Shown here piece by piece: positions 1 through 50,010 of a stretch of 50,010 bases of DNA. Position numbers and translations under genes: made by a program. The notes under the pieces are model-generated. The model saw only the letters and a program-made list of their open reading frames with translations. It was not told the DNA's origin and searched no databases. The stretch covers positions 7,260 through 57,269 of IMG/VR virus record IMGVR_UViG_3300030116_002560; one strand, written 5' to 3'. The stretch comes from a virus. How positions within the stretch are numbered: position 1 is the stretch's first letter; each line of letters opens with the position of its first letter.

Positions 1-66
1 CGATCTGGTAGTTTTGTACCCATGATGGCAGATGTTGCTGAACAAGAAGCTATGCCATGGGAATAA
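1..66 (+). CDS. 3' end of an unidentified gene (partial)
   Basis: The first 21 codons are open in frame 1 and end with TAA at 64-66; the peptide ends in MADVAEQEAMPWE. The stop overlaps the start of the next gene at 57 by ten bases, the same coupling seen throughout this operon, so it is probably the tail of a real upstream gene. The acidic, Trp-containing end is not enough to name a family. The 5' part lies outside the window. Confidence 0.5.
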   Translation, partial: RSGSFVPMMADVAEQEAMPWE

Positions 67-332
67 ACGACAAGAAACGTAAGAAAAAAGGTTTAGGTAG
101 ATCACCTGAATCCATACCTTACACAGACGATAATATGAAGCATGTAGCTTGGTGTATGAATAACAGCATAGTCGTTGGTTTTAGTCCCTTATGGGATACT
201 GAAGATCAATGGCAAATTGATATTCAAATAAATGCAACTGTTAGTGTTGACCCTAACACATACAGCGGCGACGAGGTTATGGCTAAAGTTTATGAATACT
301 ACAAATACTACTACGATAAATATGAAAAATAG
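57..332 (+). CDS. hypothetical protein, 91 aa
   Basis: A 91-residue protein that I do not recognise. It starts with a very basic stretch (residues 5-12, rich in Lys/Arg) and ends with a Tyr/Lys-rich tail (YEYYKYYYDKYEK). The middle carries Trp residues and alternating hydrophobic residues (QWQIDIQIN) suggesting a beta strand. There is no signal peptide or membrane segment. Its start overlaps the stop of the upstream gene and its end overlaps the ThyA-family start at 322 by 11 bases, so it is translated within the nucleotide-metabolism operon. A role in replication or nucleotide metabolism is inferred from position only. Confidence 0.7.
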   Translation: MGINDKKRKKKGLGRSPESIPYTDDNMKHVAWCMNNSIVVGFSPLWDTEDQWQIDIQINATVSVDPNTYSGDEVMAKVYEYYKYYYDKYEK

Positions 333-966
333 ATTTTACAATGCAGACTCTGCTTTCACTTATTTTTTAAATGAAATCAGGTGTAATGGTATAGAGTTTG
401 GTGATACTAAAGCTTTGTTTAATATAGGTTTTACTATGGAACAACCTCGTGATATGTTTATACTAAACAAAGAACGTGAGTGGAATAGAGAGTATGCCGA
501 AGCTGAATGGCAATGGTATTTATCAGGCGATCGTAACATACATAAGCTAGGTGATTTGTATGGCAAAGTACCGCCAATATGGACGCGCATGGCCGATGAA
601 GACGGTAACGTTAATTCTAACTATGGCTGGCAGTGGAATCGTAATGATCAGCTGGAAAAAGTTATAGATAAATTATCTAATCCAAATACTCGGCAAGCGG
701 CTATAAGTATATACGACGGTAAAGAGATACACGCGTATGATAACGATACTCCGTGTACTTACGCTGTACAGTTTACAGTAATGCCTAAGACTAATAAGCT
801 TAACATGGCTGTAGTTATGAGGTCAAACGATTTATGGTTTGGCTTCTGTAACGATCAGTATTGTTTTGCTAGCTTACAAATGCTAGTTGCTTATCAGCTA
901 GGTATTGACGTCGGTGAGTATTACCATTACGCACATAACTTGCATTTATACAACAACAAACTATGA
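322..966 (+). CDS. ThyA-family deoxypyrimidine (hydroxy)methyltransferase
   Basis: A 214-residue member of the thymidylate synthase / dCMP hydroxymethylase family, which transfers a one-carbon unit from methylene-tetrahydrofolate to a dNMP. Family landmarks appear in order: E62 and W65 before LSGDRNI (67-73), IWTRMADEDG (86-95), YGWQW (101-105), R124, the nucleophile C145 in DTPCTYAVQF, R167-S168-x-D170, and H208/Y210 near the end. The position equivalent to Asn177 of E. coli ThyA is Asp (D178), as in cytosine-specific dCMP hydroxymethylases. The protein stops soon after the HLY motif, so it lacks the roughly 50-residue tail of E. coli ThyA. I chose ATG 322, which overlaps the upstream gene by 11 bases; a longer frame back to 232 would lie inside that gene. 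It couples by ATGA to the next gene. Whether it makes dTMP or a modified cytosine is unsettled. Confidence 0.88.
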   Translation: MKNRFYNADSAFTYFLNEIRCNGIEFGDTKALFNIGFTMEQPRDMFILNKEREWNREYAEAEWQWYLSGDRNIHKLGDLYGKVPPIWTRMADEDGNVNSNYGWQWNRNDQLEKVIDKLSNPNTRQAAISIYDGKEIHAYDNDTPCTYAVQFTVMPKTNKLNMAVVMRSNDLWFGFCNDQYCFASLQMLVAYQLGIDVGEYYHYAHNLHLYNNKL

Positions 967-1772
967 CATATTGCATATACCATATACCAGGTAAAAAAAT
1001 CGGTGTAACAAACAACTTGGAAGAAAGAGTTACGCGACAACAAGGTTATACAGAAGATGAATACGAAATACTAGATATGTCAGATGATATTAGTTATATC
1101 TCTCACAGGGAGATTGAACTACAGAAACAATTTGGTTACAGAGTAGATCACAAACTGTACAAAGATTTAAACCCTATAAAACAAGAATTAAATTCAATGA
1201 ATATAAACATAACAGAACAAACAACTACGTTTCCATGTCCAGTAAACAAGCTTAAAGGCAGGCTTATGGACGAGATTGGTATGAGCTGGGAAACAGACCA
1301 CGGTAGGTGCTGTATTGACCCCGACTCTATTAGATGGATCATGGATAACGTAAAAACGTCTATGTATAACAACGATAGATGCTATGTATACAACAAGGCG
1401 TTTGCTAGGTACTTTGATAACAATGGCTGCTGTAAGACAAATACAGGAGCGTTAAACATGAGCGGCCGTAGAGCTCCTAGTCGCTTTGACTTAATCAGAA
1501 CATGGGCAGATGAACGAGGTTTGTATGATAAAGGCGATACTAAAACTCAATACCTAAAGCTTATGGAAGAAGCTGGCGAGCTTGGTAGAGCCATACTAAA
1601 GAACGACGAGCCTGAGTTTATCGATGCTATTGGTGATATGGTTGTAGTACTAACTAATCTAGCTAGACTAGGTGGTGTGTCAATTGAAACTTGTATTGAC
1701 TCAGCATATGACGTTATTAGTAAGCGCACAGGTAAAATGGTTAACGGCACATTTGTAAAAGACACACTATGA
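963..1772 (+). CDS. GIY-YIG nuclease-like / MazG-like fusion protein
   Basis: A 269-residue protein with two recognisable ends. Residues 1-75 look like a GIY-YIG endonuclease domain: CIYHI (4-8), KIGVT (12-16), the Arg after TNNLEE (R22), and a Glu in SHREIELQKQFG (E50). Residues about 180-269 are MazG-like (all-alpha NTP pyrophosphohydrolase): EEAGE (E202, E203, E206), then E218 and D221/D225 in EPEFIDAIGDM, the expected Mg2+-binding pattern. The middle (about 85-175) has several Cys (91, 116, 117, 140, 156, 157) and matches nothing I know. The gene overlaps both neighbours by 4 bases (ATGA). The MazG part probably hydrolyses non-canonical or excess dNTPs; the nuclease part could be active or only DNA-binding. 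The reading frame is continuous, so it is not an evident frameshift artefact. Confidence 0.8.
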   Translation: MTYCIYHIPGKKIGVTNNLEERVTRQQGYTEDEYEILDMSDDISYISHREIELQKQFGYRVDHKLYKDLNPIKQELNSMNINITEQTTTFPCPVNKLKGRLMDEIGMSWETDHGRCCIDPDSIRWIMDNVKTSMYNNDRCYVYNKAFARYFDNNGCCKTNTGALNMSGRRAPSRFDLIRTWADERGLYDKGDTKTQYLKLMEEAGELGRAILKNDEPEFIDAIGDMVVVLTNLARLGGVSIETCIDSAYDVISKRTGKMVNGTFVKDTL

Positions 1773-2050
1773 GTGATAGAGAAATAATGAACGCTAAGTC
1801 GTCTACTAAAAAAGTAATGATGAATTTTCGCGATCCAGTGGTACAACGCGTGTGTGAAAAGTTTACACAACGATCTGACGAAGGCTATGCTAAGTACGGT
1901 CGTACACTAAGCGATGAAATGCTAGGCGGACATAAACATCTTGATGGTTATCTTAACGATATACAAGAAGAGCTTATGGATGCGATACTGTATATACAAA
2001 CAGCTCGTGAATTAATCGACCATATCGTTGGGCCGCAAGACGACGCGTAA
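1769..2050 (+). CDS. small MazG-like / nucleotide-pyrophosphohydrolase-related protein
   Basis: A 93-residue protein whose centre, RSDEGYAKYGRTL followed by DIQEELMDAILYIQTAREL, resembles short phage proteins related to all-alpha NTP pyrophosphatases (EELxDAxxY is a MazG-type metal-binding helix). It has no signal peptide. It overlaps the upstream MazG fusion gene by 4 bases and the nuclease gene downstream by 23 bases, fitting a role in dNTP-pool control. The family assignment is from motif resemblance. A full second EExxE element is not obvious, so it may be a partial or regulatory relative. Confidence 0.6.
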   Translation: MSDREIMNAKSSTKKVMMNFRDPVVQRVCEKFTQRSDEGYAKYGRTLSDEMLGGHKHLDGYLNDIQEELMDAILYIQTARELIDHIVGPQDDA

Positions 2051-2486
2051 AACTAAAAGCAGGAAACGAGGACCAGTTAAGTCAAAAAAGGTTACCTATG
2101 ATGGGATAACCTTTGCCTCGGGTCTTGAACGTTATATGTATCAAGCACTAAAGAAATCTAAGATCAAAGCCGAGTACGAGCCGGAGACATTTGTTCTTCA
2201 AGAAGGATTTATGTGTAACATACAATGCTACGAGCGTCAAAGCAATGGTAAAGGCGATATGGTAAATCGCGGGGAGAAAAAAATCTTACCTATCAAATAC
2301 ACTCCTGATTTCATTGGTGAGGGTTTTATAATTGAAACAAAAGGCAGGGCAAACGAAAGTTTCCCTATGCGTTGGAAAATGTTTAAGAAATACATTAACA
2401 AACATGATATGCCTGTAACTTTATATAAACCCCAAAATCAGAAGGAATGCGATAAGGTTATTGAAATAATTAAAAGCAAACAATGA
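2028..2486 (+). CDS. PD-(D/E)XK-type nuclease, DUF1064-like
   Basis: A 152-residue protein with a highly basic N-terminus (residues 1-22) followed by VTYDGITFASGLERYMYQAL, which matches the start of DUF1064-type phage nucleases. Candidate catalytic residues follow the PD-(D/E)XK order: E34 in the helix, D94 in YTPDF, then E103 and K105 in IIETKG. Such enzymes are thought to act as phage structure-specific endonucleases or resolvases. The start appears to be TTG at 2028, inside the previous gene; no in-frame ATG exists before the conserved block, so the exact start is uncertain. The stop overlaps the next small gene. Confidence 0.72.
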   Translation: MGRKTTRKTKSRKRGPVKSKKVTYDGITFASGLERYMYQALKKSKIKAEYEPETFVLQEGFMCNIQCYERQSNGKGDMVNRGEKKILPIKYTPDFIGEGFIIETKGRANESFPMRWKMFKKYINKHDMPVTLYKPQNQKECDKVIEIIKSKQ

Positions 2487-2632
2487 GTTGGGAATTAACA
2501 GTTGGGTTTTACCCAGGTATATTAGTAGGATTTAGATCTTACGAAAGTAACGATAGAAACAATCACGTGTTGTATATACCGTTTGTAGATATATGTTTAA
2601 CAATTATGAAACAAGAATATGAGTCAGATTAG
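2483..2632 (+). CDS. small conserved-looking protein, 49 aa
   Basis: An ATG at 2483 overlaps the nuclease stop (ATGA) and opens a 49-codon frame ending with TAG at 2630-2632, inside the ribonucleotide reductase start at 2619. The peptide begins MSWELTVGFYPGILVGFRSY and continues with LYIPFVDICLTI, alternating hydrophobic and Gly/aromatic residues. Without this gene there would be an unusual 130-base gap in an operon where all genes overlap, which supports it. It resembles short uncharacterised proteins of marine phages, from memory only. Function unknown. Confidence 0.7.
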   Translation: MSWELTVGFYPGILVGFRSYESNDRNNHVLYIPFVDICLTIMKQEYESD

Positions 2633-4484
2633 CAGAGATATTTTATCAGATATTACAGTGCATATGAAGTATGCAAAATATATACCTGAGCTTAACAGAA
2701 GAGAGACATGGGAGGAATTGGTTACGCGTAACTTAGAGATGCACGTTAAGAAATATCCTGAGCTAGCAGATCAGATAAACGAAGCTTATAAATATGTATA
2801 TAATAAAAAGGTTTTACCCTCAATGCGTTCGCTCCAATTTAGCGGCAAACCTATTGAAATATCTCCGAACAGGTTGTATAATTGTAGCTACCTACCTATT
2901 GACCATATTGATAGCTTTAGTGAAACTATGTTCTTACTTCTCTCAGGCTGTGGCGTGGGATACTCAGTTCAACAGCATCACGTTGGAAAATTACCTTATA
3001 TCATTAAACCGTTTGATAAAAGACATAGACGATTTGTAATTGGTGATAGTATTGAAGGATGGGCTGACGCAGTTAAAGTTCTTATTGAGTCGTACCTTGG
3101 TGGTCGCAGGTGTTCTAAAGTAAAGTTTGATTACTCAGACATCAGACCTAAAGGCGCAAGACTAGTGACGTCAGGAGGTAAAGCTCCTGGCCCACAGCCA
3201 CTCAAGGAGTGTTTAGTTAAAGTTCAAGGTATACTAGATAATAAAGAAGATGGAACGCAACTCACTAGCCTCGAAGTTCACGACATTGTTTGCCATATTG
3301 CAGACGCTGTGCTTGCTGGTGGTATTAGGCGTGCAGCACTTATATCTCTATTTAGCGCTACGGATGAAGAGATGATATCATGCAAGTCAGGTAACTGGTG
3401 GGAGCTTAACCCACAACGCGGTAGAGCTAATAACTCTGCCGTGCTGATGAGACATAAGGTTAAAAAAGATTTCTTTATGGATCTGTGGAAAAGAGTTGAA
3501 GCGTCAGGAGCTGGCGAACCTGGTATATATCTAAACAATGATAAGGACTGGGGAACAAACCCGTGTTGCGAGATTGCTCTTCGTCCTTATCAGTTCTGTA
3601 ACCTATGTGAGGTTAACGTATCAGATATAGTTGATCAAGATGATTTAAATGCTAGAGTTAAAGTTGCTGCCTTCATAGGTACGCTTCAAGCAGGTTATAC
3701 AGACTTCCACTATCTACGTGAGGTATGGAAAGACACAACTGAGAAAGATGCTTTGATTGGTGTATCAATGACAGGCATCGGCTCTAACAAGGTTATGAAT
3801 CTTGATATGAAGAAAGCTGCTGATATAGTTAAGCGTGAGAATACTAGAGTTGCTAAGCTTATAGGTATTAATAAAGCAGCACGCACAACATGTGTTAAAC
3901 CAGCAGGTACTACATCGCTAGTGTTAGGCACATCATCTGGTATACACGCTTGGCATAACAAGCACTACGTGCGTAGACTACGAGTTGGTAAGAACGAAGC
4001 TATTTATTCTTACCTAGTTAAGAACCACCCTGAGTTGATCGAAGATGAATACTTCAGACCTCATGACACAGCCGTGATCAGTGTACCGCAAGCGGCACCT
4101 GATGGTTGTATTGTAAGAACTGAGTCTGCATTTGATTTGCTTGAGAGAGTAAAGAAAGTATCAACTGACTGGGTATCGCCTGGTCACAGGACTGGTTCAA
4201 ACACTCACAACGTTTCTGCTACAATTAGTTTAAAAGCTGACGAGTGGGATGAGGCTGGTGAGTGGATGTGGAAGAACAGAGAATACTATAACGGTTTATC
4301 TGTTCTACCATACGACGGTGGTACATATACTCAAGCTCCATTTGAGGACATTACTAAAACTAAATTTAATGAAATGATTAAGTCGCTAGATAGTGTTGAC
4401 TTATCAAATGTAATGGAGACCGAGGATAATACGGATCTTTCTGGCGAGCTAGCTTGCTCAGGCGGATCGTGTGAGGTTACATAA
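2619..4484 (+). CDS. nrdJ: adenosylcobalamin-dependent (class II) ribonucleotide reductase
   Basis: A 621-residue monomeric-type class II ribonucleotide reductase, which converts ribonucleotides to deoxyribonucleotides using adenosylcobalamin to make a thiyl radical. Landmarks: PSMRSLQFSG (67-76), redox Cys C89 in YNCSYLPID, GCGVGYS (110-116), the catalytic loop N314-P-C316-C-E318 with C316 as thiyl-radical Cys, partner C327 in QFCNLCEVN, and CVKPAGTTSLVLGTSSG. The C-terminal shuttle pair C613/C618 in ACSGGSCEV would be reduced by thioredoxin. The Gly normally following the thiyl Cys is Cys (C317). No N-terminal ATP-cone domain is evident and no radical-generating subunit gene is adjacent, consistent with class II. 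It is last in its operon, 20 bases before the terminator hairpin. Activity would need host-derived cobalamin. Confidence 0.93.
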   Translation: MSQISRDILSDITVHMKYAKYIPELNRRETWEELVTRNLEMHVKKYPELADQINEAYKYVYNKKVLPSMRSLQFSGKPIEISPNRLYNCSYLPIDHIDSFSETMFLLLSGCGVGYSVQQHHVGKLPYIIKPFDKRHRRFVIGDSIEGWADAVKVLIESYLGGRRCSKVKFDYSDIRPKGARLVTSGGKAPGPQPLKECLVKVQGILDNKEDGTQLTSLEVHDIVCHIADAVLAGGIRRAALISLFSATDEEMISCKSGNWWELNPQRGRANNSAVLMRHKVKKDFFMDLWKRVEASGAGEPGIYLNNDKDWGTNPCCEIALRPYQFCNLCEVNVSDIVDQDDLNARVKVAAFIGTLQAGYTDFHYLREVWKDTTEKDALIGVSMTGIGSNKVMNLDMKKAADIVKRENTRVAKLIGINKAARTTCVKPAGTTSLVLGTSSGIHAWHNKHYVRRLRVGKNEAIYSYLVKNHPELIEDEYFRPHDTAVISVPQAAPDGCIVRTESAFDLLERVKKVSTDWVSPGHRTGSNTHNVSATISLKADEWDEAGEWMWKNREYYNGLSVLPYDGGTYTQAPFEDITKTKFNEMIKSLDSVDLSNVMETEDNTDLSGELACSGGSCEVT

Positions 4485-4504
4485 CCTAAACTACCGGAAA
4501 CAAG

Positions 4505-4534
4505 AAAGGGGAACCGCAAGGCTCCCCTTTTTTT
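4505..4534 (+). terminator. rho-independent terminator between convergent operons
   Basis: An 11-bp arm on each side (AAAGGGGAACC / GGCTCCCCTTT, one A-C mismatch) encloses a GCAA tetraloop and is followed by seven T in a row at 4528-4534. It lies 20 bases after the reductase stop and 22 bases beyond the stop of the opposing gene at 4556. On the minus strand the stem is followed by a weaker T-rich run (TTTCTTGTTT), so it may stop both convergent operons. Confidence 0.9.
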
Positions 4535-4555
4535 ATATATATGCTATACACAGAT

Positions 4556-4999
4556 TTACGTTAGTGTATGAGTTATAGTTTTACTTACTCCGCCGTTTGT
4601 AACTGTCATTACTATGGTATATGTTGTTACCGTTTTACCTTTAACTGTGGTAGTCGTAGTTATCATGTCACCAAAAGCTACTGTTGTACTACTGCCTATA
4701 GTGACTATATTTGTGTCACCAGCCAAAGCAGTACTACCAGATGTACCAAGGGTCATGCTTACCTTATCTTTATTGGCGTCAATTTCTGTTCTAAGATAAT
4801 TAATCTCATCTTGCATTTGTTGCATTTGGTAAAGCAGCGGTCCAAGAGTAGGATCGTTTAATAAATTAAGATTACCGCCATTTGCTTTATCTTTATCCCA
4901 CAGGTCTTTAAGCTCTGCTAATTTACTAGATGATATTTCATCTGCTCCACCTCCTGACGTGGTATAAAAACCCTCGTGTTTTGCGTTTGATAGTGCCAT
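4556..4999 (-). CDS. hypothetical virion-associated protein, 147 aa
   Basis: A 147-residue protein, last gene of the leftward structural module and directly after the tail fibre gene (one base gap). Residues about 50-75 (PLLYQMQQMQDEINYLRTEI) look like a short coiled coil. The C-terminal half is Thr/Val/Gly-rich beta-type sequence (for example TTTTTVKGKTVTTYTIVMT). This helix-then-beta layout fits a small trimeric fibre-associated or decoration protein, but no family is recognised. No signal peptide. Confidence 0.65.
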   Translation of the reverse strand: MALSNAKHEGFYTTSGGGADEISSSKLAELKDLWDKDKANGGNLNLLNDPTLGPLLYQMQQMQDEINYLRTEIDANKDKVSMTLGTSGSTALAGDTNIVTIGSSTTVAFGDMITTTTTVKGKTVTTYTIVMTVTNGGVSKTITHTLT

Positions 5000-5000
5000 G

Positions 5001-7406
5001 TTATGCTATATTAAATACTTGGTAGGTTAGATAAACCTCTATACTAGTAAAACAGTTAGTTGTTGTAGCTGAATCAAAGCTAACTTCTAAAGCCGCATTA
5101 ACGTCATCAGTTAAGTTTTGACTAACTTCATTATAATATAAACCAGGTGTTATATGAAATATTCTGTCTCCAGTTTCATTGTACATAAATCTTCTTATGT
5201 GATGCACCGAAGTTGAATTAGTTGTTCCAGGCTCTTTACCAGCATAGTGCATATTCCAATCCGCCGCGCTATTAGTTTGTGAGGCGGCTCTATCAATTCT
5301 TATCATACCACCTATTGGAACAATAACCGTATTAGCTCCTTGAGCTGGTACTAGCTCTATAGGCGTTGAGTTCATCGCATTAGCTTCAGCCGTTGTAATG
5401 GTTCTCCTTGTTTGCATTGTTACAGCGGGTACGCCTGCAGCAGCGCTTGTTAGAGCAGGTGTGTTGGTTGTAAACACCTGTTCACCTTCTACTGTGATTA
5501 TACCAGCCGCAGATCTAGCTATAGTAGTATCTGACGCATGGCCTAGTTCTATGTTTCCAGCTGTTTGTATTTTAGGAATAACTGCGTTACCAGTACTAGG
5601 ATTATATGTAAATGTGCCTGTATCATCGTGTAGGTTATTTGACTCATCATGAAACACTACAGGGAAATCTGTATTAGCAGTACTATCTGATACGCTTACA
5701 CCACCGCCAGCTGCGTTAATACGATCGTCAATAGCGGCTGACGTCATTAAGCTGGTGTCATTATCTGCAAACGACTCACCAGACGTTTGTATGGTAGTTA
5801 CGTCTACGCTATCAAGTATTAAACCCGTAGTCACAGATAGATCACCAGCCACAGTGGTTGTTGAAGCAGAACCATTGCCTATAGTTACGTCAACTTTGTC
5901 TTCAGCGTCACCACTTTCTATTGTAAGACCAGGTTGTATCTCGCCATCATGGCTTGCTACGCTAAGCGTTAGTTTACCTTCCTCAGCACCATCGCTTACG
6001 TCTTTGGCTATACCTTCAATTTTAGCAAAAGTAGTTTGCGTAGGTGTACCATCGTCATAAGCTGCAAAGTTTATTACACCACAGCTATCATTATCGCTAC
6101 CATCTGTTTTACTACCACCTATACCACCTCTTAAATTACCAATAGTAAACTGAGGTCCAGTAGCGTCGTCAGTGTAATTATACACTCCAAATATAGGACC
6201 AGTCGCCACCGTGCTTGTAAAGTTAGTTATAGTGGCATCAAATGTGTTCGTGCTCATTAAACCACCAGATCCAAAGGTAGTTGTTTCTCCAAAAACACTT
6301 GCGTACGAGCTGAGGAAATCCATAAAACCAAGAGAACCACCTATGGCTGATTGATTGACTCCTACTGACATGGTCATTTTACCCATCTCAGCTCCATCTG
6401 TAACAGCATAGCTTTCACTTGCTATTTTACCATATGGAATAGTCTCAGGATCTGGTCCTGATTTAGCGTTTTCTCCTATAAAGCTAATTGTACCAGCGTC
6501 ATCACCAGCTCCTGCAATGACAGACGCGTCAGATGATCTTCTACCGATAAGCTTTAACTCGCCTGCGTTGGCGTCGTTAGTTGTATTTTCAATACTTAAT
6601 ATCGGTTTAGTACTAGTAGCACTTGTCAATGTTAAATCAGCACCGTCATATGTAGCATTAGCCTCTGTTGTTATTTCATCCGCGTCTTTATACGTCAATA
6701 GTCCATTGGCTGTAGATCCATCAAACGATAATCCGTCGCCAACAGCTGCATCAACATAAGCTTTGCTGGCCGCGTCTGTGCTAGCCGAAACGGTGTCAAT
6801 ACCTTGTATTCTACCAGTACCACCTAATGTTATATCACCACCAGTCACGGTCATATCACTAGTCACAGTCATGTCTCCAGCTACTGTAGTTGTTGAAGCA
6901 GCGCCAGCAGCTAATGTGACATCTACTATACCACTTCCATTGCCTTCTCCTGTGATAACATTAGCGGTCATTAATAATCCTTGAGCTGATAAACCCGGGG
7001 TATTAGCAGCTATTTGTATTTTACCCTCTGTATTACCATCGCTAGCGTCAGATATTGAAGCTTTAATACAAGCATAATTAGCCAAGCTACCGTTATCATT
7101 ATCTCCATAAAAATTTAAAGTCGCTACAGTATCACCATCAGCAGCTGTACCGCCTAGTCTGTTTTTTGTAAAGGTCATAAACGTGCCACTATCTCCGTCA
7201 CGATAGTTCGTCATGGTGATAAATGGACCAGATGACTGACCGAGTACATTGTCACCTGTTAACTCTATGCCAGGAACGGTGTTTGAGCGACTATGAAGCT
7301 CAATTCCTTTTTTATAACTAGTTCCAGTAATTTCGGTTTGACCAATTAGTACATCTGATCTAAACGTAGCTATAAAATCAAATATATGTTGTCCTATCCA
7401 CTTCAT
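5001..7406 (-). CDS. tail fibre protein, 801 aa
   Basis: An 801-residue Gly/Ser/Thr/Ala-rich repetitive protein typical of trimeric phage fibres. Its N-terminus (MKWIGQHIFDFIATFRSDV) has the amphipathic form of a virion-attachment segment I associate with marine phage fibres. The shaft contains internally similar segments: STTTVAGD occurs twice, and 'DGAEMGKMTMSV' / 'DGAEEGKLTLSV' are near copies, as are 'TDAASKAYVD'-type linkers common in fibres. The C-terminal part (about 690-801) is less repetitive and may be the receptor-binding or trimerisation end. The start codon overlaps the stop of the upstream small gene (TAATG). Host adsorption is inferred. No chaperone-type C-terminal peptidase motif was noticed. 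Confidence 0.82.
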   Translation of the reverse strand: MKWIGQHIFDFIATFRSDVLIGQTEITGTSYKKGIELHSRSNTVPGIELTGDNVLGQSSGPFITMTNYRDGDSGTFMTFTKNRLGGTAADGDTVATLNFYGDNDNGSLANYACIKASISDASDGNTEGKIQIAANTPGLSAQGLLMTANVITGEGNGSGIVDVTLAAGAASTTTVAGDMTVTSDMTVTGGDITLGGTGRIQGIDTVSASTDAASKAYVDAAVGDGLSFDGSTANGLLTYKDADEITTEANATYDGADLTLTSATSTKPILSIENTTNDANAGELKLIGRRSSDASVIAGAGDDAGTISFIGENAKSGPDPETIPYGKIASESYAVTDGAEMGKMTMSVGVNQSAIGGSLGFMDFLSSYASVFGETTTFGSGGLMSTNTFDATITNFTSTVATGPIFGVYNYTDDATGPQFTIGNLRGGIGGSKTDGSDNDSCGVINFAAYDDGTPTQTTFAKIEGIAKDVSDGAEEGKLTLSVASHDGEIQPGLTIESGDAEDKVDVTIGNGSASTTTVAGDLSVTTGLILDSVDVTTIQTSGESFADNDTSLMTSAAIDDRINAAGGGVSVSDSTANTDFPVVFHDESNNLHDDTGTFTYNPSTGNAVIPKIQTAGNIELGHASDTTIARSAAGIITVEGEQVFTTNTPALTSAAAGVPAVTMQTRRTITTAEANAMNSTPIELVPAQGANTVIVPIGGMIRIDRAASQTNSAADWNMHYAGKEPGTTNSTSVHHIRRFMYNETGDRIFHITPGLYYNEVSQNLTDDVNAALEVSFDSATTTNCFTSIEVYLTYQVFNIA

Positions 7407-7729
7407 TAAGAAATTTTAATACTAAATATGTCACTTGAACCTACAGTTGCGTTTAAGCTATACCTAGACACATCGTACCTAAGCATATTAGCATTATCTA
7501 ATAGTAACGTTACGCCTACAGGTATAGAAATATTTTTAATAAGATAAAATGTATTATCAATACTAGAACTAGTTGTCTTGTTATCCTGTAAAAATATGGA
7601 TATAGTCCCAGCGCTACTGTTTGTATTTGATATAGAAATAGAACGCACGTTACTACCCGCAGAATTAGCGGATAGCAACTGTACGTTTACTCCTGTCGAT
7701 CCAGTTATATTTCTATATAATAAAGCCAT
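7406..7729 (-). CDS. small virion protein, 107 aa
   Basis: A 107-residue Ser/Asn/Thr-rich protein predicted to be mostly beta strands, starting MALLYRNITGSTGVNVQLLS. It sits between the tandem small virion paralogues and the tail fibre, coupled to the fibre start by a one-base TAATG overlap. It has no Cys, no signal peptide and no membrane segment. A role as a fibre adaptor or decoration protein is plausible from position. It is not one of the three MATT-type paralogues, since it lacks their LYGGDW motif. Confidence 0.65.
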   Translation of the reverse strand: MALLYRNITGSTGVNVQLLSANSAGSNVRSISISNTNSSAGTISIFLQDNKTTSSSIDNTFYLIKNISIPVGVTLLLDNANMLRYDVSRYSLNATVGSSDIFSIKIS

Positions 7730-7730
7730 A

Positions 7731-8156
7731 TTAAGCTTCCTCGAAGAACATTACAAACTCTAAAACTACAGTGTCATCTGTAGCTGGAGTCGCTGTAACG
7801 TCATCACCATCAATACAAGTTAAAGGCATTAGCATCCAATCTCCACCATAAAGCTTGCCAATTGGTTCAGAGTTAACGCCTATTGTAACACCAACAGACT
7901 TATCAATATTGCCTCTACCGTCTCCAATGTTTCTAATATATATTTTTGCAGCTACGCTGTCCTTTGGTTCTATTAGCTCGTTAGCCATAGTAACTAAATC
8001 TACAGCGGCCGTAGCTGATAACTTTCTTCTTTGAAAGCCTGTTGTGCTGTCTATATCTACGACTGTACCAGCTTGCGTAAGAGTCATTGACTCACTAATA
8101 CTACCAAACCCTGGCGCTGCGTCTGAAGATATATTTATTGTGCATGTTGTTGCCAT
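7731..8156 (-). CDS. small virion protein, paralogue 3 of 3
   Basis: A 141-residue protein in a tandem family of three. Shared marks are the MATT start, a 'TLTQAG' segment (25-30), 'KIYIRN' (71-76), then PIGKLYGGDWMLMP (98-111). It is the most diverged copy, with a longer central loop and an acidic end (FFEEA). Ser/Thr-rich beta sequence and its position beside the fibre gene suggest a virion surface or tail protein. Function is not established. Confidence 0.7.
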   Translation of the reverse strand: MATTCTINISSDAAPGFGSISESMTLTQAGTVVDIDSTTGFQRRKLSATAAVDLVTMANELIEPKDSVAAKIYIRNIGDGRGNIDKSVGVTIGVNSEPIGKLYGGDWMLMPLTCIDGDDVTATPATDDTVVLEFVMFFEEA

Positions 8157-8178
8157 AATTATTTCTTTTAAATCGTTA

Positions 8179-8592
8179 TTAAGTTTGAGTTAGAGCAGTT
8201 CCTTCGTGGAAAAGAGCGTACTCAATTTTATTTGTTCCACCGTTAGACGTGATTGCTATATCCGCCGCCGCATCATGAAAGTCAGCCGGAATAAACATCC
8301 AGTCTCCACCGTATAATCTACCAATAGCTTGAGCGTTCTGTGTGATAGCTACGTAATATGTTTCGTCAATTGAGTGGTTTTTTACATAGAGTTTACTTGC
8401 TTTAGACGCTGTTGGCGTCGAGCAAATTAAATCATACTCATCTCCAGTAGCGATCTCTACGAGACCGTACTCCATTTGATCTAAACCATCAGCTGTAGTA
8501 CCCGCCTTCATACAAGTAGTACTTGCATTGACTGACATCGCATCTGATAGCAAATCACTTGTTAGCGTTACCGCTGCTGTTGTTGTTGCCAT
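8179..8592 (-). CDS. small virion protein, paralogue 2 of 3
   Basis: A 137-residue protein paralogous to its two neighbours: MATT start, 'LLSD' near residue 14, 'KLYVKN' (67-72), and AIGRLYGGDWMFIP (89-102). Gene lengths and spacing in the triplet are nearly equal, indicating tandem duplication. The A/T-rich leader before the ATG (CTAAATAAATAATT) has no Shine-Dalgarno motif. Likely a virion component; no domain name is known to me. Confidence 0.7.
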   Translation of the reverse strand: MATTTAAVTLTSDLLSDAMSVNASTTCMKAGTTADGLDQMEYGLVEIATGDEYDLICSTPTASKASKLYVKNHSIDETYYVAITQNAQAIGRLYGGDWMFIPADFHDAAADIAITSNGGTNKIEYALFHEGTALTQT

Positions 8593-8609
8593 AATTATTT
8601 ATTTAGTTG

Positions 8610-9020
8610 TTATTGATTTAGTAGCATGTGTTCTAGTGTCATAGAATCTGACGAACTAGGAGTTATTTTAATATCTGCGTCTGGTGTTGTGCCTGTATCA
8701 GCGTTCCAAGGAAAAAATCCCCAATCACCAGCATATAATCTACCAAGTTCTAAATCTCCTATAGAAACCAAAAAAAACTTAGACGCTGTTGAGTCAGTAT
8801 TTTTTAAGTAAACCTTGTTAGCACCGTCGTCTGTATAATTAGCCGCGGTGTATAGAGTATATTGTCCGGTAGACGCTGTAGTAGTTCTACCTAAGCCTGT
8901 TGTTGATACTAATCCTGTTGAATTTCCAGCTTGCGTAAGCGTTGCCGTTGTTGTTAAAGCTAACTCGTCTGACAACAGGTCAGTACTCGATAGCGTAATT
9001 GTAGCTGTTGTAGTTGCCAT
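8610..9020 (-). CDS. small virion protein, paralogue 1 of 3
   Basis: A 136-residue Thr-rich protein, first of three tandem paralogues. It shares 'LLSDEL' (15-20), 'TLTQAG' (27-32), 'KVYLKN' (69-74) and LELGRLYAGDWGFFPW (90-105) with the copies downstream. It follows the M15 peptidase gene with a one-base gap. The conserved LY(A/G)GDW block probably forms the core of the fold. Virion decoration or tail role inferred. Confidence 0.7.
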   Translation of the reverse strand: MATTTATITLSSTDLLSDELALTTTATLTQAGNSTGLVSTTGLGRTTTASTGQYTLYTAANYTDDGANKVYLKNTDSTASKFFLVSIGDLELGRLYAGDWGFFPWNADTGTTPDADIKITPSSSDSMTLEHMLLNQ

Positions 9021-9021
9021 G

Positions 9022-9483
9022 TTATATTACTTTATATTTTGTTTTACCGTTTTCTTTATATGCTTGTAGACACCTATGTCTATTCTTTTCTTCTGATACA
9101 TAACTCACGTGAACCCACGCTGGGTTTTTATCATCGCCAAATTCCCAAATGATTTGATCATAATCCATGTTGTATCTTATGTGCTTAAACATAGACGCGT
9201 TGCTTCTATGCCCGTATGTATCATCAATATCTATTGCTTGACCGTGGCAGTGTTGGGATTTTTTACTACCTCCAATCGCCACGTTTAACTCAGGCGATCT
9301 ATAGAAACTATTTATTTTAATCGGACCTCCAACCCATTTCCTTAGCGGTTCAAATACTTTTTCAGCTATAAGCTTCATGTTTTCTAACTCTTCTACGTCA
9401 GGTATATTCTCTATACCTCTACGTATAGCTGTATTGCTGCGAGTAGCTTCTTTATAGCTAATATGTTTACTTATATTTTCCAT
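9022..9483 (-). CDS. M15-type zinc peptidase, probable endolysin
   Basis: A 153-residue single-domain peptidase of the M15 group, which cleaves peptide cross-links of peptidoglycan. The zinc site is visible: S76-x-H78-x-x-G81-x-A83-x-D85 and H125 in AWVHVSY, with INSFYRSPELN (57-67) before it as in M15A enzymes. There is no signal peptide, so release to the periplasm would need a holin or another route; the membrane protein at 12829-13110 is one candidate. It lies directly after the T9SS-type gene (2-base gap). It could instead be a virion-borne lysin, but its small size and lack of fusion favour lysis. Confidence 0.85.
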   Translation of the reverse strand: MENISKHISYKEATRSNTAIRRGIENIPDVEELENMKLIAEKVFEPLRKWVGGPIKINSFYRSPELNVAIGGSKKSQHCHGQAIDIDDTYGHRSNASMFKHIRYNMDYDQIIWEFGDDKNPAWVHVSYVSEEKNRHRCLQAYKENGKTKYKVI

Positions 9484-9485
9484 AG

Positions 9486-11783
9486 TTATTTAATAACTTT
9501 CTTAATAATAGTTCGGTTGTTAAATGCTATACACACTGTATACATCCCTGGAGCCCATAGAGATGCGTCTATCGCGTTCGTATTAATTTCTGATACAATA
9601 ATACGTCCAGTTGAATCGAATACCTCTAAATCAACGTTTTGATTTATACGCAATATATTACCAACCGGATTAGGATATATAACTAGATCATCACCAGCCA
9701 ATATAGCTTCAATACCTGTAGACGAACAGTAGTTATATGTATCTTGACAAGTAGCATCCCATGCTTCATCACAACAATACGGATCCGCTTGTATTACCCA
9801 AGCGTAACACATATCGTTCAACCAATAAGGTTCACCAGGTCCTGTTACACAACCAGCGTCGTATAAGCAGTTGTCTGCAGGTTCGTTTGCAAGCTCGTTG
9901 TAGTTGTAAGCTAGCGGGTCCATACAGTCGACCACCACTTCCTCACACGAGCCATTGTCAGTATTAGCAGCTGGATCATAATTAAAGGCGCTACTGTCAG
10001 TACAGCCATAAATGTAAGGAATACAGCTACCATCTTCAGCATTAGCTTCCGGATCATAGTTAAACATTGTTGCGTCCGTACAACCGTAGATGAAAGGTAT
10101 ACAGCTATCATCGTCAGTGTTAGCGGCCGGGTTATAGTTAAAGGCAAGTGAGTTCGTGCAGCCTAATACTACAGGTATACAACCCTCGTTATCTACATTT
10201 GCCTCTGGGTTATAGTTAAAAGCCTCACTATCCATGCAGCCAAATACCGCGAGAGTATTACAACTACCATTATCAAAGTCAGCTTCATATCCTTGTGTAT
10301 AATATTCTAAGTAACCTGCTTGAGTACAACCAGCTTGATAGTAACAGCTACCATCTTCTGTGTTTACATCAGCATTATAATTCTGCGCCATAGTATCTGT
10401 ACATCCGTAGCTAAACGGCTCACAGCTATCACCACAGTAAGGTGCGAAGCTATATGTAGTCCAGTTAGGTTCATCAAACGGTTGTAATGCGCCTTGTCCG
10501 TTATCAAAGAAAGGATTTGTACCTTCAGATAATAACGTGTCACCAGCTTCATTAGTGATCAATACAGAGTTGTGTAGTGTCTGGAATGCTAGCTCTTGAG
10601 CTGACTGTTGAGCATTACCTTGCTGGAAGTAATAAAGCTTTACCTCCGCGTCAGAGTCTAAGTTAACAGTCCATGATTGCTCAAATGAACCAGGGCCCAT
10701 AGTAAACAACCACTGCTGATCACCTTGTATCATACCTAGCTTTGAGTTACCCCAGCCATCACCACCGTCATCTTCAATAGTAACGTTAATAGCACAAGGG
10801 CTATTGTTATCTGATATAGTAGCTAAGCTATCATAGTTAAACGCTTCAGGATTTGTACAACCCCACACATGTAGCGTTTCGCAAGTATCTTGCACTGTAG
10901 CTAATGGGTTATAATCTACGTAATCATCATCCATACAACCAGGTACGTCAGGCGCAGGTGGGCATGGCTCAGTAAATATAGCGCCAGAGTACATTGTGCC
11001 ACCGTCAAACTCTGCAAATGCTAGATCATCTAGCTCCCATATAACACTATCACAAGCTGTAATAACACAAGCCCCGTCTTCACCACCTGATGTTGAGCCG
11101 CTAAGTCCATCACCATATGTATCTACTAATATCAACTCAAAGCCTAGTGATACACAAAAGTCATATGTATATGTAACAAGCTGATCACCAAAGTTATATT
11201 CACCAGGTAATACCTGTTCGTAAAACTGACCAACAGCTAGATCAACTAGAGTAAAACCAGTTTCGTTAGGCCAAGTGTCTAACGTTAATTCCATAGACAC
11301 TAACGTCTCAGCTGAGTCACACTCAATTACATTACACTCGCCGTTGTCGACTGTAGCCCATGGGTTATAGTTGTCTGCTAGATCGTTAGTACAACCTGGT
11401 ACTAATGGTAAACAAGGATTAAGTGTAAAGTCTATAGTGTCGACAGCTGTAGAAAATTCGTAGTTAGCCGTGTCTAAACCACAAGCGTTATGTAGTCTAT
11501 AAAAACCTTCACCAAAGCCACAGCATATACCGTCGCCAAAAGCGTCCATCATTACAAACTGGTAATCACCAGCAGGTAAAAGTTTTGTTACTGTTAATAG
11601 GCTATTGTCTTGGTAAGGTGGGCTAACAGCTACAACTTGCTCATCATCGTTTAATATCTCCCAAGATGTTTCGCCTCCATAGTTATCTGTTTGTACAGTA
11701 ATGTCTAACCAACTACCTTGCCCTAATACTGAACTAGCTAATAACCAAAATAGTACTACAAATAAGTAACCTAGCTTTTTCAT
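9486..11783 (-). CDS. secreted repeat protein with C-terminal T9SS sorting domain
   Basis: A 765-residue protein unlike a usual phage product. Residues 1-21 form a Sec signal peptide (MKKLGYLFVVLFWLLASSVL then GQ). Next come modules with 'DAFGDGICCGFGEG' and 'GGDGWGNSK' motifs, and about ten Cys-bounded repeats of the form GCTDxxAFNYDPxAxxDDGSC, four of them in close tandem at about 514-613. The last 75 residues start with LVIYPNPVGN and end in KKVIK, with 'VFDSTGR' and 'APGMYTV' between: the type A sorting domain that directs Bacteroidota proteins through the type IX secretion system. The protein should be exported by the host and released or anchored at its surface. Such proteins are common in marine Flavobacteriia, so transfer from a host is likely. 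It sits between a SNase-like gene and the endolysin and starts inside the previous stop (ATGA). Confidence 0.9.
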   Translation of the reverse strand: MKKLGYLFVVLFWLLASSVLGQGSWLDITVQTDNYGGETSWEILNDDEQVVAVSPPYQDNSLLTVTKLLPAGDYQFVMMDAFGDGICCGFGEGFYRLHNACGLDTANYEFSTAVDTIDFTLNPCLPLVPGCTNDLADNYNPWATVDNGECNVIECDSAETLVSMELTLDTWPNETGFTLVDLAVGQFYEQVLPGEYNFGDQLVTYTYDFCVSLGFELILVDTYGDGLSGSTSGGEDGACVITACDSVIWELDDLAFAEFDGGTMYSGAIFTEPCPPAPDVPGCMDDDYVDYNPLATVQDTCETLHVWGCTNPEAFNYDSLATISDNNSPCAINVTIEDDGGDGWGNSKLGMIQGDQQWLFTMGPGSFEQSWTVNLDSDAEVKLYYFQQGNAQQSAQELAFQTLHNSVLITNEAGDTLLSEGTNPFFDNGQGALQPFDEPNWTTYSFAPYCGDSCEPFSYGCTDTMAQNYNADVNTEDGSCYYQAGCTQAGYLEYYTQGYEADFDNGSCNTLAVFGCMDSEAFNYNPEANVDNEGCIPVVLGCTNSLAFNYNPAANTDDDSCIPFIYGCTDATMFNYDPEANAEDGSCIPYIYGCTDSSAFNYDPAANTDNGSCEEVVVDCMDPLAYNYNELANEPADNCLYDAGCVTGPGEPYWLNDMCYAWVIQADPYCCDEAWDATCQDTYNYCSSTGIEAILAGDDLVIYPNPVGNILRINQNVDLEVFDSTGRIIVSEINTNAIDASLWAPGMYTVCIAFNNRTIIKKVIK
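9930..10250 (-). repeat. tandem coding repeats of the GCTD/NYNP module
   Basis: Inside the T9SS-type gene, four near-identical units of about 75-80 bases follow each other. Each encodes (Y/L)GC(T/M)D..AFNY(N/D)PEAN..D..SC and a short IP.(I/V)(Y/L) linker. More diverged units occur on both sides. The likeness at DNA level (for example repeated 'ggatcatagttaaa' type strings on the plus strand) suggests recent duplication or recombination between units. Confidence 0.8.
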
Positions 11784-11929
11784 ACCTCAAACCCTAAGTT
11801 GAATATCATAAACCTAAACTTCTTAGCCTCCCACTTAATCTCTAGTAGAGTTAGCGTTCCTAACCTAAATTCTAGGAAATACTTTTCCTTTTTGTTTCCA
11901 GCATCAAAGCCGTTAATCCAATCAATCAT
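11780..11929 (-). CDS. small hypothetical protein, 49 aa
   Basis: An ATG at 11929 overlaps the SNase-like stop (ATGA) and opens 49 codons ending in TGA at 11782-11780, itself overlapping the start of the T9SS-type gene (ATGA). The product starts MIDWINGFDAGNKKEKYFLE and is basic and aromatic. Perfect double ATGA coupling across an otherwise empty 140 bases supports it as real. I recognise no family. Confidence 0.65.
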   Translation of the reverse strand: MIDWINGFDAGNKKEKYFLEFRLGTLTLLEIKWEAKKFRFMIFNLGFEV

Positions 11930-12339
11930 AATACGTCTTTTTTAATTTCTTGGTTGACAAACATTTTCTTTTTACCACCATCGTAAATATATGCGTGGCC
12001 TTCGTTTATCAACGTTTCATTTATATTGTATTCTATTCCTTCTATATCTTTAATGAAGATCTCCCCTAAAACTCTTCCGTACTTTCCCACACCATGGCTT
12101 TTTAATCTGAATAATCCTGGTTTGGAACTTACTGACTCCAAGAGCTCTTTGTTGCGCTCCTTTGCGGCGATCCCTAATTTTTTTTCGTCTAAATCTTTCG
12201 TTCTCGACTCCCATGTATCGATACCCTTATATCTAATTCGTTTTTTAATCCATATGTCAAAACCAACATCTATCAAAGCATCAATGGTATCACCATCAAT
12301 AACTCTTTCCAGCTTGGCTCTATATATATACTTATCCAT
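11926..12339 (-). CDS. staphylococcal-nuclease-like (SNase) protein
   Basis: A 137-residue SNase-fold protein. The catalytic set of staphylococcal nuclease lines up: D17 in VIDGDTI, R36 and D41 in RIRYKGIDTWE, E44, and R89 in GKYGRVLG. SNase enzymes cut DNA or RNA with Ca2+. It has no clear signal peptide, so it would act in the cytoplasm, perhaps on host nucleic acid, or could be carried in the virion. It starts 8 bases inside the preceding 41-residue gene and ends inside the next gene start. Length matches a single SNase domain with no extra parts. Confidence 0.85.
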   Translation of the reverse strand: MDKYIYRAKLERVIDGDTIDALIDVGFDIWIKKRIRYKGIDTWESRTKDLDEKKLGIAAKERNKELLESVSSKPGLFRLKSHGVGKYGRVLGEIFIKDIEGIEYNINETLINEGHAYIYDGGKKKMFVNQEIKKDVL

Positions 12340-12457
12340 TTAATCTAGCTTGTATTTCAGCAGAAACTTGAGCTTGCGTTTTTATGCCATTAACTATATC
12401 TTGAAGATATTGTGGTATATCTGCTTTTATATCGTTAGGTAAATCTTCGTAGTTCAT
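12332..12457 (-). CDS. small hypothetical protein, 41 aa
   Basis: ATG at 12457 follows the thioredoxin-like gene's stop with no gap (TAAATG), and the frame ends at 12332, overlapping the SNase-like start by 8 bases. The product (MNYEDLPNDIKADIPQYLQD then VNGIKTQAQVSAEIQARLNG) is predicted helical and mildly acidic. Its fit between two coupled genes is the main support. No function is recognised. Confidence 0.65.
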   Translation of the reverse strand: MNYEDLPNDIKADIPQYLQDIVNGIKTQAQVSAEIQARLNG

Positions 12458-12826
12458 TTAAAAATCACTATAAATTATCTCGTCAACTACGCTTTGTACA
12501 TCTTTCCTAGTGGCGTCTATTTGCATCATAATGTTAGCTTGAAATCTTTCAACTTCTTCTCCGTTAAACACTATAATCGTAGGTACTACAACTATCTTAT
12601 AATCAGACTGGTAAGTACCTTCGTCAATGTTAACGTTCATAACATCACAATCAGTGAGTTTATCGAGATAATCTACGCTATTACTTTCGTTCCAACTAGC
12701 ATTAAACTGCACTACGCAAATGTCACTATTACACATGTTTTGACTTAGTGCCGTACCGCCAACAAGCATAAATAGCATTAGCAGTATATATGTTAACACA
12801 GTTCTAAAGTTTAATGTCTCTTCCAT
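12458..12826 (-). CDS. exported thioredoxin-fold protein lacking CxxC
   Basis: A 122-residue protein with a hydrophobic N-terminal segment (about 10-28, signal peptide or membrane anchor, possible cleavage after TALSQ) and a thioredoxin-like body. It has the strand-helix start VVQFNASW (38-45), the VPTIIVFNGEEV strand-turn (81-92) with the typical cis-Pro P82, and the right length for the fold. At the usual WCGPC site the sequence is W45-N-E-S-N49, so the redox Cys pair is missing. It would reside in the periplasm or membrane. A chaperone-like, binding or inhibitory role is more likely than disulfide exchange; Cys at 32, 37 and 60 could still form a disulfide. It could not serve as the cytoplasmic reductant of the ribonucleotide reductase. 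Confidence 0.72.
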   Translation of the reverse strand: MEETLNFRTVLTYILLMLFMLVGGTALSQNMCNSDICVVQFNASWNESNSVDYLDKLTDCDVMNVNIDEGTYQSDYKIVVVPTIIVFNGEEVERFQANIMMQIDATRKDVQSVVDEIIYSDF

Positions 12827-12828
12827 GA

Positions 12829-13110
12829 TTAAAGGTTATCTATTTTTTCCTCGATACGCTTCATATCGTCCTTAATCTCCGTCACATCTTCTTGAGTAGT
12901 CATGATAGTTTGACGAATCAACTGATCTTTCATATCGAACTCCATGCGAGTGACTTCTGAAGGCAATGGTTCAGGTAGTTCTTTTGCTAAAGCTATGTCA
13001 GCTTGTAGCGTAAAGTACATACCAATTAAAGCAGCTAAACCTGCTGATGCCATACCGATTGTCTTGAGGTCTAATGTTACCTTAGTATCCTCACCTATTT
13101 GTTTTGCCAT
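12829..13110 (-). CDS. membrane protein with coiled-coil tail, holin or spanin candidate
   Basis: A 93-residue protein with one transmembrane helix (about residues 18-35, GMASAGLAALIGMYFTL) and a charged heptad-like C-terminal helix (EDVTEIKDDMKRIEEKIDNL). Its start overlaps the preceding stop (TAATG). Small one-pass membrane proteins in this place, a few genes from the endolysin, are often lysis proteins, but the sequence itself does not prove it. It could also be a membrane anchor for virion assembly or exclusion. Confidence 0.65.
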   Translation of the reverse strand: MAKQIGEDTKVTLDLKTIGMASAGLAALIGMYFTLQADIALAKELPEPLPSEVTRMEFDMKDQLIRQTIMTTQEDVTEIKDDMKRIEEKIDNL

Positions 13111-13238
13111 TACTTCTTTTTCTTCTTTTTCTTAGGTACACAGTTAGGTACGTTACGGCCTCCTTTCTTTTTCATGCCAATCATTTCGTAACCTTTCCAG
13201 CAAGGCCCTTTTTTCTTACGTTTCATTTTAAATGCCAT
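13110..13238 (-). CDS. tiny Lys-rich protein with CWKGYEMIGM motif, 42 aa
   Basis: A 42-residue basic protein that begins MAFKMKRKKKGPCWKGYEMI, continues with GMKKKGGRNVPNCVP and ends in seven Lys. The PCWKGYxxxGMKxKxGxxVPNCVP pattern recurs, from memory, in small proteins or protein tails of marine phages, which supports a real conserved gene. It has two Cys (13 and 33). The stop and next start overlap as TAATG. A nucleic-acid-binding or internal virion role is only a guess from its charge. Confidence 0.7.
   Translation of the reverse strand: MAFKMKRKKKGPCWKGYEMIGMKKKGGRNVPNCVPKKKKKKK
13221..13238 (-). repeat. 18-bp direct repeat at two gene starts (copy 1)
   Basis: The start region ATGGCATTTAAAATGAAA of the 42-residue gene is an exact copy of that of the preceding 41-residue gene at 13350-13367. 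The genes diverge directly after it. Confidence 0.9.
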
Positions 13239-13241
13239 AAC

Positions 13242-13367
13242 TTACTTTTTTTTCATATCTTTAATATGACTTTCAACAACTTTAGCTTGCCTACCGTGGG
13301 CTTTAACGGCGGCTTTTAATTCTTTTACAACCTGCTCTAGGTTTTTATATTTCATTTTAAATGCCAT
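13242..13367 (-). CDS. small basic helical protein, 41 aa
   Basis: A 41-residue protein starting MAFKMKYKNLEQVVKELKAA and ending in KDMKKK. It is largely Lys/Val/Ala helix. Its first six codons are identical to those of the next small gene, pointing to a duplicated start region. It lies four bases after the DUF6321-like gene. No family recognised. Confidence 0.65.
   Translation of the reverse strand: MAFKMKYKNLEQVVKELKAAVKAHGRQAKVVESHIKDMKKK
13350..13367 (-). repeat. 18-bp direct repeat at two gene starts (copy 2)
   Basis: Second exact copy of the 18-base start region found at 13221-13238, 129 bases away. It encodes MAFKMK at the start of the 41-residue protein. Confidence 0.9.
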
Positions 13368-13371
13368 GATC

Positions 13372-13758
13372 TTAACATTTCCATCTACGTCTAGCAGCTC
13401 TACCTCTTTCGCCTTTCCAGCCTTTTGATCTAGCGCAGAATGATTTTCTACGTTTAGCAGCTTTACTACCTGGTTTCACTTTACCAGTTACAGCTGTTTT
13501 TAATTTACTACCAGGATTTTTACGCCTGTATTCTTTTACGCCTTTTGCTGTCATTCCAGCACCTTCCTTTACGGTTCGGAAGTTACGGCCTTTACCTTTA
13601 GTAGTTTTCCTAGGTTCTTTGCTTTTTTTCCTTTTTCTCTTTTTTCGCTTATCAAAAGGGCTTTCGTCAACCATCTTAAAACCACTGCCTATACCACCAG
13701 CTCGACGGCGACCACAAGAGGTTATAGGTATAGGATTATTTTTTTGAGTGTACGCCAT
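13372..13758 (-). CDS. DUF6321-like very basic protein, 128 aa
   Basis: A 128-residue, strongly Lys/Arg-rich protein. The block from GMTAKGVKEYRRKNPGSKLK through KRRKSFCARSKGWKG, ending RRRWKC, matches the pattern I know from phage DUF6321 proteins (AKGxxxYRRxNPGSKLKxAVT, RRxSFCAR, final RxWxC). I start at ATG 13758, two bases after the barrel gene's stop; an upstream ATG at 13788 would add ten residues lying inside that gene. Such proteins are abundant in marine tailed phages with no established role; charge suggests DNA or RNA binding. Confidence 0.75.
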   Translation of the reverse strand: MAYTQKNNPIPITSCGRRRAGGIGSGFKMVDESPFDKRKKRKRKKSKEPRKTTKGKGRNFRTVKEGAGMTAKGVKEYRRKNPGSKLKTAVTGKVKPGSKAAKRRKSFCARSKGWKGERGRAARRRWKC

Positions 13759-13760
13759 AG

Positions 13761-14795
13761 TTAGAAGATTACATAATTTGCACCACACTTAAAGTTATAC
13801 CATTCCCTATTCCAGTATTTGTTATATCTACCTTCAAGAAAAACTCCAATGTGTTTGTTGAATCTGTGTCCGAAAATAAGCCCGCCCGAGTAGTCAAGCC
13901 ACTGGCCGTCCACTGTGTTGTGATACATATATTCCCCACCTGTGTCGTAATGGTAGGGCATAACATTTCCCCAAGTGTGGAACCAGAAGTCCTCTGTAAA
14001 GTGATAGAAGTCGAACCCGGCAACCACCGAGTAATTCCACTGGCGAGCAAGTTCATTTCTTTTTCTAGCAGTGTATTCAGATAAGACTTCAGGGATAGTG
14101 ACTGCTTCCCAGACCTCAGTGTTTGAAGCGACAACTGTTCCGTCTGGATCCATGTATTCTCCAGTTGTAAGGTTGTGAGTATATCCTTCTTGAAGTGCGA
14201 GGTAAGTGTAGTGAATATCTCCGTTTGCAAGTTTCCATTCTTCAAGTGGATCATACCCATAAGGTTCTGAGATACGTTGAGCGATTCCTGCGTGAAGAGA
14301 AAACTTCTTACCGAGTTTAAGTCTATATCTCTGAGAGGCCTCGAAGTATTCGATATCTGCAAACCCGTCTTCAAGATATTCAACCTTTGCCATAACTTTG
14401 TCTCCGATGTAACGAAAAAAGTGGTGCTGGTTAAAAAACTCCCGACCCTGCTGTCTTTCATACGTAACTTCTCCAAGAAACTCTATGCCGTTACGCTTAC
14501 CTATATTAGCGTCAGCAGAGTACGAAGTTTCCGTTCCGTCGTAAAACGCGTTAGCTCTATTCTCATATCCAAATCTAGCAATTTTACGAACACCCATAGA
14601 CAAACTATAGTCAAATGGAGTTGCTATAGTCTCTTGAGTTAACCCATCAGTAACAGAGTATATAGTCTGATCTGATACAGAGTTGCCGCCGTTGACAGCT
14701 GCGTAGAAAGTAGAGAACTTAAATGCTTTTTTTAGTTCTTGAGCTTGAGCTGTAACGCTGAATAAAAGCGTTAATAATAAAATGATTTTTTTCAT
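13761..14795 (-). CDS. phage-encoded outer-membrane beta-barrel protein
   Basis: A 344-residue protein with a clean Sec signal peptide (MKKIILLLTLLFSVTAQAQ). The body alternates polar and aromatic residues in strands (for example GIEFLGEVTYERQ, QRYRLKLGKKFSLHAGIAQR, YSVVAGFDFYHF, GVFLEGRYNKYW). It ends in an aromatic strand with terminal Phe (CGANYVIF), the usual C-terminal signal for beta-barrel insertion. It should sit in the host outer membrane. It lies 9 bases after the giant virion protein gene, in the host-interaction block. A role in superinfection exclusion or envelope change is inferred. A virion-borne membrane pore is the alternative. Confidence 0.78.
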   Translation of the reverse strand: MKKIILLLTLLFSVTAQAQELKKAFKFSTFYAAVNGGNSVSDQTIYSVTDGLTQETIATPFDYSLSMGVRKIARFGYENRANAFYDGTETSYSADANIGKRNGIEFLGEVTYERQQGREFFNQHHFFRYIGDKVMAKVEYLEDGFADIEYFEASQRYRLKLGKKFSLHAGIAQRISEPYGYDPLEEWKLANGDIHYTYLALQEGYTHNLTTGEYMDPDGTVVASNTEVWEAVTIPEVLSEYTARKRNELARQWNYSVVAGFDFYHFTEDFWFHTWGNVMPYHYDTGGEYMYHNTVDGQWLDYSGGLIFGHRFNKHIGVFLEGRYNKYWNREWYNFKCGANYVIF

Positions 14796-14804
14796 AAATT
14801 AGTT

Positions 14805-17800
14805 TTATTGAGGTGGTCTAGGACCTAATCCCGAACCTCCACCACCACCAAGTGGTCTAGGACCTGGAGGACCTGACTTAGATTTTTTCTTCTTTCGTTT
14901 TGCTTTACTTTTAGCCTCTAAGACAGCTTCGTTTTCTATACCTAAAGACCAAGCTGGATATCCAAGACCTACAGATATTCTTTGCCACGTCTGGTTGTTA
15001 GAATCAAGCATTTCCCTAAGGTTGTCTGTCTTTTGGTTTATTCTGTCAAATGGTAGATTTGTTACTGCTTGTAAGGCTTTAGCGCTAGCATCTATAGCTG
15101 GATTATCGATATCCCATCCCATCTCACCAATAGCATCTCTATTGTAATTCCACGTTCTAGATGCGGAGTAAAGGTTTCTAAGCTTAGAACCTATAACAGG
15201 TGAAACACTAGCGCCTTGAAGTATAGTCATCGTGTGATCTGGCTGAGTAAAGTAGCTATCGTCATACGCTTTTTCTTCTTGTTTTTCAAATTCTAAAGCA
15301 GCATTTTTTATTGCAGAAATAGCAGCTCCACCAACACCAAACCCTCGAAGTTGAGTATCAATAACAGTGTTAAGAGTTCTGTCTAGTGACTTGTTAAAAT
15401 CCTCATCACTTAAATCGTCTTCTTCGTCTAAACCAAAGGCGAATAAAGCGTTTTGCATAGCAGCAAATATAATAGATTGTATAGCTCCATAGTAAGTTAT
15501 AGTACCAACGTTTTCAAGGAAGTTGCCTCTACCGTTAATTATATCTCTAAAACGCTTCTCTTGTATACGCATGTACTGCATCTGCGTATTACCCCACGCT
15601 AATAAAGTTCTACCTAATGTTGAGGCTTGCTGTTGTGAAATAAGATCTGCGCGAGAAGACTGCTGGTTGCTTTCTGCTAGTTCTTGGAAATCCAACCAAG
15701 CTTTAGCTTCGGCTTGAGCTTTACTCATACCTCGCTTTTCATACATTTTAATTCTATTTCTAAGGTATGTAGCTCCGCCACCCGCAATAGCAAAACTATC
15801 TGCAACTTGAGTAGGTGTAAAACCTTTTTTAATTAACCAAGCAGCAGCAGCTTTAACTTTATTGGTCTGCCCGGCAACAGCAGCGGCAAGCTCTGCTTCT
15901 TGCACGTTGTACTCTAAGCCAGCTCTTCTCTGCTTAAGCATGTCAGAGTTCCATATATACGAAAAGTCTTTCCAAAACTGCTTTTGATTAGCAAACGCTT
16001 TAGCTGCAGCCAAAGGATTATTTTCTCTCATGTTCATAAAGTTTGTTGCCGATATTGTCTGAAGCAATGCTGATCTCATATTTAAGAACATTGTTACACC
16101 AACAGAACCGTTAACCCAATTCATCCAAGCGTTTTCTAGTCTATTTCTTCCGCTAGGTCTATTAGAACCAGTTTTCATTCTATATAACATGTCTTCCAGC
16201 GCCTCTCTAAATTTAGGCCCTTGCGTTGCTTCGATTTTCGCCATGTTCTCCGGAGAGAATATAATATCTATATTTTGCTGCCATTCTTGAAGAAATTCAG
16301 CTCTTTTTGTTTTATTGTTTAGTTTAAATAAATCAGAAACAATAGTTTCACTAACCCAATTGTTTCCAGGTTCTGGCCACGAGCCTTTAGATATACGCTG
16401 TAAACCGTCTACAAAATCTAATAAATCATTATTTTTTTCTACAAACTGGATAACACGTCTAGTGTCTCTTTCAGAAAGACCAGGCATATCCTTGCCGTTT
16501 ATTTTAGCTATGTAAGTTCTTATCGCTTGATCTACAGTAAAATCAGACCCTGGCATTTTTTCATTTAACTTTCTTTTAACGCTAGGTATATCTTTATAAA
16601 GAACTTTTAAATCTTCTGCAGCCGCCTGTCTTGACGCGTTCATTTCTTTGGTAGCTCTAGCAAACGGGTCGACTAAATTCTTTTTAAACCAAGCGCGATC
16701 AGCTTCTCCTTGCTTACCTTTACCCATGAAGTTTTGCATCATGCCCATAAAGTCTTGAGCGCCAGGCACAACTAAAGATCTACTCCATCTGTCTTTACCA
16801 GCCATTTTACCTCGAGCTTCGCTAAATCGTTTCTTAGCATCAATACCAGTAACACGCTCAATCATTTCATTAAAGTCTTGGCTCATGTCTTTAGCAGCAA
16901 GACGTTTAGCTTGCTGAACATCCGACTTAACGTCTAATCTGTCCATTACAAACTTAACAGCTTCAACGTTTGGCATGGCGTCATCCGCGAAGTACATGTC
17001 ATTATAACCCTCTGCGAACTTACCAACCATCCATCTAGCTTTTGCAGCACCAGTACTGTTGCCTAAGCCAACAATATTTTTTAACGGTAGTTTGAGTCCT
17101 TGCGAATCTAAGAACTTCTTTATAGCAGGTGCAGCCTCAGGAGCTCTAGCTGTAAGTATATAGGTATCTTTTGTACCAAACTTCTTAGCTCTTTCTAAAG
17201 CTTTTTCTAAGAAAGGTCCTGGTTTACCATCTGTTACTTTGTTAAACTCAGAAAAATCAAACTCATAACCTTTGCCAAGTAATTCAGAACCACGCTTAGC
17301 AAATTCAGTTGCATTTAATTTACCTGTACTTCCATCTGGTGCTTTCCACAGAACATCAGACTTAGTTAACGCAAGAGTATCGTCAAAATCCCAGGCGCTC
17401 ATACCTCTTCTTTTAGCATTAACATCTCTAGCTAACGCGGTGGCTTTATTAACGTCCTCTAATAACTTAGTTTTTTCTGCTGGCGTAAGATCTTTTGCGG
17501 CAAATCTCTTAGATGTCGAAGGCATTAAGGCTTCAATGTCTTTAGCGCGCTGTTGATCGAGCTTCTTGTATCTATTAGCATTCTTTTTCACATGCTCAAG
17601 ATTTCTTATTGACCCTTCGGACGCGTTTTCAAGTAGCACTCTATTAACCGCATCTTGTAAATATAGTTCATTTATTTCACCTTTACGAAACTCAATACCC
17701 ATCTCACGAAGATCTGTAAGTAGTTCTCGCATCATGCGTTGGTCTTTGTTTTCACCAGTAAACTTCCCGGTTTTGCTATCAAACTCCATAACCTCTTTAA

Positions 17801-20800
17801 GGCCTTTTCTAAGTTTTGCAAATCTAGCTAGACCAGCGGTATTAGTTTTAGTTCCTCTTATATCAACAATTTCTAATGCTACTTCTGGAGCAAATATCCC
17901 AACGTAATCTTTAGCAATCTGTCTACCTTTAGTCGTCCAAGTACCTAAAACTGCGTTAAATAACATTTGACCACTTGCTTTAAGACTGGTCTTAACGTGT
18001 TCTATTTTAGCTATAAAAGATAGTGTTTCTGCTTTTTTAGGTGATATGCCCTCTGCGATTAGATCTTTTTTTAGAGCTTCTAAAGCAGCGTTATCACCAA
18101 TCCAGAACGCGTCTTTTCTTAACCAAGCTCTAGCTCCTTCTGTTAAATTAGTATTTGATCTTGCTGTTCGAGCTAAATATCTAATTGCTTTTCTTAAATC
18201 AGCCTCAGTCTTAGCTTCTGTAATTAAGTTTTGGTGGGTTTGACCTAATGCTTGATACGCTTCTGCCTTTGCGTTTTCTGTTTCTGGAGTAAAATCTTTT
18301 TCTATACTCTCCATGATTTCTTGCTTAGACTTACCTTCGCGCATCATCTTCATTGAGCCCGTATAGCTAGCACCTTCACTTGCAGCTGTAGTCAAGTTTT
18401 TAACGTCAACTTTTTTGAACGAAGGGTCTACTTTGCCACCGGGTTTTTTAAGAGCTTCTCTAACGCTTTTAAGCAATGGATCTGAGAAAGGCACCTCTAC
18501 AAGCTCACCGTTCTTTTCTCTATATAAATTAGTGTGTTGGTTTTCTTTTATATCTAACCATTCTTTATATTCTGACTTTACAGGCTCTCCATTATCCCAC
18601 TTTTCAATAACTTTCTTTACCGTAACATTTTTATCATGACTAGGATTTTTTACCTTTTTTCCCTCTTCATTGACGATTTCGGGTTTAAGTTCTGGAAACT
18701 TAGTTTTAAGAGCGGACTCAAGCGTTTTTTGACCAGTCCTCAATGACATAGGATCGCCAGCTATAGCCTTTTTTTGAGTATCTGTAAGTTCATTTGGCAG
18801 CCTATTTTCAATCATTTCAACCATAAATTTAGAGTGCTCTTTTAAAGCTTCATACTTTATAGGTCTCATTCCAGCTTTTTTAGCCCCTACATAGCTACCC
18901 TCTTCTGCAACGCTGCGCATTTCTTCAATAAATATCTCCCCAAACTTTTTGCCGTCTATTCCTTCTATACCCTTTCCATTGTTTAAAGTTTCAGCCCTAG
19001 TATCAAGTTCTATCTTTGATTCTGTAGTGTCAAGCTGTCTTTCAAACTCTTTGTTTATTTGTTTAAAAGTCGAAAAAGCTTTATTCTCAGCAGCAGCATC
19101 AACTATTGACTCATTGTAGGTTATTACTGATTCCCTAAGTTCTGATGAGCCAAACGTGCGGTTTAAGAAACCGAGCATGTCTTTAGGTATTTCTTTAAAA
19201 TCTTCGTAAATCCAGTTCTTAAAGTGTGCGCGAGCTTCTTTAGGAGGTAATCTGAACTCTTTACCTAAGTTCTTTTCAAAACTCGTTATATCCTTCTCCA
19301 TAGCTGCAAGTCTCTTGCTCTTGCCAGAAGTAACCTTTTCAATGATTTTCTGGGCATCTTGCATAGCCTTGAACTTAGGAGACTGCTGCATGTATAGGTC
19401 AGCTATCTGCGTAGTTATAGCTACTCCATATTCATTAAGAAGTTCTTGAGATATTCTCTGTAAAGCTGGATCTTTAAATTGATTTTTACCAGGTATTTTT
19501 TCTACCATAGCATCAATGTTAACGTTACCATACTCTTTCATGAACTGAATATCTCCAGCTGTCATTTTATCGGTAGGCTTTTCAGATATCTCAATAGCTT
19601 TTTCTTTTACGTTTACTTTTTTACCAGCAAAATCAGCTTCAGGAAGTCTATTGTCAACAATACCTATTTCTTTTAAGTATGCATCTCTATTTTGTATTCC
19701 CTCAAGAACCCTCTTTTTTACAATATTACCAGCTTTGTTACCCGTACCTTTTACTTTATCTCCTCTAACCCATTCCCCTGTCTCACTAAAACCAGCTCTT
19801 ACTTTCTTACCGTCAACAACTAAATCTTCGTAGAAAACCGCAGTAGCGCTTTCTGCGCCAGGGCGTTTTCTTGATTGTAACGTAGTGCGTACACCAGTTG
19901 CTTTACCAGTAGTCTCAGCTTGAGTATTCTGGCGCATAGATGCATCGATGTTTTCCTGGTGGTTAGCTATAAAGTTAGCTTTCTTTTGATTAGCCGTACC
20001 GTAGTCTGATCCATCACCAAACCTTTTCTTAGCACTATCTTTAGCAGATTTAGGTGTAGGTGGATTAGAATAACGCTCAATCATGGGTTGCACTAGATTA
20101 GGCATTTTAGATATATCAAAATTAGGATCTGCTAAGTCTAATTCTTTAATACTCTCAACTACTTTATTTATATCAGCCTCGGTCAAGAACTTAGCGTCGG
20201 CAGGTATAATCCTCTTGCCGTCTCTACTTGCTCTTACGTATTGTTTACCTTCTAAAGCACTACGCATTCCTTTACCTCCAGCTGCTTCAAGCTCTTGATA
20301 ATCTCTAGTATTTGAATCGGCAACCTCAAACCTGTTATTTTCGAAATTATCTAGCTCAACCTTTCTAGCTGATTGTTCTTCTCTTGATTTAGTTTGCTCT
20401 TCTCTAAAAATTTTCTTTGATCTTAACGCCAGCAAAGATCTTAAACGAGCTGCAAATGACGATCTTGCAGGATCCCACGCCTCAAATATACCTTTTACCT
20501 CTACTTCAACACCTAAGTCGTAAGCCTCTTTTGTAACGCCAGTCAAATCTTCAAGGTCTTTTCTATGAAGTTTTTTAACATCTCCAATATATCCCTCATG
20601 CGTTTTAAGAAGTTTTTGAAAAAGAGCTTGATTTTCTAGTGTATTTTCGTTGCCTTGCTCAATAGCTTCTTTATATTGTTGAGCATCAATCTCAGCTTCG
20701 TAAGTCTTCTTTTCAAGCGCCTCTACATTCTTTAGCTTTTCTTTAGTAGATTCTACTTTAGCTTCAAGAGCTTGCTTTTGTTCTTTGAACTTAACAGTGT

Positions 20801-23800
20801 TTTCTTTAGCTTTATCTATCTGCTTGTTTTTTACAAGCTCTAAATTAGTACGCTTAAAGTTTTCAGATAACGTTTGTATATCTTTTTCTAGCTTTTGCGT
20901 CTCTACTTGTAGTTTAGCTTTTTCTTTACTTAGATCACGAGTGCCTTTAGTTTCTTTCGCTGCTAAATCTTTAAATTGGATTTCTCTGTGCTCGATCTCC
21001 ATCCAGCTCATTTCATCTATGTTTCCCAACGTCAGTACTTTACCAGCTATTCTTTCGCCTCTTCTACCTGAATCACCAAGTCTACCTAAAAATCTAATAA
21101 ACGATTTAGAACCTCCAGGTGTAAACATTTTTCTAAAAGGCATAATTTTACCATCTGGACCAGGTAATGTAAACTCTTCAAGATACTGGATTACGGCTTG
21201 GTGAGCTCCTCGTAAAAAGTTGTTGTTTACTTTTGTGTAATATACATTTGGATTAGATACAAACTCTGCTAAGTTACTTAAAAACTCCTCGCGCATTAGC
21301 TGCTCGTGCTCCGCCTTGGCTTTCCTTAAATCCTCTCTTTCTTTAGGGCTTAATTCAGATTCAGACTTAAGCGTTTTACCGTCCTCCTTAAATTCAAATG
21401 CTTCACGTTTGCGTTTGTAACTTTTAGAAACTTTACCTTTAACTTCCGCTAGAAGTTCGTTAAGATTTTTTCCATAAGCGTCTTTAAATGCTTTGTCGAT
21501 GCTATCAACAAACTTAGCTTCTTGTTGCTTGTCATTCTTAAACACTTGACGTAGCGCTGCGTGAACAAGTTCGTGAGTGTTTATTGAATTAAATCTTAAA
21601 CCGCTTTTGCCATACTTACTTAAGTCGTATATTAACTTATTTGTTTTAGGATCAAATCTAGCGATTTCATCTGGCTCAAATAACTCCGCCCTTCTTTCTT
21701 TGTACCCTGGAGTATTAGCGTCTAAAAACTCAACCCCTAATGGCTTATGATTTTTACCATTAACTTGTTTTAATATGGCATTGATTGGATCTAGAACTAT
21801 TGAGTTAAAGTTCTTTTCAAACTCAGGATTTTTTACTCTTTCGCCCTTTTCATTTGTAGTCCAAGGATCAAGCTTTTGATTCATGGTATGAAAATACATG
21901 TAATGACTGGCGTGCGCTAAAGTTTGCGTATAATCTTTTATTTTATTTCTTTCAGATTCAGTGTAAGATTTTTTAGCTCTTTTTAAACTACCGTCTTCAT
22001 TAGTTTCGTTTAGCTTATCTCTTTCTCTTTTTATTCTGTCTTTAGTTCTTTGGTACTCTTTATCTGTATAACTTGAGTCCTTTTTTCTTCTTCTTTCATT
22101 TTCTTTTTCCTCGCGCTTAAGTTCTTTTAATTTTTCCTTATCCTCGTCTGTTCTTTGTATATCTTTAATTTTTTCCTTAAGATTTACTTGTAGCTTAGCG
22201 TAATGAGCGGCGTTGGCTGTCCTACCAGGGGCGTTAAGCATTCGACCAAAAGCGGTTTTACCAGGTGTTATTTTTTCTAAATTACTTCTCCACTCTTTAG
22301 CTTTAAGTCCCTTAGCACCAAAGAAACCAAACGTTACCGCGTTTAGAGCAAACTCATGAGTCTCTTCATCGAGACCTTTCCAAACATCTTTAAACTCTAA
22401 GTCTATTTTATCCTGCCAGTCTTCAATTAAAAGCTCCACTCTATGAGCCGCGGCCATAGATATACCACCACCTAAACCAGCACCAACAGTTTTCTGCATA
22501 ACAGGCATAGATAAAATAGGTATCCTACCTAAAACACCAGGCATCATTCTACCTGTTAAAGCAAACGAAGCACCTGAACCTGTTTTAAATCCTACAAACT
22601 GCATTTTTGCTTCTTCCCAAGCCATAAACATTAAAAGCTCCGCGGCTCTTTGATATCTTGAGCCTTTTCTTAACCTATTAGCCATATTGACTATCCCAAG
22701 TTTAGTGCCTACTCCTTTAGTAACATAGGTAATAGCACCTAATTCAGCAAGCATAGGTACAAACGCGCCTATATTTTCAGCAGCTTCGTCTGCGAACGTA
22801 GGTTTAAAGTTTTTAACTTGATCTTCGCTAAACACTATAGGATTTACTTTACCCTCTTTAATAGCTTCTTCATTAGCTGTATTAAAATCAAAGGCTAGCT
22901 CTTGATAATTTTGTATATCTTGTTTAGACGTATATTGAGGACTTGCGCCAGCACCTACACCAGTTTGCGCGCTAATATCTTGAATCTCTCTTTCTGAAAA
23001 ATCAAATACACGCAGAGTTTCTTCCACCGCACCAACAGACGTGTCAGCCCACCATCTAGCTGCAGTTGGTAGAAATCCTTCAACTTTTTTTGTTCCAGCA
23101 GTTATATCTTTAGGATCAATAGCTAAGTTTACTTGATTAGTAATAGCCCCTAATAAAGCTCTATTAACATCCATAGCAGATTCATATCTACCTAACTTAA
23201 GTATATCATCTTGACTTATAAACTCATTAGAAGCAAAGGTTGTTGTTGTCCATCTTTCGTCATTAAAGTCTCTAGCATCATATCCTTGTTCAACAAGCCA
23301 GCCAATAGGAACTTTAAGTTTCTCACCACTACGCGCCATTCTATCAAACTCCTCTTGAGTTACAATACCACTATTTACGGGTTTACCCAGCCACTCTTGT
23401 TTAATTAACTTACTTACAAAATCTAAAGTTTCACCTCCTAGTCTATAGTCTCTACCTGAAGACATGCCTCCAAATTGAGAAAAGCCCTGAGATCCAAGAA
23501 ACTCATATATATCTTGTAATACTTCTTCGCCTTTATATTTATACCCTGTACTTAAAGCTCCACCAGGCGCAAAAACACTTAAATCAATTTCAACATTCAT
23601 ATCAGGATCTTGCCACGAGCGCTTTTCCATTTGATCGCGATCTAAGGTAAGATTCCTTCTATGTCTCATTAAAGCCTCTAAATCAAGTATAGTAGTACTT
23701 TTGCTACCATCGTCTTTGAAAACTGTACTTAATATCTGGTTTCTACGTAATTCTGATTCAAAGTTATTTATAGCTTCAGCAGCCAATCTTGCGTTTTCCT

Positions 23801-26372
23801 GGTTCATACCATCTCCATCTGCCCATAAGTTAGATGCTAGCTCGTCTACCGAAGCTCCAAACCCAGCTTTTGCCCACCACGGAGCATATTCTTCCGCAAC
23901 AAACCCAAAATTACTAAGATCATTTTCAGCGTCGTTTATAGACGTTTCTACCGCTTTTAATTCTGCTTCAAGCGTCTCTGCTTGTTTTGCAATAGACTTC
24001 TTTTCCGCTTCTGTTTCGGCGTTATCGAAGTCTTGGCGTAGATCTTGCATTTGCTTTTCTAAATCAAACCTTTGAAGATAGAAACCAGGTTCTTCTAATG
24101 TACCAACAAGAGGTTCAACTAAATCCCATTTTTTTTGAAGAGCTGGTGCTAATTTATTCTTGTATTGAGCAAGATATCTATTTTCCCTATCTATAATTGG
24201 CTGATCGACTTCGCTGAAAAGAGATGGTCGATTAGCTGCATTAAAAGCGCTTTCTTGAGAGCTTACAATAGAGCTTAACATCCCACCGTTAGCGCCTCCG
24301 GTAAGAGTAGAAAAGTCACTTCTACTCATAATAAAATCACCTTGACGATTTAAAGTTTGATATGTTGACTCGTATATAGCGTTTAAATCTTCTTGATTTA
24401 CTTCAAACGCAGATCCAGGTTGTACCATTCTTGCCAACTCGTTTGACATAATGCTTCTAATGTTACGAGTTATAGCAAGCAGTTCTTCACCTTTCACTGT
24501 TTTCTTATTAGCGTCAAATCCAGCCTCATCAATGTTGTGTCTAAGATCATATTCGTCATCTACTCCTGGGTTAATTCCTCTTCCAAGCTGTTGCTGAAGT
24601 TCGGTAGGTTCATTACCCATCATATTAACGCTAACACCTAGTTTAGCTTGTTCCCAGCCTTCCCATAAAAATTGTCCAGCGCTAGGAATAAACCCCTCTG
24701 TTATTTGGCCGTTCATCGTGGGACCTAAAAACATACCTATAACTTCGTCTGTACTATATCTTGAAATACTTTCGTGAGCTCCTTCACCTAGCGGTATTAT
24801 TTCTATGGTATTATCCGATACTTTCTTAGAATTTTCGCCAAATTTATTTATTTCGCCTCCAGTAAGTTCTGCGACTTTTTTATTTGCTTCAAAATCATCA
24901 GCGGCCTGGTAGTCATACATGTCAGGTGCATACTCTCCACTTTCAAGTTCTTCTTCTGTTGGCTGTCTGTAATCGCTTTCATCTACAAATTTAGCAATTC
25001 TGTCCGCAAAGCTTTGTTCTGGATTCCAAACCTTTCCATCAACCATAATATCCCCTTCGGGATTGAATTCTTCGCTAGTAGTAAATTCAACGCCGTCGCT
25101 AAATAATCCAAACCAACCTCCGCTTCCGCCAAGAGGTATTTTTTCTCTTTTACCGTTATTTTGATTAACAGCCATTATACCATGTATTGGATCAAAGGAT
25201 CCAAGATGTCTATGGCCTTCTTCAAAAGTCTCAAATCTAATATTAGTATTTACATACTTACGGTTTAGGTTTCTTGATATTGACTCTAATACCTCGTTTG
25301 CATCATAGTTTTCGTTTTCATTCGCCATCCAGGTAGTCATATCTTCACCTGTTACATGACCCTCACCATCACCATCATCACCATAAACAACACCGTTCCA
25401 TAAATCGTTTTTCTCCTCATTATCTTGCGTTCGCTCTGCAGACCTTTCGTTCTTTAACCTTTCCGCCTTAATTGCTTCGTTGTCTAATTGTTGAAAAGTT
25501 GAATCGTCTACCCATTCAGTTTCTCCCTTACTGTTTATAAAATAATAATTACTACCTATATTTGGAGATGTTACCTTTTTGTAATCACTCTTTTTTCGAC
25601 CAGTTTCTTCAAAGTGATTAGCCCACCAATTCGCATCTGTAGTCTTAGCATTTACAACTTCGTCTTCTTTTTCTGCAAGCGCTCCACGTAGATCCATCAT
25701 CTTCTTCATGTTGAAGTAAAAGTTACCTCTAGCTATTTGGCTTGGTAAAGTTTCGCTTGTAAAATTCGCACCACTTAAATAAGCGCCGTCTTCGTAATCC
25801 ACTAAAAAGCGGTAACGTTCAGCAGGTGTTTCTAAAGCTTGAAATTCCGCAACATTATTAGGGTGATTCTCATCTTCAATAGAACCTACAACTGGCATAG
25901 GAAAAGATAAAACGTTTGGATTCTTTGATTTTTCCCTTGCTGCGATTTGCTCAAAGTGACTAGACTCGTCTTCCATACCTCTCCATATTAAATCAGGTAC
26001 CCCGCTATTCTCTGGATCGTCTCCAATAATTTTTGACCACTGATTATTTTCAATAAGTAGAGACGCTTCTATTCCTTTTTCCCAAAAGTTAGGTTGAGTA
26101 GACGGTGAATCTACTTCTGAGTCTGGCGCTGGTGGATCTAACCATTGAGATCCATCTGTCACGCCATAAAGTGGATCCGATTGCTTTCCCACGCCAATAA
26201 GTGTAGAAAAGTCGTCTATCTTCTTAGAATATCCTGCGTTAGCAAAAAGAGTATAAGAATCGTTTAATGCCTGCTTATTTGTAGACATTAAAAGCTTATA
26301 GTCTTCTAAGCTGCCTTTATATCCAGCTTCTTTAAAAATTAAAAAAGAGTCGTTTAAAGCTTGTTCGTTCAT
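14805..26372 (-). CDS. giant (3855 aa) polyvalent virion protein, zincin + HAD domains
   Basis: One uninterrupted 3855-codon frame. The N-terminus has two 30-residue repeats (QALNDSFLIFKEAGY at 4, QALNDSYTLFANAGY at 34). Residues about 1430-1510 are highly charged coiled coil. A zincin metallopeptidase motif HELVH lies at 1600-1604, with a later FLSNLAEFVSNP that may hold the third ligand. A HAD phosphatase domain spans about 2990-3150: DFDDT (D2995, D2997), then ILTAR, then YFADD (D3130, D3131). Near 3625-3650 is a hydrophobic stretch (SIIFAAMQNALFAFG), and the end is Pro/Gly-rich (GPPGPRPLGGGGGS). Multi-domain giants of this type (polyvalent proteins) are packaged and injected with phage DNA to act in the new host cell. 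Placement after two internal-virion candidates fits an ejected core protein like the T7 internal proteins. Other domains are probably present but unrecognised. Confidence 0.82.
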   Translation of the reverse strand: MNEQALNDSFLIFKEAGYKGSLEDYKLLMSTNKQALNDSYTLFANAGYSKKIDDFSTLIGVGKQSDPLYGVTDGSQWLDPPAPDSEVDSPSTQPNFWEKGIEASLLIENNQWSKIIGDDPENSGVPDLIWRGMEDESSHFEQIAAREKSKNPNVLSFPMPVVGSIEDENHPNNVAEFQALETPAERYRFLVDYEDGAYLSGANFTSETLPSQIARGNFYFNMKKMMDLRGALAEKEDEVVNAKTTDANWWANHFEETGRKKSDYKKVTSPNIGSNYYFINSKGETEWVDDSTFQQLDNEAIKAERLKNERSAERTQDNEEKNDLWNGVVYGDDGDGEGHVTGEDMTTWMANENENYDANEVLESISRNLNRKYVNTNIRFETFEEGHRHLGSFDPIHGIMAVNQNNGKREKIPLGGSGGWFGLFSDGVEFTTSEEFNPEGDIMVDGKVWNPEQSFADRIAKFVDESDYRQPTEEELESGEYAPDMYDYQAADDFEANKKVAELTGGEINKFGENSKKVSDNTIEIIPLGEGAHESISRYSTDEVIGMFLGPTMNGQITEGFIPSAGQFLWEGWEQAKLGVSVNMMGNEPTELQQQLGRGINPGVDDEYDLRHNIDEAGFDANKKTVKGEELLAITRNIRSIMSNELARMVQPGSAFEVNQEDLNAIYESTYQTLNRQGDFIMSRSDFSTLTGGANGGMLSSIVSSQESAFNAANRPSLFSEVDQPIIDRENRYLAQYKNKLAPALQKKWDLVEPLVGTLEEPGFYLQRFDLEKQMQDLRQDFDNAETEAEKKSIAKQAETLEAELKAVETSINDAENDLSNFGFVAEEYAPWWAKAGFGASVDELASNLWADGDGMNQENARLAAEAINNFESELRRNQILSTVFKDDGSKSTTILDLEALMRHRRNLTLDRDQMEKRSWQDPDMNVEIDLSVFAPGGALSTGYKYKGEEVLQDIYEFLGSQGFSQFGGMSSGRDYRLGGETLDFVSKLIKQEWLGKPVNSGIVTQEEFDRMARSGEKLKVPIGWLVEQGYDARDFNDERWTTTTFASNEFISQDDILKLGRYESAMDVNRALLGAITNQVNLAIDPKDITAGTKKVEGFLPTAARWWADTSVGAVEETLRVFDFSEREIQDISAQTGVGAGASPQYTSKQDIQNYQELAFDFNTANEEAIKEGKVNPIVFSEDQVKNFKPTFADEAAENIGAFVPMLAELGAITYVTKGVGTKLGIVNMANRLRKGSRYQRAAELLMFMAWEEAKMQFVGFKTGSGASFALTGRMMPGVLGRIPILSMPVMQKTVGAGLGGGISMAAAHRVELLIEDWQDKIDLEFKDVWKGLDEETHEFALNAVTFGFFGAKGLKAKEWRSNLEKITPGKTAFGRMLNAPGRTANAAHYAKLQVNLKEKIKDIQRTDEDKEKLKELKREEKENERRRKKDSSYTDKEYQRTKDRIKRERDKLNETNEDGSLKRAKKSYTESERNKIKDYTQTLAHASHYMYFHTMNQKLDPWTTNEKGERVKNPEFEKNFNSIVLDPINAILKQVNGKNHKPLGVEFLDANTPGYKERRAELFEPDEIARFDPKTNKLIYDLSKYGKSGLRFNSINTHELVHAALRQVFKNDKQQEAKFVDSIDKAFKDAYGKNLNELLAEVKGKVSKSYKRKREAFEFKEDGKTLKSESELSPKEREDLRKAKAEHEQLMREEFLSNLAEFVSNPNVYYTKVNNNFLRGAHQAVIQYLEEFTLPGPDGKIMPFRKMFTPGGSKSFIRFLGRLGDSGRRGERIAGKVLTLGNIDEMSWMEIEHREIQFKDLAAKETKGTRDLSKEKAKLQVETQKLEKDIQTLSENFKRTNLELVKNKQIDKAKENTVKFKEQKQALEAKVESTKEKLKNVEALEKKTYEAEIDAQQYKEAIEQGNENTLENQALFQKLLKTHEGYIGDVKKLHRKDLEDLTGVTKEAYDLGVEVEVKGIFEAWDPARSSFAARLRSLLALRSKKIFREEQTKSREEQSARKVELDNFENNRFEVADSNTRDYQELEAAGGKGMRSALEGKQYVRASRDGKRIIPADAKFLTEADINKVVESIKELDLADPNFDISKMPNLVQPMIERYSNPPTPKSAKDSAKKRFGDGSDYGTANQKKANFIANHQENIDASMRQNTQAETTGKATGVRTTLQSRKRPGAESATAVFYEDLVVDGKKVRAGFSETGEWVRGDKVKGTGNKAGNIVKKRVLEGIQNRDAYLKEIGIVDNRLPEADFAGKKVNVKEKAIEISEKPTDKMTAGDIQFMKEYGNVNIDAMVEKIPGKNQFKDPALQRISQELLNEYGVAITTQIADLYMQQSPKFKAMQDAQKIIEKVTSGKSKRLAAMEKDITSFEKNLGKEFRLPPKEARAHFKNWIYEDFKEIPKDMLGFLNRTFGSSELRESVITYNESIVDAAAENKAFSTFKQINKEFERQLDTTESKIELDTRAETLNNGKGIEGIDGKKFGEIFIEEMRSVAEEGSYVGAKKAGMRPIKYEALKEHSKFMVEMIENRLPNELTDTQKKAIAGDPMSLRTGQKTLESALKTKFPELKPEIVNEEGKKVKNPSHDKNVTVKKVIEKWDNGEPVKSEYKEWLDIKENQHTNLYREKNGELVEVPFSDPLLKSVREALKKPGGKVDPSFKKVDVKNLTTAASEGASYTGSMKMMREGKSKQEIMESIEKDFTPETENAKAEAYQALGQTHQNLITEAKTEADLRKAIRYLARTARSNTNLTEGARAWLRKDAFWIGDNAALEALKKDLIAEGISPKKAETLSFIAKIEHVKTSLKASGQMLFNAVLGTWTTKGRQIAKDYVGIFAPEVALEIVDIRGTKTNTAGLARFAKLRKGLKEVMEFDSKTGKFTGENKDQRMMRELLTDLREMGIEFRKGEINELYLQDAVNRVLLENASEGSIRNLEHVKKNANRYKKLDQQRAKDIEALMPSTSKRFAAKDLTPAEKTKLLEDVNKATALARDVNAKRRGMSAWDFDDTLALTKSDVLWKAPDGSTGKLNATEFAKRGSELLGKGYEFDFSEFNKVTDGKPGPFLEKALERAKKFGTKDTYILTARAPEAAPAIKKFLDSQGLKLPLKNIVGLGNSTGAAKARWMVGKFAEGYNDMYFADDAMPNVEAVKFVMDRLDVKSDVQQAKRLAAKDMSQDFNEMIERVTGIDAKKRFSEARGKMAGKDRWSRSLVVPGAQDFMGMMQNFMGKGKQGEADRAWFKKNLVDPFARATKEMNASRQAAAEDLKVLYKDIPSVKRKLNEKMPGSDFTVDQAIRTYIAKINGKDMPGLSERDTRRVIQFVEKNNDLLDFVDGLQRISKGSWPEPGNNWVSETIVSDLFKLNNKTKRAEFLQEWQQNIDIIFSPENMAKIEATQGPKFREALEDMLYRMKTGSNRPSGRNRLENAWMNWVNGSVGVTMFLNMRSALLQTISATNFMNMRENNPLAAAKAFANQKQFWKDFSYIWNSDMLKQRRAGLEYNVQEAELAAAVAGQTNKVKAAAAWLIKKGFTPTQVADSFAIAGGGATYLRNRIKMYEKRGMSKAQAEAKAWLDFQELAESNQQSSRADLISQQQASTLGRTLLAWGNTQMQYMRIQEKRFRDIINGRGNFLENVGTITYYGAIQSIIFAAMQNALFAFGLDEEDDLSDEDFNKSLDRTLNTVIDTQLRGFGVGGAAISAIKNAALEFEKQEEKAYDDSYFTQPDHTMTILQGASVSPVIGSKLRNLYSASRTWNYNRDAIGEMGWDIDNPAIDASAKALQAVTNLPFDRINQKTDNLREMLDSNNQTWQRISVGLGYPAWSLGIENEAVLEAKSKAKRKKKKSKSGPPGPRPLGGGGGSGLGPRPPQ

Positions 26373-26401
26373 ATATATGTATATATTATATTGAAGTTTT
26401 A

Positions 26402-28762
26402 TTAATAATTTGCTGCGTTTCGTCTCGCTTGGTTAACCGCCGAGTTACCGCTTCCACCGCTGCCAACGCCTTCCCTCAGCATATCCATAAGCCATTTACT
26501 ACCGCTCCATCCCAAGCCTTGACTACTAAGTAACTCCGCGTCATTTTTAAACGTATATGTTTCTGTTTTGTAATCCCCCGTTGCTTTACCTTGATCGTCA
26601 AGAATTGGTACTTCTTGCTCTCTACTCCATTTATCGCGATCTGGATCATACACGTAATCGTATTTACCAAATTCAAACTGGTTTGAAACGTGATCTCCGT
26701 TTAGTATATCCATAAAAATCAACGCCGCACCGCGTGTATCAGCATTAGTTGGAGCTGTTCCTCCTCTATAAGTTGCTCCAGGGAAATCGTCTTTTGCGCT
26801 GGATCCACCGTAAAGTTCTATTTCTTCATCATCATCATCGTCACCACCTCCTCCGCCGTCATCGTCAACTTGTTGAGATGCCACCCATTGATCAAACAGC
26901 TCTCCATGACTACGCGTAATATCTTGAGCATACCATTCAACAAATATTTCTTTAGCAGCTGGATCGTCAAAATTTAACATAGCTTCTCTAAGAACTTTAA
27001 AGTTCTCTAAGTTATTTTCAAAGTCTGCTTCAGAAAGGCCTGGAACCCCGTCAGTATCTAACGCGCTTAACTCTTCACCTGCGATGTCATTTATCGCAAC
27101 CCACATTTCAGCTGAAATTCTACTTGGCATAGACAATTGCTCTTTGTATGAAAACTCCATATTACCTATAGGTTGCCCTACCATATAAGCCATCTTTTCC
27201 GGTGTATCAATAGCTTTCCTTAAATTGTTTCTAAGCTCATGCTCTCGTAAAGCACCACCTTGTTGAGCTGCTTCTAAAACATTAATTTCTAATTGCTGCC
27301 ATGCAGCTAGTGTAGTTTCCGCGTTTGGTATAAGAAGATTAGCTATATCTTTACTTCTTACAAACTTTTCTTGTCTGTCTGGAATATCAACAACCACGCC
27401 TTCTTGTCTTGCAAGAGACTCAATATTATCCGGTAAAACCTCTACAACAGCAGCAACTCTCTCTTCAAAACTAGTGTCTGGAGCATTAATTAGAGTAGTC
27501 GATCTTTCGCCGGGGGACTTGTCTAGCCAATCTTCATTCACGTTATATTTATCAGCGCTTTGCCATTTTAAGTAACGCTGAACTTCAATAGGCATATCCG
27601 GGTACTTCTCGAGCATTTGCTGTGGAGAAAACTCTTGATTTTCAATTTTATCCCAAGGTAAATCTGGATATTGCGCTTTTAAAATGTCGTCAATAATACC
27701 TTTTTTCACCTCTGGATCTTTTATTTCAAAATCCTCGGGAAGATTCATGCGGCCTGGAGTATAACCCTCAGCTTTCGCTTTAAGATCATTATATAGACCT
27801 AGTTTTGAAGAGTAATCAGTCCATGCTTTTTCAGTTTCAGGACCCCACTTACCATCAACGCCAAACTTAGGAAGGTCGTATCCCGCTGCTTTAAGCTTTT
27901 TTTGCATAGCCCTAACATCTTCGTTGACTACTCCTGCGACCACATTGTCAGGTTTAGTTATAGTAGGGTCAAAGTCTTTGTAAGCATCGGTTTGTAGTTC
28001 TTGAGTAGCTTTTCTAGCGTCTTCTAATTCTCCAGCTTGTCGCTCTTGAAATCTAACAGCTACGTCGCTTCCATCTAAGTATTGTAAAGAGCCATCGTCT
28101 TGATTTACTCCACTTATTTCTTTATCGTCCTTATCGTACAACTTCCACGCGTATTTACCATCAGGCATCTTAACGTGCTTTGCATATACACCCGCATGAT
28201 CACCCTCTGCAATAACACCATCCTCAGACATAAACGTTTCAGCAAGTAGCATGTTAAAGTTATCAGACGCTCCTGTGTCAAACGTACCGTTATTAAGCCC
28301 TTCTACAATTGCTGTTTTATTGGCTTGAAATGAAGCAACTTCATCTGATATCTCTTTTTTCCTTTTCTTATACTCTTTCCATGTCATTCTACTTTCGTCT
28401 TCAGTAGTACTTGGATCGTCTTCGGTTTTATCCCAAAACTTGAGCATACCCTTTCTATCTTCCTTAAGTTCTGCTATCTCGTTAAGAAGTGTTCCACCCA
28501 TATTCTCAGACATCATCTCAAGATCTTCAACTGGTGGGGCTTTAAATTCGTCAATAGCTTTTTTAGCAAGCTTAGCACCTTGTTTTGCTGCTACTTCAGC
28601 TACCTTAGCTAATCCTGCACCCATCTTACCCATGCCAGTAGCGTATGAATCCGACATCATCTTAAACGTAGTGCTAAGATCTTTAGCCACGCCAGCCTTG
28701 CCGGCTTGTAATGCCGCGCTAGCTATAGTAGCATCTGCTTTCCCTGTTAAATTTATTGACAT
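26402..28762 (-). CDS. internal virion protein with peptidoglycan-binding domain, 786 aa
   Basis: A 786-residue protein. The N-terminal 60 residues are Ala/Gly/Lys-rich and helical, like membrane-active ejection proteins. A peptidoglycan-binding (PG_binding_1-like) module is visible at about 280-325: VRAMQKKLKAAGYD, then FGVDGKWGPETEKAW. Acidic and Gly-rich tracts (VDDDGGGGGDDDDDEEIEL) lie near residue 640. No catalytic lytic domain is recognised. The layout suggests a core protein that contacts the cell wall during DNA entry. It is upstream of the giant polyvalent gene and downstream of the Ala/Gln-rich 222-residue protein, as in ejection-protein clusters. Confidence 0.75.
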   Translation of the reverse strand: MSINLTGKADATIASAALQAGKAGVAKDLSTTFKMMSDSYATGMGKMGAGLAKVAEVAAKQGAKLAKKAIDEFKAPPVEDLEMMSENMGGTLLNEIAELKEDRKGMLKFWDKTEDDPSTTEDESRMTWKEYKKRKKEISDEVASFQANKTAIVEGLNNGTFDTGASDNFNMLLAETFMSEDGVIAEGDHAGVYAKHVKMPDGKYAWKLYDKDDKEISGVNQDDGSLQYLDGSDVAVRFQERQAGELEDARKATQELQTDAYKDFDPTITKPDNVVAGVVNEDVRAMQKKLKAAGYDLPKFGVDGKWGPETEKAWTDYSSKLGLYNDLKAKAEGYTPGRMNLPEDFEIKDPEVKKGIIDDILKAQYPDLPWDKIENQEFSPQQMLEKYPDMPIEVQRYLKWQSADKYNVNEDWLDKSPGERSTTLINAPDTSFEERVAAVVEVLPDNIESLARQEGVVVDIPDRQEKFVRSKDIANLLIPNAETTLAAWQQLEINVLEAAQQGGALREHELRNNLRKAIDTPEKMAYMVGQPIGNMEFSYKEQLSMPSRISAEMWVAINDIAGEELSALDTDGVPGLSEADFENNLENFKVLREAMLNFDDPAAKEIFVEWYAQDITRSHGELFDQWVASQQVDDDGGGGGDDDDDEEIELYGGSSAKDDFPGATYRGGTAPTNADTRGAALIFMDILNGDHVSNQFEFGKYDYVYDPDRDKWSREQEVPILDDQGKATGDYKTETYTFKNDAELLSSQGLGWSGSKWLMDMLREGVGSGGSGNSAVNQARRNAANY

Positions 28763-28779
28763 CTTAGTTTATTTTTATT

Positions 28780-29448
28780 TTACCCATCTAGTAACGAGCT
28801 TAAACCACCCGTGGCAAAGTTACCAACAGCTCCAGCTACACCACCGATAATATCTCCAAACATACCCATACGCGCGTTTTGCATACTCGCCATTGTAGCT
28901 TGCCCAGACATTTGATTAGCAAAGGCAGATTGAACTCCCGCACGAGCGCCAGCCATCTCGCCAAGTTCTGCCGCATATAACGTAGCTTCTCGAGAAGCCT
29001 CTGCTTGTTGGACTGCAGCAGCGCCTTGTCTTCGCAGTGTTTCTATTTGTTGAGCCCCTCGCGCGGTCGCCATTCGATTAGCCGCTTCCTGTCTAGATAT
29101 ATCAGCTCCTACTTGTCTTGCTTGTAAAGTTCCTTGTCCAGCTAATGTTTGCGCTAAGCCAGCTATACCAGAGGCTCCCGCTGCGCCACTAAGACTAGCA
29201 AGTATATTAGCTCTTTGTTGACGACCTTGCTCCATTTGAAACTGAGCAGATTGTTGATCTACCGTTAAATCTTCAAAAGGATTTTCCATACTCGCGAATG
29301 GATTCCTAAATTCAAACTGCCTATATTGTTGTTTTTGTCTTTCAAGATTAGCGCGTTGTTGCTCTTGCCATACTTTATTCTCCTCTACTTGAGAATCTGT
29401 GACTTGAGTAATCATTGCTTCTTGCTCTCTTTGTCGTCTTCTACCCAT
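28780..29448 (-). CDS. Ala/Gln-rich internal virion protein, 222 aa
   Basis: A 222-residue protein with a Gln/Arg/Glu-rich helical N-terminus (RANLERQKQQYRQFEFRNPF), long Ala/Gln helices (residues 80-185), and a Gly/Ala hydrophobic C-terminal segment (FGDIIGGVAGAVGNFATGG). This composition is typical of small ejected core proteins, such as T7 gp14 or P22 gp7 analogues, that insert in the envelope. Sequence identity to those is not claimed. Placed just before the two large internal-protein genes. Confidence 0.72.
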   Translation of the reverse strand: MGRRRQREQEAMITQVTDSQVEENKVWQEQQRANLERQKQQYRQFEFRNPFASMENPFEDLTVDQQSAQFQMEQGRQQRANILASLSGAAGASGIAGLAQTLAGQGTLQARQVGADISRQEAANRMATARGAQQIETLRRQGAAAVQQAEASREATLYAAELGEMAGARAGVQSAFANQMSGQATMASMQNARMGMFGDIIGGVAGAVGNFATGGLSSLLDG

Positions 29449-29449
29449 T

Positions 29450-29866
29450 TTATAAGTATTTAAAACATTCGTACGAAGGACTTGAATCCTCGACGTACCA
29501 ATCTAGTTTTCGGTGTATATTCTCTAAATGTTTGTTACCACATACCGTAAGCATAAATTTCACTCCCCATACTTGCTCCGCCTCTTCTTGTACTTTAGTA
29601 ATTAGTAATTCTAATAATTGTCTTCTGTCTGGTTTTCTATACTTGTAATTAGATACTGTCCATGTTAAATAGGCCATAGGACCATCAACATATAGGAAAG
29701 TAGCGGCAACAGGTATAGCGTCGCTTTCTATCATAAAGCATCTATTACTCTTTGGTAAGTAAGCTTTTTTTACAGGCATAGCGCCTTTCCACCACCACTT
29801 CCACCAATCACAACACAATTCATAATCACCTTCTTTAAATGTTCTAAATGTAACTATATGGTCCAT
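29450..29866 (-). CDS. GNAT-like N-acetyltransferase
   Basis: A 138-residue protein with the general form of GNAT acetyltransferases: an N-terminal FRTFKEGDYELCCDWW, a beta strand with substrate-side loop (CFMIESDAIPVAATFLYV), a core YLTWTVSNYKYR, a helix after RKPDRRQLLELLITKV where the CoA pyrophosphate loop should be, and a final NKHLENIHRKLDWY. The R/QxxGxG CoA loop is degenerate. A striking Trp cluster (WWKWWWKG) is near residue 21. It lies inside the virion module, so modification of host or virion proteins is inferred. A non-catalytic role is possible. Confidence 0.7.
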   Translation of the reverse strand: MDHIVTFRTFKEGDYELCCDWWKWWWKGAMPVKKAYLPKSNRCFMIESDAIPVAATFLYVDGPMAYLTWTVSNYKYRKPDRRQLLELLITKVQEEAEQVWGVKFMLTVCGNKHLENIHRKLDWYVEDSSPSYECFKYL

Positions 29867-29914
29867 ATTTAATTTAAGTATATTATACTCATATATAGTT
29901 ACATTTTTTAGTGA

Positions 29915-30235
29915 TTATTTACTACTTGGTGATACTTCTGAGCCTACAGCAAAAAGCTCTGCTTCTTCAGTAATATCATTACGCATAGTAACTTCTGCAT
30001 AATATCCCTTTAAACTACCGTTATTTACTGTGTTGTTTTTAGAAAACATAATAAAAGCATTCTGTGGAACTTCTATATTACTGTTTGCTATTTCTATAGA
30101 GTTATTAGATATAGAGGTAATCATGCCTATCTGCACTGGATCTCCTGTTACACCAATATCATTAGGCATGGCGTAATAAGCCGTGTCACCGATTTGAAGT
30201 GATATGTTATTTAAGTTACTGAAGTTAATTATCAT
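29915..30235 (-). CDS. small virion-module protein, 106 aa
   Basis: A 106-residue mostly beta protein starting MIINFSNLNNISLQIGDTAY, with 'NAFIMFSKNNTVNNGSLKGY' and 'AELFAVGSEVSPSSK' near the end. I recall similar small proteins in marine phage structural clusters, without a known role. Its start overlaps the previous gene by 4 bases. No signal peptide. Confidence 0.7.
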   Translation of the reverse strand: MIINFSNLNNISLQIGDTAYYAMPNDIGVTGDPVQIGMITSISNNSIEIANSNIEVPQNAFIMFSKNNTVNNGSLKGYYAEVTMRNDITEEAELFAVGSEVSPSSK

Positions 30236-31446
30236 GACGCTGCTCCTGGTGTTATAAAGTTATCTAATAGTAAACTAATTGTTCTATCGGTCTTTGAAAA
30301 CGAATGCATTACTATGCTGCCGCTTATATTTACATCAATAGATGAACCTTGAAATGTTAAAACAGTACCTACAGCTAAAGTCGTTTGCTGCGCGATCTGC
30401 ACCACCATATTACCGTCAGCCCCACTTCCATCGTGATCTTCTGCAACAGACTGTACCGTATTAGCTCCTGTGTTTAAAAAATTAATACCGCTAACAGTTA
30501 CATGGCCTCCTCCGGCTATTCCTTTTGTTTTATCTAACGTAACAGTTGTAGAGTTTGATGGTGCTGTCCTAACTTTTGCTGTTACAGCATCACCTACTTT
30601 TGCCGATAGCGAGCTTGTGCTTAAAACAATACCTGTTGCGCTAAAAATGCTTTTTGATCCTCTGGCGTCAAAAGTAAACGTTTGAGAGTCATCACTAAAA
30701 CTTTGAGTAGAAGATAACTTAATTGCTTTAGACACGGAATCTATATTCACGATGCTTGGAGTACCAGATAATGAGTTAGTGCCACCAACTGCAACAAGAA
30801 CCATGCCTACAACTAAATCTGTTACGTCAGTCACTACAATGGTTGCAGAGCTGCTAGTAGTTCCATTTAATGTAGTTGTTTTTCTAAATACAAAATCTGA
30901 TTCAACTGGCTGTCTAGTTAGTCTTAAACCAAAAGCATTGCCCGCAGTATTCGCTGTAGATACTGTTCCAGAGACATCTAGTTTAGTAGCACCTTTTATT
31001 ACTGCTGATCCTACAGATGTTTTATTGGCTATAGGTGGGCTAGCAGAATATTTAGCGGTGTTTGCCGTAACGTACGCTAACGTAATAGTAGTATTTGCAA
31101 ATTGATTTATCGTTCTTGTAATAACTTTTTTATTAATCTCCGTGCCTGTTGACGGATTAGGCATTAATATAAGCTTGTATGTTGTATCGGAAGCTTGAGA
31201 TGGAAATAAAATAGTTCCCGTAAATCTACTACCCAGTATAACATCTTTTAAAATATTGTTTACACCGCCGTGAGTTGTAGAGTCAAACGTCTTAGTTTTA
31301 AAGTTGTAAAACTTACCGTCTGTGGTATTTATGACTTGAAGTATAAATTCCGCTCCTTTATCACCTTCGATAAAAAACTGTCTACGCGTGCCTTTTTTGT
31401 CAATATCCGACGTAGATATATTAATATTTGTTATGAATTTATTCAT
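30232..31446 (-). CDS. beta-rich virion protein, 404 aa
   Basis: A 404-residue Ser/Thr/Val-rich protein. It opens with an N-terminal domain (QFFIEGDKGAEFILQV, residues about 23-38) followed by several Ig-like or fibre-like beta repeats (for example VTDVTDLVVGMVLVAVGG). It is 1 base from the 2836-residue virion protein and overlaps the next small gene by 4 bases. This fits a tail or fibre-base structural protein. No enzyme motif and no signal peptide were found. Confidence 0.7.
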   Translation of the reverse strand: MNKFITNINISTSDIDKKGTRRQFFIEGDKGAEFILQVINTTDGKFYNFKTKTFDSTTHGGVNNILKDVILGSRFTGTILFPSQASDTTYKLILMPNPSTGTEINKKVITRTINQFANTTITLAYVTANTAKYSASPPIANKTSVGSAVIKGATKLDVSGTVSTANTAGNAFGLRLTRQPVESDFVFRKTTTLNGTTSSSATIVVTDVTDLVVGMVLVAVGGTNSLSGTPSIVNIDSVSKAIKLSSTQSFSDDSQTFTFDARGSKSIFSATGIVLSTSSLSAKVGDAVTAKVRTAPSNSTTVTLDKTKGIAGGGHVTVSGINFLNTGANTVQSVAEDHDGSGADGNMVVQIAQQTTLAVGTVLTFQGSSIDVNISGSIVMHSFSKTDRTISLLLDNFITPGAAS

Positions 31447-31447
31447 A

Positions 31448-34400
31448 TTACTCAGGATAATCTATTGATTGTGCAACACCTAAACCTTGGAAGTTAAGAT
31501 CTTTAGTCTCTATACCGCTATTTAAACCTTTTATATAGTTAAACCACTTGCCTTCCTTTTTAATAAACTCCGATATATAACCTTCTTGCAAATCGGTAAT
31601 TATACTTTCCGTGTACCACCCAGGCTCTGGAGCACCCGTAAATGCATTGTATGCTGATAAATTATTAACAACGTCTCCATCTGCATTTGTAATTTCTACA
31701 TATGGTCTTACCCTTGCTTGAGAACCTTCGTAGTTTATAGTTTTGAAACTCTTAACTAAGGAAGGATCCATGTTTAATACAGTTGTAACCGTAGAAGGAT
31801 ATACCATATCGTAAAATCTATTTCTAGCGTCACCTGTATTATGCTGGTATAATCCACCGTTGAACATAGTGTAATATTGATTTGATACACTTAAACCACT
31901 TTCTGGTATAAAAGACTTAAAGCTTACCCAACCCCTAACGTCTTCGTTAAAACTAACAGTTGTTGGTGCAAATAACGTAGTTCTTCTTACTAACGTGATA
32001 TTGTCTAATGTACCGGTTAAATTACCCTCACATGAGTAGAATACCAAAGCATTTGTTTGAGGATGAGGAAAATCCATTGGTATTTCTCCAGCTTCAGGGT
32101 ATCCTGAATTAATAGTTATTATTTGAGAATTAGGCGAATTAGGTAGTATTTCAAACGTCGTGTAACCATTACCTGGCGACAAATAATAACCGCATATAGA
32201 ACCTTCCGTAATATTATGATCGTAAGAAAGTGTGTAAGAAAAACCAGGTTGTAATTGTATAGATTGATAGACTATTACATCTTCAGGAGACTCGTTAAAA
32301 GATATTTGCCCTCCATACGAACCATCATACGTTATAAACTCTTGATCCTCAGGTATAATCCAGTTAGGTATCGTGCTAGCAATAAAGTACTCTGTAATAT
32401 CTTGAAGACTTATATTGTAAACACCTGCGTTTAAAGGACCAACGTTCAGAAATTTAACTTTACCCCACATACTTGTTGGGCCTGAATTTTGAAGTAGCGT
32501 GACTGCGTTATTAATAGATTCAAACACACCTGAAGGCGTGTTAGGCAAGTCTGCAAGAACTTCAGGCATACTACTGTCAAAGTTAAACTTAATCTTTACA
32601 TGAATACCGTTTACGTTGAGATCGTCGAAATCAATTCCACACAAAAATCCTTGGCCTTCATTATTGAATACGCTAAACTGTAATCCATTGTGAATATTTG
32701 TATTACCACCGTTAAAAGGAGATGCTAATACCTGAAAATTAAATTCGTAACCATCGTCTGTTGCTTGAGGCGATACCTCAAAATCTTGCGCAAACACTTG
32801 TGGAAAACCAATCTCGCCGTTCCAAGCGATGTAATTTTGTGACGTGTTAGGTGTAACAGGTCCATACGTAAAATTAGGCTCTTGAAGTATATTTTGTGAA
32901 TCAAAATATTGTTGACCACTTATGATATACCAATCTTCAGCAAAGCCAGGTTCTACCTCGTCTGTTATGTCAAACACGGTTACAGAAGCTATTGCTCGAT
33001 CGTTGTTCCCAGCATTCATAATAACTATTTTGCTTGCGTTTTCAGGATCTAAAAGAGTAAACGCGCCTGGTTGCTGTAAGCCATTTGATGAGGCTTTAAA
33101 TACAATTCTATGCCTTTCATAGCCACTGGTTGTTTCTTCAACTTCATAAGCCCCACCATTATCTTGGCTTATTAATACTAATTCTGAAGTAGGCCAATCA
33201 GGCGGATTAGCGGAAAAGTTACCTAGTACAAATTCAGTTGTACCGGTTGAAAGAGCTGAAGGTTGGAGACTTTTTATATCTATAGCATACCACCTATCTT
33301 CTTGAAAAGAAAACTCATTTTGAAATATATGAGTTATACTATTAAACGGCTGTAAATAGGCATGACCATCGACATTTATAAATTGAGAATCAAATATGTT
33401 TCCTTGACCAGTATCGAACGAAGAGTCGTACTGAGGGAATGGTTCACCTAAGATATTAGTACCTGACTGAGGAGCTGGCACAAAGTAACTAAGACCAGTA
33501 GCTGGATCCGTGTTTTCAAATAATGGGGTTGTGTCACCGTAAAGGTTTACGTTTTGGACAAGTAAACTAGCATTGGCAGTAGACCAATACTCTGGATCAT
33601 AATGTACAACTCTCGCCCAACCAGGTATATCTTCTGATGGGAAAGGATTCTGAGCCTCAATAGCGGGGATTGCCGGTGTATTTGCCTTGTTTTGTTTAAA
33701 GACTTTTAGCACCTTAAGGTTCATTAATACAAGCTCGGTAAAATCTTGTAAATCCTGCGTTCCCGCTCCTCCGTTTATATCTGGAATACCTAGTAATGGA
33801 TCTGTAAATACCTCAATTTTTACTTTAAGGTCTTGGACTACAATAGATGTATCTTCCGTGCCGTTACTGAATTTAAAAAATACAGAGTGGTTATAGTTGC
33901 CGTTTAAAGCACCTGACGAAGCTCCTGGAAATTCAACCTCGCTAACAGACATAAATCCTCTTCTGTTTAATACATTGGGATTGTTAACTTGAGCCGCAAA
34001 ACCCTCTGGAAGTTGTTCATCAAAATCAAAAGCTTGATTTGTCCAATACGTTGAAGGATCAGATTGATCGTATAAATTATCTGGTTGTATAATTAAAGAG
34101 TTATCAACCACGTTATTAATTGTGTCTCCAGCGCCGTCAAGAAGAGTAATTTTAATATTAGTTGGATTTACACCGTGGTTATTATATTGAACATTAAAAG
34201 AAATATAAATTTCTTCACCATTTAGTATAGTGTTGTTATTTACTGTTTCACTTTGTTCAGCAGCCCATTCAGATATGCCATCTGGAACGTTATTATTAAT
34301 ATCAGCGCCTTGGACGTAGTTAGTTACAATATATCCAAATTTACCGTTATGGTCTGGAGTACTTCTAAAAGTTATACCAAGACTAGGTGTATCATCATCA

Positions 34401-37400
34401 TAAAACTCAGCGGGATAAAGACCAGCATCTACTTGATCGCCGTTTTCTGCGAATATACTAGGGTACGCAGCGCCTGAATCGTATAGATTAACGTCTGCAT
34501 AACCGCCATTACCAGGTACCGTATCGCTTATATTGCCCAGTTGAGTACCTAAACTAAGATTATTAGGATCAATAGGATTTGCAAGCGTGCCTAAATCATC
34601 GCTATAAGTAAATCTAGTATAGTATGCTCCACTTACACCTGTGTTAGAATTAAACAAGTTATGATTATTACCTTGATAGTGTAAAATATCCCATGCGTCT
34701 CCGCTAGTAGTATAAGGAATAATAGCGAAAGCAGCGTCAGTAGCGTCGACTCCAGTTTGACCTACTACTACATCAAATACATTGTTTAAACTACCAAGCG
34801 GTATCGGGTGGTAGTGCTGTACTTCTGTCATGCTGTTTAGCTCTCTGTTAAATACAGGCACGTTAATATTTGGCTGATCAACAAATAGCTCAGCTAAAGT
34901 AGTAAGTTCAACGCTTGACCCGCCTTGAGCTAATGAACCATTGATTATAATGTCATCTGGCGCAGGTAGTTGCTCCAACTCTGTACCACCTGATATAGAC
35001 GAGTTTTGTATAATGTTCTCGTAAGGTTTAGGCTTGATAGTAATATTGTAGTGCTTACTATAGCCATCGTAAGTGCCCAGTAAATCAGCATCATCTCTTA
35101 GGTTGTCTCTAAACCAATCGCGCATACCAGCATCCGATATAGGTGTAAGCCCATCCATAGAAAGTCTTAGTACAGCGCCTCTTTGTTTGTCTGTAAAATA
35201 TGCTCTGTACGAGTCGTAAGCAAAAGATTCTGGGTTTTGAGATATACCGTAGTCACCAACAAATGGGACGGCTTGTCCTAACACTCTTTCTGTGGCTACT
35301 AACTGAGGATTTCCATCTGCATTAAATAATGCATCTTTATTAGCTAATATCTTTAGTATTCTGTCTTCACATAGAGCCACTAAATCTGTGTTTCTAGAAA
35401 ATAACTTTTGTATACTACCGTAAGTAGGATTAAGATCTTTAGTAATCTTTTCGGCTTGAATAAACTGATTTAAGTTGTTTACACCTGAATCAGAATTATA
35501 TATACCAGAGTATATTAAGCCAGATTTTCTATTTTCTTCAGAATAAGGTTCTTCTAGTGTAGCAGAAACTCTAGCTCCATTAGTTATCCTCATTTCATTA
35601 AATGCATCTCTTATTCTGTTTGATTCAACACCATCGCCAAAGCTAAAAGCATTATACCAGTTTAAACCCACATCTAAAGTAACATCATTTATTTCAGATA
35701 TTGTAAATTCAGTTATAGTATCACCTTCTAAACCGTCAATATAATCAGACCAGTTGTCTATAGGCATATCTATTCTGCCTATAGTATAACTATTGTCATT
35801 CCTTATGAACTTAAATAAAGCTCCGTTATAGTTCGCCGGATTACCTTGTATATTTTCCTGCGGAAGTCCTGGCTCTATAGTAAATGACTGGCCTTCGTTC
35901 CAACTAATGATACGCATGTCTTGAGGTATATCAGATGGATTTAGTGTACCTACAGCGTCTTCATCAGGTACACCTAAGTCATTGTTTGCGTTAGGTAAAG
36001 CTATAAGTTTTACTTCGCATCCTATAGGAGCAAAAATCTCTCTATCTTGACCTGTTATTCTAGTAGGTATATTAGAACTAGCTTCGTGATATATATTTAG
36101 CTCTTCAACTTGAGATGGCTCAGTTTCCCATATTGTAGGATAACTAAGCACTGTATCATTAAGACTAGGAACAGAAGTATCTATGAATTGTATTCTAGTG
36201 GGGTTAGCTGCGTGAACTCCACTTGCATCATCTGCTATATTGTATGTTTGCATGGTTGGGTCTTTATCAACCTCTATGACGTAACAAATTCTTCTATTAT
36301 TAGCTTGACCGAAGTGCTTTATTCTATCGTGTAGAGTATCCAAAGCTTCAGCTTCACCCGCGGCATTACCACCAGGAGACCATTTATCAGCCCAAGCGCT
36401 TGCTGCTTCTTCAACGCTGTTTCCTCCTGCTACATATTCCGTGCCAGTCCACATCCACTTCATTCGCCATGGAGTATGGTTATATAGTTTAACCTCAGTA
36501 ACATCAAGTATGCTATACACCTCATTAGTAGTGTCACCCGCAAACACAAATTGATTACCTGTTTGTATTTGATCTACAAAATTCGCTACGTTCTGATCTT
36601 CTAACCCGCCTTCTAAATACGCTGGATTCCATTGATTAAAGTGTTGATCTGCATAGTGAGAGTTATAACCACCTGCGGCGCCTTGATCTTCTGGCGATGT
36701 CTCAAGCCCAACACCAAACTCGCTAGATACTTCTCCCACATTGTCGTAGCTACCCTCAAACTCTACCCAGTTAATTGGATTTGAACCAAATGCTGGCGCT
36801 GGAGGCTCCATCAGCGAACTATTTGTCCAAGACGGAACTGCCGTAAAACCACCTTCATTCATGTTTGCGCTAGTTGGAGTCTTAGTAAATATACCTCCTC
36901 CCCATATGCCTTGCATCATTCTAGCATGGCTTTTCATACCCCACACGTTTGGAAGTGGTATGCCGGAAAAATCTCCATCATGAAGATCTACTCCAGGCGC
37001 TAAAAACGACAAGTGTATATAATACTTACCTTCCGCCGAGTACGCGTTGTCTGTGAGATATCTCTCGTATATACTACTTCTTAACCATTGTCTAGCGCCG
37101 AACACATGGTGGTTAGTAGATGTTACAACACCTTCAAGCCCATTTATAGTATTGCTGTTCGCTAAACTAGTTGATTGTATTCTAGGTCCAAGACCATGCC
37201 CGCCAAAACTTGTTGTGAAATTAGCAAATTCGCCTTGGGCACTAGCATTAGTTAAAGAGTCTTGACTTGTGCCCCAGCCATAAACCACAGCATCTGTGTC
37301 AAAAATATCTTCAGCCGCTGGCGTCTGTATGCCTCCCCAGTGAAACTTATCGTATATAGTTGTAGCGCCAAACCATCCTTCCCCAGACTCTTTAGCGAAA

Positions 37401-39958
37401 TTACTACCCGAAGGGTTTGATGCGACAAATCGCAGATTGTCTATAAAAAATACTCCGCCAGTAGTACCTATAGTCTCTGGAGGTGTTTCTAAGGTCGAAA
37501 AACTATCTATTAAATCCTGCCACTCTGATGGCGTATTAAGCCCAGTTACACTGTCGTCAGCATCGTCTGTAGCACTATAGTTACTTGCTAGCTCTACTTG
37601 CGTATCATTGCTAGGAGGTGTTACCGTAGACGTATTAGAATTTACAATTCCATCGAACTCCGAATCACCATCTGCATTGTGTGTGTCATAAAGCCAAAAA
37701 GACTGCGCGCTTTCTAATGCTATTATACCAGAGCTTTGCACAGATGTAAAAGAATCGTCTGATTTAATTTTAACAAAAAACTTTCCACTAAAATCTTCTG
37801 GGTTTCTTCTGTCTCTACGTTCTATTTTAAACTTTAAACCAGTAGGCCAGTTGTCAGCTAATGCTTTATCGTCAGCGCTAATTTTTTCTGATAACTTTAA
37901 TATATACACGTTACCATTACTTATTCTAACGCTAGACACTTTGTATCTTGTAGAGATATTTGAGGTTTCTCCAGTATCGTCCGGTAGCTCCCAAGACAAA
38001 TAAACATCCTTAACCAACGTATCGGCAAACGTTTGCAGCACGTTTGTTTCTGGGTTTATCACGTCAGCACTTTCTTCTGCTACTAGCGGTGCTCCACCAA
38101 TTTGAAACCAACGCGTCTTTTGAAGATATATTATATCCGTCTCTGCGTTTATAGATTTATCTTGTTCAGTGAATAATGGGGTTGGTTCATTAGGATCAAA
38201 AGGAATTTCAACATCGCCTTCTGAACTTACTCCGTCAGCTGGGTTAGTTACAATACCTAAATTAGTAAATACGTATCTAACAGCATCAGGCGCTTCGTTT
38301 TTAATATCTAGTACTTGAAACTTGTTCTCATAAGCAACTTGCGTAGGATCACTATTATTATAGGCTTTTTTAGCTATAATAAAATCATCTTCCATAAGTT
38401 TATTTCTATCAGAAGACGGGAAAGAAATCCAAACGTGATCGTCAGTATTCTTGTAATCAACGTGCTTAGGCGGTATATACGCCTTATCCATAATTAGATT
38501 GTAATACTCAGACGAAGTTTCTTTAACATAGAACTTGTAGTAGCTAGCCCACTCTGGCAGATAGTCTTGAAGGCTACTCTTAAACATTAATGAGTTACTA
38601 GCGTTCTTACCTAGTTCTGGATCTGACCATTGTATCCTAACACTACCTTCTGTCGACGTAAACACAGGTGTTTCTCTACCGTACTTATCACCCACTACAA
38701 CACCTACTTGATAGTCTCTTTGAGATTTAAGTGTTCTTAAACCTCCTTGGGTAAAGTTTTGTAAACCCCTATATTCAAAATCAGATAATAGCTTAGGTTT
38801 AGTTTCTAAATCATAACCTTGGCTATAGTTACCGTAAACAACTCTATTACCTATTATTTCTTGAGATAAAGCTTTTTTAGGAACGTTATCCCAGGGTCTT
38901 AAAAGTTGATTTGATGGTAAAGCGGCGTGAATACTTTCGCTAGTAATTATATACTTTCCTTGGCTAGTAGACTGTGTGTTTTCGCTTTCGTATAGTTGAG
39001 AAGAACCTAACTCGTTCCACTCTTCACTGTCTTTCTTTATATTCGCTATAGAGTATACTACATTAGAGTTTTCTTGCTTATATAGAATATCAACTTGAAC
39101 TACGTCTTCTGGTATATCACAAGGTACAAAATCGTATATACATATCGAACTAATAAAGTTCGACATAGCTTTATTATAAGGCTCATCTGTAAAATAAGCG
39201 TTATTTGAGCTTATACCATCTTGATATTCAGGATTAAACGCTACTTCTGTAAAAGGTCCAAATGCAGAATACTCGCCGTCTTTATATTTATATCTAAAAC
39301 AAAATCTTGGTAGTATTTTTTCAAATATAGGTTCTTGACTTGAGTACTCTAGGTTTTTAAGTTCTATAAAAGGAGCTATGCTAGGTTTTCTTTTAACTAC
39401 AGTAACGTGCTCGGTTTGCAACGGTCCAATATCATTTTCGTCAACGAATAGTCTAGCGTGGTCTTGTTCGTTTATATTTAATAAAGGATCTTGTTGGCTT
39501 GAGTTTCTAACATTAATTCTCTTTGGCTCGTTTTCGCCGTCAGTCCAAAACAAAAACTCGTCGATTATATTTATACCGCTAATATAACTTCCTGAAAAAT
39601 TTAAGAAAGCTTCAAACTCGTTATTAGACTTAGATACATCTACAGCGATGAATCTAGACTCGGAAGAAGAGGCATCATATTCTATAATAGCATCTTTATC
39701 TATTCCTGACACTAACCAGTACAACTTGTTGGTAGTTTCGTCTGGAACGCTACCCACACAAGTATAACCGTTAAGACCTCCTACAAGTCCCTCTATACTA
39801 GTGTTGCCTAATATATTTTGAACAGTACCAGCGTTAGATTCTTCAGATGACGTAACGTCCACATTGAGAGCGTCTCTATACGAACCATTCTGAATTAATC
39901 TTTCGTCAAGGTCTTTATTCATTTTACCTTGACTAAAAGTATTCTTAATTTCAGGCAT
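31448..39958 (-). CDS. giant structural protein, 2836 aa
   Basis: A 2836-residue protein of beta-rich, Asn/Asp/Gly-rich sequence. The start, FSQGKMNKDLDERLIQNGSY then RDALNV, and 'FLFWTDGENEPKRINV' (about 135-150) resemble large marine phage structural proteins that I group with stabilisation or beta-propeller neck/tail proteins (P22 gp10-like). Another conserved-looking block is near residues 1560-1640 (LGQAVPFVGDYGISQNPES, then YFTDKQRGAVLRLSMDG). The C-terminal 1200 residues carry repeated 'NPDWPTSEL'- and 'GFSYTLSYDHN'-like beta sandwiches that may bind carbohydrate. No catalytic residues are recognised. It is probably the main tail hub, spike or ring with host-contact extensions. Confidence 0.75.
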   Translation of the reverse strand: MPEIKNTFSQGKMNKDLDERLIQNGSYRDALNVDVTSSEESNAGTVQNILGNTSIEGLVGGLNGYTCVGSVPDETTNKLYWLVSGIDKDAIIEYDASSSESRFIAVDVSKSNNEFEAFLNFSGSYISGINIIDEFLFWTDGENEPKRINVRNSSQQDPLLNINEQDHARLFVDENDIGPLQTEHVTVVKRKPSIAPFIELKNLEYSSQEPIFEKILPRFCFRYKYKDGEYSAFGPFTEVAFNPEYQDGISSNNAYFTDEPYNKAMSNFISSICIYDFVPCDIPEDVVQVDILYKQENSNVVYSIANIKKDSEEWNELGSSQLYESENTQSTSQGKYIITSESIHAALPSNQLLRPWDNVPKKALSQEIIGNRVVYGNYSQGYDLETKPKLLSDFEYRGLQNFTQGGLRTLKSQRDYQVGVVVGDKYGRETPVFTSTEGSVRIQWSDPELGKNASNSLMFKSSLQDYLPEWASYYKFYVKETSSEYYNLIMDKAYIPPKHVDYKNTDDHVWISFPSSDRNKLMEDDFIIAKKAYNNSDPTQVAYENKFQVLDIKNEAPDAVRYVFTNLGIVTNPADGVSSEGDVEIPFDPNEPTPLFTEQDKSINAETDIIYLQKTRWFQIGGAPLVAEESADVINPETNVLQTFADTLVKDVYLSWELPDDTGETSNISTRYKVSSVRISNGNVYILKLSEKISADDKALADNWPTGLKFKIERRDRRNPEDFSGKFFVKIKSDDSFTSVQSSGIIALESAQSFWLYDTHNADGDSEFDGIVNSNTSTVTPPSNDTQVELASNYSATDDADDSVTGLNTPSEWQDLIDSFSTLETPPETIGTTGGVFFIDNLRFVASNPSGSNFAKESGEGWFGATTIYDKFHWGGIQTPAAEDIFDTDAVVYGWGTSQDSLTNASAQGEFANFTTSFGGHGLGPRIQSTSLANSNTINGLEGVVTSTNHHVFGARQWLRSSIYERYLTDNAYSAEGKYYIHLSFLAPGVDLHDGDFSGIPLPNVWGMKSHARMMQGIWGGGIFTKTPTSANMNEGGFTAVPSWTNSSLMEPPAPAFGSNPINWVEFEGSYDNVGEVSSEFGVGLETSPEDQGAAGGYNSHYADQHFNQWNPAYLEGGLEDQNVANFVDQIQTGNQFVFAGDTTNEVYSILDVTEVKLYNHTPWRMKWMWTGTEYVAGGNSVEEAASAWADKWSPGGNAAGEAEALDTLHDRIKHFGQANNRRICYVIEVDKDPTMQTYNIADDASGVHAANPTRIQFIDTSVPSLNDTVLSYPTIWETEPSQVEELNIYHEASSNIPTRITGQDREIFAPIGCEVKLIALPNANNDLGVPDEDAVGTLNPSDIPQDMRIISWNEGQSFTIEPGLPQENIQGNPANYNGALFKFIRNDNSYTIGRIDMPIDNWSDYIDGLEGDTITEFTISEINDVTLDVGLNWYNAFSFGDGVESNRIRDAFNEMRITNGARVSATLEEPYSEENRKSGLIYSGIYNSDSGVNNLNQFIQAEKITKDLNPTYGSIQKLFSRNTDLVALCEDRILKILANKDALFNADGNPQLVATERVLGQAVPFVGDYGISQNPESFAYDSYRAYFTDKQRGAVLRLSMDGLTPISDAGMRDWFRDNLRDDADLLGTYDGYSKHYNITIKPKPYENIIQNSSISGGTELEQLPAPDDIIINGSLAQGGSSVELTTLAELFVDQPNINVPVFNRELNSMTEVQHYHPIPLGSLNNVFDVVVGQTGVDATDAAFAIIPYTTSGDAWDILHYQGNNHNLFNSNTGVSGAYYTRFTYSDDLGTLANPIDPNNLSLGTQLGNISDTVPGNGGYADVNLYDSGAAYPSIFAENGDQVDAGLYPAEFYDDDTPSLGITFRSTPDHNGKFGYIVTNYVQGADINNNVPDGISEWAAEQSETVNNNTILNGEEIYISFNVQYNNHGVNPTNIKITLLDGAGDTINNVVDNSLIIQPDNLYDQSDPSTYWTNQAFDFDEQLPEGFAAQVNNPNVLNRRGFMSVSEVEFPGASSGALNGNYNHSVFFKFSNGTEDTSIVVQDLKVKIEVFTDPLLGIPDINGGAGTQDLQDFTELVLMNLKVLKVFKQNKANTPAIPAIEAQNPFPSEDIPGWARVVHYDPEYWSTANASLLVQNVNLYGDTTPLFENTDPATGLSYFVPAPQSGTNILGEPFPQYDSSFDTGQGNIFDSQFINVDGHAYLQPFNSITHIFQNEFSFQEDRWYAIDIKSLQPSALSTGTTEFVLGNFSANPPDWPTSELVLISQDNGGAYEVEETTSGYERHRIVFKASSNGLQQPGAFTLLDPENASKIVIMNAGNNDRAIASVTVFDITDEVEPGFAEDWYIISGQQYFDSQNILQEPNFTYGPVTPNTSQNYIAWNGEIGFPQVFAQDFEVSPQATDDGYEFNFQVLASPFNGGNTNIHNGLQFSVFNNEGQGFLCGIDFDDLNVNGIHVKIKFNFDSSMPEVLADLPNTPSGVFESINNAVTLLQNSGPTSMWGKVKFLNVGPLNAGVYNISLQDITEYFIASTIPNWIIPEDQEFITYDGSYGGQISFNESPEDVIVYQSIQLQPGFSYTLSYDHNITEGSICGYYLSPGNGYTTFEILPNSPNSQIITINSGYPEAGEIPMDFPHPQTNALVFYSCEGNLTGTLDNITLVRRTTLFAPTTVSFNEDVRGWVSFKSFIPESGLSVSNQYYTMFNGGLYQHNTGDARNRFYDMVYPSTVTTVLNMDPSLVKSFKTINYEGSQARVRPYVEITNADGDVVNNLSAYNAFTGAPEPGWYTESIITDLQEGYISEFIKKEGKWFNYIKGLNSGIETKDLNFQGLGVAQSIDYPE

Positions 39959-39961
39959 GAA

Positions 39962-41488
39962 TTAGTGTTTAATTATTTTAGATTGACCTCTAAGAATTTG
40001 AGTTAATTCTTCTAGTTTAATATTAGATAATCTTAGTTTAGCTTTTCTTACAGCAGCAAACTTTTCTCGTTTATGAAAGCTAAGACGCCCACCACCGATG
40101 TTTGACCTAGTAGATATTACATCATATAGTATATGCTTATACATAGCATCTTCTGCTAATTTAGGCACTTGCATTTCTGCATCAGTGCCAAGACTATCAC
40201 TTATATAATCTAAGATCACAGTTTTACCGCTAATGTTAGATGAAAAGTGTATTCTACCTAATCTATCGTCAATATAGAAACTACCGTTTATTTGAGCATG
40301 CTCAGGATGTAATCCATATCTTTCATTAGGGTTAAGCCAATGCTGTTCGTATCTGTAGTCTTGTATAGAATCTTCTGACGGAACATGTGAGCTATAGTTG
40401 TTCCATGTAGATGAGTTCATTTCGTTACCTTCTGGAGATACTAAACTCATTGAGCCATTTGGCGTTTGTACAGACACTGAATCTACGGTAGTATTAACAA
40501 AAAGCTCGGTATATATACCAGAGTGCGTAGTCCATGGGGCAATAGATACAACAAGTGCATATACTGTTGTATAATTACTTACGTCTACTGTTATTGCTTT
40601 TTCTCCAGTTTCACCAGAAGTCCAACTTTCAAAACCAATAAAATTGTCTGTAGATAAGTTAGGTGATTCAGGCACACCGTTGACACCAGTATTAGCTCCA
40701 ATAATTTCCATGCTACCTGGCGAAGTGCTAATACCTATTCTCACTGTTGTGTTGGGCGTAGTATACGAGACTCCACTTGCTGCGACTTGAGTGCCAGTTG
40801 CTGTAGAAGTTGCCGTAGCTAGTAGTGTAACTTGGTCAAAAGCAGATACGTCTATTGGTTGCCAGCATGCTTGCGCTACACCAAATATAGGCTGTATAGT
40901 CGTTCCTTCGAAAACCGTTTTATACCTATGAGATGCGTTTCTAAAAGTTAAAGAACCGTCTACTACTGAAACATTAGAAGTTCCAGTGGTATTCTCTAGT
41001 GTAGGATTAACGTACGCATCGGTAAACGACCAAGGACCTCCCGCTTCTAAAGTAGAGTCAAAACTAGCGTTTTGCAAAAGCTCTATAAAACCGCCACCAA
41101 AAGAATATTCACCGCCCTCTTCTTGTTTTACTTGGAAAGGGTTTGACGTATGTCTCGTATGATATATGGGTCTTTTAACACCAGCGCTATCAGCCCACGA
41201 TACTTTAGTATAGTTAACATAGTCGTGAGGCAAGATCATTGTTAGGCTTGGCGGTACGTCAATTTGCTGAGACTTAAATGATTTAAATGTATCGAAAGAA
41301 AGTTCAGCTAAAGCTCTTTGCGCGTGAAAAGCTATATCAGCTCTTTTTGCTTTAGGTATCAACTTATCCTCACCAACGTACATAATTTGAAACTGGGTTA
41401 TAATGTCATCTAGCGAGACGAATTGATAATTACCGTAATCATTGCCTTGGTAATATTCTAAGTGTGTTGTATTATCTAATAAACCCAT
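39962..41488 (-). CDS. head-tail connector / ring-like virion protein, 508 aa
   Basis: A 508-residue protein in the neck position between the smaller connector-like gene and the giant tail protein. The N-terminal part (ISFDE-like helix KRADIAFHAQRALAELSFDT, about 63-82) and 'MILPHDYVNYTKVSWAD' (about 99-115) resemble adaptor/ring proteins of podovirus-like marine phages. A middle beta-rich insert (about 150-345) may be a decoration domain. The C-terminus is helical and basic. It is 4 bases from the next gene; its role is inferred from order and size. Confidence 0.7.
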   Translation of the reverse strand: MGLLDNTTHLEYYQGNDYGNYQFVSLDDIITQFQIMYVGEDKLIPKAKRADIAFHAQRALAELSFDTFKSFKSQQIDVPPSLTMILPHDYVNYTKVSWADSAGVKRPIYHTRHTSNPFQVKQEEGGEYSFGGGFIELLQNASFDSTLEAGGPWSFTDAYVNPTLENTTGTSNVSVVDGSLTFRNASHRYKTVFEGTTIQPIFGVAQACWQPIDVSAFDQVTLLATATSTATGTQVAASGVSYTTPNTTVRIGISTSPGSMEIIGANTGVNGVPESPNLSTDNFIGFESWTSGETGEKAITVDVSNYTTVYALVVSIAPWTTHSGIYTELFVNTTVDSVSVQTPNGSMSLVSPEGNEMNSSTWNNYSSHVPSEDSIQDYRYEQHWLNPNERYGLHPEHAQINGSFYIDDRLGRIHFSSNISGKTVILDYISDSLGTDAEMQVPKLAEDAMYKHILYDVISTRSNIGGGRLSFHKREKFAAVRKAKLRLSNIKLEELTQILRGQSKIIKH

Positions 41489-41492
41489 TTAA

Positions 41493-42203
41493 TTATGCTT
41501 TTGCTTGTTGAATATTTTTAGACTCCTCTTGCGCAGCCACTTGAACCACATCCATACTCTTTGAGCTAACACCAGCGTATTGAAGTATTTTTATGACTAG
41601 ATTTTTTTCTTCAGAATCGTGCAGTTCAAAGTCATTATAATCAGCCGCTGAAGTGTTTACAAGAGCCGCTTCGTTGACAACTAAGTATGCCCAATTAGCA
41701 ACAGAAGGTCTTCTTATATAATCTATTCTAATGCTATCATATACATCATTGCCACTTGGCGAACGATATATATTATTACCTGCTCTATAGTATATAGGTC
41801 TATTAGCTGGAGGCCTTGTTAAAGCAGCGGCTTCGTACATATCGTATTCTTTTTTAGTAACCTCTTCAGCTGTGTAAAAAATAGTTGTTCCAGTCGGCCT
41901 GTATTTTACTGTTTCTAATCTATAAACAGCCGGAGTTACCACGCTAAGATCTGCACCAGTTGGAGCTTCATTTACGCGAAATAAAGAGATCTTTTCTTCA
42001 ATAATATCTCTAGCGTCTGAACTTACTGTTTTATTACCAGGAATTCTAAGCATCTGGTTGAGGTCATAAAAGTATTGCTCAAATATTTCGTTTTGAGCCT
42101 GGTTGGCAAATAAGTTAAACTCCTGCGGAGTTATATAACCTCTTTGTTCTTTATTAGCTATAGCTAATACTGTTTGATATACTCTATCTACACTTACTGC
42201 CAT
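41493..42203 (-). CDS. connector-like virion protein, 236 aa
   Basis: A 236-residue protein starting MAVSVDRVYQTVLAIANKEQ. Residues 1-45 are helical (RGYITPQEFNLFANQAQNEI), and later beta segments include 'YRLETVKYRPTG' and 'DSIRIDYIRRPSVANW'. This fold pattern and position suit a head-tail adaptor. I place the start at ATG 42203; a longer frame from 42251 would translate the hairpin at 42226-42245 and is unlikely. The leader (AAAAAACGAATT) has no Shine-Dalgarno motif. Confidence 0.72.
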   Translation of the reverse strand: MAVSVDRVYQTVLAIANKEQRGYITPQEFNLFANQAQNEIFEQYFYDLNQMLRIPGNKTVSSDARDIIEEKISLFRVNEAPTGADLSVVTPAVYRLETVKYRPTGTTIFYTAEEVTKKEYDMYEAAALTRPPANRPIYYRAGNNIYRSPSGNDVYDSIRIDYIRRPSVANWAYLVVNEAALVNTSAADYNDFELHDSEEKNLVIKILQYAGVSSKSMDVVQVAAQEESKNIQQAKA

Positions 42204-42225
42204 AATTCGTTTTTTATAGTTTAGT

Positions 42226-42245
42226 GACCACCCCGAAGGGTGGCC
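42226..42245 (-). promoter_or_regulatory. stable UUCG-loop hairpin between head genes
   Basis: On the minus strand GGCCACCC and GGGTGGTC pair (one G-U) around a TTCG loop closed by C-G, the very stable cUUCGg form. It lies 17 bases after the upstream stop and about 22 bases before the next ATG. No T-run follows, so it is probably an mRNA stabiliser, processing site or weak attenuator rather than a full terminator. Confidence 0.7.
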
Positions 42246-42262
42246 ACCCAACTAAGTGATTA

Positions 42263-43144
42263 TTATTTTAATCGTTTTTCTATACTTGAATAAACATCCA
42301 TGCCTTCGTCAGTCTTAAACCAAGCGGCAAGCGCTGAGTATGGGTGTTCGTCAAATGGAACAGTCATGAGTTTTCTATTAGTAGATCCCCACATAAATGT
42401 TCTTTGGTCTTGAGATAATTTAATTATCTTCATCTCTACAGCTCTAATACCAAAGTTTCTAAGCATAACGTTTTCGTCATTAACAAGCTCTAAGAACACC
42501 ATTGGATTTTCTCGTGCATATAACAACAGATCTCGTCTAAGCTCCTTAGAACTCATGTTAGATACCTTAGAACCTAACTCAACCCTCATAACAGCTTCAG
42601 CCATATCAATATCTAGATTTATTGCCGCGTTTAACGCTTCAACTTCCATTTCTAGGTATTCAATTTGATTAGCAGCTTTAGCAACAGGCTTTTCTTCGTA
42701 GAAAACTTTATCTCTATCTGGGTGGTATAAAGAAAGAAGTTTCTGTAATACAACTTTTTCTTTCTCAAGTATCAACATACCGTTTCTAAAAACAATATGC
42801 TCCATACGCTGATCACCTTGCATTTCATCAACAAAACAAGTCTTTTGATTAGAACAGTACTTCAGTTCTCTTTCATAGCCTTTTTCTTCGTCAAAGTAAT
42901 GAATATTAGCTGACTTAATAGATCTAGACAAAGGCTTTTTACTACCTTTAAGTCTATAAATTCTATTCTTTAACTCCCAACCATCGCTAAGTACTTTATT
43001 CTTATTAACAACTCGCTTTGGTGCTTTTTCAACAAAGACTTCTTCAATATCTTCTTCAACCGTAACAGGTTCTTCAACCACGACTGTTTCTTCTACTAGA
43101 GGCTCTTCAATTGCCTCTACTTTTTTTGTTTGCTTTTTAGCCAT
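42263..43144 (-). CDS. conserved head-module protein, 293 aa
   Basis: A 293-residue protein after the capsid gene. The first 50 residues are Glu/Val/Lys-rich and low complexity. Conserved-looking blocks are DGWELKNRIYRLKGSKKPL (54-72), 'YFDEEKGYERELKY', 'LQKLLSLYHPDRDKV', and a C-terminal 'LSQDQRTFMWGSTNRKLMTV' with PFDEHPYSALAAWFKT. I recall this arrangement after the capsid gene in marine phages; the biochemical role is unknown. A capsid or head-completion role is inferred from order. It begins after the capsid terminator. Confidence 0.75.
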   Translation of the reverse strand: MAKKQTKKVEAIEEPLVEETVVVEEPVTVEEDIEEVFVEKAPKRVVNKNKVLSDGWELKNRIYRLKGSKKPLSRSIKSANIHYFDEEKGYERELKYCSNQKTCFVDEMQGDQRMEHIVFRNGMLILEKEKVVLQKLLSLYHPDRDKVFYEEKPVAKAANQIEYLEMEVEALNAAINLDIDMAEAVMRVELGSKVSNMSSKELRRDLLLYARENPMVFLELVNDENVMLRNFGIRAVEMKIIKLSQDQRTFMWGSTNRKLMTVPFDEHPYSALAAWFKTDEGMDVYSSIEKRLK

Positions 43145-43171
43145 AATATAATATAATAAAAAATTAATATA

Positions 43172-43201
43172 AAACTACCCCACCCGAGGGTGAGGTAGTT
43201 T
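43172..43201 (-). terminator. terminator after the major capsid gene
   Basis: On the minus strand AAACTACC-T-CACC pairs with GGTG-G-GGTAGTTT around a short CTCG loop, 13 bases after the capsid stop. It is followed by TTTTATATTAATTTTTTA. This fits an intrinsic terminator that raises capsid mRNA over downstream genes. It is probably leaky, because the next genes have no other visible promoter. Confidence 0.85.
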
Positions 43202-43214
43202 CAACAAATATAGT

Positions 43215-44723
43215 TTACTTCATCAACATGAAGTTGTTAGCTCCCTGAGTAACTAAGCAACGCTCAGATAGGTAGTGGATCTGCATCGCGTCAAGCGCTG
43301 ATGTAGTAGCACCAACTGAACCAGTAACCCAAGTCTTCATCTTACGATTGTCTGTAGCAGAAGCTCTGTAACGTACGTGTAAGAACGGACGCTTAAGGTT
43401 TCTACCTAACGCTTGATCGTATACAGAAGAAACTCCAGCTGGGATAATAACCCCGCGGATAGCAGCGCTACCAGCACGATCGTTAATTCCACCACGAGTT
43501 GCCTTGTCGTTTAAGTAACGGAAATCAGACTTGTAGAAGTCGTAAGATCCGCGACGGAAACCAGAGAATCCTAGGTTAAGCGCCATATCTTCAGAGTTAT
43601 CAAATACTCCGTAAGAAGTACCACCAGCACCGTAAGAATTCATAGATGCAAGCATATCGTCAATAGCTAGGCTAGTTGAACGGTTAACAAACATCATGTT
43701 CTCCTCAATAGCACCCTGGTTGTCAAACTCAGCAAGGATAGCATCGAACTCAGCTAGATCAGTAGCAGCGTTAACACCAGTAACACCTGAAGTTACGTTT
43801 CCACGAGACTCGATAGCCGCGAATAAACCTTCAGTACCGTTTCCGCCTGCAGCAGAATCAGCAGCACCACGGATCTGCTTGTCAGCAAAACCGATAGCAG
43901 AAGCTTCAGCCGTCTTTTCAGCCTCAAGCATAGCCATCTCTAGGTAATCAGTGAAACGAGCACGAGTGTCTCCAGCGGCCTTTAGGTACCATAGGTAACC
44001 TGATTGACCTTCTTCGCCAGTAACCTCAACCCAACCAACCTGTGAAGTATCAGATCCAGAGATCTCGTAGTAATCCTTCATAATGATTGGCTTGTTGCTG
44101 TATGACTTAAACGTTGGCTCTAAAGCTTCACGACGTTCAGCGCTGTAAGTACCAGTCTGATCAGAGTAAGATTGTCCTTTACCATATTCAGACCCGATAA
44201 CTAGTAGAGTAGCTGTTCCGTCAGCAAGCTCACTTGATAAAGCAGCGTTTGCGTAAGGCTCTAGAGTAACAACTGCTGTTCCAACTTCTGCTTCTACACA
44301 AAGCGCTTTAACTACAGCACCCGCTTGCGCGATAAGTACCATATCGTTAACACGGATACCGTGAGATGCGATAGCAAAACCATCACCCGCAACGTTTCCA
44401 TCAATGTCAGAAACAACCGTAAAAGTTCCGTTAGTATCTCCATCTACGTCTAGTGTACCTACATAAGATAGGTGTAAACGTGATTGCTCAGACCATACAA
44501 CTTGATCAGCTGTCATAGCCTCTTCAGCCCCAACTTGAGCAAGAAATCCTGAGATAGTTCTTTGTCCGAACACCTCAGCCTCTTTCTCCATTAGGTCTGG
44601 TACATATTGCTGCGCCCAACCTTGACCGGCTGTAGACGCTAAATCTAGATAATTTGAAGCTAATGTTTGACGCTGTGAAGCGGCAACGCTATTCAAATTA
44701 TTTCCTGGATTTGAAATTGCCAT
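43215..44723 (-). CDS. major capsid protein
   Basis: A 502-residue protein in the expected place: after the scaffold-like gene and before a strong terminator, as for the most abundant virion protein. The sequence is Ala/Gly-rich with a helical N-terminus (residues 15-60, AASQRQTLASNYLDLASTAG), a beta-rich domain, and the stretch KPIIMKDYYEISGSDTSQVG (about 210-230) followed by WVEV, which I associate with HK97-fold capsids of crAss-like and related phages. The codon and amino-acid mix is more even than that of neighbours, as expected for high expression. There is no N-terminal protease signature. The family level (crAss-like or other) is inferred. Confidence 0.85.
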   Translation of the reverse strand: MAISNPGNNLNSVAASQRQTLASNYLDLASTAGQGWAQQYVPDLMEKEAEVFGQRTISGFLAQVGAEEAMTADQVVWSEQSRLHLSYVGTLDVDGDTNGTFTVVSDIDGNVAGDGFAIASHGIRVNDMVLIAQAGAVVKALCVEAEVGTAVVTLEPYANAALSSELADGTATLLVIGSEYGKGQSYSDQTGTYSAERREALEPTFKSYSNKPIIMKDYYEISGSDTSQVGWVEVTGEEGQSGYLWYLKAAGDTRARFTDYLEMAMLEAEKTAEASAIGFADKQIRGAADSAAGGNGTEGLFAAIESRGNVTSGVTGVNAATDLAEFDAILAEFDNQGAIEENMMFVNRSTSLAIDDMLASMNSYGAGGTSYGVFDNSEDMALNLGFSGFRRGSYDFYKSDFRYLNDKATRGGINDRAGSAAIRGVIIPAGVSSVYDQALGRNLKRPFLHVRYRASATDNRKMKTWVTGSVGATTSALDAMQIHYLSERCLVTQGANNFMLMK

Positions 44724-44743
44724 TTTTAATTTTCTTTAAATTG

Positions 44744-45940
44744 TTATTTTTTTCCTTTAATTTTATACTTAAAAGAAGCAGCATCATCACCTAGCACTCT
44801 AACTTTTACGCCACTTGCATTAACTTCACTCTGAGAAGATCTCGGGCTCATGTCAATGTTTTTAGATTTCTTTACGCTTTCTTTTATAGCGTCAGCTTTA
44901 CCTTGTTCGTAAAAGTGTTGAGCGATAGCATCTGGGTTCATTGCTGTATACAAGCCTTTATGATAACCTTTAGCGTCTCTCATCGTATTATCATTATTTA
45001 GAAACTTTCTAATAAAATTATTGATGTCACTTTGGCTTTTCTTAACTTGATCAGCATCTTTAACATTAAATCTAAACTTTTTGTCTCCGACATTATATTC
45101 AAAACCTTTGAATTTGTCATTGAAAACTTCGTTAGTTTTTTGATTAAATCTAGTTTTCTGGAACTCAGATACTTTTTTGTTTTGCTCTGATTCTTTATTG
45201 TATCGATTGAAGAAATCAATTGCTTTCTGCTGCTCTTTAGTAAGCTTGCTTCCGGCTTTGATGTCTTCGTAATATTTAGACTTTTGCCCGTCTAAGTAGG
45301 TCTTGGCCTCGGCAACTTGCTCTTTGAGTGCCAATTTTTTACGTTTAATATCTCTTTCATCATCTATATCTTCATCGTATGAGAATCGATCTTCTATAAG
45401 AAAATTAATTTCATCAGAAGATAGATGAGGTTTAGTTTTTTCGTAGTACTCTTTTAACACTTGCTGGTCATTTAACCCGCTAGTGTCTCTGTTTAGTTTT
45501 ACGTAATCTTCAAGACTACCACCAGTCTCTTCCATGAAGTCCACTAATTTCTGAATGTTTTCAGGTAGTGGTTTTCCAGTAGCTTCTGATTCATCAAGAG
45601 CATCCATAACCTCTTCTTTAGTTACGGTGTCTTCATCAGTAATTTCCTCTAATACTGGTGTTTCTTCTTGTGTTTCTCCTTCCGGTTGTACTTCGTCTTC
45701 ACTTTGTGTGGACTCGGTGTCTTCATCGCTTCTAGCCACTCCTGAGTCGTCAGTGTCACTTTCTTTAGCTTCATTGGTTATTGGGTTTGATAAATCTACT
45801 TTGATGACGTCTGGATCATCTTTACTTTCAAATTTTTCTAAATCAAGTTCAGGTTTTTCTTCGACAACCTCTTCAACTTGTGGTGTTTCGTTTTCAATCT
45901 CGTTGATTGACTCTTCAAGATCTGTTTGATTGTTTTCCAT
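44744..45940 (-). CDS. scaffolding-like protein, 398 aa
   Basis: A 398-residue acidic protein. Residues 1-130 are dominated by Glu/Asp/Ser/Thr with little hydrophobic content; the middle is helical and Lys/Glu-rich (RKKLALKEQVAEAKTYLDGQ), and the end is basic (SFKYKIKGKK). Acidic, helical, mixed-charge proteins directly between portal and capsid genes are typically the internal scaffold. No enzymatic motif is seen. A prohead-core role is inferred from charge and position. Confidence 0.8.
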   Translation of the reverse strand: MENNQTDLEESINEIENETPQVEEVVEEKPELDLEKFESKDDPDVIKVDLSNPITNEAKESDTDDSGVARSDEDTESTQSEDEVQPEGETQEETPVLEEITDEDTVTKEEVMDALDESEATGKPLPENIQKLVDFMEETGGSLEDYVKLNRDTSGLNDQQVLKEYYEKTKPHLSSDEINFLIEDRFSYDEDIDDERDIKRKKLALKEQVAEAKTYLDGQKSKYYEDIKAGSKLTKEQQKAIDFFNRYNKESEQNKKVSEFQKTRFNQKTNEVFNDKFKGFEYNVGDKKFRFNVKDADQVKKSQSDINNFIRKFLNNDNTMRDAKGYHKGLYTAMNPDAIAQHFYEQGKADAIKESVKKSKNIDMSPRSSQSEVNASGVKVRVLGDDAASFKYKIKGKK

Positions 45941-45958
45941 AATATATAATATAAATTG

Positions 45959-48379
45959 TTATTTAGGTCCAAAAGCTTCTAATCCAAATCCGCTTCCAAT
46001 AGTATCATTACCTGCAGACTCAAAGTTTTTAGGCTTTCCACCTGCTTTTCTTTGCTCTATAAGTTCACTTTGTTGTGAAGCTTGGATTTTAGTTCTTTTA
46101 TCTTTTCTATCTTCTTTTTGCTTCTCTCTTTCAGCAAGGCCAGAAGTCTCCATGTTCTTTAGCTGCATATTGTATTGGAACTCAAGCGCCATTAGTTCTT
46201 TTTTAGCAGCCATCTCCATTTGCAGCTTTTGCCCCTCTATCTGGCCCTTCATCTGTTCGATCTGCATCTGTGATTGAGTTAAAGCTTGGTTTTTCTGTAA
46301 TTCAATTTGAGCCGCCTGTTGCGCTGCCTGTGCATTGGCTTGAGTTTGAGCCTGGATGTTTTCCATTTGCTGCTTACGATCCTGAGCCATTTTCTTTTTT
46401 CTACGGATCTTTAACAGTTGATTAGCTAGCTTTATGCTCTTGATTTCTCTTAAATCTATAGCATCCTCTAAGTCTATATTCTGCTGCTGAAGAGCCATCT
46501 GTATATTTTGCTCTAGTACAGCTTTTTCTTCTTCGTCTGGAGACAGTTCAATGAATATACCGAAGTCATATAAATACAACTCCTTAAGTTCTTCTAGCGT
46601 GCCAACGTTATGAGCGCCAATAGCTTGTATAAACGCGTCTTTAGTTGGCGAATATTCTAGTATATCAGATATTCTAAGAGATAACTTTTCTGCAGTTTCT
46701 GTTGTTATTAATAAACCAGCTTGCAATATGTGACGAGTAGCAGTATTAGAGTTTGCTGCTGCTAATTTTTGAACACCTACTAAAGTATTTGAGTCGGGCA
46801 TACTACCGTCCCTAGCTTCGTTAAGACCCGTTACGTCACGAATCATTTGTAGGTAGTAGTTGTAAGTCTGTATTAACGACTGAAGCTTAGCGCCCTTAGC
46901 ACTTGATTGTATTTCTTGAATAGGTACTTTACCTGGATTCATATCGCCTTCAGACGTAAAGCTTCTACCAATTACGCTACCAGTTTGGAAAAACATGTTT
47001 AGCGCTTCCTGTGGATTGTAATTAGTACCGTTACCTAAATCTATTTCAGCAAGACCATCGGCATCAAGATACACACCATCCGGTACCATCTTAGCCATGA
47101 CTTGCTGTAATTTTAAGTGCGTTAATTGAATCATATCAGCGAAGCCCGTGATTCTACCAACAAGAGATTCTATACGACCATCGTACATTCTAGGAGCTAC
47201 TATGCTATAGTTCATCTTGACTTTGTTAAAGTCGCTTTTACTACGAACCATATTTTTAGCTAACTCCCATTTCAAAAGTTTATTACATCCAAGCACCATC
47301 ACGCCGTCGTATAACACCTCTAGCTTTTTAGCCTCTCTAGTGTAATCCCCGTCTTTATCTTTTGGAGGATTAAAAGCATCTGTTTTTGCAATTGCTTTTT
47401 CGCCGCCAGAACTTGTTTTCTTAACTTTATATACTTCGTTGTTATATGTCTTGTAATTAAAGTATAATATATTAACTATATTATCGTCATTAGAGCGTCT
47501 TTTCTTACCGTATCTATACGCGTTATTTGTGTGGTTTTTAGATATAATCTCGTCGATCTCAGAGTCTGTTAACGTAGGAAACTCTCTAATAAGTTCGTTT
47601 ATAGGCATAGACTTAACTTCACCCACGTAGTATATATCTTCAAAATAAGGTGAATCAGTATATGAATATACTAAATCTACAGGATCTACATATGAAACTA
47701 CAGCACCTTCGCTTTTATTGAACTCAGTTTTTGTAGCACCTATGCCTATTGTTGCTAGATCGTAGTAAAATCGTTTTTGTACCAACTCGTAGTTATTGCC
47801 TTCTAACACAGTTTTAAGCGCTTGCTCCTCTGCTAACTCGACCGCTTGCTTATAGCTTAACTGCATATGAAGGTCTAGTTCTTCTCTAGATGTTGGTAGA
47901 TCCTCATCTGTTATTTGAGTCTCTTTTGTGTTCATACCAACAGTGTTCATCGTAAAGTCGTTAAACTCTCTTAACTCCATGTCAGATAGCACGCTTTCCA
48001 TATACTTGCTTCTTTTAGCCGCGCCAAATGGATCTTGAGAATATGCTTTTATATCGTATAACCTTTCCGTTATACCGTTTACTACAATATCAACAAATTT
48101 TGGTATAATAGGCACTGGTGTCCAGTCTAAATTAAGATAAGATAAATCACCGTTAATAGATAATTCATCTTTATACTTCTGTATAGATTGCTCTCCTCTA
48201 GCATACAGCCTCAGCTTATGATAGTTGTTAACGTTAGTTGTATATCTATTTACACTAGACTCTTGATGAAACCACTCAGCGTCTATTGCTTCGGCAACTT
48301 TTTTACCGTACGCCATAGAGTTTTTCTCTTCGTCGCTAACGTTTTGTTTTGGAAAATTAACATGTACTGACTCAGCCAT
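45959..48379 (-). CDS. portal protein
   Basis: An 806-residue protein between terminase and scaffold-like genes, in the standard portal place. N-terminal helices and the 'LDWTPVPIIPKFVDIVVNGI' block (about 86-106), 'VSYVDPVDLVYSYTDSPYFE' (about 231-250) and 'RITGFADMIQLTHLKLQQVM' fit a podovirus-like portal crown and wing. Residues about 640-760 form a long Gln/Lys/Glu coiled coil (barrel extension). The tail GNDTIGSGFGLEAFG is shared, from memory, with portals of crAss-like and marine relatives. It is 3 bases from the terminase stop. Confidence 0.87.
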   Translation of the reverse strand: MAESVHVNFPKQNVSDEEKNSMAYGKKVAEAIDAEWFHQESSVNRYTTNVNNYHKLRLYARGEQSIQKYKDELSINGDLSYLNLDWTPVPIIPKFVDIVVNGITERLYDIKAYSQDPFGAAKRSKYMESVLSDMELREFNDFTMNTVGMNTKETQITDEDLPTSREELDLHMQLSYKQAVELAEEQALKTVLEGNNYELVQKRFYYDLATIGIGATKTEFNKSEGAVVSYVDPVDLVYSYTDSPYFEDIYYVGEVKSMPINELIREFPTLTDSEIDEIISKNHTNNAYRYGKKRRSNDDNIVNILYFNYKTYNNEVYKVKKTSSGGEKAIAKTDAFNPPKDKDGDYTREAKKLEVLYDGVMVLGCNKLLKWELAKNMVRSKSDFNKVKMNYSIVAPRMYDGRIESLVGRITGFADMIQLTHLKLQQVMAKMVPDGVYLDADGLAEIDLGNGTNYNPQEALNMFFQTGSVIGRSFTSEGDMNPGKVPIQEIQSSAKGAKLQSLIQTYNYYLQMIRDVTGLNEARDGSMPDSNTLVGVQKLAAANSNTATRHILQAGLLITTETAEKLSLRISDILEYSPTKDAFIQAIGAHNVGTLEELKELYLYDFGIFIELSPDEEEKAVLEQNIQMALQQQNIDLEDAIDLREIKSIKLANQLLKIRRKKKMAQDRKQQMENIQAQTQANAQAAQQAAQIELQKNQALTQSQMQIEQMKGQIEGQKLQMEMAAKKELMALEFQYNMQLKNMETSGLAEREKQKEDRKDKRTKIQASQQSELIEQRKAGGKPKNFESAGNDTIGSGFGLEAFGPK

Positions 48380-48382
48380 ATT

Positions 48383-50010
48383 TTACTTTATTATTTTAGA
48401 ATTAAATCCTTTATTGTCATATGTGGATATGTATAGGTCTAGCGGTTTTCTTTCTACCTTTGCGTTTGGCGCGTATAAATGTCTATTGCAAGCCATAATA
48501 GCTAATCCAGAACTTATAGACGCGTCATGCTTTGTTCTTTTGTTTATATCAAATTTAGCCCAGTCGTTAAGTAAATCGTTAAAATACACTGTACCGTAAT
48601 TACCATCTCCTAAATGTCCTACATAATTCTGTATATACATCTCTATAGCAGCTGCGTGAGCTTGTTTAATATCTTCACTTGAGTTCGGTATACCACCAAT
48701 TTCTTTTTCAGCGGTTGATAACTTATTCCAAGTTTTATCTGGTCTATTCATACTATATCCTCTATAACCTCGACGGCGTAAATAATATAGTAATCTTGGC
48801 TTGTTGTTCTCTGCTAACAATGGCATGCCGTAAAACACTAAAGCCATTAAAACATCTTCAAAAAACATTTCTGCGGTTTGTGGTCTAGCTATATATTCTA
48901 AGAAAAACGAACTTGCAGGCGCGTCTTCCATAGAGAATTTTGTTAATCCGTGTAATGAGCCTTTCGAACCGCGACCGTCAACAGTACCACTAATGTCATA
49001 GCTATCACACCCAAAAGCTCCCACGTGCTCGTTGGCAGGGTATTTAATTCCATTTTTTACAATTTGTTTATTTTGCAAGTTAGCTGGAGGTACCCAACTT
49101 ACTTTAAATCTACCTGTTGGATCTGGATTAAAAACAACTTGCGTATCTTTAACGCCATTAACCCAACCAAAACTTCCTACAGTAAAAGGAGCATTATGTC
49201 TGCTGCCTTCGTTGTAATCTATTTGTTCGTATATTTTAATTAAATTAAATATACTGTTTTTAGTCTCATCTCTAAACGCGTGTTCTTCAGTGCGTGGAAA
49301 CTGTCTGTAAAACTCATTTAAAGCGTCTTGATCTTCTTTTAATCCTTCAGCTTCGTTCTCCCAGTGCGTAACAACACCTACGTCTATTAATTCACCGTCT
49401 GGTCCACGTCGTACATCATCACCTGGATTATCAAAGACTGGAAGTCCGAACTCGTCAATAAATCCTTCATAGTTCCATTCCATTGGGATAAAGAGAGAAT
49501 AAAGGCCAGACTTCGTTTGTCCATTAGCATTTCGTCGTGAAACGTCAGAGTCATAAAATAGTTTTTTAAAGTTATCACCACCTTTGTCAAGAGCATTACT
49601 GGTTGAACCCATCATGCACTTACCAACGATTCTACTACCTAACCTTAGACAGGTTTTAGTAACTCGCCAGTTGTTTAATATGTTATCAGGTCTCTCCCAT
49701 TTACCACTCTCGTCATGCACTAGCAAGTTCAGCTTTTCACCGTCATAGCTATTATCACCAGTATTCTTCCAGTCAATTGTGGTATCAAGACCTGCTATTT
49801 CTTCAAGCTGTTCGTTTGCTTGTATTTTTTTACGAGTAAACTTACTAGCTGGAACTCTATATGCAAGCTCGGACTTTGGACGATCCATACCGTCTTGTAT
49901 AGGTTTGAAGAAGAACGGGTAGTTTATTGATATAGGTACAACTTTATCAGTAAACATTTTCTTCGCATCGGCACCAGACTTAGAGAGTATCCCATATCTA
50001 CTATCACTCG
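48383..50010 (-). CDS. terminase large subunit (5' end outside window)
   Basis: Only the C-terminal part is present. The frame stays open to the window edge, adding SDSRYGILSKSGADAKK before the Met at 49957, so the gene begins beyond 50010. The N-terminal piece includes part of the ATPase domain (VPISINYPFFFKPIQDGMDR). From about 49050 down comes the RNase H-like nuclease domain: FGCDSYDISG, 'GMPLLAENNKPRLLYYLRRR' with 'GYRGYSMNRP', and a later Asp in TKHDASISSG. It cuts and pumps DNA into the prohead with the portal encoded next. The Walker A/B motifs lie outside the window. Confidence 0.88.
   Translation of the reverse strand, partial: SDSRYGILSKSGADAKKMFTDKVVPISINYPFFFKPIQDGMDRPKSELAYRVPASKFTRKKIQANEQLEEIAGLDTTIDWKNTGDNSYDGEKLNLLVHDESGKWERPDNILNNWRVTKTCLRLGSRIVGKCMMGSTSNALDKGGDNFKKLFYDSDVSRRNANGQTKSGLYSLFIPMEWNYEGFIDEFGLPVFDNPGDDVRRGPDGELIDVGVVTHWENEAEGLKEDQDALNEFYRQFPRTEEHAFRDETKNSIFNLIKIYEQIDYNEGSRHNAPFTVGSFGWVNGVKDTQVVFNPDPTGRFKVSWVPPANLQNKQIVKNGIKYPANEHVGAFGCDSYDISGTVDGRGSKGSLHGLTKFSMEDAPASSFFLEYIARPQTAEMFFEDVLMALVFYGMPLLAENNKPRLLYYLRRRGYRGYSMNRPDKTWNKLSTAEKEIGGIPNSSEDIKQAHAAAIEMYIQNYVGHLGDGNYGTVYFNDLLNDWAKFDINKRTKHDASISSGLAIMACNRHLYAPNAKVERKPLDLYISTYDNKGFNSKIIK

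Follow-up and report, generated by a model that had tools for sequence, protein, structure and literature searches.

A cysteine-free giant protein of a podovirus related to Flavobacteriia phages is very probably an ejected polyvalent protein with candidate zincin and HAD phosphatase activities

The polyvalent proteins of phages described by Iyer et al. (2017, PMC5512222) are very large and multidomain, lie beside late virion genes and combine a zincin metallopeptidase (MPTase) hub with variable partners. Zeta-toxin-like kinases are already known in them, and zincin-driven processing has been proposed for them (PMC5512222). In phage N4, gp50 carries a zincin before a helical C-terminal domain (PMC12633501), and a C-terminal region is needed for encapsidation according to work cited in PMC5512222. 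N4-like virion RNA polymerases are without cysteine, which has been explained by their passage through the tail and the periplasm (PMC3715699, PMC2784036, PMC3915230), and the cargo proteins of crAss001 are expected to be partly unfolded on ejection (PMC10172136). Here we analyse P0001, a giant protein encoded in a window of 50,010 nucleotides (positions 7,260 to 57,269 of the 57,269-base virus record IMGVR_UViG_3300030116_002560), and propose from its sequence that it is very probably an ejected polyvalent protein.

As described in the initial annotation, P0001 is the product of a single 11.6-kb gene, one open reading frame with an ATG start and no interruption (Table 1). The gene is the last of the virion/late block, behind the genes of a 222-residue and then a 786-residue protein. 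The terminase, portal and structural genes of the window match PHROG families of phage head genes, the portal being 54% identical to that of MW202828, 47% to that of Maribacter phage Panino, 44% to those of elemoviruses and 25-36% to those of Cellulophaga and Tenacibaculum phages, and the window virus is a podovirus related to Flavobacteriia phages. The trio is similar in order and sizes to gp52-51-50 of N4 (150, 644 and 3500 residues) and to gp14-15-16 of T7 (196, 747 and 1318 residues), and the structural block also ends with a giant in elemovirus, MW202828 and phi38:1/phi40:1. In Cellulophaga phage phi40:1 the last gene (gp101) and the four preceding genes are annotated as structural from MS/MS; gp101, virion-found by this annotation, is the equivalent of P0001 by position, not by sequence. 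These comparisons, together with the lack of cysteine throughout the trio, support the ejection-protein position that had been assigned to the gene. A reading of P0001 as a tape measure or tail fibre was dropped in view of the short-tailed phage, the internal-protein position and the absence of cysteine.

Table 1. Features of the P0001 gene and of its two presumed partner genes (positions in the window)
Feature	Position	Strand	Basis or remark
Giant gene P0001, 3855 residues, no Cys	14805..26372	-	ORF call and Cys count
Residues 1-66, two tandem ~31-residue repeats (A-Y-x-K-x-x-D-F type), then low-complexity linker	26175..26372	-	common to MW202828, L050 and L052 giants only
Residues 67-1484, variable region, mostly without family match; Lys/Glu-rich helices about 1380-1525	21921..26174	-	within 1000-1440, matches in only 4 relatives
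Residues 1485-1785, zincin metallopeptidase-like domain (H1600, E1601, H1604, E1696)	21018..21920	-	metal site
Residues 1786-2984, largely helical by sequence	17421..21017	-	conservation limited to close relatives L010/L011
Residues 2985-3169, HAD phosphatase domain (D2995, D2997, T2999, T3074, R3076, K3111, D3130, D3131)	16866..17420	-	motifs and fold model
Residues 3170-3855, C-terminal module, all-helical and conserved, with a K/R/P/G-rich tail; presumed scaffold for packaging/ejection	14808..16865	-	
786-residue presumed ejection partner (N4 gp51 / T7 gp15 position), PG_binding_1 domain, no Cys	26402..28762	-	
222-residue protein without Cys, with two hydrophobic stretches rich in Gly/Ala; presumed partner in ejection (N4 gp52 / T7 gp14 position)	28780..29448	-	

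Three further genes of the minus strand may be recorded here. A second giant of 2836 residues with 0.35% cysteine (31448-39958) occupies the position of the large stabilisation/tail protein, which has 1300-1600 residues in relatives. A 765-residue protein (9486-11783) begins with a signal-peptide-like segment, contains repeats of the unit 'CTDxxAxNYNPxAxxDDGSC' and 38 cysteines in all, and carries a Por_Secre_tail domain (E 3e-10); it is seemingly addressed to the host type IX secretion system. A Lys/Arg-rich protein of 138 residues (13372-13788), matching DUF6321 at E 4e-11, adjoins, downstream, the giant and a 344-residue signal-peptide protein.

Whereas 35 cysteines would be expected in P0001 from the other genes of the window, it has none, and the same holds for each of its partners. 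Cysteine is scarce in the remaining structural proteins of the phage as well (0.28%), and the depletion is thus partly a general trait of virion proteins; at that rate, the chance of finding none in 3855 residues is still 2e-5. Fifty relatives of P0001 contain 115 cysteines in 137,949 residues (0.08%) compared to 1.10% in neighbouring ORFs, and 14 of the 115 (0.01%) lie outside the last 100 residues, the terminal ones forming one or two DUF5763-like modules. In about 20 relatives (e.g. L010, L013, L019, L023, L056) these Cys/His modules make up the final ~75 residues and hold nearly all the cysteine of otherwise cysteine-free giants; P0001 has a K/P/G-rich tail at this place. Among the controls, N4 gp50, gp51 and gp52 and T7 gp15 and gp16 have no cysteine, T7 gp14 has one and the cargo proteins of crAss001 have 0-0.24%, whereas most other proteins of the control phages have 0.3-2.7%. 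We consider the absence of cysteine to be the strongest evidence in the sequence pointing to ejection of P0001, and if this reading is right, it would offer a simple sequence test for phage proteins that travel through the tail.

No family reached its cut-off when the whole protein was compared with Pfam, PHROG, NCBIfam and PADLOC; matches to TraI_2 (E 0.005) and MobH (E 0.0017) near residues 2714-2784 fell far under the cut-offs and were discarded. A tblastn search of 50,697 phage records gave one match, the N-terminal repeat in MW202828. Profile searches for ART and LPD domains, which had been suggested as a check, detected neither, as no Pfam match of either kind to P0001 or to the N-terminal parts of 42 relatives was obtained at E 0.003. 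The hydrophobic segment noted earlier was found as three stretches (residues 1201-1221, 1272-1316 and 3628-3648), whose hydropathy over 21 residues is modest throughout (about 1.0-1.3). Of the coiled coils it can be said that helical stretches rich in Lys and Glu, located at about 1380-1525 and 1820-1965, appear compatible with them. The figure of about 3000 residues without assignment was slightly high: ~300 residues of zincin, ~185 of HAD, ~690 of C-terminal module and ~66 of N-terminal repeat can be delimited, leaving about 2,600.

The relatives were gathered by scanning viral contigs with the last 600 residues of P0001, which yielded 50 loci. As they were found via the C-terminus, the sharing of this part (~45% identity over the C-terminal ~870 residues across ~50 contigs, and about 45% between residues 3000 and 3800) is by construction, and it is the differences elsewhere that are informative. 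Forty of the 50 giants are complete at both ends and range from 1303 to 3978 residues, with a median of 2916. Residues 100-1000 of P0001 match none of the other giants and residues 1000-2400 only one to four of them; even where two giants share 60-80% identity in the C-terminal module, BLAST matches cover, in the median pair, 7% of the sequence ahead of the HAD. The N-terminal 66 residues are one of several unrelated short N-terminal modules, which in these loci are confined to giants. The MW202828 giant has the N-terminal repeat in common with P0001 and its residues 352-837 in common with L050/L052 and yet shows no C-terminal match, which points to module exchange. Our comparison suggests a variable N-terminal part, exchanged or re-evolved from phage to phage, joined to a stable backbone of zincin, HAD and scaffold. 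Only in L021, L029 and L055 is the gene immediately preceding the giant homologous to the 786-residue partner, and the partner gene is therefore no common family marker. Matches in bacterial assemblies were all to metagenome-assembled contigs, several of them of Bacteroidota. In the closest relative (contig 3300029787_000134) the giant is seemingly split over two adjacent loci, L011, which is 5'-open, and L061; a frameshift or an assembly break may be the cause.

The zincin motif proposed earlier is borne out. HELVH at residues 1600-1604 is the only HExxH of P0001, with E1696 as third ligand, and 46 of the 51 family members have exactly one HExxH, where shuffled sequences give a mean of 0.7 members and a maximum of 4. 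The five members that lack it include two truncated sequences, and the MW202828 giant (L006), whose C-terminus lies outside the family, is the only one of the set with two, both HEFGH, at residues 1615 and 2500. The distance from the motif to the C-terminal module is fairly stable, with a median of 1165 residues (quartiles 1121 and 1291), whereas that to the N-terminus runs from 393 to 1705. MAFFT aligned the HExxH unaided in two separate sets, and a dedicated alignment of 29 highly divergent domains left only H, E, H and the downstream E as invariant columns (H1600, E1601, H1604 and E1696 of P0001). A model of the region (pLDDT 77) gave lethal-factor-class, selecase and PPEP-2 chains as best structural rows, mostly zincin-class, with Z only about 5; Foldseek against the PDB gave no significant match to this model, and when viral contigs were searched with the zincin region, three loci were found, each on a contig that the analysis already included. 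The zincin fold of residues 1485-1785 is thus supported, not proven, and judging from its invariant site the domain is probably an active protease.

The HAD phosphatase of the initial annotation is also confirmed in the sequence. Motifs I-IV lie on a Rossmannoid fold: DFDDT with both motif I aspartates (2995-2999), the motif II threonine in LTAR ending at R3076, the lysine K3111 and the acidic motif IV DD at 3130/3131. Nine residues (D2995, D2997, T2999, T3074, R3076, K3111, D3130, D3131 and N3135) are invariant in 22 HAD sequences, and an AF2 model of residues 2880-3855 (pLDDT 68) shows the Rossmannoid domain followed by an all-helical region. With this active site, the domain is quite likely a working phosphatase. 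Its closest fold by VIA-align is the T4 Pnkp phosphatase (Z 11.0, 125 residues, rmsd 2.9), whose lead over other HAD-like folds is less than 1, so that the rows are tied.

It is against these two sites that a purely structural role has to be weighed, in which P0001 would be a conduit or motor like the bulk of T7 gp16 and its zincin and HAD folds inactive building blocks. Such a role would suit the position and partners of P0001, which correspond to those of channel-forming proteins, the helical character and lack of assignment of most of its sequence, and the finding that 8 of the 50 relatives have no match to the HAD region. Yet inactive relics would not keep exactly the catalytic residues, and the four metal-site residues of the zincin are the sole invariant columns and the catalytic residues of the HAD are likewise invariant. 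As seven relatives have in addition gained a kinase inside the HAD, we consider a purely structural protein improbable.

In these seven relatives (L023, L037, L038, L039, L040, L053, L056) a P-loop kinase that matches AAA_33 and Zeta_toxin (E to 3e-13) is nested between HAD motifs I and II, in one same loop in all of them, about 45 residues past DFDDT. A P-loop was sought in P0001 and is absent, so the kinase half of Pnkp is not in the protein of the window. The nested kinase may act on a nucleic-acid end or on a small molecule. Its profile weakly matches zeta toxin (1gvn, E 0.0016), PezT (0.014), Pnkp1 and T4 Pnk (1ly1, E 0.3), and is thus closer to the zeta toxins, a kinase type with precedent in polyvalent proteins. 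Since HAD enzymes moreover accept a wide range of substrates and the structural comparison ends in a tie, the HAD might dephosphorylate a nucleotide, a sugar phosphate or a phosphoprotein, and the relatives' kinase might be a UDP-GlcNAc kinase of zeta-toxin type, such that the cell wall is weakened or host metabolism altered and no nucleic acid is repaired. We give this reading appreciable weight, short of calling it likely. Against it, the polynucleotide kinase family phrog_415 matches the HAD domains of 16 of the 22 relatives, which are free of kinase (best 8e-7), with no match to the HAD of P0001 itself at E 0.01; the T4 Pnkp phosphatase heads the structural rows; kinase plus HAD phosphatase is the Pnkp combination; and a DNA ligase is present in the same genome. 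The left end of the virus record, outside the window (locus L005, G000 C1), encodes this ATP-dependent DNA ligase (560-1345), a pyrimidine-dimer DNA glycosylase (1805-2284) and a sigma-70 region 4 protein (3012-3770), and a 3'-phosphatase would fit with the ligase and the glycosylase. Activity of the HAD on nucleic-acid ends is therefore conceivable, though we hold it to be somewhat doubtful.

The C-terminal module gave no significant Foldseek match against the PDB, which is no proof of a new fold. In BFVD its model matched four close homologues; the other matches, some forty, are to distant proteins, mostly of 10-15% identity, with E to 1e-11 and TM mostly 0.3-0.47. The distant matches are mostly second or third segments of phage giants, and several are named large polyvalent protein-associated, ART-PolyVal or MuF. 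The modelled fold suggests a common packaging/ejection module of phage polyvalent proteins, a TM under 0.5 leaving doubt. That it matches the C-termini of proteins annotated as polyvalent supports the polyvalent nature claimed for P0001, in which we also find two disparate predicted activities, zincin and HAD, with complete active sites, encoded by the last gene of the structural block. The accompanying claim that several effector activities are delivered into the cell stands in part: the zincin and the HAD have complete, conserved catalytic residues, the searches detected no effector family, ART and LPD included, and delivery is presumed.

Taken together, we conclude with considerable confidence that P0001 is best explained as the largest of three internal ejection proteins, a polyvalent cargo with putative zincin and HAD activities. 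We propose that P0001 is packaged inside the head, where the conserved helical module at its C-terminus probably anchors it, and that the 222- and 786-residue partners, as in N4, DEV and T7, would first build the envelope channel. P0001 would then be threaded through the portal and the short tail ahead of the DNA, at least partly unfolded, and the lack of cysteine, itself plain from the composition, may serve to keep it free of disulfides as it crosses the periplasm. Inside the cell, as the invariant active sites suggest, the zincin would act as a protease whose most likely task is to divide the giant into units, or else to process a host target, and the HAD as a phosphatase, for which nucleic-acid 3' ends are our favoured substrate; a ligase might then close breaks in host RNA or in the phage genome as it enters, at the ends so treated. 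In its boldest form, which is speculative and rather unlikely to hold as a whole, the proposal is that this widespread phage lineage ejects an end-healing enzyme, a Pnkp-like 3'-phosphatase that in some members has a nested kinase, on a cysteine-free giant cut by its own zincin, mending the damage of host nucleases to incoming DNA or to tRNA before phage genes are expressed. If we are right, about 50 viral contigs would share a defined architecture of swappable N-terminal part, family-wide protease, phosphatase (sometimes with nested kinase) and conserved scaffold, and the HAD would hint that enzymes for repair or counter-defence may enter the cell already made, as part of the phage particle.

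Of the known systems, gp50 of N4 (Schitoviridae) is, like P0001, encoded at the end of a trio of ejection genes arranged in the same order, has ~3500 residues and no cysteine, and carries an identical HELVH before a large helical C-terminal domain. Position, size class, zincin and composition would all allow P0001 to be an N4-type virion RNA polymerase too diverged for profile searches. However, motif B of single-subunit RNA polymerases and the crass-type DxDGD were sought in P0001 and are absent, no PHROG or Pfam RNA polymerase family matches it, and hhalign against gp50 found no homology beyond the HELVH stretch and no profile match for the C-terminal module, making such a polymerase extremely unlikely. 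T7 gp16 has the same gene order, and gp15 and gp16 are without cysteine, but P0001 is three times longer and contains no Pfam match at E 1 to the lytic transglycosylase domain of gp16 type; hhalign found nothing between P0001 and T7 gp16, the elemovirus giant or the phi19:3 giant. The cargo proteins gp45-gp50 of crAss001 (PMC10172136), a Bacteroidota podovirus, are also large, helical and cysteine-poor, yet they are RNA polymerase-associated proteins and P0001 has no such motif. With T4 Pnkp the family of P0001 shares the HAD motifs, the top structural row, phrog_415 in most of the relatives' HAD domains and, in the seven, a P-loop kinase; it differs in that the HAD is embedded in a giant virion protein and the kinase is nested in the HAD, not N-terminal to it. 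By its domain make-up P0001 belongs with the polyvalent and ejection proteins of phages; it resembles the former in size, multidomain organization and genomic position and has its C-terminal fold in common with proteins annotated as polyvalent, although no ART, LPD or other named domain is found in it by profile and its zincin is recognised by the metal site only. P0001 extends the known class of injected giant phage proteins and founds no new one. What is new for polyvalent and ejection proteins is the HAD phosphatase with an optional nested kinase, the words phosphatase and haloacid being absent from the census in PMC5512222, and the recurring backbone of zincin, HAD and scaffold.
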